This document shows, in pieces, positions 1-36,255 of a stretch of 36,255 nt of DNA. Both the position numbers and the translations under genes were made by a program. Position 1 is the first letter of the stretch. The number at the start of each line of letters is the position of its first letter. This stretch comes from Ignavibacteriales bacterium. GTDB taxonomy: Bacteria > Bacteroidota > Ignavibacteria > Ignavibacteriales > Ignavibacteriaceae. The stretch covers positions 1 through 36,255 of the forward strand of contig JAGUYG010000034.1 of the NCBI GenBank assembly GCA_020061465.1, given 5' to 3'. The notes below the pieces were generated by a model that saw only the letters and a program-made list of their open reading frames with translations, was not told the DNA's origin and ran no database searches.

Positions 1-35
1 ACCGGGAAAATTATCAGATTGATCCTTTGGAAAAG

Positions 36-83
36 CAACAAAAATGTTTGCTGAAAAAACAAACTTTTTTAACGTATTAGCAC
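36..83 (+). repeat. Dispersed intergenic repeat, copy 1
   Basis: Bases 36-72 are identical over 37 bases to the reverse complement of 26519-26555. Similarity continues with two mismatches to base 83. The core contains GTTTG/CAAAC arms around an A-rich loop, followed by six T. A 41-codon reading frame (44-169) begins inside it with MFAEKTNFFNV and runs into the start of aroA. The other copy also begins with these 11 residues but then diverges, so the frame is probably incidental. The repeat lies between an unseen upstream gene and aroA. Confidence 0.8.
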
Positions 84-161
84 TAAGAAATTATTCTAAA
101 GAAGTCTTCGGACAAATATTTTTAGTTAACTTTTTAAATTCATCATTTCTTATTGGGTTGT

Positions 162-1439
162 ATGCTTAAGGAATTTAATAAAATAAATAATCTATCTGGC
201 GTATTAACATTACCGGGTGATAAATCAATTTCTCACCGTGCAGTAATGTTCTCGTCAATGGCTGCAGGGGAATCATTCATTCAAAATTTATCGAACGGTG
301 AGGATGTTAAATCAACCATAAACTGTTTTAAACAGTTAGGAGTTGAATTTATTACAGCTAAAGAAGGATTGAGAGTTCTTGGAAAAGGATTTAAAAATTT
401 TAAAGCTCCGGGAAAAAATCTTGATGCCGGAAATTCCGGCACTACTGCAAGATTAATTAGTGGAATATTAGCCGCACAAAATTTTGAATCAGTTATAACA
501 GGGGATGATTCTCTCTCAAAACGTCCGATGCAGCGAATCATCTATCCTTTAACTAAAATGGGTGCGAATATTATCGCTTCAGAAAATTCTACTCTTCCGA
601 TTAAAATTATTCCAGCAAAAAAAATTCAGGCTATAGATTATGAACTGCCAGTCGCAAGTGCACAGGTAAAAAGTGCGGTTCTTTTAGCCGGCTTACATGC
701 AGAAGAGATTACAAGTGTGAAAGAAAAATATCCGACAAGGGATCATACCGAAAGAATGCTTGGGCTTAAAACCGAATTGTTTAGTGATGGAAAGATTAGT
801 TATTCATCAAAATTAAATTATCCGCTGCCGAAAGAATATTTCATTCCTTCGGATATATCTACCGCTTCCTTTTTTATTGTATTGGCTTTACTGCTCCCAG
901 GTTCAAAATTGTTGGTTAAGAATGTTTCTTTAAATCCTTCAAGAACAGGTATTCTGGATGTATTAAAAAATATGGGCGGTAAGATTGAAAAGGTAAACAC
1001 AAAAGAATCATCCGGCGAGCCTTTCGGCGATCTAATTATAACGGGAAGCTCCTTATCTAACATTAGAATAGATGAGAAAATAATTCCGAATATCATTGAT
1101 GAAATTCCGGTTTTATCTGTGGCTGGAGTTTTTGCCGAAGGAGAATTTATTATAAGACATGCAGAAGAACTTCGAAGTAAAGAATCCGACAGAATACATG
1201 CGCTCTGTTACAACTATAAGGCTGCCGGTCTTGATGTAGAAGAATTCAAAGATGGTTTTTCAATTAAAGGTTTGCCAAAAATAAATTCACCGGTGCTTGA
1301 AAGTTTTCACGATCACCGGATTGCGATGGCGTTTGCCATATTTTCTTTAGTTTCTAAATCTGGTGGAAAAGTAAATAATTTTGATTGCGTATCTATTTCT
1401 AATCCAAATTTTATTGAGCAAATAAAATCAATCGCATAG
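162..1439 (+). CDS. aroA: 3-phosphoshikimate 1-carboxyvinyltransferase (EPSP synthase)
   Basis: Cytoplasmic enzyme of the shikimate pathway that joins phosphoenolpyruvate to shikimate-3-phosphate, leading to chorismate and aromatic amino acids. The 425-residue protein is full length. It shows LPGDKSISHRA (residues 17-27, Lys21 and Arg26 for substrate binding), GNSGTTAR (90-97), SKRPM (119-123, Arg121), SAQVKSA (166-172), the catalytic Asp in IDEIP (Asp313), ELRSKESDR (336-344) and FHDHRIAMA (382-390). The GNSGTT and KRPM forms resemble the Gram-positive type more than the enterobacterial type. A TTG at 153 would add three residues, but the ATG at 162 starts the conserved protein and is preferred; no strong ribosome binding site is visible for either. 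The gene stands alone and converges with bshC only 13 bases beyond its stop. Confidence 0.96.
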   Translation: MLKEFNKINNLSGVLTLPGDKSISHRAVMFSSMAAGESFIQNLSNGEDVKSTINCFKQLGVEFITAKEGLRVLGKGFKNFKAPGKNLDAGNSGTTARLISGILAAQNFESVITGDDSLSKRPMQRIIYPLTKMGANIIASENSTLPIKIIPAKKIQAIDYELPVASAQVKSAVLLAGLHAEEITSVKEKYPTRDHTERMLGLKTELFSDGKISYSSKLNYPLPKEYFIPSDISTASFFIVLALLLPGSKLLVKNVSLNPSRTGILDVLKNMGGKIEKVNTKESSGEPFGDLIITGSSLSNIRIDEKIIPNIIDEIPVLSVAGVFAEGEFIIRHAEELRSKESDRIHALCYNYKAAGLDVEEFKDGFSIKGLPKINSPVLESFHDHRIAMAFAIFSLVSKSGGKVNNFDCVSISNPNFIEQIKSIA

Positions 1440-1452
1440 TCATCATGAACGG

Positions 1453-3078
1453 CTACAGTTTAATTATTTGATGTTCAAAGATATTAATTTCAAGCTGATT
1501 AAAGATAGAATCGATAACTCCCAATCCATACTTATTCGCAAAGTAAATGAAATTTAACTCACGTTCCTGCATATTTCCGTTTGGAAATACCGATGCGGCA
1601 ACTTTATCAATTTGCCGTAATGTGGTTTCATATTTTTTCATTTGAGCTTCTACCACTTTACCTTTTAGCTCCTCAATATAATTTTTCACTTTAGTTTCGT
1701 ATTTACCTGCTGAATCGCTCATTGTTTTATCTATTTGAAAAAGTCTTTCCCTTAATCGATCAAAAGTTAATTCGATTTCTCTCAGCGTTTCTTTAAAAAT
1801 ATTATCGACAGAATTTGAGGCCGAAGAATTAATTACTTTCGATTTAAGGTTTTCAATATCGATAAATATGTCGAGTAAGGTTAAATCATATTTATCAATA
1901 ATTGCGTCGATGTTTTTTTCAATAATCGTAGCAGAAGATCTCGGGTAAAGAATAGGAGACTCAACATTGAATAAAGGGTAAAGCGGCATTACCTGTGCAA
2001 AGTATGCAATCTCCGATGGTCCGCCAACGTAAAATGCGGTAGGAAAAAGAAAATCCTGACAAATCGGACGAAGCAACACATTCGGACTAAAAGCTTCAGG
2101 CGTATCATTTATTAAAGCTAATAATTCTTCTTTGCTAAATTTTTTCCTTTTTCGCCGAAGCCTGAATTCATTTTCAACCGGTTCGATTGCAAATCTACCT
2201 TCATCATAAGAGTAAAAAAGATTTACCGGACGCACTTTAACCTGAGCATGGTACAGTTCTTCGAGGGTGGCACTTACATGAACTATTTTTTCTGTATGAA
2301 TTCTAAAGTCATTTATTTCTTTGATGAAAATTGGTTTTAGTAATTGCTTTACTCGAGCGTCTTGAGGATCGAATAAGATAAGTCCGTATCGATCGAATAG
2401 TTCAAATAACAGTTTTGCAAATGATTCTTTAAAAGTTTTTCCACAACTATAAATAGAGGATAATTTTTCGAGTAATGGTTGTTTAAATTCAGTATCTCGA
2501 AGCATATCGGTTAGTTGAAGAAAAAGTTGATTGATCGTTTCTTTAAATTTAATCGAACCGACACTGCCGCGGTTTTCTTCAATATTCTCTCCGTCGTCAT
2601 AGCAAATAGATTTTATCCCATTATTCTGATCAAGTATTTTTATTTCTCTTACTTCATCAAAATCGTGGTCATCGCTCTCAAGCCAAAAAACAGGAACAAA
2701 ATTGTAATCGTCATAACGCTCCGAAAGATAATGACAAAGCTTAATGGCAGAAATAATTTTATAGAGTGTATACATCGGTCCGCTCAGCATTCCTAACTGT
2801 TGCCCTGTAACCACAGCTAAAGTCTTTTTTCCCCTCAAAGCATCTATATTATTAATTGTTTTATCAGAAGGTGTAAAAAGTTTATATTGCTGATGCAGAA
2901 TTTCGGTAATCTCTCGGCGAAATTTTGTATTATCTTCCGAAACGATTTTAATTTTCTTTATGTACTCGTCTTTATCTCTAAAATTGTTCTTGTAAAATCT
3001 TCGTACGTTTTCGAATTCGTATAAATAGTCTAAGAATAAATTTTGATGGGAAGGGATATCGCTATAATTTATATACAT
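1453..3078 (-). CDS. bshC: Bacillithiol biosynthesis cysteine-adding enzyme BshC
   Basis: Adds cysteine to glucosaminyl-malate in the last step of bacillithiol synthesis, the low-molecular-weight thiol used in place of glutathione by Firmicutes, Bacteroidota and relatives. The 541-residue length is normal for the family. Family motifs are VVTGQQLGMLSGPMYTLYK (residues 89-107) and VFWLESDDHDFDEV (130-143), the nucleotide-binding-like core. The C-terminal part, about residues 395-500, is rich in charged heptads and fits the known coiled-coil arm. A GGAG ribosome binding site sits five bases upstream of the ATG. It is the only minus-strand gene in the first 17 kb and shows no operon partner. bshA and bshB are not in the window, which is usual because these genes are scattered. 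Confidence 0.95.
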   Translation of the reverse strand: MYINYSDIPSHQNLFLDYLYEFENVRRFYKNNFRDKDEYIKKIKIVSEDNTKFRREITEILHQQYKLFTPSDKTINNIDALRGKKTLAVVTGQQLGMLSGPMYTLYKIISAIKLCHYLSERYDDYNFVPVFWLESDDHDFDEVREIKILDQNNGIKSICYDDGENIEENRGSVGSIKFKETINQLFLQLTDMLRDTEFKQPLLEKLSSIYSCGKTFKESFAKLLFELFDRYGLILFDPQDARVKQLLKPIFIKEINDFRIHTEKIVHVSATLEELYHAQVKVRPVNLFYSYDEGRFAIEPVENEFRLRRKRKKFSKEELLALINDTPEAFSPNVLLRPICQDFLFPTAFYVGGPSEIAYFAQVMPLYPLFNVESPILYPRSSATIIEKNIDAIIDKYDLTLLDIFIDIENLKSKVINSSASNSVDNIFKETLREIELTFDRLRERLFQIDKTMSDSAGKYETKVKNYIEELKGKVVEAQMKKYETTLRQIDKVAASVFPNGNMQERELNFIYFANKYGLGVIDSIFNQLEINIFEHQIIKL

Positions 3079-3189
3079 TAGATCTCCGATAAGTTTGGAA
3101 TTTCACTGATAAAAGTAAGAAAAAGATACATGCTGAACAATAATCAGTTTAATGTCAATATTCCTAAAGCTACAACCGATTAATCGTAT

Positions 3190-4169
3190 ATGGATCAGAA
3201 TCTCCCTCTTAGAAAGCTAAGTTGGATAAATAGAAAACAAATAATTTTTTTCTTTATTCGTACTGCAATTGCGGCAGGATTCTTAATATACTTAATCTCT
3301 TTTATCCGGCTTGACAAAATTGTTAATACCGCCAAAGAAGCTAACTTGATATACCTGGCATAGCGGCAATGATGTTAATTCCGAATCTTTATCTTCAGTT
3401 CGTCAAATGGAAAATCACTTGCGATTATTTCCTTGACGAGAGGCAAAATAAGAATATTGCTGTTTCATTATTCCAAGGTTTTACAGCAGCTCCTTTTACT
3501 CCTTATCGAATAGGAGAGTATTTTGGTCGTGCTATAATATTTAAAGAAAAACCGATACTGTAAATAGCCGCAGCAACCTTTGTGGATAAGTTTTTTAACC
3601 TTCTGGCAGTTTCATTTTTCGGAAGTGTTACAACAATAATATTCATTCATTATTATTACAAAATTAATGGATTCATTACATGAAGTCTTTTAACCGTTGT
3701 TATTGCTTTATTTTACGTTTTAATCCAACTCTTACTAAATGAAAAATTATGGCAAAATGTTTTTACCGAACGGATTAAAAAGGTTATTCGATATCGATCA
3801 ATTTTGGAACTCATTAAGTCTTTAAAAAAATTGGATAAAAAGTATTTAAAGTTGATGAGCATCATCTCTGTTCTTTTCTACTTCTGTTACATAAATCAAT
3901 TTATTCTTCTAATCTCTGCATTTTCCAACAATGGAAATTATTTAATCTTTATGTGGGCAGCAGTAATGGTAATGTTTGTCAAAGCGTTCATTCCATCATT
4001 TACGTTGGGAGAGTTAGGTGTAAGAGAAGCAGCAGCAGTTTACTTCTTAGGTATACTCACAGGCGAAGGCACTGCCGGATTTAATGCTTCTATGTCATTA
4101 TATATAATAAATGTTCTGGTTCCATCGTTAATAGGATTACTTTTAATAACAAAGAAGTATGAGCATTAA
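3190..4169 (+). pseudogene. Decayed YbhN/UPF0104-type membrane flippase
   Basis: Three consecutive pieces add up to one lysylphosphatidylglycerol-synthase/AglD-like multi-helix membrane protein of about 325 residues. Piece one (3190-3363) starts MDQNLPLRKLSW and ends at a TAG. Its continuation lies in another frame from about 3354, reading AAMMLIPNLYLQFVKWK, so about two bases were gained or one lost near 3360. The second frame is then broken by TAA at 3561-3563 and TGA at 3681-3683. The sequence between and after these stops still reads like the family: ATFVDKFFNLLAVS, then the C-terminal signature FTLGELGVREAAAVYFLG. The last 11 bases overlap the following glycosyltransferase, the usual partner of such proteins in polyprenyl-linked sugar or lipid modification. 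Three lesions argue for a true pseudogene, though sequencing error cannot be excluded from one sequence. Confidence 0.85.
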
Positions 4170-5298
4170 TATAATTCTTATATCGGCAGCGCTGATTCTA
4201 TTAGGTCACTATGTTTATTTCCTTTTGGAAATATTAATTGGTATAAAAAAGCTTAAACCTTGTACGAACAACGGTAAAGCACTTGTTCATATCTCTGTAA
4301 TAATTCCTTTCAGAAATGAATCTGAAAATGTATTGTCCTGTTTAAGAAGTTTAGAGAATCAGAATTACCCGCATGATAAATATGAAATAATATTTATTGA
4401 TGATTCATCAACCGATGACACGTCCGATAAATTAAAAAATGCAATCACAAAGAAAGAAACAGCCGTATTCACTTTAAGCGAAAAAAACAGTAGTTCTGCT
4501 CATAAGAAAAATGCTATTAGCTATGGAATTGAAAAATCCAAAGGTGAGATAATTTTTACTACCGATGCCGATTGTATTCATAGTCCGGATTGGTTAAACA
4601 GCGTGATGAAATGTTTTGATGAACAGACAGGATTTGTGTCAGGTCCGGTTGAGTTAAATGAAACAAAAAATCTTTTCGGTAAATTGCAGAAGATTGAATT
4701 TGCAGGATTGATAGCAGCAGGTGCTGGTTTAATCGGAGCGGGAAAACCGACAATATGCAATGGAGCTAATATCGCCTACAGGAAAAGCGCCTATTCCCAG
4801 GTTAATGGGTATGAGGGAACATTGAAATTTTCTTCAGGTGATGATGAATCTCTCATGCAAAAAATTTTTCAAAGAACAAGTTATCGGGTCAAATTCTGTT
4901 TGAACCAGGAATCGATAGTTTTTACACATGCCGCTTCAACTATAAGGGAATTTTATCAGCAAAGAAAAAGGTGGGCAAGCAAGGGATTGTTTTATGCGAA
5001 TAAGTTATTTGTATTCCGGTTAAATTTAATTTATCTATTTTTTTTAACCTTTTTAATTATTGCCTTCTACGGTTTGATTAGCGAAACCAAATTTCTGCCT
5101 ATTGCAGGTGTAATCCTTTTAATAAAAATCTTTGCTGATTTCATTGTAATTACTTCAGCAAAAAAATTATTCCTCCCCGATCTTAAATTAGATATTTTTT
5201 TGTTAGCAGAAATTCTACACATTCCTTACTTAATAATTACTGCCGCCTCCGGTGCATTGGGAAGCTACGAATGGAAAGGTAGAACTATAAAAAGATAA
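4159..5298 (+). CDS. Membrane-bound family 2 glycosyltransferase
   Basis: Processive-type GT2 enzyme expected to move a sugar from a nucleotide donor to a lipid or polysaccharide acceptor at the inner membrane. One helix lies at about residues 3-28. The GT-A fold begins at HISVIIPFRNESENV (44-58), with donor-binding DDSS (81-84), the metal-binding TDAD (135-138), the acceptor-side GDDE (227-230) and QQRKRW (267-272), the QxxRW-like motif. Three or so helices follow from residue 288 to the end. All catalytic motifs are intact, in contrast to the broken flippase gene it overlaps by 11 bases. The exact product cannot be told from sequence. Closest general match is the cellulose-synthase-like/glycosyl transferase family 2 group common in Bacteroidota. 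Confidence 0.9.
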   Translation: MSINIILISAALILLGHYVYFLLEILIGIKKLKPCTNNGKALVHISVIIPFRNESENVLSCLRSLENQNYPHDKYEIIFIDDSSTDDTSDKLKNAITKKETAVFTLSEKNSSSAHKKNAISYGIEKSKGEIIFTTDADCIHSPDWLNSVMKCFDEQTGFVSGPVELNETKNLFGKLQKIEFAGLIAAGAGLIGAGKPTICNGANIAYRKSAYSQVNGYEGTLKFSSGDDESLMQKIFQRTSYRVKFCLNQESIVFTHAASTIREFYQQRKRWASKGLFYANKLFVFRLNLIYLFFLTFLIIAFYGLISETKFLPIAGVILLIKIFADFIVITSAKKLFLPDLKLDIFLLAEILHIPYLIITAASGALGSYEWKGRTIKR

Positions 5299-5463
5299 TT
5301 CTCTGTCCGCGTCTGCCTCACTTGTCTAAATATGTAATTGATTTTGTTTAGAATATAGTACGTTTATCATCCCTTCGCTTTGTTTCACCTCCAAAAACTA
5401 ATAATAAAAATGGCATAATGGTTGAAACATAAGAATTGAAACTGAATGAAAGTGAGGTGCAAA

Positions 5464-6831
5464 ATGAAAAAGATTCTTTTAATTGCAGCAATTTTAATCG
5501 TTACCGCTGCAGGCATATCAGAAGCACACAACTCAAAGAATTATGCTATGCACGGATATTTTTATGCTTATCTCTCGCCCTATGGCACCTGGATAGAGAT
5601 TGAACCGGGATTTGTTGTTTGGCGTCCAACTATCATGAAAAGAACTTGGACTCCGTACAGAGAAGGAAGATGGTTATATACTTCTGCCGGCTGGTACTGG
5701 GATTCATACGAACCATTCGGCATCATCACTTATCATTATGGAAGATGGTACTACGATGATTATTACGGCTGGATTTGGATTCTGGATTATGAGTGGGCTC
5801 CTGCATGGGTTGAATGGCGCTATGACGATGTTTATGTCGGATGGGCACCGCTGCCGCCTTATGCTGTATTTTCTATAAACATTGGTATTCGATTTACTAT
5901 CAGCTTCTTTACTCCTTATTATCATTGGCACTTTGTTAAATATCGATACTTCTATGATCCGTATGTTTACAATTATTATATCCCGGCTACGTATGTAAAT
6001 AAAATTTATTCAAAGACAAAATATCGCACCAATTACAGCTACGTTGACGGAAGAGTCCTTAACAGGGGTGTTGATATAAGTTATATAAGAAATAGAACCG
6101 GAGAGAATATTAGAGAGCGACAGATAGAAGCAGTTCGCGATCCAAATGCCATAACTGATAGAAAACGGGATACCGATGTTATTAGAACCTTTATTCCTTC
6201 AAGAGAAGAAATGACAAGGACTGATTTACGAAGCGAAGAAATTAAGAAAGGTGATAAAAGATCTTCACTTGAAATCTCAAAGATTGAATTAGGTAATCGA
6301 ACAAATTTAGAAAGTAGAAACGATTTAGGAAATCCGCTAGCAAAGGACCGTTCTTCAGAAGTAGAGCGAACAAAGCCGGTAACAACTAATGAACGGGAAC
6401 GTATATTGAATGAAAATACTCAAAAGCAAAGAGAGACTTTTGAACAAAGCAAAACAATTTCTGGAAAAAGAGAGAGTGAAAAACCGGAACAAAAAACGTT
6501 CAATAATGAAGTAAAAGAAACCAAGCCCCAAAGAAATGTAGAGAGAAAAGTAGAAAGTAATGTAAGAAAGACTGAAAGTTCAAGCAATAATCGGATTGAG
6601 ACTTCAAAACCTCAAGTTGAACAAAATAAGCGAGGCTCGGAGAACACAAGAGTAAATCCCACGGTTCGAGAAGATAAAAGAAGCGAATTCGATTCAAGGA
6701 AAAGAGTAGAAATAAAGACACTGAGTCGGGAGATATCAAGAGATAAACCTGTGATCGAAAAAAAACCGGTTAATAACGAACCTGTGAAAAGAGAACAATC
6801 TAAAGATTCAAAGGAAATTAAACGCAGATAA
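5464..6831 (+). CDS. Secreted DUF6600-like Trp/Tyr-rich protein with long charged tail
   Basis: A signal peptide (MKKILLIAAILIVTAAGISEA) is followed by a compact Trp/Tyr/Pro-rich domain at about residues 30-135. Its spaced motifs YGTW, VVWRP, TWTPYREGRW, GWYWDS, YHYGRWYY, GWIWILDYEWAPAWVEWR and YVGWAPLPP match the family annotated as DUF6600, whose function is unknown. From about residue 205 to the end the protein is almost entirely Arg, Lys, Glu, Asn, Ser and Thr, predicted disordered. An in-frame ATG at 5446 is possible, but the ATG at 5464 is chosen because GAGG lies seven bases before it and the signal peptide begins there. It is a single-gene unit closed by a strong terminator. A cell-envelope or periplasmic binding role is a guess only. 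Confidence 0.85.
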   Translation: MKKILLIAAILIVTAAGISEAHNSKNYAMHGYFYAYLSPYGTWIEIEPGFVVWRPTIMKRTWTPYREGRWLYTSAGWYWDSYEPFGIITYHYGRWYYDDYYGWIWILDYEWAPAWVEWRYDDVYVGWAPLPPYAVFSINIGIRFTISFFTPYYHWHFVKYRYFYDPYVYNYYIPATYVNKIYSKTKYRTNYSYVDGRVLNRGVDISYIRNRTGENIRERQIEAVRDPNAITDRKRDTDVIRTFIPSREEMTRTDLRSEEIKKGDKRSSLEISKIELGNRTNLESRNDLGNPLAKDRSSEVERTKPVTTNERERILNENTQKQRETFEQSKTISGKRESEKPEQKTFNNEVKETKPQRNVERKVESNVRKTESSSNNRIETSKPQVEQNKRGSENTRVNPTVREDKRSEFDSRKRVEIKTLSREISRDKPVIEKKPVNNEPVKREQSKDSKEIKRR

Positions 6832-6862
6832 GTTTTTCCCATCACCTCCGTACTTATGAATG

Positions 6863-6889
6863 CGGCGCTGAATAAGCGCCGTTTTTATT
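6863..6889 (+). terminator. Intrinsic terminator after the DUF6600-like gene
   Basis: A perfect 7-bp GC-rich stem CGGCGCT/AGCGCCG with a five-base loop (GAATA) is followed directly by TTTTTATT. It lies 31 bases beyond the stop codon. Confidence 0.92.
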
Positions 6890-7145
6890 GTTAATTATAA
6901 ACTATTCTCAAATTCCACTATTCGTTTTTTTCATTTTCAAGAATAAATTTAACAAATCAAAAGCTTCTTATTAGAATAATCCTTTAGAAGTGTAAAATGA
7001 AGCTTATTATATTGGATATGTTTATTAATTTGCTGGCATAGTTTATGGAAAAGACGGTAGTCAAAAAAGAACCATCATGCACATTTAAGAAATTAAATTA
7101 ATTTTAATATCAAACAAATAACAAATAAATGAAAAGAGTTAAAAA
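6890..7145. other. Leader region of maeB
   Basis: AT-rich noncoding DNA between the terminator and maeB. The only structure noted is an inverted repeat AAGCTTC (6961-6967) / GAAGCTT (6999-7005) with a 31-base spacer. No convincing promoter hexamers or Bacteroidota-type TAnnTTTG box could be fixed by eye. Confidence 0.4.
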
Positions 7146-9401
7146 ATGAAAATTTTATCCGAAGAAGCATTAGCCTATCATAGTGAAGGAAGAAAAGGAA
7201 AAATTGAGGTTATTGCTACCAAACCCTGTCTGACCTCAAGAGATCTTTCCTTAGCATACAGCCCCGGTGTAGCCGAACCATGCCGGGTGATCGCAAAAAA
7301 TGAAGATGATGTTTATAAATATACTGCCAAAGGGAACCTTGTTGCAGTCATTTCTAATGGTACTGCTGTATTAGGTTTAGGGGACATAGGACCATCGGCA
7401 GGAAAACCTGTTATGGAGGGAAAAGGTGTTCTGTTTAAAAGATTTGCCGATATCGATGTCTTCGATATTGAATTGAAAAGTAAAGACCCGAAAGAAATTA
7501 TTAAAGCAGTACAAATGCTCGAGCCTACTTTTGGAGGAATAAATCTTGAAGATATAAAAGCGCCCGAGTGTTTTGAAATAGAGGAAACCTTAATTGAAAC
7601 GATGAACATTCCCGTCTTTCATGATGACCAGCATGGTACCGCAATAATTTCCTGTGCTGCTTTGAAAAATGCGGTAGAAATAACAGGTAAAGAATTAAAT
7701 CAAATTAAGATTGTAGTTAATGGTGCAGGTGCTTCGGCTATTTCGTGCTGTAAGCTTTATGTTAGAGCCGGGGTCAAAAAAGAAAATATTGTAATGTTCG
7801 ATTCAAAAGGGTGTATAAATAAAAAAAGAACGGATCTCAACAAATACAAATTGGAATTTGCTGTTGATAAAGAATTTGCTTCATTAGCAGAAGGAATGAA
7901 AGGAGCCGATGTATTTGTAGGCTTATCGGTCGGAGGAGTTGTTTCAAAAGAAATGGTAAAAAGTATGGCAAAGAACGCTATAGTTTTTGCTATGGCTAAT
8001 CCCGATCCTGAAATTAGTTATGAAGACGCAACTTCCGTTAGGGATGATATCATCATGGCAACCGGCAGAAGCGATTATCCAAATCAGGTTAACAACGTGC
8101 TGGGATTTCCTTTCATTTTCCGGGGTGCATTAGACGTTCGGGCAACTAAAATAAATGAAGAAATGAAAATTGCAGCCGTAAAAGCTCTTGCTGATCTTGC
8201 CAAACAAAAAGTTCCCGAAATGGTTATCAATGCTTACGGCGGTGTTGATTTTTCATTCGGAAAAGAATATATAATTCCCAAGCCGTTTGATCCGCGGGTA
8301 TTGTGGCATGTAGCTCCAGCCGTTGCCAGAGCTGCTATGGAGACAGGCGTCGCAAAATTGAAGATTGAGAATTGGGAAGTTTATGAAGAAGAATTAAAAG
8401 AGAGATTGGGTTTATCGAAAGAAATTATCCGCGTGATGATTCATAAAGCTCAGAAAAGCCCGAAGCGTGTTGTTTATCCTGAAGGCGAAGAGGAAAAAAT
8501 TATTCGTGCTGCCCATGTTGTGTCGGACGATGATATTGCCCGACCAATACTCGTTGGAAATGAAGCCAAGATAAGGGCGATGATTGAACAATTAGGTTAT
8601 AACCAAAGTGAATTTACGATTGAAGACCCGAACACCTGCGATAGACTGGAAGATTATACGATAGAATTTTATAAAAAACGACAACGAAAAGGTGTCACTC
8701 TTACTCAGGCTAAAATTCTACTTCGCGATCCAATTTACTACGGTTCTATGATGGTAGATATGGGGGATGCCGATGCATTAATAAGCGGTTTAACTACACA
8801 TTATCCGAATACAATTAAACCGGCTCTACAGTGTGTTGGAGTAAGACCCGGCTTCAAGGTTGTTTCGGGTTTATATATAGTTGTAACAAAAAAGGAAGTT
8901 TATTTCTTTGCCGATACAACCGTCAACGTCAACCCTACCTCTGATGAATTGGCAGAGATAGCAATCTCCGCTGCCGATGCTGTTACTGAATTTGATGTTG
9001 TGCCAAAAATTGCGATGCTCTCCTTCAGCAACTTTGGAAGCGCTAAATATCCTGAATCACTAAAGGTTCAAGAAGCAGTAAAAAAAGTTAGGCAGCTTCG
9101 CCCTGAATTAATTGTGGACGGTGAAATGCAAGCCGATACGGCTGTAGTTCCTCAGATTTTAGATAATGATTTCCCATTTAGTAATATTAAAGGCGGCGCT
9201 AACGTTCTAATTTTCCCTGATCTCAACTCCGGAAATATTGCTTATAAGCTGATGGCAAGAATTGGACAAGCTACTGTAATCGGTCCCGTTTTAATGGGAA
9301 TGAAAAAACCTATCCACGTACTTCAGAGAGGCGCAACGGTTGAAGACATAGTTCATATGACGGCTATCGCAGTTGTCGATGCTCATAAAAAAGGTAGGTA
9401 A
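7146..9401 (+). CDS. maeB: NADP-type malic enzyme fused to phosphotransacetylase-like domain
   Basis: Oxidatively decarboxylates malate to pyruvate, giving NAD(P)H. The 751-residue length matches MaeB-type hybrid enzymes. The malic-enzyme half (about residues 1-425) has the catalytic Tyr in YSPGVAEPC (38-46), the Lys in EGKGVLFK (91-98), metal-site residues in [14 protein letters not shown] (133-146) and FHDDQHGTA (159-167), and the dinucleotide loop GAGASA (193-198). From about residue 430 ([15 protein letters not shown]) to the end is a phosphotransacetylase-like domain. In characterised MaeB proteins this part does not make acetyl phosphate but senses acetyl-CoA as an allosteric inhibitor; that is family knowledge, not seen here. 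Coenzyme preference cannot be read safely from sequence. The gene is a single unit, bounded by terminators on both sides. Confidence 0.95.
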
Positions 9402-9441
9402 AGTTTTTATCCTTTAGTTCGAAAATTTTACTAATTTTAGG

Positions 9442-9476
9442 CGGTATAGTTTTGTTGAAGACTATACCGTTTTTTT
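9442..9476 (+). terminator. Intrinsic terminator after maeB
   Basis: A perfect 9-bp stem CGGTATAGT/ACTATACCG with a ten-base loop is followed by a run of seven T. It lies 40 bases past the maeB stop. Confidence 0.92.
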
Positions 9477-9505
9477 ATTAATCAATTCACAATTTTTGAT
9501 TTTTT

Positions 9506-10264
9506 ATGAAAGACAAAAAAAACCGCTTGTTTTATATACTTGGTTCATTCTTTATTGCTAATGCATTGTTAGCAGAATTTATCGGAGTTAAAATTTTTTC
9601 ATTGGAAAAAAGTATAGGAATTCTTCCGGTGGATTTAACGATTTTTGGCATCAGCAACCTTTCTTTTAACTTAACTGCCGGTGTTTTATTATGGCCCGTG
9701 GTTTTTATTATGACCGACATAATTAATGAATATTATGGACGGAAGGGCGTTCGTTTCCTTTCTTTTACCGCCGCCGGATTAATTCTTTACGCTTTCTTGA
9801 TGGTTTATTTTGCTATGCAATTATACCCGGCGGATTTCTGGACTGAAAGATCTACTCCAAACGGACCGCTGAATATGGATGTAGCATTCAATGTAATATT
9901 CGGGCAGGGATTATGGATTATCGTCGGCTCTTTAACAGCATTTTTAATCGGGCAATTAGTCGATGTAACGGTTTTTCACTTTGTTAAGAGAAGAACAGGC
10001 AATCCCAAAATTTGGCTTCGTGCAACCGGCTCAACTGTTGTATCGCAATTCATTGACAGTTTCGTGGTGTTGTTTATTGCCTTTTACATCGGTGCAGGGT
10101 GGGATTTGAAATTAGTTCTTGTTATAGGATTAGTAAATTATATTTATAAATTTATTGTAGCGGTTTCGCTCACTCCAATTTTATACGTAATTCATTTCTT
10201 CATCGATCTTTATTTGGGTAAAGATGTTGCGGAACAATTGATGAAGGAAGCTGCTGATAAATAA
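9506..10264 (+). CDS. Queuosine precursor transporter (YhhQ/VUT family)
   Basis: Inner-membrane protein of 252 residues with about six hydrophobic segments. It carries the family signature around WPVVFIMTDIINEYYGRKG, where the acidic TDIxNEYYG block is the best conserved part of the YhhQ/DUF165 family. Family members import queuine-pathway precursors (preQ0/preQ1) used for tRNA queuosine; this role is taken from the family, not shown here. The later stretch FWTERS and the SQFIDSFVVLFIAFYIG helix also fit. No preQ1 riboswitch is visible in the 29 bases between the maeB terminator and the ATG. The gene is monocistronic, ending in its own terminator. Confidence 0.9.
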   Translation: MKDKKNRLFYILGSFFIANALLAEFIGVKIFSLEKSIGILPVDLTIFGISNLSFNLTAGVLLWPVVFIMTDIINEYYGRKGVRFLSFTAAGLILYAFLMVYFAMQLYPADFWTERSTPNGPLNMDVAFNVIFGQGLWIIVGSLTAFLIGQLVDVTVFHFVKRRTGNPKIWLRATGSTVVSQFIDSFVVLFIAFYIGAGWDLKLVLVIGLVNYIYKFIVAVSLTPILYVIHFFIDLYLGKDVAEQLMKEAADK

Positions 10265-10296
10265 TATCCTGGGATGTTTAATTTTTTTGATTGTAG

Positions 10297-10322
10297 AGAC
10301 GCTCTGCTGGGGCGTCTTTTTC
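10297..10322 (+). terminator. Intrinsic terminator after the queuosine transporter
   Basis: Stem AGACGC/GCGTCT, extendable by a T-G wobble and a C-G pair, with a short loop, followed by five T. It closes the transporter unit and insulates the nos operon downstream. Confidence 0.88.
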
Positions 10323-10552
10323 ATTTATAACAAAAAAGTGGTAAAATTTTTATGAAAGATTAGTCTTCACTAAAAACAAAAAAAAGGTAAATACATATAG
10401 ACACCCTGCCGGACATCTCCAATTTTTTTCGATCAAAATTCATTTCATTCTTACTCTATCTACATTGTTTACAATTATGACAAATGAGAATAAAAAATTT
10501 TCCTCTTTATGTCGATTTTAATTGACAAAGTCGAGATTTATTTTTAAGTTAA

Positions 10553-10572
10553 ATCAGACAAAATAATCCGAT
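10553..10572. promoter_or_regulatory. Operator-like palindrome, distal copy
   Basis: ATCAGA-N8-TCCGAT, an inverted repeat with one mismatch. The spacer CAAAATAA and the flanks closely match the copy at 10751-10770, giving the consensus ATCAGAYAAAATARTCYGAW. The centre-to-centre distance is 198 bp. The likely role, binding of a dimeric regulator of the nos operon, is inferred from position and symmetry only. Confidence 0.5.
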
Positions 10573-10750
10573 ATTGAAATTCTGCTAAATCCAAAACAAA
10601 AAGAGCATTAGTTTTGGGAAGACTGATTGAAATCCAATATTATCTTTAATTGACGTAAATTGGATTATGATTGCTTTAATTAGAATTATAACCAGATATT
10701 GACTTGTGCCTGATTAATATGAACCAAACATAATTAAGTTATAAAATAAA

Positions 10751-10770
10751 ATCAGATAAAATAGTCTGAA
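10751..10770. promoter_or_regulatory. Operator-like palindrome, proximal copy
   Basis: ATCAGA-N8-TCTGAA with perfect TCAGA/TCTGA arms and spacer TAAAATAG. It directly abuts the AAGGAG ribosome binding site of the first nos-operon gene. A protein bound here could block transcription close to the start, or the arms could form an RNA hairpin beside the ribosome binding site. Confidence 0.5.
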
Positions 10771-10783
10771 AAGGAGAAAAATA

Positions 10784-11248
10784 ATGACAAAAAAACTTTT
10801 TGGAACAGTAGTTATCGCAGCTTTTATACTTGTAATCGGATGCGGTCAGAACACTGATTCGCCAGAAGCGGATAAAACTTCAACCAAAACAGAGAACGGA
10901 TTATCTGCCTTCGAAGTTGAGAATGGAATCGGTCCTGTCGATGCTAAACTGCAGCTTGGAGCATTAGACAAAACCTTAGCTGCAAGCGGAGAAAAGATTT
11001 TTGTGGAAAAGTGTTCTGCTTGCCACAAATTAGATGAAAGATACGTTGGACCGGCACAGCGAGATATATTGCAGAGAAGAACTCCCGAATATGTAATAAA
11101 TATGATTCTCAATCCTGATGAAATGTTAAAACGGCATCCTGAAGCAAAAAAAATGCTTGCTGAGTATTTAACGCCTATGACCAATCAAAACATCAGCATG
11201 GATGATGCGAGAGCGTTATTAGAATATTTCCGCTCATTAAACAAATAA
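10784..11248 (+). CDS. Lipoprotein monohaem cytochrome c of the nos operon
   Basis: Small c-type cytochrome, probably the electron donor to NosZ. Residues 1-20 form a lipoprotein signal ending in VIGC (Cys20), so the mature protein should be anchored in a membrane facing the periplasm. A linker of about 45 residues leads to the haem domain. The haem site is CSACH (77-81), the likely distal ligand is Met132 in TPM (130-132), and the fold is the usual class I size of about 80 residues. It is the first gene of the operon, with a strong AAGGAG ribosome binding site, and ends 29 bases before nosZ. Small cytochromes beside nosZ are typical of clade II nos clusters. Direct electron transfer to NosZ is inferred from position. 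Confidence 0.88.
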   Translation: MTKKLFGTVVIAAFILVIGCGQNTDSPEADKTSTKTENGLSAFEVENGIGPVDAKLQLGALDKTLAASGEKIFVEKCSACHKLDERYVGPAQRDILQRRTPEYVINMILNPDEMLKRHPEAKKMLAEYLTPMTNQNISMDDARALLEYFRSLNK

Positions 11249-11277
11249 ATTTAATCACTAACATTAAGGGTTAAGCA

Positions 11278-13239
11278 ATGAGAACATTTAACAAAAAACA
11301 ACTGATAGCGATGGCTTCTATCATAATACTTGTCGGTGCTCTCTATGTTGGCTGCAATGATAAAAAAGAAATTTTTCAAGGCGATGCAGCCGCTCATGTA
11401 TATGTAGCGCCTGGCTCTCATGATGAATTTTACGGCTTCTTGTCCGGTGGTTATAACGGTCAAATAGGGGTTTATGGACTTCCATCCGGGCGACATTTAT
11501 TTACCATTCCGGTCTTTTCTCAAACTCCGGTTAGTGGTTACGGCTATACCGAAGAATCTAAAGCTATGTTCAATACTTCTTATGGTTTTATTCCATGGGG
11601 AGATGCACATCATCCAAAAATTTCTCAAACCGATGGAGTACCCGACGGCAGATGGATTTTTATTAACGAGAATAATACTCCAAGAATTGCAAGAATCAAT
11701 TTGAAGACATTTAAAACTGTTGAAATAATTGAAATCCCCAACTCAGCCGGTAATCATGCTTCTTCATTTGTTACAGAAAATACCGAATATGTTTCTGCTG
11801 CAACACGATTTAGCATTCCGATTACGACTGAGAAGGATGTTTCCATAAGCTCTTACAAAGAAAATTTTCAGGGAACAATCTCGTTTGTTAAAGTAGATAA
11901 AGAACAAGAGAAAATGAGTTTGGATTTTCAAATTTTAGTTCCGGGTTTCAATTACGACATTGCTCATGCCGGGAAGGGTCCATCAGCCGGGTGGGCATTT
12001 TTTACTTCCTATAACAGTGAAGAAGCCAACACTCTGCTTGAAATTAATGCATCTAAAAATGATAAAGACTTTATAGCCGCAGTGAATTGGAAGCGAGCGG
12101 CTGAATTTGCTAAGCAGGGAAAAGGCAAGATAATCGATGGGCAGCATTATCGTAATTACTACGATTCGAAAACTCATATCTCAAAAAGCGATGTTATAGA
12201 AAAAGTCAGAATACTTGATCCGAAAGAGCTTCCGGGTATTTTGTATTTTTTACCTACGCCTAAATCACCTCATGGCGTAGATGTTAGTCCCGACGGAAAA
12301 CTTATTGTAGCCGGCGGTAAGCTTGCAACGGTTATTCCGGTTCATTCATTTGAGAAAATGGTTAAGGCTATTGAGGAAAAAAATTTTGAAGGTGAAGTTT
12401 CAGGCATTCCGGTGTTAAAGTATGATGCCATAATTGCAGGTGAAGTACAAAATCCGGGATTGGGTCCGCTGCATACAGAATTTGACGGAAAAGGATATGC
12501 TTACACAACCTCATTTATATCATCTGAAATAGTTAAATGGTCACTCGAAACTTTTCAAGTGGTTGACAGAATTCAAACGTACTACTCTCCGGGTCATTTA
12601 ATGATTCCAGGCGGTGATAGCAGGAAGCCTTGGGGGAAATATTTAGTTGCACTAAACAAAATAACTAAAGATCGTTACTTACCAACGGGTCCTGAGTTAT
12701 TTCATTCCGCTCAATTAATTGACATATCCGGCGCTAAAATGAAATTGCTGCTCGATTTTCCAACCGAAGGTGAACCGCATTATGCTCAAGGAATTGCCGC
12801 TGAGGTCATTAAGGATAATCAAATTCGTTTCTATAAGATTGAGGATAATCATCATCCGTATGTAACAAAAAGTGAGCGCGATGCAAAAGTTGTTCGAGAG
12901 GGAAATGTAGTGAGAGTCTATATGACGAGCATACGAAGCCATTTTAATCCCGATAACATTGAAGGAATAAAAGTTGGTGACGAGGTTTATTTCCATGTAA
13001 CAAATCTTGAACAGGATTGGGATTTGCCGCATGGTTTTGCAGTGCTCGGAGCGAACAATGCTGAATTATTAATTATGCCCGGCGAAACTCAAACTATGAG
13101 ATGGATTCCGAAAAAAGCCGGGATTTATCCATTCTACTGTTCCGATTTCTGTTCAGCACTTCATCAGGAAATGCAAGGTTACATAAGAGTATCACCCGCC
13201 GGTTCCAATGTTGCCATAAAATACGGAACTGGCAATTAA
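11278..13239 (+). CDS. nosZ: Nitrous oxide reductase, clade II (Sec-type)
   Basis: Reduces N2O to N2, the last step of denitrification, outside the cytoplasm. The N-terminus is a short hydrophobic Sec signal (residues 1-25) without the twin-arginine motif of clade I enzymes, and may be lipidated at Cys26 (YVGC). The seven-bladed propeller holds the CuZ histidines, assigned here by motif and spacing: His111-His112 (GDAHHP), His160 (GNHASS), His332 (SPHGVD), His399 (GPLHTE), His440 (SPGHL) and His501 (EPHYAQG). The cupredoxin domain carries the CuA site: His585 (LPHGF), then Cys621, Cys625, His629 and Met632 in CSDFCSALHQEM. All expected copper ligands are present, so the enzyme should be active. 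AAGGG lies eight bases before the ATG. A strong hairpin follows the gene. Confidence 0.97.
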   Translation: MRTFNKKQLIAMASIIILVGALYVGCNDKKEIFQGDAAAHVYVAPGSHDEFYGFLSGGYNGQIGVYGLPSGRHLFTIPVFSQTPVSGYGYTEESKAMFNTSYGFIPWGDAHHPKISQTDGVPDGRWIFINENNTPRIARINLKTFKTVEIIEIPNSAGNHASSFVTENTEYVSAATRFSIPITTEKDVSISSYKENFQGTISFVKVDKEQEKMSLDFQILVPGFNYDIAHAGKGPSAGWAFFTSYNSEEANTLLEINASKNDKDFIAAVNWKRAAEFAKQGKGKIIDGQHYRNYYDSKTHISKSDVIEKVRILDPKELPGILYFLPTPKSPHGVDVSPDGKLIVAGGKLATVIPVHSFEKMVKAIEEKNFEGEVSGIPVLKYDAIIAGEVQNPGLGPLHTEFDGKGYAYTTSFISSEIVKWSLETFQVVDRIQTYYSPGHLMIPGGDSRKPWGKYLVALNKITKDRYLPTGPELFHSAQLIDISGAKMKLLLDFPTEGEPHYAQGIAAEVIKDNQIRFYKIEDNHHPYVTKSERDAKVVREGNVVRVYMTSIRSHFNPDNIEGIKVGDEVYFHVTNLEQDWDLPHGFAVLGANNAELLIMPGETQTMRWIPKKAGIYPFYCSDFCSALHQEMQGYIRVSPAGSNVAIKYGTGN

Positions 13240-13246
13240 TATTCGG

Positions 13247-13274
13247 GGCAGTGCGGGCATCCACCTGCACTGCC
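13247..13274 (+). other. Stable hairpin between nosZ and the next gene
   Basis: Perfect 8-bp arms GGCAGTGC/GCACTGCC enclose a 12-base loop that can add a GG/CC pair. The tail is only mildly T-rich, so this is either a weak terminator or an mRNA 3'-end stabiliser. It would allow more nosZ mRNA than accessory-gene mRNA. A weaker pairing, AGAGATG (13306-13312) with CATCTCT (13348-13354), lies between it and the next start codon. Confidence 0.65.
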
Positions 13275-13374
13275 TGAAATTTTCTAAATTATTTTTGGTT
13301 AGCGAAGAGATGATATCTTCAAGATTACTTAACTCTTCTAAGGATGCCATCTCTCTTAAAATTTAAGAATTGTG

Positions 13375-13953
13375 ATGAACAAAAAATCGAGACTTATTTT
13401 AATGATCGCTTCAGTAATATTGATTGGAGTATACTTCCAACCGATATGGATGATAAGATTAGAAGCACCGCAGTACCCTGAAGGAATTGGTCTGAATATC
13501 TGGGTCAATAAAATTACGGGTCAACAGCCTCAGGATCTTCAAAATATAAATGGGTTAAATCATTATATTGGAATGAAACCAATCACACCAGATTCTATTC
13601 CCGAATTAAAAATAATCCCGCCTGTAATTGGTTTCTTCATTTTGTCCGGTTTGCTTGTCGCATTCAGTGGGAATAAAAAATTGTTAATAACCTGGGTAGT
13701 AATATTTGTAATAATTGCTATAAGCGGTTTGGTAGATTTCTATCTGTGGGAATATGATTATGGACATGATCTCAATCCGAACGCACCGATTAAAGTTCCC
13801 GGAATGAGCTACCAGCCGCCGCTTTTTGGTGCGAAAAAAATGTTGAATATTACCGCTACTTCCTTACCTCATATCGGTGGAATTATTGTAGCTGTTTCAC
13901 TCATGCTGGGTTTCATATCAATTTATTTATCAAAATCAGAAAAAGGAAATTGA
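13375..13953 (+). CDS. Four-helix membrane protein of the nos operon
   Basis: Conserved inner-membrane protein found next to nosL in clade II nos clusters of Bacteroidota-like bacteria, as I recall the family; its function is not established. Predicted helices are at about residues 6-25, 80-100, 103-126 and 165-186 (192 residues from the ATG). Between helices one and two is a 55-residue loop with EAPQYPEG (30-37) and NGLNHYIGMKP (59-69). Between helices three and four is WEYDYGHDLNPNAP (125-138) and VPGMSYQPP (141-149); the last helix starts LPHIGG. The His and Met residues (His63, Met67, His131, Met144, His166) could bind copper or haem. A GTG at 13372 is an alternative start one codon earlier. 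The stop overlaps the nosL start, so the two are translationally coupled. It may be an equivalent of NosB of Wolinella, but I cannot show homology. Confidence 0.8.
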   Translation: MNKKSRLILMIASVILIGVYFQPIWMIRLEAPQYPEGIGLNIWVNKITGQQPQDLQNINGLNHYIGMKPITPDSIPELKIIPPVIGFFILSGLLVAFSGNKKLLITWVVIFVIIAISGLVDFYLWEYDYGHDLNPNAPIKVPGMSYQPPLFGAKKMLNITATSLPHIGGIIVAVSLMLGFISIYLSKSEKGN

Positions 13954-14444
13954 AAAATCTACGAATCATAAATGCTGTCAGTTTAATTGCAATTACATTT
14001 TTTGCAGCTAACATCGGCTGTCAAGGGCAGCCCGAACCGATAAATTACGGATCCGACGAATGCGCATATTGCAGAATGCTAATTAGCGATGAACGTTACG
14101 GTACTGAGCTGATTTCCTCAAAAGGCAAAATTTTTAAGTTCGATTCAATCGAATGCCTAACTGCATACTATATAAAACTGGAAGATAAAAGTGAAAACAA
14201 TGTTGTTGTTACAGACTTTGATAGACCATCCGATTTTCTCAGCGTTGAAAGGGTAGTCTTTGTGCAAAGTTCTCGGCTGCGAAGTCCGATGGGATTGTAT
14301 CTATCATCTCACAGTGATGAAAAAGGAGCCGAAAATTTAATTGAAATGTTCGGTGGTAAAATTCTTGATTGGGAGGCTGTTCAAAATCTTGTAAAAGAGA
14401 AATGGCTGGAAAAAGGTGACCGGAAAATGATGCTTCAGCATTAA
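13950..14444 (+). CDS. nosL: NosL copper-binding lipoprotein
   Basis: Periplasmic copper chaperone that delivers Cu(I) for assembly of the NosZ CuZ centre. The signal peptide ends in the lipobox NIGC (Cys24). Next comes the metal-binding motif CAYCRM (residues 38-43), the CxxCxM form of the family, and then the NosL core with GTELISSKGKIFKFDSIECL (51-70). The 164-residue length is normal. Translation starts at TTG 13950, four bases inside the previous gene (TTGA overlap), with GGAAA just upstream; no ATG suits the signal peptide. The gene stop lies inside the left end of a palindromic repeat that separates nosL from nosD. Confidence 0.93.
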   Translation: MKNLRIINAVSLIAITFFAANIGCQGQPEPINYGSDECAYCRMLISDERYGTELISSKGKIFKFDSIECLTAYYIKLEDKSENNVVVTDFDRPSDFLSVERVVFVQSSRLRSPMGLYLSSHSDEKGAENLIEMFGGKILDWEAVQNLVKEKWLEKGDRKMMLQH

Positions 14445-14534
14445 TAACTCAGCTTACGCAACTAAACCTTCGAGGTCGCTGACTAAGACCTCGAAGGTTA
14501 CTAATTGCGTTTCTACGTAAGGTTAGTTAATAAA
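14441..14534. repeat. MITE/REP-like palindromic element inside the nos operon
   Basis: The ends TTAATAACTCAGCTTACGCA (14441-14460) and its near reverse complement (14515-14534) match at 16 of 20 bases. Inside are ACGCAA/TTGCGT arms and a perfect 13-bp stem AACCTTCGAGGTC (14465-14477) / GACCTCGAAGGTT (14487-14499) around a nine-base loop. The left end recurs at 26369-26390 and the inner motif resembles the palindrome at 33718-33766. The element overlaps the nosL stop codon and fills most of the nosL-nosD gap, so it will form a large hairpin in the nos mRNA. Confidence 0.8.
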
Positions 14535-14563
14535 TTTTTTCAAAAAGAACAAACTATAATTAA

Positions 14564-15811
14564 ATGCTAACGGCTCTTAAAATATTTTTCTTCTGTTTCT
14601 TTTTCTTATTTGCAAACCTGAACTATGTTTTTGCTAAAGATATATTCGTAGGAAAAGGTGAAAAACATTTAACCGCAGCCTCGGCTTTGAAAGCCGCCGA
14701 AGATGGTGATAGAATTTTTATTAAGGGCGGATATTATTCGGAATGCCCGATAATTATCGATAAATCTGTTTCAATCATCGGGATTGATAACCCGGTATTC
14801 GATGCACTTAGTAAAGATGAAGGATTTATTATACGTGCTGATAATGTTACTATAAAAGGAATTACAATTCAAAATTCAGGAATAAGCTATATTGAGGATA
14901 AAGCCGCCGTTAAATTAGAATCGGTAAGCAACTGCGTTATCGAAGAGAATATACTTCTAAATAATTTTTTCGGTATTTACCTTTCAAAAGTTTCAAATTC
15001 TGCTGTAAAGAAAAATCGAATTAAAGCTTCTAATTTAAAAGAAACCGCTTCCGGCAATGGCATTCATCTGTGGAACAGCAATAATATTATTATCGAAAAT
15101 AATTCTATTGAAGGTCATAGGGACGGAATTTATTTCGAGTTCGTTAAAAAAGGAGAAATAAAATCGAATATAAGCTATAAAAATTTGCGTTACGGTTTGC
15201 ATTTTATGTTTTCAGATAGCTGCTATTATGCCGGAAATACATTCAAAGAAAACGGTGCGGGTGTTGCGGTGATGTATACGAAAAAAGTTACGATGACCGA
15301 TAATTTGTTCGTTGATAATTGGGGCTCGGCTTCTTACGGATTGCTGTTGAAAGAAATTAGCGATAGTGAAGTTTATGGAAATAAATTCACAAGAAATACT
15401 ATTGGTCTTTATTCGGAAGGTTCGAACAGAGTAAAGATTTACAGAAATGATTTTAATCAAAACGGCTGGGCAGTAAGGCTAATGGCTAATTCGGTAGATA
15501 ACGTTTTTTCCAAAAATAATTTTATAGGAAATTCTTTTGATGTAGCTACTAACAGCCAGCAGCACTATAATAAATTCATCAACAATTACTGGGATAACTA
15601 TAAAGGATACGATCTTAACAAAGACGGCAAGGGAGATATTCCGTTTCGTCCGGTTCGCCTTTATTCGATGATAGTTGCTAATACGCCAACCGCACTGATT
15701 TTCCTAAGAAGTCTTTTTGTAGATGTATTAGATGTTGCAGAAAGAGCATTGCCTTCGATTACTCCAAAAACTTTGACTGATGAAGCACCATTGATGAGAA
15801 AGAGATTATGA
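14564..15811 (+). CDS. nosD: NosD periplasmic beta-helix protein
   Basis: Periplasmic protein required, with the NosFY transporter, for copper-site assembly of NosZ. A Sec signal (residues 1-25, ending YVFA) precedes a right-handed parallel beta-helix made of many turns of about 22 residues with N/I/G ladders, for example ISKVSNSAV-like repeats such as LSKVSNSAVKKNRIKA and LKEISDSEVYGNKFTRN. The C-terminal region has the NosD-typical NNYWDNYKGYDLNKDGKGD and PFRPVRLYSMIV. The 415-residue length is usual. There is no ribosome binding site close to the ATG, so translation may be weak. The stop overlaps the nosF start by four bases (ATGA). Confidence 0.94.
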   Translation: MLTALKIFFFCFFFLFANLNYVFAKDIFVGKGEKHLTAASALKAAEDGDRIFIKGGYYSECPIIIDKSVSIIGIDNPVFDALSKDEGFIIRADNVTIKGITIQNSGISYIEDKAAVKLESVSNCVIEENILLNNFFGIYLSKVSNSAVKKNRIKASNLKETASGNGIHLWNSNNIIIENNSIEGHRDGIYFEFVKKGEIKSNISYKNLRYGLHFMFSDSCYYAGNTFKENGAGVAVMYTKKVTMTDNLFVDNWGSASYGLLLKEISDSEVYGNKFTRNTIGLYSEGSNRVKIYRNDFNQNGWAVRLMANSVDNVFSKNNFIGNSFDVATNSQQHYNKFINNYWDNYKGYDLNKDGKGDIPFRPVRLYSMIVANTPTALIFLRSLFVDVLDVAERALPSITPKTLTDEAPLMRKRL

Positions 15812-16536
15812 TCGAAATCAATAATCTGCATAAAAATTTCGGAAAGCTGAAAGCTTTATCGGATATCGATGTCACATTTAAGAAAGGTGATATAACTGCA
15901 ATAGTGGGTCCTAATGGGTCAGGTAAAACCACACTTATAAAAATTATACTTGGATTAGTAAGACGTACTTCAGGAACAATTAGATATAACGGAAAGGATA
16001 TTAATGGCTGCTCATATAGAAGCGATATCGGTTATATGCCGCAGTCGCCTAATTATCCCGATAATCTTAACGCAGCCGAGTTGATCGAAATGCTAAAGGA
16101 TATCCGGGGAAAAAAGGAAAGTCTTGACCTCGAATTGATTGAATTATTTCAATTAAGTGGTGAGATGAAAAAGTCAATTAGGAATCTTTCCGGCGGCACA
16201 AAACAAAAAATTAATGCTGCAATTGCCTTTTTATTCAATCCGGCATTACTAATTCTCGATGAACCTACTGCGGCACTCGATCCTATTTCGAGCAGTTATT
16301 TGAAAGATAAAATTCTTAAAGAAAATCATAACGGGAAAGCTGTTATACTAACTTCACATAATATGTACGACATTCAAGAGCTTTCAAACGACATAGTATT
16401 TTTAATGGAGGGTAAAATATTTTTTAGAGGAAGCCCTAATCAGTTAATGAATAGAAACGGGTACGAGAATTTAGAAAGAGCAGTAGCCGGTTTAATGAAA
16501 GAGTTATTTGATGGAAACGATTCTAAAAATAATTAA
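15808..16536 (+). CDS. nosF: NosF ABC transporter ATPase
   Basis: Cytoplasmic ATPase that powers the NosDFY complex, which supports NosZ copper-site maturation. All nucleotide-binding motifs are present in 242 residues: Walker A GPNGSGKTT (34-42), Q-loop Gln79 (YMPQ), signature LSGGTKQK (127-134), Walker B LLILDEP (147-153) and the switch His184 (LTSHN). It overlaps nosD by four bases at the start and nosY by 26 bases at the end, which implies translational coupling and equal amounts of the parts. Confidence 0.95.
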   Translation: MIEINNLHKNFGKLKALSDIDVTFKKGDITAIVGPNGSGKTTLIKIILGLVRRTSGTIRYNGKDINGCSYRSDIGYMPQSPNYPDNLNAAELIEMLKDIRGKKESLDLELIELFQLSGEMKKSIRNLSGGTKQKINAAIAFLFNPALLILDEPTAALDPISSSYLKDKILKENHNGKAVILTSHNMYDIQELSNDIVFLMEGKIFFRGSPNQLMNRNGYENLERAVAGLMKELFDGNDSKNN

Positions 16537-17302
16537 ATATCAGCTAAGAGATGTTTTAAGAAGCAAATGGCTTATTGCCTATCTACTTTTTTTCCTGCTT
16601 TTGACTTACGGATTATTCCGATTTGCCGGAGACGATTCGAGAGTAATTATAAGCTTGATGAACGTTGTGCTTATAATTATTCCTCTGGTAAGCTGCATCT
16701 ATGGAACGATATATTTTTACAATTCTAAAGAGTTCATTTTGTTCATGTTGTCGCAGCCCATCGAAAGATCTACACTTTATACCGGAATGTGGTTAAGTAT
16801 CGCAATCTCACTTTCCGTTAGTTTTATAATTGGTATTACTGTTCCTTACTTATTATTAGGTCAGGTCAACGTTCAAAATCTCTATACTTTTGCGCTGCTT
16901 GCTGCTTCGGGAATTCTGTTAACTTTTATTTTTTCTTCCGCAGCTTTTTTAGTAGCTGTTACAAATTCAGATAAAGCACGCGGATTCGGGATTTCATTAC
17001 TGCTCTGGTTGTTTTACGCTGTTGTATTTGACGGAATAATTTTATTTACCATGATATCATTCAATGATTATCCGTTAGAAACTCCCGCATTAATTGCTAC
17101 TTTACTCAATCCTATAGATTCTGCAAGAGTACTTATTCTCTTAAAGCTTGATATTTCAGCCTTGATGGGATATACGGGTGCAGTGTTCCAAAAATTCTTC
17201 GGTAATATGCTGGGAATATTAATTGCAATATTTTCATTAATTCTTTGGATTGCTCTTCCGTTTGTAACCGGATTAAAATTGTTTAAGGGAAAAGACTTAT
17301 AA
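16511..17302 (+). CDS. nosY: NosY ABC transporter permease
   Basis: Inner-membrane permease partner of NosF and NosD. The protein has about six hydrophobic helices, including residues 18-35, 47-70, 92-115, 125-150, 157-180 and 235-257, and opens with the family-like ILKIIKYQLRDVLRSKWL. A TTG one codon earlier (16508) is possible; the ATG at 16511 is preferred. It starts inside nosF, 26 bases before the nosF stop. It is the last gene of the nos operon. No good terminator is visible in the 188 bases before the convergent gene. Confidence 0.92.
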   Translation: METILKIIKYQLRDVLRSKWLIAYLLFFLLLTYGLFRFAGDDSRVIISLMNVVLIIIPLVSCIYGTIYFYNSKEFILFMLSQPIERSTLYTGMWLSIAISLSVSFIIGITVPYLLLGQVNVQNLYTFALLAASGILLTFIFSSAAFLVAVTNSDKARGFGISLLLWLFYAVVFDGIILFTMISFNDYPLETPALIATLLNPIDSARVLILLKLDISALMGYTGAVFQKFFGNMLGILIAIFSLILWIALPFVTGLKLFKGKDL

Positions 17303-17490
17303 ACATCAATCCGCCTTGTCTTTAACTTGGTTCGAAAGTTCAACGGCAGAGATTTCTTATCGATTAAATAACTATATTCGTGTTAATTAGTGTTAATTGG
17401 TGGCTTCCCCTTCCAACGTTCAAATACGAATACTGAATAATCAAGTAATTGCTTTCAATCATCTTACCCAACTCTATTACGAGAACCATT

Positions 17491-18756
17491 TTATTTATAA
17501 ACAAACGACAACGCAACAATCCATTCGGATATTTTCGGTGAATGAATTACGTTAAATATGAAGACATTGCTAACTGTTACTCCGGTTTGAAATGACCAAA
17601 ATGTAGATTTGACATCACTAAAAGACCGAAGAGCCGGACTATATTCCGGCAGAATTTCTTCATTATAGAATAATCCTAGAACAGGATTTGTAATAACAGA
17701 AAAACTAATCTCACTAAAAATTTTATATAACTGAATTGCTCTAAATCCTACATGGTTTAGCTTTCCCGGTATCATCTCAATTCCTTGATCAAGATAAACA
17801 TAAAACATAGTTATATCGGAGTTTCTGTAATCGTCGGTTATGCTCATCAACTGAGTCTGTCTCAGTTTGCTGTTTTCCCGCAGAGCTGCGCTGCTTATAA
17901 ATATTCCTTGACTCATACCGATTGCAGCCGGTTTAACAAAAAGATTGTTTCCCCCCCAAAAAATTCCACCTAATTGAAAATCGTAATTTTCTTTGTGTTT
18001 CCAGATGAAGAAAGCACTCGGTAATCCATCGGGACGGAATGGGGCATAGCGTCCAACAGCAAGCGTTCGGACATTTTCTTTATGTTCGGTGCTCTTAATA
18101 TATCCTCCAAGGAAAAAAGTATTGTAAGGACCCTCAATTATTCCGGCTAAACCAAAACGATTATTAATTCTTTCGTCAATTCTTCCTCTGCCTGCGAGCG
18201 CAACAAGTGAGAATGCACTTATGGAAAATTTTCCAACCGCATAATAGGAATTAAGAACAGTCTTTTTAAATAAAGATGAACCGCTCGGAATAAATCCGTC
18301 AAAGTATTCATAACCAACTCTAAACCATAAATTAGGTTGCGGTCTAAGTGTGATTCTTGAGAACACAGATTTCTCATGCAGTGAAGTATCTTTTATTACA
18401 TCGTATGTTCCGCCTATGTCAAGCTGATATCTATCGTCATCATTGATAGGAAATAGCACCGCTCCGCCGGTTGCCTCTTTTACACGCAGCTCGTTTCTAT
18501 TATTAAGACCATTGTTGGCAATCTTAAAAAACAATGTCTTGTTTCGCTGGTCTTTTCTGTAAAAATTAAATAACGAAATGTTTTCCGAATCTTCTTTTAG
18601 ATAAGACAATTGAAATTCCCAAACAGCAGGACGCGGAGGACCGAAAACAGAGTAGCGTATATCTTCATTCAATTTTTTTGGAGTGTGTTCATCCTGTGAA
18701 AAAATAAATGTTGAAAGAGATATAAATAGGAGTGGTAGTATATAAAAAGTTTTCAT
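17491..18756 (-). CDS. Putative outer-membrane beta-barrel protein, unknown function
   Basis: I do not recognise a named family. A signal peptide of about 20 residues ends STFIFS, with mature QDEHTPKK. The rest alternates polar and hydrophobic residues in short strands with many aromatic girdle-like positions and Gly/Asp turns, for example YQLDIGGTYDV, WFRVGYEYFDGF, FFLGGYIKST and WIVALSFVYK at the very end. A closing strand with terminal aromatic and Lys is typical of outer-membrane barrels. The FGPPRPAVWEFQLSYL segment near residue 40 may be an N-terminal plug or linker. It converges on nosY with a 188-base gap. There is no ribosome binding site near the ATG. A link to N2O reduction is possible only by proximity. 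Confidence 0.7.
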   Translation of the reverse strand: MKTFYILPLLFISLSTFIFSQDEHTPKKLNEDIRYSVFGPPRPAVWEFQLSYLKEDSENISLFNFYRKDQRNKTLFFKIANNGLNNRNELRVKEATGGAVLFPINDDDRYQLDIGGTYDVIKDTSLHEKSVFSRITLRPQPNLWFRVGYEYFDGFIPSGSSLFKKTVLNSYYAVGKFSISAFSLVALAGRGRIDERINNRFGLAGIIEGPYNTFFLGGYIKSTEHKENVRTLAVGRYAPFRPDGLPSAFFIWKHKENYDFQLGGIFWGGNNLFVKPAAIGMSQGIFISSAALRENSKLRQTQLMSITDDYRNSDITMFYVYLDQGIEMIPGKLNHVGFRAIQLYKIFSEISFSVITNPVLGLFYNEEILPEYSPALRSFSDVKSTFWSFQTGVTVSNVFIFNVIHSPKISEWIVALSFVYK

Positions 18757-19043
18757 ATCAAAAAGTTTTCAAGCGGTAAAATCCGTTTTGTATTTTCGAT
18801 TTATTCTTTAGGCTGACCAAATTGTAGAAGGTGACTAATAAATTCTTTGTAAAACTTCGTGAATTTGAGTCTTATGCCGAAGGCATCCCTTTGGGAGTGG
18901 CTACTGATTCTATTTCGTTTGAAAAATCCAAAGTTTGAAATGCCACAAAGACACCAATCCACAAAGGAACACAAATAGAATATTCTTCAAGTCACCCTCT
19001 AAAAAAGAACTTGCAAAAAATCAATCACTAACAAACAAATTGA
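18757..19043. repeat. Intergenic region with REP-like hairpins and CCACAAAG repeats
   Basis: At 18874-18896 two small hairpins sit back to back: ATGCC-GAA-GGCAT then TCCC-TTT-GGGA, sharing one base. At 18942-18975 two imperfect direct units begin CCACAAAG (CCACAAAGACACCAAT and CCACAAAGGAACACAAAT). Both motifs resemble short palindromic or direct repeats I know from intergenic regions of related genomes. No gene is visible here. Confidence 0.6.
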
Positions 19044-20066
19044 TTATTCTTTAGGACCAATATTCAATGAAGAGATATCCATCAAGTAAGGCTTTATCTT
19101 CATCTTCTCTTCGGGTGAAGCGCCGCGGTTCGATGCGAACTGCAGCAGTTTTCCATCCGGTGAAATCGATGGCAGTCCGTCAAATCCTTCGTAATAAGTC
19201 AAGCGGGTTTGTTTACCTGTTTTCAGACTCATCAAATAAATTTCATAATTGCGCGGCTGTAAAAATTTCACGAATACGAAATGTTCTTTATCAGGTGAAG
19301 GATATGGTGCCCAATTTGTCCCGTCATCATGCGTAATCCGCTTTACTTCCGAACCGTCTTTTTTCATGGTGTAAATTGACATTGGCATAGGACGTGTACC
19401 TTGTACCTTTCTTTCCCATGCTCTATAAATGATGGTTTCATTATCAATAAAGAACGCACCGCCTTCCTGCCAATCTTCCGTAAATGTTATTTGGTGTTCA
19501 TCGCTCCCGTCAGGACGCATAAGCCATAAATCCATTTTACCTTCAGTTTGCCTACCGAATAAAATCCATTCACCGTCCGGTGATACAGAGACCTCTGCAT
19601 CATAATATTCGTTGTTCGTTAACCGCTTAACATTGCTTCCGTCTAAGTCGCATATATAAAGTTCTGCACCTTGCGGATAATCATTAGCGTTTGACCAATC
19701 GCCTTTCGGTAAATCGGGATGATCTTTTGTTGAAGTGTATACCAATCTTTTTCCGTCGGGGAAATAATATGAACATGCATCTTCTCCTTTATCATTAATT
19801 CTCAAGATGTCCGTTCCATCAATCTTAAAAGTGTAAACTTGATGAGTTGGGTCATCTTCGAATTTCGCATTGCCTATCAGACTTTCACCATCGGGCGAAA
19901 AATAGAACTCGGCACCTTCATCAATGTTTGGTATTGCCCAAACTTCAAATTCTTCTTGTTCTTGCTTTTGTACCTGGTTCTGTTTGGAAAACCAGCCGAA
20001 TGTTATAAATACTACCGCTGCGAGTAATAACATAAAGAGTGCTTCTAAGGTAATTTTATTCTTCAA
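19044..20066 (-). CDS. Signal-anchored WD40-like (PD40/TolB-type) beta-propeller protein
   Basis: An N-terminal hydrophobic segment (about residues 10-27) acts as a signal or anchor and is followed by a Gln/Glu-rich linker. The body is built of PD40 repeats, each with an [FYV]SPDG-type turn: FSPDGESLI, YFPDGKRLV, VSPDGEWILFG, PSPDKEHFVFV and ISPDGKLLQFASN. Such propellers bind peptides or proteins in the periplasm and are often fused to or encoded beside peptidases. It is the last gene of a run M16 peptidase, M1/M28 peptidase, propeller, 44 bases after the second. The start is a TTG at 20066, supported by AAAGGAG six bases upstream. The specific role is unknown; partner or substrate-presenter of the neighbouring peptidases is an inference. 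Confidence 0.82.
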   Translation of the reverse strand: MKNKITLEALFMLLLAAVVFITFGWFSKQNQVQKQEQEEFEVWAIPNIDEGAEFYFSPDGESLIGNAKFEDDPTHQVYTFKIDGTDILRINDKGEDACSYYFPDGKRLVYTSTKDHPDLPKGDWSNANDYPQGAELYICDLDGSNVKRLTNNEYYDAEVSVSPDGEWILFGRQTEGKMDLWLMRPDGSDEHQITFTEDWQEGGAFFIDNETIIYRAWERKVQGTRPMPMSIYTMKKDGSEVKRITHDDGTNWAPYPSPDKEHFVFVKFLQPRNYEIYLMSLKTGKQTRLTYYEGFDGLPSISPDGKLLQFASNRGASPEEKMKIKPYLMDISSLNIGPKE

Positions 20067-20110
20067 ACTTCTCTCCTTTCGATTATTTGTGAATAAATTG
20101 AAATCAAGTT

Positions 20111-23100
20111 TTACCTTTCTATTAATTCGATTGAAGTTTTATTTTCTTTTCCATCCCGCAAATAAATTAATTCAACAACATCGCCGGGCTTGAAATTTTT
20201 CAAGGCTTCTGAGTAATCGCTTAGTTTAGTTACCTTGAACTCACCTAATTTGATTATCACATCTCCTTTTTGCAATCCAGCTTTTGCAGCGGGAGAATCT
20301 TCTGATAAATCCGCTAAACGAACACCTTCACCGGAAAAAGTAAAATCGGGCATGCTACCGGTAGTAACTCTTCGTTCACCTGTTGTTTGAGGTTTTTTCT
20401 CTTCAGAAGCTGTTTGTCCTTGAAAAGTTAAAGGCTCTTCTCTATCGGCTAAATAGAGAAGGGCTTCGCGGGCAAACGTGGCAACTTTAACTAAACCTGC
20501 TGCGTCAATTTTATCAGCCGTGTCAGTCGGTTTATGGTAATCTTCGTGCGGCGTTGTGAAGAATTGAACAGCAGGAACTCCAACATCAATAAAGCTCTTT
20601 TGATCGCTTGCGTCAAGGTCTTGAGTTACCATTTCGGCTTCCACTCCGGTAACATAACCGGCGCCCATAAAAATAAATCTCCATTCTCTGGCGCTCGAAC
20701 TATTCAACACCAACAGTTTCTTCTCACCCAACCGTCCTACCGTATCGAAGTTGAGTACGCCGATTGCTTTTTTGGCGGGGAAGTGTTTCATATTATTTAC
20801 GTAATACTTCGAACCCTTTAATCCGCTTTCTTCAGAAGTAAAGGCTGTAAAAACAACTGTGCGTTGTGGTTTAAATGATTTGCCTAATAGTTGAGCCAAC
20901 TCAAGCATTACAGAAACACCGCTTGCATTGTCATCGGCACCGTAGTGTATTTTCCCTATATTTTGTTTGCTTGCACCGGGCCATCCTAAACCGATATGAT
21001 CATAATGCGCGCAAACTATAACCGATTCATCTTTCAAATCAGGATTTGAACCGGGAATAATTCCGATAATATTTTTAACAGGTGCTTTATTACCTTCAGC
21101 GTCAATCACTTCATCCCAGATTTGAAAATAACTACCGTCATCAGCACCGGGAAGTAAACCGGCTGACTTGAATTGCTCTACAATAAAGTCAGCAGCTTTG
21201 TCTATTCCAATAGAACCGGGAGCGCGTCCGGCTAATTCTTCGCTTGCTAAATATTCAACGGTCTTCATCATTCTTTCGGCAGAAAAAACCGGTGCAAGTT
21301 TTGCTAACGCTTCTCTTCGTGGTGAAGAAGTAACTGCTTCGGGCTTAACCGATTCGTTAAGCCAATTTGTTGAAGCACTCAGAGGTGAATTGACCGCTTC
21401 CCATTCACCCTTAGCAATATTTGCCGGTTCTTCTCCCTCAAAAACCAGGTAGCTGTATTTTCCGTAGTGAGGAAGTTTCCGTGCTAATCCTTGAGCCGCA
21501 TTCTTATTATCGGTTGATAAAAAAACTAAAACGGCATCCGGATTTTCAGAATGACGAACCGAAATTACAAAGCTGTTCTTCTCTGCTTCAAAAGATGTTT
21601 TGCCGAAACGAATCGATTCATCCGTTAAATCAGCATCGTAATCTTTTAGTGATTCTTTTACTAAAGATGCAAATTTATTTTCACGTCCAAATATCCAAAT
21701 GCTAACATCAGCGGGAAGTTCTTTTATCTCGCTATCCGATTTCACCTCAATTTTTTTTGTCGGATCGTTTGCCCATGTGGCTGCAAGTTCTTTATAATAT
21801 TCCAGGCGATTAGTTTCTGCCTTTGATGGTAAAAGAATTAATATTTTTTCAGAGCCGAAAATTTTTGAGAGGGAAGGGGGAATCTCATTATAATGAAGCT
21901 TTCGAAAAACATTGAATTTGGGATCAACTTGAATCATGAGCGGATGATCGGCTAATTCAAATTCAAAGCTTTGTTCTCTTTCAGCCATTTCGACTTTTTT
22001 TATTTCAACTTTATCCTCGAATGAAACAGCGATTGGAACATCCAAAACGAAGACATCATAATCCTGAATTTGAGTTAAAGTAAAACTGAGGGAATATTTA
22101 TCTTTGACTTTTTTTAATGCAGCGTCATTCATTTTTAATTCAGGAGCGCCTTTACGATTTACCCATTGATCAAAAAACAATTTTAGATCTTTACCTTTAA
22201 CAGATTCAAACGCAAGGCGAATATCATCGAATGATGCTGCTTTGAATTTATTATCGCGATAAAATTTTTGAAATCCCTTTACGAATTGTTCATCGCCAAC
22301 TTTTTCGCGAAGCATATTCATTACCATCATGGTTTTACCGTAACCAATAGCTTCTGAAGGAGCATTGTAACGCGAGATAAATTTGCTTAAAGGAAAATCG
22401 TTTGAAGGAATGACATAATCTGTGAATTTTTGAAGAGTTGTTCGTCGATATTCATCACCTTGACCGCGTTGTTCAGCTATTAAATGATCTGCCATATAAG
22501 AAGTTAATCCTTCGCACCAGTTGCCGGTTTTAAAATCCACATACACACTGTTGCCCCAATAATTATGCAATAGTTCATGCGGGTAAGACGAGTGAAGAAT
22601 AAAGGGAAACCGGATAATTTGTTCGCCTAATAGCGTAAAGGAGGGCATTCCGTAGCCGGTTTCCCAAAAATTTTCAACCAAAGCAAATTTAGTGAAAGGA
22701 TATGGTCCAACAAGCTTTCGATACATTTCTAAATATTGAGCCGTGGTCTCTAAATATTTGTTCGCAAGTGTTTCGTCCGGTGTTCTTAAAAAAGCCAAAA
22801 CATCCGTTGCGCCGGAAGTTGTGTGGTATTCATTGAACTGAGCAGCTATTAAATAAATTTCTTCCATCGGCTCGGGAGAAATCCATGTAATTATTTGCTC
22901 GCCGTCTTTAGATTCATTTAAGGTTCGTTTTCCCTGGCTAACTACACTCCATGAATCGGGTACGATTGCAGTCAATTCGAAACTTATATGTTCATCTTTT
23001 TCTGATGATTGGTTTGTAAATCCTGGAATCCATTGTGTGGAGCCTGCTAAATAAACTCCTCTCTCATCGATTATTCCCGGAGTAACGCTGAAACCGCGTG

Positions 23101-23515
23101 CGTATTCTTCTCCCATTTGCTTAATTGGGTAATGAATCTTTCCATTGAATTTTAAAGTAACTGTTATATCATTATCAATTATATCATCGAATGAGAGAGA
23201 ATATTTATTTTGAGCTATTTGAGAAATAAGCGCAAAGTCTTCTCTGTCCATCCCTACATTTTCTGCCTTTACATTACTCTCAACTAATTTAAGCGTAACG
23301 CCCGGAGACCCGGCTGATACATTTAAATTGCTGTTTAGAAGAAAATGTAAAACAGATTGTGAGTACTTCGATGGAATGGTGATTTCATCTATCGCATCAA
23401 GATAATGGTTCGAGGGGTCTATCCGAACAGTTATCTTATGATGTATTAATGAATTTGCATAAAGCACCGAAGTGGAAATGATAAGTACAAGTATAAATAT
23501 GGTTTTCTTGAACAT
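20111..23515 (-). CDS. Secreted M1-like / M28 double metallopeptidase with C-terminal PDZ domain
   Basis: A signal peptide (residues 1-20, ending VLYA) leads to an M1-like aminopeptidase region up to about 460, with the zinc motif HELLH (313-317) and a downstream Glu335 in NWCEGLTSY. The gap between the last His and Glu is 17 residues, one fewer than the classical x18. GYGMPS (288-293) stands where M1 enzymes have GxMEN. Residues 555-720 form an alpha/beta region I cannot name. Residues 745-1025 are an M28 aminopeptidase with AHYDHIG (836-842), GADDNASG (859-866), TSEESG (893-898), DTVGRLG (924-930) and a late His in TPHEDYHKPTD, so its two-zinc site looks complete. Residues 1063-1134 are a PDZ domain (GVRLADLSEDSPAAKAGLQKGD region). 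AAAGGAG precedes the ATG. Expected role: periplasmic or extracellular peptide breakdown. Confidence 0.93.
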   Translation of the reverse strand: MFKKTIFILVLIISTSVLYANSLIHHKITVRIDPSNHYLDAIDEITIPSKYSQSVLHFLLNSNLNVSAGSPGVTLKLVESNVKAENVGMDREDFALISQIAQNKYSLSFDDIIDNDITVTLKFNGKIHYPIKQMGEEYARGFSVTPGIIDERGVYLAGSTQWIPGFTNQSSEKDEHISFELTAIVPDSWSVVSQGKRTLNESKDGEQIITWISPEPMEEIYLIAAQFNEYHTTSGATDVLAFLRTPDETLANKYLETTAQYLEMYRKLVGPYPFTKFALVENFWETGYGMPSFTLLGEQIIRFPFILHSSYPHELLHNYWGNSVYVDFKTGNWCEGLTSYMADHLIAEQRGQGDEYRRTTLQKFTDYVIPSNDFPLSKFISRYNAPSEAIGYGKTMMVMNMLREKVGDEQFVKGFQKFYRDNKFKAASFDDIRLAFESVKGKDLKLFFDQWVNRKGAPELKMNDAALKKVKDKYSLSFTLTQIQDYDVFVLDVPIAVSFEDKVEIKKVEMAEREQSFEFELADHPLMIQVDPKFNVFRKLHYNEIPPSLSKIFGSEKILILLPSKAETNRLEYYKELAATWANDPTKKIEVKSDSEIKELPADVSIWIFGRENKFASLVKESLKDYDADLTDESIRFGKTSFEAEKNSFVISVRHSENPDAVLVFLSTDNKNAAQGLARKLPHYGKYSYLVFEGEEPANIAKGEWEAVNSPLSASTNWLNESVKPEAVTSSPRREALAKLAPVFSAERMMKTVEYLASEELAGRAPGSIGIDKAADFIVEQFKSAGLLPGADDGSYFQIWDEVIDAEGNKAPVKNIIGIIPGSNPDLKDESVIVCAHYDHIGLGWPGASKQNIGKIHYGADDNASGVSVMLELAQLLGKSFKPQRTVVFTAFTSEESGLKGSKYYVNNMKHFPAKKAIGVLNFDTVGRLGEKKLLVLNSSSAREWRFIFMGAGYVTGVEAEMVTQDLDASDQKSFIDVGVPAVQFFTTPHEDYHKPTDTADKIDAAGLVKVATFAREALLYLADREEPLTFQGQTASEEKKPQTTGERRVTTGSMPDFTFSGEGVRLADLSEDSPAAKAGLQKGDVIIKLGEFKVTKLSDYSEALKNFKPGDVVELIYLRDGKENKTSIELIER

Positions 23516-23609
23516 TTAATTCTCCTTTAAAAACATCATCATTTAATATTAAGTGTTATTCATTATTGATTGTGCATGCCGACTATTTAAAGTATTCGCC
23601 ATTCAGCTT

Positions 23610-26228
23610 TTACCGCACAATTACCAACACCGGATTTTTTATATTCAAGTATTTTTTAGCAGCATCTTTTACATCCGACAACTTTACGTTCTTTAATTTT
23701 TCATGAAAGTTTTTGTCGTAATTGAAATCACCATGAAAGTATAAAGAGCTGCCTAAATAAAAAGCCTGGTTAATGCTTGAAAGCCGCCTAAACATCATTC
23801 TGCCAAGATACATATTGATTGATTTTTCCAATTCGTCTTCGGTTAATTCGTTAATTAATTTCTTTCCGAAGAAGCCGGGATATTGTGAAACGAGCGTGTC
23901 AACATTTTGGGGACGCGTCCCTTGGTTTATATAGAACAACGCTTTGTCGTCAATTATTTCGATGCCTGCGCTCATGTGATAAGCCATTCCTTGCTTTTCG
24001 CGAATATCAAATACAATATTGTCGGAAAGAATTAATGAAAGAGCCTGCAGCGGCGGTGCATCAGCCGGATCAATCTGAGCTGTGAATCCCCAGAACAAAT
24101 AGGAACGCTCGCCTTTACCGTCTTTTTCAATCTCAGCAGCGTTCTCCTGAAGTAATAATGATTTTCTATAAACAGGAAGTTTTTCTGTTGTCGAAGTACT
24201 TCGGAATTGACTAAATAACGCCTTAACAGAATCGCATGAAGCAGGTGACACAAGAGAAATTATCATATTAGCCGGTTGAAAATATTCCTTAGCGAAAGCT
24301 TTTAGATTGTCATACGATAATGCAGGCTTATCGCCGGTATACGGCTCAGGTTCATAAATGAGTGGTTTGTATGTATCGTCGAATAATTTTTTGGCTTTAT
24401 CACCGCCCATCTGCATCATTTCAATTCCTTTAAATTTTTCTACAGCTTTATTGAATTCATCTTCGGTCGGAATAAAATCTTTAAATTGTGAATTCAAAAA
24501 ATTAATTGCACCATCTAATTCATCTGCCAAGCCTTCTGCTCTGATGTATCCGAAATCGGGATGTAAATAAATATCATCCATCGGGATATACGGATTATCA
24601 TTGAATACAAACGTAAATCCAAATTGACTGCTCTTTTTTTGATTCTCATCCGACTTCATGCGCTGTTCTAAGCAGTCATGTAAAATTTTTGCCGCATCCT
24701 TCCCGTACTTTGATTCATAAGATGCTTTATGTTTTATTAGATAATGGACCGCTAAAAGATTACTCAATTGGTTTTGAACAACAATTAGTGTTTTTCCGGC
24801 TTCTTCCTCATCAAAAAATTTTATCTCGCTTATTGATTCGATATCTTCGGCTTCAGCCTTAACTGAAGGAGATTGAATAATAATTAATTCCGGAGTGCTC
24901 AACTTAACGGCATCTAAGTCTCTTACCGCTGTGTAATATTTACTTCCGGTATATGATTCTAAAACCGATTCTAAACCATTAGTAACGATCTCGTGTGAAT
25001 TATATATTCCGAACATGTGCGGCTTTTCGATATTCTTCAGAAACTCAGTGCGTGCTTTTGTTACTTCCGACTTTATTGCATCCTCCGACAAAGTGAAATT
25101 TATATTCGCCAATTTTTTCGATAACGAATTAATCAATTCACTATAGTCAGCATATTTATTTACCAGCACCACAGCCTCAACAAAATTTTGGAAATGGGAA
25201 GATCGGGTTGATAATCTTAACGATTTGACAACATCTGCAAATTCAGTCTTAAGAGCATTTTGAATTTCATCTTTACTTTTTTCCAGGACGATGTTTAACA
25301 GCTTGAAAAATTCCGAAGACTTTTTTTCGGGAAGGGGATAAAATACCTGCAAAGAAATATCTTTACCGTCATAAAAGCGGTTGTAAAGAAAGCCTGTTTG
25401 TATCATAGAAACATCCGGTTTCTGGAAACCGGTGTACCATTCCGGCTGCACATCACGTCTTACTAATCCCGGTTCAGCTTTCCCATAAACTTCTTTTATC
25501 ATCGAAAGCATGGCAGCGGATTGAAAATTCCCGATTGCTGTTAAAAGCATATTGTTCGGTACATAATTATTTTTATAGAAAGCATGGACGTCATCCCGCC
25601 GCATTGATTGGATAGTTGAATAAGTGCCTAATGTGGGCAAGGAAAGTGCATGACCGTTATATAAAATTGAAGCAGTATTTCGTTCAAATTGTTCTGAAGG
25701 ATTGGCAAGACTTTTTGATATTTCTTCCAACACTATGCCTTTTTCCTTTTCGAATTTATCTTCAGGCAAAGTAGAATTAAAAAGCATATCAACCTGAAGT
25801 TCCATTCCTTCTTTAGTATTCTCCGCAGGCATAACCATCATATAATTTGTGTAGAAATCAGCCGTGCTTGCATTATTATATCCGCCGATACGGTCAACAT
25901 CGTCATACAGTTGTTTTTGAGTTCGGGTTGTAGTGCCGTTAAAAAGCAGATGCTCTAACATGTGGCTCATTCCGCTTGTAGAAAAAGTTTCATAAGCAGA
26001 ACCAATCTTAACAGCCACATTTACTCCTACCATCGGAAGTGCGGGGTTTTCAATTAAGAGTACTTGCATTCCATTATCAAGCTGATGTATTGAAACGCCT
26101 TTTGGAAGAGGCTGCACTGCAGATTTTGAATCATTCTGGAGTATTCCGTTTGAAGCGGATAATACCGATAGACTATTTAGAACAGCTAAAAGTACTACGA
26201 ATATTAATGTTGAAAGTTTTCTTTTCAT
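23610..26228 (-). CDS. Secreted M16 (pitrilysin-type) zinc peptidase
   Basis: A signal peptide (residues 1-25) is followed by two tandem M16 halves in 872 residues. The first half is catalytic: inverted zinc motif HMLEH (89-93, HxxEH) with the distal Glu in VLEEISKS at about 169, the normal 75-residue spacing. The substrate-side RIGGYNNASTADFYTNY (113-129) also fits. The second half, from about residue 500, keeps the fold but no zinc motif, as expected. LFWGFTAQIDPADAPPL and the DIREKQGMAYHMSAG stretch near 760-780 match the C-terminal M16 substrate-binding region. It heads the peptidase run on the minus strand, 94 bases before the M1/M28 gene, with GAGGA eight bases before the ATG. Expected role: degradation of peptides outside the cytoplasm. 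Confidence 0.93.
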   Translation of the reverse strand: MKRKLSTLIFVVLLAVLNSLSVLSASNGILQNDSKSAVQPLPKGVSIHQLDNGMQVLLIENPALPMVGVNVAVKIGSAYETFSTSGMSHMLEHLLFNGTTTRTQKQLYDDVDRIGGYNNASTADFYTNYMMVMPAENTKEGMELQVDMLFNSTLPEDKFEKEKGIVLEEISKSLANPSEQFERNTASILYNGHALSLPTLGTYSTIQSMRRDDVHAFYKNNYVPNNMLLTAIGNFQSAAMLSMIKEVYGKAEPGLVRRDVQPEWYTGFQKPDVSMIQTGFLYNRFYDGKDISLQVFYPLPEKKSSEFFKLLNIVLEKSKDEIQNALKTEFADVVKSLRLSTRSSHFQNFVEAVVLVNKYADYSELINSLSKKLANINFTLSEDAIKSEVTKARTEFLKNIEKPHMFGIYNSHEIVTNGLESVLESYTGSKYYTAVRDLDAVKLSTPELIIIQSPSVKAEAEDIESISEIKFFDEEEAGKTLIVVQNQLSNLLAVHYLIKHKASYESKYGKDAAKILHDCLEQRMKSDENQKKSSQFGFTFVFNDNPYIPMDDIYLHPDFGYIRAEGLADELDGAINFLNSQFKDFIPTEDEFNKAVEKFKGIEMMQMGGDKAKKLFDDTYKPLIYEPEPYTGDKPALSYDNLKAFAKEYFQPANMIISLVSPASCDSVKALFSQFRSTSTTEKLPVYRKSLLLQENAAEIEKDGKGERSYLFWGFTAQIDPADAPPLQALSLILSDNIVFDIREKQGMAYHMSAGIEIIDDKALFYINQGTRPQNVDTLVSQYPGFFGKKLINELTEDELEKSINMYLGRMMFRRLSSINQAFYLGSSLYFHGDFNYDKNFHEKLKNVKLSDVKDAAKKYLNIKNPVLVIVR

Positions 26229-26368
26229 GATTGAAATCCTCTGTTTACTAAATCAATTGCCTTGAACGGACAATCGATTGGTTAAGTTGGAAATAAAAGT
26301 ATTCAGTCTATTCTCCCTTCGAGGAAAGAAGTTAAGTAGAAATAAAAATCTATTTGTAATTTTTTCTG

Positions 26369-26414
26369 TTAATAACTCACCTTACGCAATTGAGTATAAA
26401 AACTCCGAGGCTTT
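26369..26414 (+). repeat. Partial copy of the MITE/REP-like element
   Basis: TTAATAACTCACCTTACGCAA matches the left end of the element at 14441 with one difference, and CTCCGAGGCTTT at 26403-26414 is a decayed form of its inner stem. The right terminal repeat is not recognisable. Confidence 0.65.
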
Positions 26415-26507
26415 GTTAATTAGTATGTTCTTAAACTTGTTCTACAGTTTATAATTAAAATTATTTATGTTGAACCAATCATTGAAACCCCGGATGTTTG
26501 GCTTTCT

Positions 26508-26555
26508 GTGCTACTACATTAAAAAAGTTTGTTTTTTCAGCAAACATTTTTGTTG
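26508..26555 (-). repeat. Dispersed intergenic repeat, copy 2 (inverted)
   Basis: Reverse complement is identical to 36-72 over 37 bases, then similar through TAGCAC. A 22-codon frame starts within it at 26547 and stops at 26479; its first 11 residues equal those of the frame in copy 1. Confidence 0.8.
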
Positions 26556-26587
26556 TTCTATATACGGTACTTTTGAACTCTCTCTAA

Positions 26588-26610
26588 TCTCTCTCTTACA
26601 AAGAGAGAGA
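26588..26610. repeat. Perfect 10-3-10 hairpin (CT-rich)
   Basis: TCTCTCTCTT and AAGAGAGAGA pair perfectly around the loop ACA. It has the same geometry as the hairpin at 26685-26707. Confidence 0.75.
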
Positions 26611-26684
26611 CTTATTGTCACTAATTACTTTACATTTTTTGTTTCTGTCAGAATGTTAAATGTTAAGTTATTTCTGCCAATAAG

Positions 26685-26707
26685 CCCTTCTCTTCTTAAG
26701 AGAAGGG
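26685..26707. repeat. Perfect 10-3-10 hairpin (CCCTTCTCTT)
   Basis: CCCTTCTCTT and AAGAGAAGGG pair perfectly around the loop CTT. It lies about 70 bases upstream of the converging end of the PorV-like gene, so it might also terminate that minus-strand transcript, though no good T-run follows on the minus strand. Confidence 0.75.
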
Positions 26708-26775
26708 TTGGAATGAGTTCTACTTTTTGTTTGTAGCTTTCTGCTATGCCACGTAACATAAGATTAATGACTCTA

Positions 26776-27795
26776 TCAAAATCTTAACTCAACCGAAAAC
26801 CGTGATACTTTTCCTAAATCGTTATAATCAACTAATGCATAATCAAAGCCAACGGTTTGGCTGCCAACGTTTAATTTCACACCGGCTCCGAATGTCCACT
26901 TTTCGATATCATAATTAATTTTGTAACCGAGTCTTGCAAAGAATGTATCGTTCCATGAATACTCACCGCCGATGTTCAATCTTTCATTATTATCATTTGG
27001 ATGATTGCCGTCTACTGCCATTGTAAAACGATGATCGGCAGAAGCAAGAATAGGGTCGCTGCCGCCGACAATATCCATTGCAATTCCAACACGAAAATTT
27101 AACGGAAGGGGATAGGCTTCGGTTTTTAATCGTGCATCGGGATTATATTCGCCTGCAACTCCTTTATTTATATCGGCAAGAATTATTAAGTCGCGTCCTT
27201 CAAGCTGCATATTGCCGCCAAAATTTGAGACGCACATTGCTATTACCAAATTGTGAAATCCGGTTTTAAGATATGTCCCGATATCTAACGCTACTGTATG
27301 CGCCGATTCATTGTAAGCCACCTGCTGAATGTATTTTACCGTCATCCCGACAGAAAAACGATCGGTTAATGCACGGGCATAAGACAGTCCGATTGCGATA
27401 TCACTAACATTGTAAAAAACACCTGTACCTTCGGGCTGCTCAACTGTGGTTACTTCCTGTTCGTCGGTACTTAGCGATACAGCACTAATTCCAAGCACAT
27501 CGTTTTCACTTAGGGGAATCGCAATACCTGCGTAATTGTGGTAAATTTCTGCAAACCATTGAGAATGGCTAATTCCGACGGAGATTGAATTTAAATTAGT
27601 TAAACCCGCAGGATTCCAATACAATGTGCTGACATCGTTTGCAACTGCGCCAAAAGTTTCTCCCATTCCGGCTGCTCTGGCACCGACACCGATTTTTAAG
27701 AATTGTGCTGCTGCCGTTCCCACCTTAGAAAAACTGCCGCACAAATTATTTGCAGAAAAACCGATAACAAAAAGTATGGTAATTATTTTTTTCAT
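26776..27795 (-). CDS. PorV/PorQ-family outer-membrane protein
   Basis: A FadL-like barrel of 339 residues with a signal peptide (about 1-20). The family signature is clear: FLKIGVGARAAGMGETFGAV (residues 33-52), then NDVSTLYWNPAGL (54-66) and SHSQWFAEIYHNYAGIAIPL. The chain ends in a barrel strand, RFSVELRF. PorV itself is the T9SS shuttle that hands cargo to the attachment machinery, while other members are accessory barrels of unknown role; which applies here cannot be told. It is the third gene of an operon after the TonB receptor and the large surface protein, 29 bases behind the latter, with AGGAG nine bases before the ATG. The pairing suggests it serves export or anchoring of the neighbouring surface protein. 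Confidence 0.9.
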   Translation of the reverse strand: MKKIITILFVIGFSANNLCGSFSKVGTAAAQFLKIGVGARAAGMGETFGAVANDVSTLYWNPAGLTNLNSISVGISHSQWFAEIYHNYAGIAIPLSENDVLGISAVSLSTDEQEVTTVEQPEGTGVFYNVSDIAIGLSYARALTDRFSVGMTVKYIQQVAYNESAHTVALDIGTYLKTGFHNLVIAMCVSNFGGNMQLEGRDLIILADINKGVAGEYNPDARLKTEAYPLPLNFRVGIAMDIVGGSDPILASADHRFTMAVDGNHPNDNNERLNIGGEYSWNDTFFARLGYKINYDIEKWTFGAGVKLNVGSQTVGFDYALVDYNDLGKVSRFSVELRF

Positions 27796-27824
27796 TTACT
27801 TAAACTCCTAAGATTTAGGTGTTA

Positions 27825-30800
27825 TTATTTTATCACCAAAAATTTTCCAACTTTCTTCTGTCCGTTCGGAATAGAAACCACATAAACGTACAAACCGTAA
27901 GCGATGTACTGTTCGTTATAAGTGCGCATATCCCAGAAAGTAAAACCTCGATTATCGTTATGGTCTATATTCGCAATATGATCGCCGGCTACGGTATAAA
28001 TCGATATCTTACATTCATTCGGTAAGTTGTTAAACATTAATTTTTTACCGAATTGATCGTTTTCCCAAACATTCGAAACTATATAAGGATCGGGTACAAC
28101 TCTAATTTTATTCAAATCAATATTTTCAGTAGTTAAGTATTGTGCCTTCCTAGTATTAAATTCATACCTTAATTCTTTTCTGAAGGGCTTATATGTTTTA
28201 ATTGTAAATTGATCTCCATCAGAAGGAGGAAAAGCGGGACGGAATATTGCATCTCCATCGGCGTTGATGTATGAATCGGGGAAGTTATTGGTATTTAAGT
28301 AAAGTCCGGAATAGGTAGTATCATTAGTTACTTCATCGACAATAACTTTTTCTATTACAAGTATGTCAGTGTATTTTTCATAATACCCTGGACTGCCAGC
28401 CGTATAACCCTTACCGCCCGGTACTAAATCCCAGCCCAATGGACTGTAGAAGCTTTGTCGGTAATCCGGCGGGGCTTTAATTGCAAACTCAAACAGCCAG
28501 GTATTCTCTGTAATATTAATTGGATTATCGGGATCGGTAATTACCTCAACTTTTAACGGAAGATGTTGAAGCGAGTCTTGCTCGGTGCCGGTGAAGTAAT
28601 CGTACCAGTGCGCCCAAACTCCACCTGTTTCAGTCATGTCCACAGTAATTCTAAAATCTTCAATTGTGTAGATTGTCTCGGGTACTATATCTAATCTGCC
28701 TTTGTATTTATCCACCGGTCCTGTTCGCCAATCAAAAGTGCAAGTATCGCCGTTTACTTTTGTCCATCCGATAAACTCTACACCGGAAGGTGCATCGAAA
28801 ACCGTTAAACGAAATCCATCAACAATCGGAAGATTATCTTTTGTATCATTTGAGAATAAATGACGATCAAAAAGTAGTGTTGTATCGCCTGTTGCCGCTG
28901 AGATCCTGTAAAGATTAAAACCGAGAACGTAGTTTACTTTGCCGTCTATAATTTGCATTGCCGAATCAACAAATGTGATTAAATAATCGTCACCGGTTAT
29001 TAAATCGGGTTGAATGATGTCAACTTTTACCAGCCCTTGACAAATTCCACCGATAGGGGGTATAGCTCCCTCAGCATCAAGAGCAGGACTGAAATTTGGA
29101 GGTGAATAATTTTGAGCTTTAACACCCGGTATCACCGAAACGGTATGCGATTCCATGGTTGATCTTCCGAGCGGCGATTGATATGATTGTTCAAGATTGT
29201 CGGGGTCTTGATTTCCTCTATCATAAGCAGTAACACAATACCAGTATTCAACGCCGTTTAAAAGATTGTCATCAACAAAACTATGCTTCAATCCTGTGTC
29301 ATCACCTAAAGATTGATTGAATGCGGGATCGGGACCCTTAATTCCATTTATAAGATCAAAAATTTTCAGAGGCTGATAACCAATAACATTTCCGTAATAA
29401 TCCGTAATTGGTTTTCCCCAGGTAATACCTTTGTCATCGCTTCTATAAATTTTATAACCCTCAAAATCGTATTCGCCGGTTAAAGGATCTTTCGAATTTT
29501 CCGCTTCAGAATCCCATGCTATTCGAACCTGTTTATCTCCCGCATAAGCTACAACCTTTGGTGTTTTTGGTGGACCCGAGCCTTGAAACTTACGGTCGTA
29601 CATCTGCTGAGCAATTCTTAAGTTCTTCATCAGATCAGTTGTATCTGCTTGATTAGGAATATTCCCTGATCTTCCCATAACAACAGCAACCGAGGATTTA
29701 ACCGTTTCGCCCGGTTCTAAATTCAGAGGACCTGTCATTACATAATAATTAATCGGTGCACCGTTAGGAAAATATACTTTCATACTGTCGGGATGAGTGG
29801 TATCAATGCGTCTATTTGCACCATGGAAAAATGCATGTGGAATACCCAGGTTGGGATCATTCGGATTACTAGTAATTACGGGCCACATTTCTTCGTCTAT
29901 TTTTGGCTGCACCTCGCGGTTAAAGAAGTGAAAATCGGTTACGCCAATGTCATTAGGTGTTTGCAAAATGCTAAGCCCTACTATTCCCATATCTGTAGGA
30001 TCGCCAGCCCATGCGCCATCTTTAATATTATTTTTATCCCACACATAAACAAAATCTAAATTACCGTCATCGTTGCTGTCGATAATATTAATTAAATCTT
30101 CGTTGTCGTAATCAGGTCTGAAGATAGCGATGTATCCGACATAAACACTGTCGAGGTGCTTACCGCTTTTATTATGAATTGTAAAATCCCAGAACAAAAT
30201 ATCTTCGGCATAAGGACGACCGTAAGAGAATGCAGTTTGCTCGACTTCTATACCGATTGGTCCATCGGGATGAGAATTTTCGCTGTCGTCAAAAACCGAA
30301 TAGATATCGCGGTCTGAAACAAATTCACCCTCTACTTCATTGCCGAACTCAGGAGAAGTTTCGTCAATATTTATTCGAAAAGGTCCGGGCCAATGGCGAT
30401 CTGAAGGAGTGCTAATCCAATTTCCGATTTCATCATAATATCCTTTTGGCCAGGTTTCGGGATTATCGCTTAAAGGAAGGAAGGGCGTTTCATCCGGTGG
30501 AGGTGCAGTAACATCACCTGAAAAAATTCTACCTCTTGAGCCGGACTTTGGCGACCAATCAACTTTTTCGGAGGGACCACCCACTACTGAAGTAATTACA
30601 TTTCCCTTAACCGCCACAATTAATCCTAAACCAAAACAGTATTGTATCGTAGTACTTGCCGCCTTAGGCCAATGGATCGAATTATTATAGTATTCATGGA
30701 AACTTGAAAGAACTCCATAATTGCCCAGGTAATTAGTTACTTGTCCCTTTTCCATTATTCCCAAACCGCGTTCGAAAGAAGAATAAGTTTTCGTTAAGCG

Positions 30801-30929
30801 TGCAATTTGTTCTGATGTAAGATCGGTATGGCAGCTATTGCAATTTTGATTTTGCGAAAAAATTTCAGTGGTAATAGATAGCAGCACAATTATCGATAAA
30901 ATAAAATATCTCTTTATATACTTAAGCAT
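27825..30929 (-). CDS. Large T9SS-type surface protein with N-terminal CxxCH motif
   Basis: A 1034-residue secreted protein. A signal peptide (about residues 1-25, ending EIFS) is followed at once by CNSCH (30-34), a c-type haem attachment motif. A conserved N-terminal domain with GQVTNYLGNYG and IHWPKAAS follows. About residues 460-640 include fibronectin-III-like segments (TPKVVAYAGDKQVRIAWDS, YDFEGYKIYRS). The last 90 or so residues, from IRVVPDPYIVSNVW through ISIYTVAGD to GKFLVIK, resemble a T9SS sorting domain of the type common in Ignavibacteria. The start at 30929 is chosen for GGAG eight bases upstream; an ATG at 30950 would overlap the previous gene. It is the second gene of the operon, 14 bases after the TonB receptor. 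Function unknown; haem binding is an inference from the motif. Confidence 0.88.
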   Translation of the reverse strand: MLKYIKRYFILSIIVLLSITTEIFSQNQNCNSCHTDLTSEQIARLTKTYSSFERGLGIMEKGQVTNYLGNYGVLSSFHEYYNNSIHWPKAASTTIQYCFGLGLIVAVKGNVITSVVGGPSEKVDWSPKSGSRGRIFSGDVTAPPPDETPFLPLSDNPETWPKGYYDEIGNWISTPSDRHWPGPFRINIDETSPEFGNEVEGEFVSDRDIYSVFDDSENSHPDGPIGIEVEQTAFSYGRPYAEDILFWDFTIHNKSGKHLDSVYVGYIAIFRPDYDNEDLINIIDSNDDGNLDFVYVWDKNNIKDGAWAGDPTDMGIVGLSILQTPNDIGVTDFHFFNREVQPKIDEEMWPVITSNPNDPNLGIPHAFFHGANRRIDTTHPDSMKVYFPNGAPINYYVMTGPLNLEPGETVKSSVAVVMGRSGNIPNQADTTDLMKNLRIAQQMYDRKFQGSGPPKTPKVVAYAGDKQVRIAWDSEAENSKDPLTGEYDFEGYKIYRSDDKGITWGKPITDYYGNVIGYQPLKIFDLINGIKGPDPAFNQSLGDDTGLKHSFVDDNLLNGVEYWYCVTAYDRGNQDPDNLEQSYQSPLGRSTMESHTVSVIPGVKAQNYSPPNFSPALDAEGAIPPIGGICQGLVKVDIIQPDLITGDDYLITFVDSAMQIIDGKVNYVLGFNLYRISAATGDTTLLFDRHLFSNDTKDNLPIVDGFRLTVFDAPSGVEFIGWTKVNGDTCTFDWRTGPVDKYKGRLDIVPETIYTIEDFRITVDMTETGGVWAHWYDYFTGTEQDSLQHLPLKVEVITDPDNPINITENTWLFEFAIKAPPDYRQSFYSPLGWDLVPGGKGYTAGSPGYYEKYTDILVIEKVIVDEVTNDTTYSGLYLNTNNFPDSYINADGDAIFRPAFPPSDGDQFTIKTYKPFRKELRYEFNTRKAQYLTTENIDLNKIRVVPDPYIVSNVWENDQFGKKLMFNNLPNECKISIYTVAGDHIANIDHNDNRGFTFWDMRTYNEQYIAYGLYVYVVSIPNGQKKVGKFLVIK

Positions 30930-30943
30930 ATTTTTATCTCCTG

Positions 30944-33550
30944 TTACCATGTAAATTGTACTCCTGCTTTAATTATTCTCGGCGGACCAATATGATTCGG
31001 ATTGTAATTGGCATCGGGCGAGGAACCGACAAGACCGGCAACTCCCGTATCGAAAGGTTTACCGGTACGGGAATATACATATCGCACATTTTCCTTGTTG
31101 AGTAGATTTGTTACTTCAACAAAAACGCCGGCAGCGATATTAGAAAACCAAAATCTTTTTATCATGCGAAAATCAAGAGTGGATGTCCATGATTTTCGTC
31201 CTGAATTAATTTCTATTCTTACTGTGGGATCAACGTAAGGGGTGTACGGAAGTCCGCTGGCTGCCTGGAAAAGAATATTCAAGTTAAAATCGGAAAAAGG
31301 TTTGATTCCAAATATTTCCGGTCCTTGATCTTTAGGTATGAAAAAATTCAAAGTAACGGCTACATCGTGCCGCTGGTCAAAATCTAAGTAATATTCTTGA
31401 TGCGGAATTTCTTCCTGTTCAAAAGCGTTGATGTATCCGCCTAACGGCTGCGAGTTGTTTCCCTTTGCAATCATGAAGGTGTAATCGATTGAGCCGGAAA
31501 AGTAATTGCTGTAACGTTTCCTCAATGTTAAGTCAAATCCTTTTACGCTTGCATAATCCGAATTATAGAAAACGACATATCCTTTAGATAGATAAGTTAT
31601 ATGAAGCGTGGATAATAAATCGGTTATGTCTTTGTACCACGCCGAGATATCAAGCGCCCAATCGTCTGCCAGCTTGTATTTTATACCCGTTTCATAAGCT
31701 ACTGTTTTTTGTGCTTTTACTCCCGGGTTACCTACCAAAGGTAGTGAAGTACTTAAGTCCTTAACTTGATTGTAATAGAGTGCATTGTAATCAGGGTTTT
31801 GAAAGAAATGACCGTAAGAAAAATGAAGCACGGCAAGATCGGTTATCGGATGAGCCAATCCGATTCGCGGGCTAAGCTGTGTTTTAGCTGCAACATTAGT
31901 TTCAGGAGCGATTATCCAATTATTATTTTCATCGAAATAACCGAATCGTCTTATGTCTTCCCACATGGTTGTTTTAGGGTCGGCATAATCAAGGCGTAAT
32001 CCAAGATTCACTATGAGATAATCATATTCAATTTTATCCTGAATGTAACCAGCTATCTCGAACGGGGATCGGGTATACTCATCTTTATACTGCGCACCTC
32101 CGGGCCACGGCTGCGATTCTTCATATACTTTAATGTTGTGGCTTTTGAATTCGATCCCACTTTTAAATAAATGATAATTGTTTGCCTGGTATGTTAAGTC
32201 AACTTTTCCGCTGTAGGTGGTGGTTTGATTATCGGCGTATCGAGAATCATCTCCTTTTACATAGAAATAGACTGTTTCTCCAGTTTGTCCTCTTACATAA
32301 TCTTGCGGTTGTTTATCGCCTACCTGAGTTTTTAAATCATTCACAAAGCGGGATACTTGAGCAGTGTAAAATAAGCTGTTGCTTATAGTATGCGTTAAGG
32401 TTAATCCTAAACGGTTTGTGTTCTGAATAGAATGAGCCTGGTTTTCACTCAAATATTTCCACGCATGACTATATGATTGGAATTTATTTTCAGTTAATTG
32501 ACCGGATAAAGACATCTTTAAAGCCGGACTGGCTGAATAGGTTAATTTTCCAAATCCGTCTCTTTGTAAGCTGTAACCGTGCGGAAGATAACTGTCCTCA
32601 TTTTTGAATCTGCCAGAAATAAAAAATGATAAATCGGAAACTTGAGGTATAGGACCGCTTAATGATAAACTTATAATACCATTTACAGGAGCTTCTAAAC
32701 TGAGCGGTTTGAACTTCAATTTATCGATAATGCTTTTCTCAACATATTCATAAGTATCTTCCACACCGGCAAAAGGATTCTTCGTTCTATACGAAGATTG
32801 ATTCAGCATAGGCGAGGTGTATTCAAATTTTCCGTGAAAAGATTCTCCACCTTCTTTAGTTACAATATTAACGATGCTTGACATAGCATTGCCGTACTCG
32901 GCATTAAACGTACCGCTTAGCAGGATCATTTCTTCAATTGCATCCTTGTTCATCATTCCTTTGAATCCGCCGTAAAGCGGATCTTCTACGTACATTCCGT
33001 CAACCATGTAAGCAATTTCACCTGTTCTTCCGCCTCTTACGTGAATGTTACCCTCGGCATCGGTGGTGAATCCGGCTTTCGTAGTAAGTACATCCTGAAA
33101 ACTTTCTACCGGCATATTTATTAATTCATTAGAGCTTACAATTGACATTTTTGACGTAACATCTTTCTGTAATAGAGGACGTTCGGCTACAACAACCACC
33201 TCTTCTCCGATTTCTAAAATTGTAGGCTCCATATCGAAATCAACCTGAGTTGTAAGTCCGATGTGAACCTGCACATTTGTAACTCTAACTGTTTTATATC
33301 CGATCATAGTTGCCCGGACAGTATACGTTCCTGGAGGAATATTAATTATGAAGTACTCGCCGTTGAAGTTGCACGCACCTCCTAAGGTAGTACCTTCGAT
33401 TAATACATTAACGCCGGGAAGTGGTTCACCGGTAGCAGCTTCTCTGGCAACACCGCCGATTTTTCCGACGGTTTGTGCAAGCGAGATTGATGGAACGAGT
33501 AAGATTACAATTGATAAATAAAGTCCAATTTTCATTAAATTTTTTTTCAC
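30944..33550 (-). CDS. TonB-dependent receptor with carboxypeptidase-regulatory-like domain
   Basis: An outer-membrane gated barrel of 868 residues. The signal peptide ends SISLAQ (about residue 26). Residues 30-115 form the carboxypeptidase-regulatory-like domain (GVAREAATGEPLPGVNVLIE, with MIGYKTV near the end). The plug spans about 120-240, with VHVRGGRTGEIAYMVDG-like sequence (IHVRGGRTGEIAYMVDGMYV) and SSIVNIVTKEGG. The rest is a strand-rich barrel ending GVQFTW. The GTG start at 33550 is supported by GAGG seven bases upstream; an ATG five codons later has no ribosome binding site. It heads a three-gene operon with the CxxCH surface protein and the PorV-like barrel. The substrate is unknown; no SusD-like partner is present, so it is not a standard polysaccharide system. 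Confidence 0.93.
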   Translation of the reverse strand: MKKNLMKIGLYLSIVILLVPSISLAQTVGKIGGVAREAATGEPLPGVNVLIEGTTLGGACNFNGEYFIINIPPGTYTVRATMIGYKTVRVTNVQVHIGLTTQVDFDMEPTILEIGEEVVVVAERPLLQKDVTSKMSIVSSNELINMPVESFQDVLTTKAGFTTDAEGNIHVRGGRTGEIAYMVDGMYVEDPLYGGFKGMMNKDAIEEMILLSGTFNAEYGNAMSSIVNIVTKEGGESFHGKFEYTSPMLNQSSYRTKNPFAGVEDTYEYVEKSIIDKLKFKPLSLEAPVNGIISLSLSGPIPQVSDLSFFISGRFKNEDSYLPHGYSLQRDGFGKLTYSASPALKMSLSGQLTENKFQSYSHAWKYLSENQAHSIQNTNRLGLTLTHTISNSLFYTAQVSRFVNDLKTQVGDKQPQDYVRGQTGETVYFYVKGDDSRYADNQTTTYSGKVDLTYQANNYHLFKSGIEFKSHNIKVYEESQPWPGGAQYKDEYTRSPFEIAGYIQDKIEYDYLIVNLGLRLDYADPKTTMWEDIRRFGYFDENNNWIIAPETNVAAKTQLSPRIGLAHPITDLAVLHFSYGHFFQNPDYNALYYNQVKDLSTSLPLVGNPGVKAQKTVAYETGIKYKLADDWALDISAWYKDITDLLSTLHITYLSKGYVVFYNSDYASVKGFDLTLRKRYSNYFSGSIDYTFMIAKGNNSQPLGGYINAFEQEEIPHQEYYLDFDQRHDVAVTLNFFIPKDQGPEIFGIKPFSDFNLNILFQAASGLPYTPYVDPTVRIEINSGRKSWTSTLDFRMIKRFWFSNIAAGVFVEVTNLLNKENVRYVYSRTGKPFDTGVAGLVGSSPDANYNPNHIGPPRIIKAGVQFTW

Positions 33551-33717
33551 GAGATTCCTCTTTGCTATACAAAGTATCTTGGTGAATTATAATGTTTTTG
33601 CACAGGTTATAAAAGCGTTTAAAGGAACGCCTTAAGCTGTGCCGCGATTCCAAAACTTTTTATTGTATTATTATAACTTTTTATTACCGTTATCTCACAA
33701 TGTTCTCTCTGAGCATC

Positions 33718-33766
33718 AAACCTCCAAGGTTTTGACAGTTTTCAGTAACGCCAACCTCGGAGGTTT
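33718..33766. repeat. CCTCCGAGG-type palindromic repeat
   Basis: Arms AAACCTCCAAGGTT (33718-33731) and AACCTCGGAGGTTT (33753-33766) pair with one mismatch, which becomes a G-U pair if transcribed from the minus strand. The loop is 21 bases. It lies 11 bases past the stop of the minus-strand Asp-box gene and may help end its transcript. The core resembles the inner stem of the element at 14465-14499. Confidence 0.7.
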
Positions 33767-33776
33767 ACGTTTGTCG

Positions 33777-36255
33777 TTATTTCAACAACAACATTTTCTT
33801 AGTTATTATTACATCTCCAGCGGTTAACCGATACAAGTACATCCCGCTTGCCAATGCGCTTGCATCTCCAAAGGATCCTACGGAAAATTTAACTTCATAT
33901 CTTCCTTTGCTTTGATATTTATTTATTAATGTTTCTATTTCATTACCGAGTAAATCATATACAACTAATCTTACCATTCCGTCTGAGGGTATTTGGTAAC
34001 TAATTGTTGTAACCGGGTTAAACGGATTCGGGTAATTCTGAAGAAGTGCATAATCATTTATGATTTCATCTCCGGCAAAATTTATTATCTGATAATATTG
34101 TTTGTTTAGCTGCGTAGAATCGGTGATTACTGAATTATATTTTACCGCATTAAATCCATCGGTGAAAAATTCAAGCAAGAGTTTTACTTCACGGTTACCC
34201 ATTCCTTCGGTACTAATTTTTAAACCGTTATTTTTATAATGAAAGTTTTGTTTATTCTCCTCTTTTAGAACGCCTAACACATCGCCACTTTTTGCATCTA
34301 TGAGTTTTACCTTAAACAACACTTCCGAAGGTTTTACTTTTTCTTTAACAGATGAATAATAATCCATCTTAAAGTTGAAAGAAGATTTATCCGGTAATAG
34401 AAAAGATTCACTCTCTATTCTGTTTTCTGCTTCCGTTGTGTCCTCATCAAATAAATCATTGAATAGAATTCTTTTCCCGTCAGCTTCAATTCCACCGATA
34501 TCAATTGCATAAATTTCCGCTTCTTTTGTTAGACAGAATCCCTTGCTTACCACTTCTGCACCGTTTGTTTTATATAATCCTTGAGTAACCGGTGATGCCG
34601 TGAATGCATGAGGGACATTCCATTTATCAAATGACATTATCTTCATATCGCCCATTGTTGTACCGGCATTTGATACCTGAACATCTCCTTGTGTTGGTAG
34701 ATTGTAGGTATTGGTGGTTGATTGGCTGGTTAAATATTTATCATTTAGATCTCCTCCCCAGGCTAATACAAACTTTCCGCTTGAATTATTATTTATGTTT
34801 GCACTAAGGATATCGTTACCTCCTCCGTAAGCCCAAGTCCAGAACTGGCTCCAATTAGTTCCATATTTTATTCTAAGCTGAACTTTTTGAATATAGGTAA
34901 TCGGTTCTTCTACCAACCAGATTATTGTAGGATAAAAGCTCGTATGATAGAATGCTATGCTAGGTTTGATATTTATTGAATAGCCATTTCCACTTGAGGG
35001 AGTTTCTATGGCAGATTGGGAAACACTATTTTGTGAGTTAGCTGTAAGTACACAATACTTTATTGCATTATTATCTTCCCACGCAACATAAAAATTAAAC
35101 GGAGCTACAGTATTAGCTTTATTCATAGTAATACTTGGCGTTTTTGAATTGCTGCCTGTGGAATTAAGCAAACTTATTTCGGAATACCAATTTATACTTT
35201 CATTGTAACCTAGATACCCGTAACGATAATATAAACCCGCACCAAATTCATTCTTTTTAAATACAATCATTATCTTGCCACCATATATATTTGAAACACA
35301 TATTACGGGATCAGCATCCTGTGAATAATCAGTAATTTCAGTTACTACCTCATTGTCAAGTATTACATCAGTGTTATAATTAAAAACTATCATTCTTACT
35401 TTCCCATCCAGATCGGTTGCATCCTTTTCCTGGAAAACTATTGCTGTCCTGTAATACTGCCCCATTACAGCATCAATTGATGGAAGTTTTGCTTCGGGTC
35501 CGCTGTCAAGGTAAATCCCATCGTTCATTATTTGCCAGGTAGAGCCACCATCGGAACTGGTCTCGTACCAAATATGACCTAATGAAGAATAGACCATGTG
35601 TAAATACCCGTCGGGTGTTCTTACAAATTTCCTTTGGCTGTTGTTTGCATAAGCACCTGCATAATTGGACCGGTTTATGCCTTTGTAGTCGGCGGTAAAG
35701 GAATTATTCGTTTCTGTTATTTGTTGATTGTATCTTGTTTCTGAAGGTGTACCATCTTGCCAGAAAAGGAAATTCCAATCTGTAGAATATTGCCCTGTAA
35801 TTGTGGAAAATGCTGTTATATTGTATTCATCAAAATTATCTGGATAATGAAAAGCATAATATGGAGAATTGTCTAACGTAATCATTTCTTCCTCCCCAAA
35901 TGTTGTCCATTTGACTTTGAATTTAACATAACTTCCCCCTTCCAGGTTGTTTGTAACGGTTAGGGGGTGGGTTTTTTTATAATCAGTAATTACACTTGGA
36001 ACAAATCCAGAATTGTAATTATAATTTAATGAAAACGTATGAGGATATGATTCGTCCTGCCAGTTTCTGAACTTATAATAGTCTATCCCAATATTGTATA
36101 ATTCATCAACTATTTCGCAAGTATATTGAGTAAACGGATGAGTTTGAATTGCTGTTCCATCTTCATCATTTTCGATATCTATAATTTCGCCGTTTACTCT
36201 CATTTGACCATAACCCAATCCTTCTATATCATTTTTTACTTGTATGTCAAATGTG
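33777..36255 (-). CDS. T9SS-sorted surface protein with Asp-box propeller (N-terminus cut by window edge)
   Basis: The reading frame is open to the last base of the window, so the start and any signal peptide lie outside; the visible part is about 825 residues. The N-terminal visible region (about 1-190) has repeated YNITAF/WQDGTPS-like strands of an unassigned beta-rich domain. The middle holds a sialidase-type propeller with an Asp-box (SSDGGSTW) after GYLHMVYSSLGHIWYE and further HMVY/VAWEDNN-like blades. The C-terminus is a type A T9SS sorting domain: NYPNPFNPVTTISYQIP, LVVYDLLGNEIETL, ALASGMYLYRL and the basic end KKMLLLK. Such proteins are exported and anchored or released at the cell surface. 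Enzyme activity is not implied, since single Asp-boxes occur in many binding propellers. Confidence 0.88.
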   Translation of the reverse strand, partial: TFDIQVKNDIEGLGYGQMRVNGEIIDIENDEDGTAIQTHPFTQYTCEIVDELYNIGIDYYKFRNWQDESYPHTFSLNYNYNSGFVPSVITDYKKTHPLTVTNNLEGGSYVKFKVKWTTFGEEEMITLDNSPYYAFHYPDNFDEYNITAFSTITGQYSTDWNFLFWQDGTPSETRYNQQITETNNSFTADYKGINRSNYAGAYANNSQRKFVRTPDGYLHMVYSSLGHIWYETSSDGGSTWQIMNDGIYLDSGPEAKLPSIDAVMGQYYRTAIVFQEKDATDLDGKVRMIVFNYNTDVILDNEVVTEITDYSQDADPVICVSNIYGGKIMIVFKKNEFGAGLYYRYGYLGYNESINWYSEISLLNSTGSNSKTPSITMNKANTVAPFNFYVAWEDNNAIKYCVLTANSQNSVSQSAIETPSSGNGYSINIKPSIAFYHTSFYPTIIWLVEEPITYIQKVQLRIKYGTNWSQFWTWAYGGGNDILSANINNNSSGKFVLAWGGDLNDKYLTSQSTTNTYNLPTQGDVQVSNAGTTMGDMKIMSFDKWNVPHAFTASPVTQGLYKTNGAEVVSKGFCLTKEAEIYAIDIGGIEADGKRILFNDLFDEDTTEAENRIESESFLLPDKSSFNFKMDYYSSVKEKVKPSEVLFKVKLIDAKSGDVLGVLKEENKQNFHYKNNGLKISTEGMGNREVKLLLEFFTDGFNAVKYNSVITDSTQLNKQYYQIINFAGDEIINDYALLQNYPNPFNPVTTISYQIPSDGMVRLVVYDLLGNEIETLINKYQSKGRYEVKFSVGSFGDASALASGMYLYRLTAGDVIITKKMLLLK

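Follow-up and report, generated by a model that had tools for sequence, protein, structure and literature searches.

Does a single CxxCH motif placed directly behind the signal sequence of a large exported protein carry haem and, if so, what would a haem do there? The question is raised by CNSCH in a protein encoded in the window, i.e., the whole 36,255-nucleotide stretch of DNA from an Ignavibacteriales bacterium that was analyzed (Table 1). The reading we favor as a whole explanation, with a probability of roughly 0.55, is that CNSCH represents a single haem c site grafted onto a surface nutrient-uptake protein, where it most likely acts as a surface electron relay.

Results

The motif and its protein

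As stated in the original prediction, CNSCH makes up residues 37-41 of a 1041-residue minus-strand frame and lies about five residues past the predicted cleavage site. Judged by inspection, the hydrophobic signal sequence ends ..TEIFS/QNQNC, making C37 mature residue +5 if Q33 is the first. A lipoprotein was ruled out, as no lipobox was seen by eye ahead of C37. No Pfam or NCBIfam domain scored over its cut-off in the protein, the sole trace being a sub-threshold tail of the type IX secretion system (T9SS), and no cytochrome family of either library matched up to E 0.1. The same library found both Cytochrom_C and CBB3 in the cytochrome of the nitrous oxide reductase operon of the window. This operon (10784-17302, plus strand) encodes a mono-haem cytochrome c, NosZ (propeller match), a 193-residue protein with no Pfam match, NosL and NosD, together with two further frames that on inspection look like NosF and NosY; a similar nos gene set in Melioribacter roseus is described in PMC3534657.

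Table 1. Positions of the CxxCH protein, its parts and the neighboring genes in the window
Feature	Position	Strand	Basis
Exported protein of 1041 aa, comprising a signal sequence, the CxxCH extension, a large domain modeled as beta and a sub-threshold T9SS-like tail	27825..30950	-	
CNSCH (residues 37-41), predicted site for covalent attachment of haem c	30828..30842	-	Sequence; invariant in 22/22 readable orthologous genomes
N-terminal extension, residues 33-60, variable except CxxCH	30771..30854	-	Orthologue alignment
M66, further ligand candidate	30753..30755	-	Kept in 17/22
H85 (SSFHEYY), axial-ligand candidate of the original prediction	30696..30698	-	Kept in 17/22
Residues 82-464, resembling the beta-supersandwich N-terminal domain of GH94/GH116-type enzymes	29559..30707	-	Low-confidence model
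C-terminal tail, residues 938-1041, resembling T9SS sorting domains, below cut-off	27828..28139	-	Pfam/NCBIfam scores
825-aa protein encoded ahead of the receptor, its tail of T9SS type A; 5' end beyond the window	33777..36254	-	TIGR04183 33.2 bits, cut-off 23
TonB-dependent receptor	30944..33550	-	Plug 30.4 bits, cut-off 23.9; CarbopepD_reg_2 59.9 bits
PorV/PorQ-family outer-membrane protein	26776..27795	-	NF033709 215.4 bits, cut-off 90
M16 metallopeptidase	23610..26228	-	Domain scan
M1/M28/PDZ peptidase	20111..23515	-	Domain scan
PD40 beta-propeller protein, conserved in the cluster	19044..20066	-	Orthologous stretches
421-aa protein with no Pfam match	17491..18756	-	Relatives in 5/9 orthologous stretches read

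Conservation among orthologues

C-x-x-C-H was kept in 22/22 orthologue-bearing genomes with a readable N-terminus (21 distinct sequences), a count whose rows were chosen with a pattern containing CxxCH and with which an unselected listing of all homologous frames agrees. In a 23rd such genome (G033, locus L010), a contig end cuts the gene before the motif. The sole orthologue-grade frames of the unselected listing that lack the motif were L068/L089, along with the downstream pieces L090/L101; a contig boundary coincides with the start of L068/L089, and their N-terminal part, which carries CRSCH, sits on another contig of the same genome (L071/L100). The peptide patterns used to find 17 added loci lie outside the motif. 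Absence from close homologues was not observed, and a chance motif is ruled out because CxxCH is invariant in all readable orthologues.

Within residues 34-59, C37, C40 and H41 are the only columns kept in 22/22, the next best conserved being K54 (21/22). The two middle residues of the motif vary freely (SN, IS, NS, SG, RS, AS, SS, ES, SM and AD), and codons vary synonymously, with TGC/TGT at 15/7 and 12/10 for the cysteines and CAT/CAC at 16/6 for the histidine. Free middle residues and the lack of any other invariant column in this segment fit haem c better than a structural loop, and invariance of both cysteines and the histidine favors haem c over a plain disulfide. By its sequence, the motif is a conserved, clade-defining haem c signature in a protein without a match to any cytochrome family.

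Among 59 genomes searched, i.e., the window's own and its relatives, ten carry orthologues, which comprise the window's copy and nine others, the truncated one of G033 included, with identities of 66-77%. In a class sample, orthologue-grade matches occurred in 19 of 391 genomes, any match at E 1e-20 in 28, nine of these being paralogue-grade; in a phylum sample, 13 of 395 genomes matched at E 1e-15, all from the window's class. The distribution of the CxxCH gene across the class is patchy. Named orthologue records are metagenome-assembled genomes with labels such as Melioribacter, Stygiobacter and Ignavibacteria; among the 17 added loci, three are labeled just 'Bacteroidetes bacterium', and the same sequences occur in genomes of the window's class.

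Origin of the extension

The CxxCH protein is one member of a wider family of exported proteins, which individual genomes encode in many copies. CxxCH was present in 0/22 paralogue frames of the tree set, and no CxxC of any kind was found in 29 further loci inspected; these 22 frames and 29 loci sample a family with many more matches. A tree was built from residues 60-600, with the motif columns left out, by a quick method with a midpoint root. The haem group (20 rows) was separated from all other rows by a branch with an SH-aLRT of 100, such that the motif requires one change, on a tree in which long branches among distant paralogues were flagged. These data bear out the suggestion that the motif is an N-terminal add-on; most simply, a CxxCH extension of ~25 residues would have been gained once and kept, given the single change on this branch.

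The window copy shares 75-77% identity with four copies that belong to a different family within the order and 69% with a fifth such copy, compared to 66-70% with its own family, and it groups with two of the other-family copies with a support of 99. Horizontal transfer of the CxxCH cluster is possible.

Axial ligands and fold

We take H41 to be the would-be proximal haem ligand. On the distal side, the candidates among 22 orthologues were H85 (17/22), M66 (17/22) and H93 (15/22), and no invariant sixth ligand was found near the motif in these 22 sequences. The histidine of SSFHEYY, H85, had been put forward as an axial ligand; it is Leu or Gln in 5/22 and was thus rejected as a general one. 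Four of the sequences that lack it (L070, L086, L087 and L090) have Gln at position 66 and a His 16 residues past the motif (K-[VTA]-H), and the fifth, L066, keeps M66. A similarly placed His occurs in L058 alongside M66 and H85, and at least one of the three residues, i.e., M66, H85 or the His 16 residues past the motif, is kept in every sequence. Three of the H85-less sequences form a clade with a support of 100, L090 being a fragment outside the tree. Because the four Gln66/shifted-His sequences look like one lineage, and probably reflect one event, they argue weakly for a swap of ligands.

Far along the chain from the motif, M425 and M441 are further candidate ligands because they are invariant in the clade (20/20 orthologues) and absent from all 22 paralogues. 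Invariant histidines elsewhere (H341, H376, H556 and H997) are mostly common to paralogues, and no Cys or His beyond the motif was both clade-specific and invariant, with C572 kept in 19/20. As five-coordinate haem c proteins exist, the variable sixth ligand is not decisive.

Structure models, built with 15 alignment rows, were poor, with a mean pLDDT of 42.6 for the whole protein, whose model was discarded, and of 50.9 for residues 34-470. The better part of this fragment has block means of up to 83, and the region around the motif was poorly modeled. When the fragment was compared to solved structures, Foldseek matched a GH94/GH116-type beta-supersandwich at E 2.3e-6, but the best row had a TM-score of 0.27 and an rmsd of 16.3; VIA-align matched 8h6h_B with a Z of 13.7 and an rmsd of 3.9 over 226 aligned residues of this model of mean pLDDT 50.9. 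These matches span model residues 49-430 and thus exclude the motif segment. With low confidence, the model suggests that the main domain is a beta-supersandwich and not a cytochrome, and we read a fold of this kind as a hint that the domain may bind something rather than as pointing to an enzyme. Searched by sequence against solved structures, the whole protein gave nothing useful (two matches at E about 0.2), and a profile search (A2) returned two antibody chains only. The 32 residues around the motif of L061 matched cytochromes at E 4.6-4.9, behind an unrelated match at 0.4.

A receptor trio around the CxxCH gene

The CxxCH gene is overlapped by 7 bases by the upstream gene for a TonB-dependent receptor and is followed by the genes for the PorV-family, M16, M1/M28/PDZ, PD40 and 421-aa proteins, in this order. 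The trio of receptor, CxxCH protein and PorV-family protein is complete in eight of nine orthologous stretches (L041-L049); in the ninth, L049, the gene is truncated by the contig end, and the 1.3 kb behind it show no listed PorV frame. Genes for the M1/M28 and PD40 proteins are present in all eight stretches long enough to hold them, with a different order in L046 and L047, and the M16 gene is present in six of these eight. In the window's own genome, a trio without CxxCH occurs at eight of nine further places read (L102-L109), some near GH3, GH16, GH130 or M14 genes. The recurring order of receptor, exported protein and PorV genes leads us to interpret the trio as an uptake module with a layout similar to that of SusCD, in which the PorV-type protein serves the surface partner; the CxxCH-less trios are perhaps an alternative to SusCD. 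In the literature searched, by titles and abstract openings, no description of trios of a receptor, a long exported protein and PorV was met. No electron-transfer partner was recognized within the gene cluster.

Haem maturation and type IX export

Ccm machinery acts on periplasmic CxxCH. The window's own genome encodes contiguous ccmB, ccmC-type, ccmE and ccmF, all over Pfam cut-offs, and an ABC ATPase beside them that fits ccmA by place only. It also carries sprA (SprA, 1009 bits) and two nona-haem proteins over the TIGR04183 cut-off (44.8 and 27.8 versus 23 bits), the tail of the second being below the Pfam cut-off (24.4 versus 27). The CxxCH DNA pattern occurs 334 times in this genome versus 143 for the reversed control, and multi-haem genes are found in arrays. 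Because ccm genes, sprA and T9SS-tailed nona-haem proteins are present, haem attachment before T9SS export is plausible in this organism.

Since most relatives carry Ccm and T9SS cytochromes too, their presence does not discriminate, and co-occurrence was rejected as evidence: CcmF_C was found in 10/10 genomes with an orthologue and in 46/49 without (56/59 overall), and the nona-haem query matched 49/59 genomes, some via the tail alone. Of the ten orthologue genomes, all but G033 matched this query, G052 only through the tail.

The designation of the CxxCH protein as T9SS-type held in part. Its own C-terminal tail is below both curated cut-offs (CHU_C, 15.1 versus 27 bits; TIGR04183, 15.8 versus 23 bits), which leaves T9SS export likely rather than established; the label is supported by the PorV-family gene directly behind, and by resemblance and neighborhood the protein would be a T9SS cargo.

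Other haem proteins were seen in the genomes read. In L120:1591-7792 (contig C16 of the window's own genome), the gene for a T9SS-tailed nona-haem protein is followed by those for a 4-haem protein, a 426-residue protein (perhaps a barrel), a 14-haem protein and a 6-haem protein, an arrangement reminiscent of porin-cytochrome conduits, here with a surface cytochrome of the type IX kind. A second nona-haem protein of 797 residues with a T9SS-type tail is encoded at L121:422-2815 (contig C3 of the same genome), and a further relative at 58% identity on contig C57. Single-CxxCH proteins adjoining response-regulator-like frames are encoded at L048:16280-17872 and at L119:6156-8024 and 10441-12021, all on the plus strand; these may resemble haem-binding Cache (DUF3365) sensor kinases.

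Discussion

Most likely, the CxxCH protein would be exported by Sec, and in the periplasm its still unfolded N-terminus would receive haem from Ccm (System I), bound through both cysteines and with H41 as the proximal ligand. The protein would then transit to the surface via the type IX system with the adjacent PorV-family protein. There it would dock on the upstream-encoded TonB-dependent receptor and act as the substrate binder within the uptake module, and its haem would relay single electrons between this module and either multi-haem cytochromes at the surface or an acceptor outside the cell. The export, loading, transit and docking steps rest on the machinery and gene order, and the relay on what exposed haem c generally does. 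Our confidence differs between the parts: haem attachment at CNSCH is highly probable, and surface location with receptor partnership is probable. Because the module includes peptidases, a peptide or protein substrate is suggested, and the assignment of a peptide is tentative. The mono-haem graft is probably redox-active; that its role is a relay, and not sensing or a structural one, we propose with some reserve.

The main rival to the relay, in our view an unlikely one, is that the haem forms a surface sensor or ligand site, e.g., for NO or CO, being five-coordinate or holding a weak sixth ligand, and reports to the uptake system or a two-component pair. The lack of an invariant sixth ligand nearby fits a five-coordinate haem, frames resembling a histidine kinase and a LytTR regulator precede the genes in three of nine orthologous stretches (L043, L044 and L045, with only the L044 pair confirmed by Pfam), and a preprint (PMC12889525) reports NO-binding sensors that arose by grafting of a CxxCH fragment onto a Cache fold. 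However, a surface protein has no evident signal path to the cytoplasm, and no kinase/regulator pair was seen in the window. Variable nearby ligands, together with the place of a single haem at the extreme N-terminus of a large beta protein, would also suit a haem c with a role in structure or assembly, pinning the N-terminus in the large domain or the receptor; this is rather improbable, given that paralogues persist in the same type of trio without CxxCH.

A CxxC pair can equally serve in redox chemistry or metal binding, and the protein has neither a cytochrome family match nor a conserved sixth ligand, all of which would agree with a disulfide, or with a metal ion bound together with H41, and no haem. 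We consider this about as improbable as a structural haem, because a histidine invariant in 22/22 is not needed for a plain disulfide, the genome encodes the Ccm machinery, and no further clade-specific Cys or His is invariant, C572 reaching 19/20. Uptake of external haem or iron by the module, with CxxCH helping to bind it, could be read from the adjoining peptidases and a partial TonB-hemin match of the receptor; yet this match, at 50 bits, is far under the cut-off of 316.85 bits, SusC and siderophore receptors match similarly, and such uptake requires reversible and not covalent binding, making this reading very improbable.

If haem is attached, the CxxCH protein would exemplify a natural conversion of a non-haem exported protein to a haem protein by a bare CxxCH extension, kept in all copies read; it would link outer-membrane nutrient uptake to surface redox chemistry and add to the sign of haem-loaded proteins as type IX cargo in these bacteria. 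An uptake module with a covalent-haem substrate-binder may even couple surface nutrient capture to extracellular electron transfer, as a class of T9SS-delivered haem receptors with clade-swapped distal ligands, an extension of the proposal that is speculative and rather doubtful. No paper joining haem or CxxCH, surface uptake and type IX cargo was found in our search, which left most subscription literature outside, and we make no claim of absence from print.

The CxxCH protein shares features with several known systems. Like mono-haem class I cytochromes c, it has CxxCH with an invariant histidine, but it lacks a Cytochrom_C or CBB3 match and a conserved distal ligand. With the T9SS multi-haem cytochromes of its own genome (L120:1591-3675 and L121:422-2815), it has in common a signal sequence (by eye), CxxCH and a T9SS-type C-terminus, whereas these cytochromes have nine motifs with MtrC/MtrF-like and C7 domains, and the CxxCH protein has one motif and none of these domains.

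In SusC/SusD and RagA/RagB of Bacteroidota, the gene for a TonB-dependent receptor directly precedes that for a large exported protein. The likeness to these pairs lies in the receptor (partial TIGR04056 match, 54.8 bits, cut-off 368), its place next to an exported protein and the sister trios near degradative enzymes. Unlike SusD and RagB, the CxxCH protein shows no SusD-type domain in Pfam or NCBIfam and no lipobox by eye, has a PorV-family gene behind it, and carries CxxCH.

As described in the preprint cited above (PMC12889525), sCache_heme (DUF3365/Tll0287) has a short CxxCH graft on a non-cytochrome fold, which is family-wide, and motif-less relatives exist. The CxxCH protein likewise combines a conserved CxxCH on a probably non-cytochrome fold with relatives that lack the motif, a likeness by which we claim no homology. 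In sCache_heme the motif is an insertion in a sensor fold, whereas here it forms an N-terminal extension of a large, probable surface protein encoded beside a TonB-dependent receptor.
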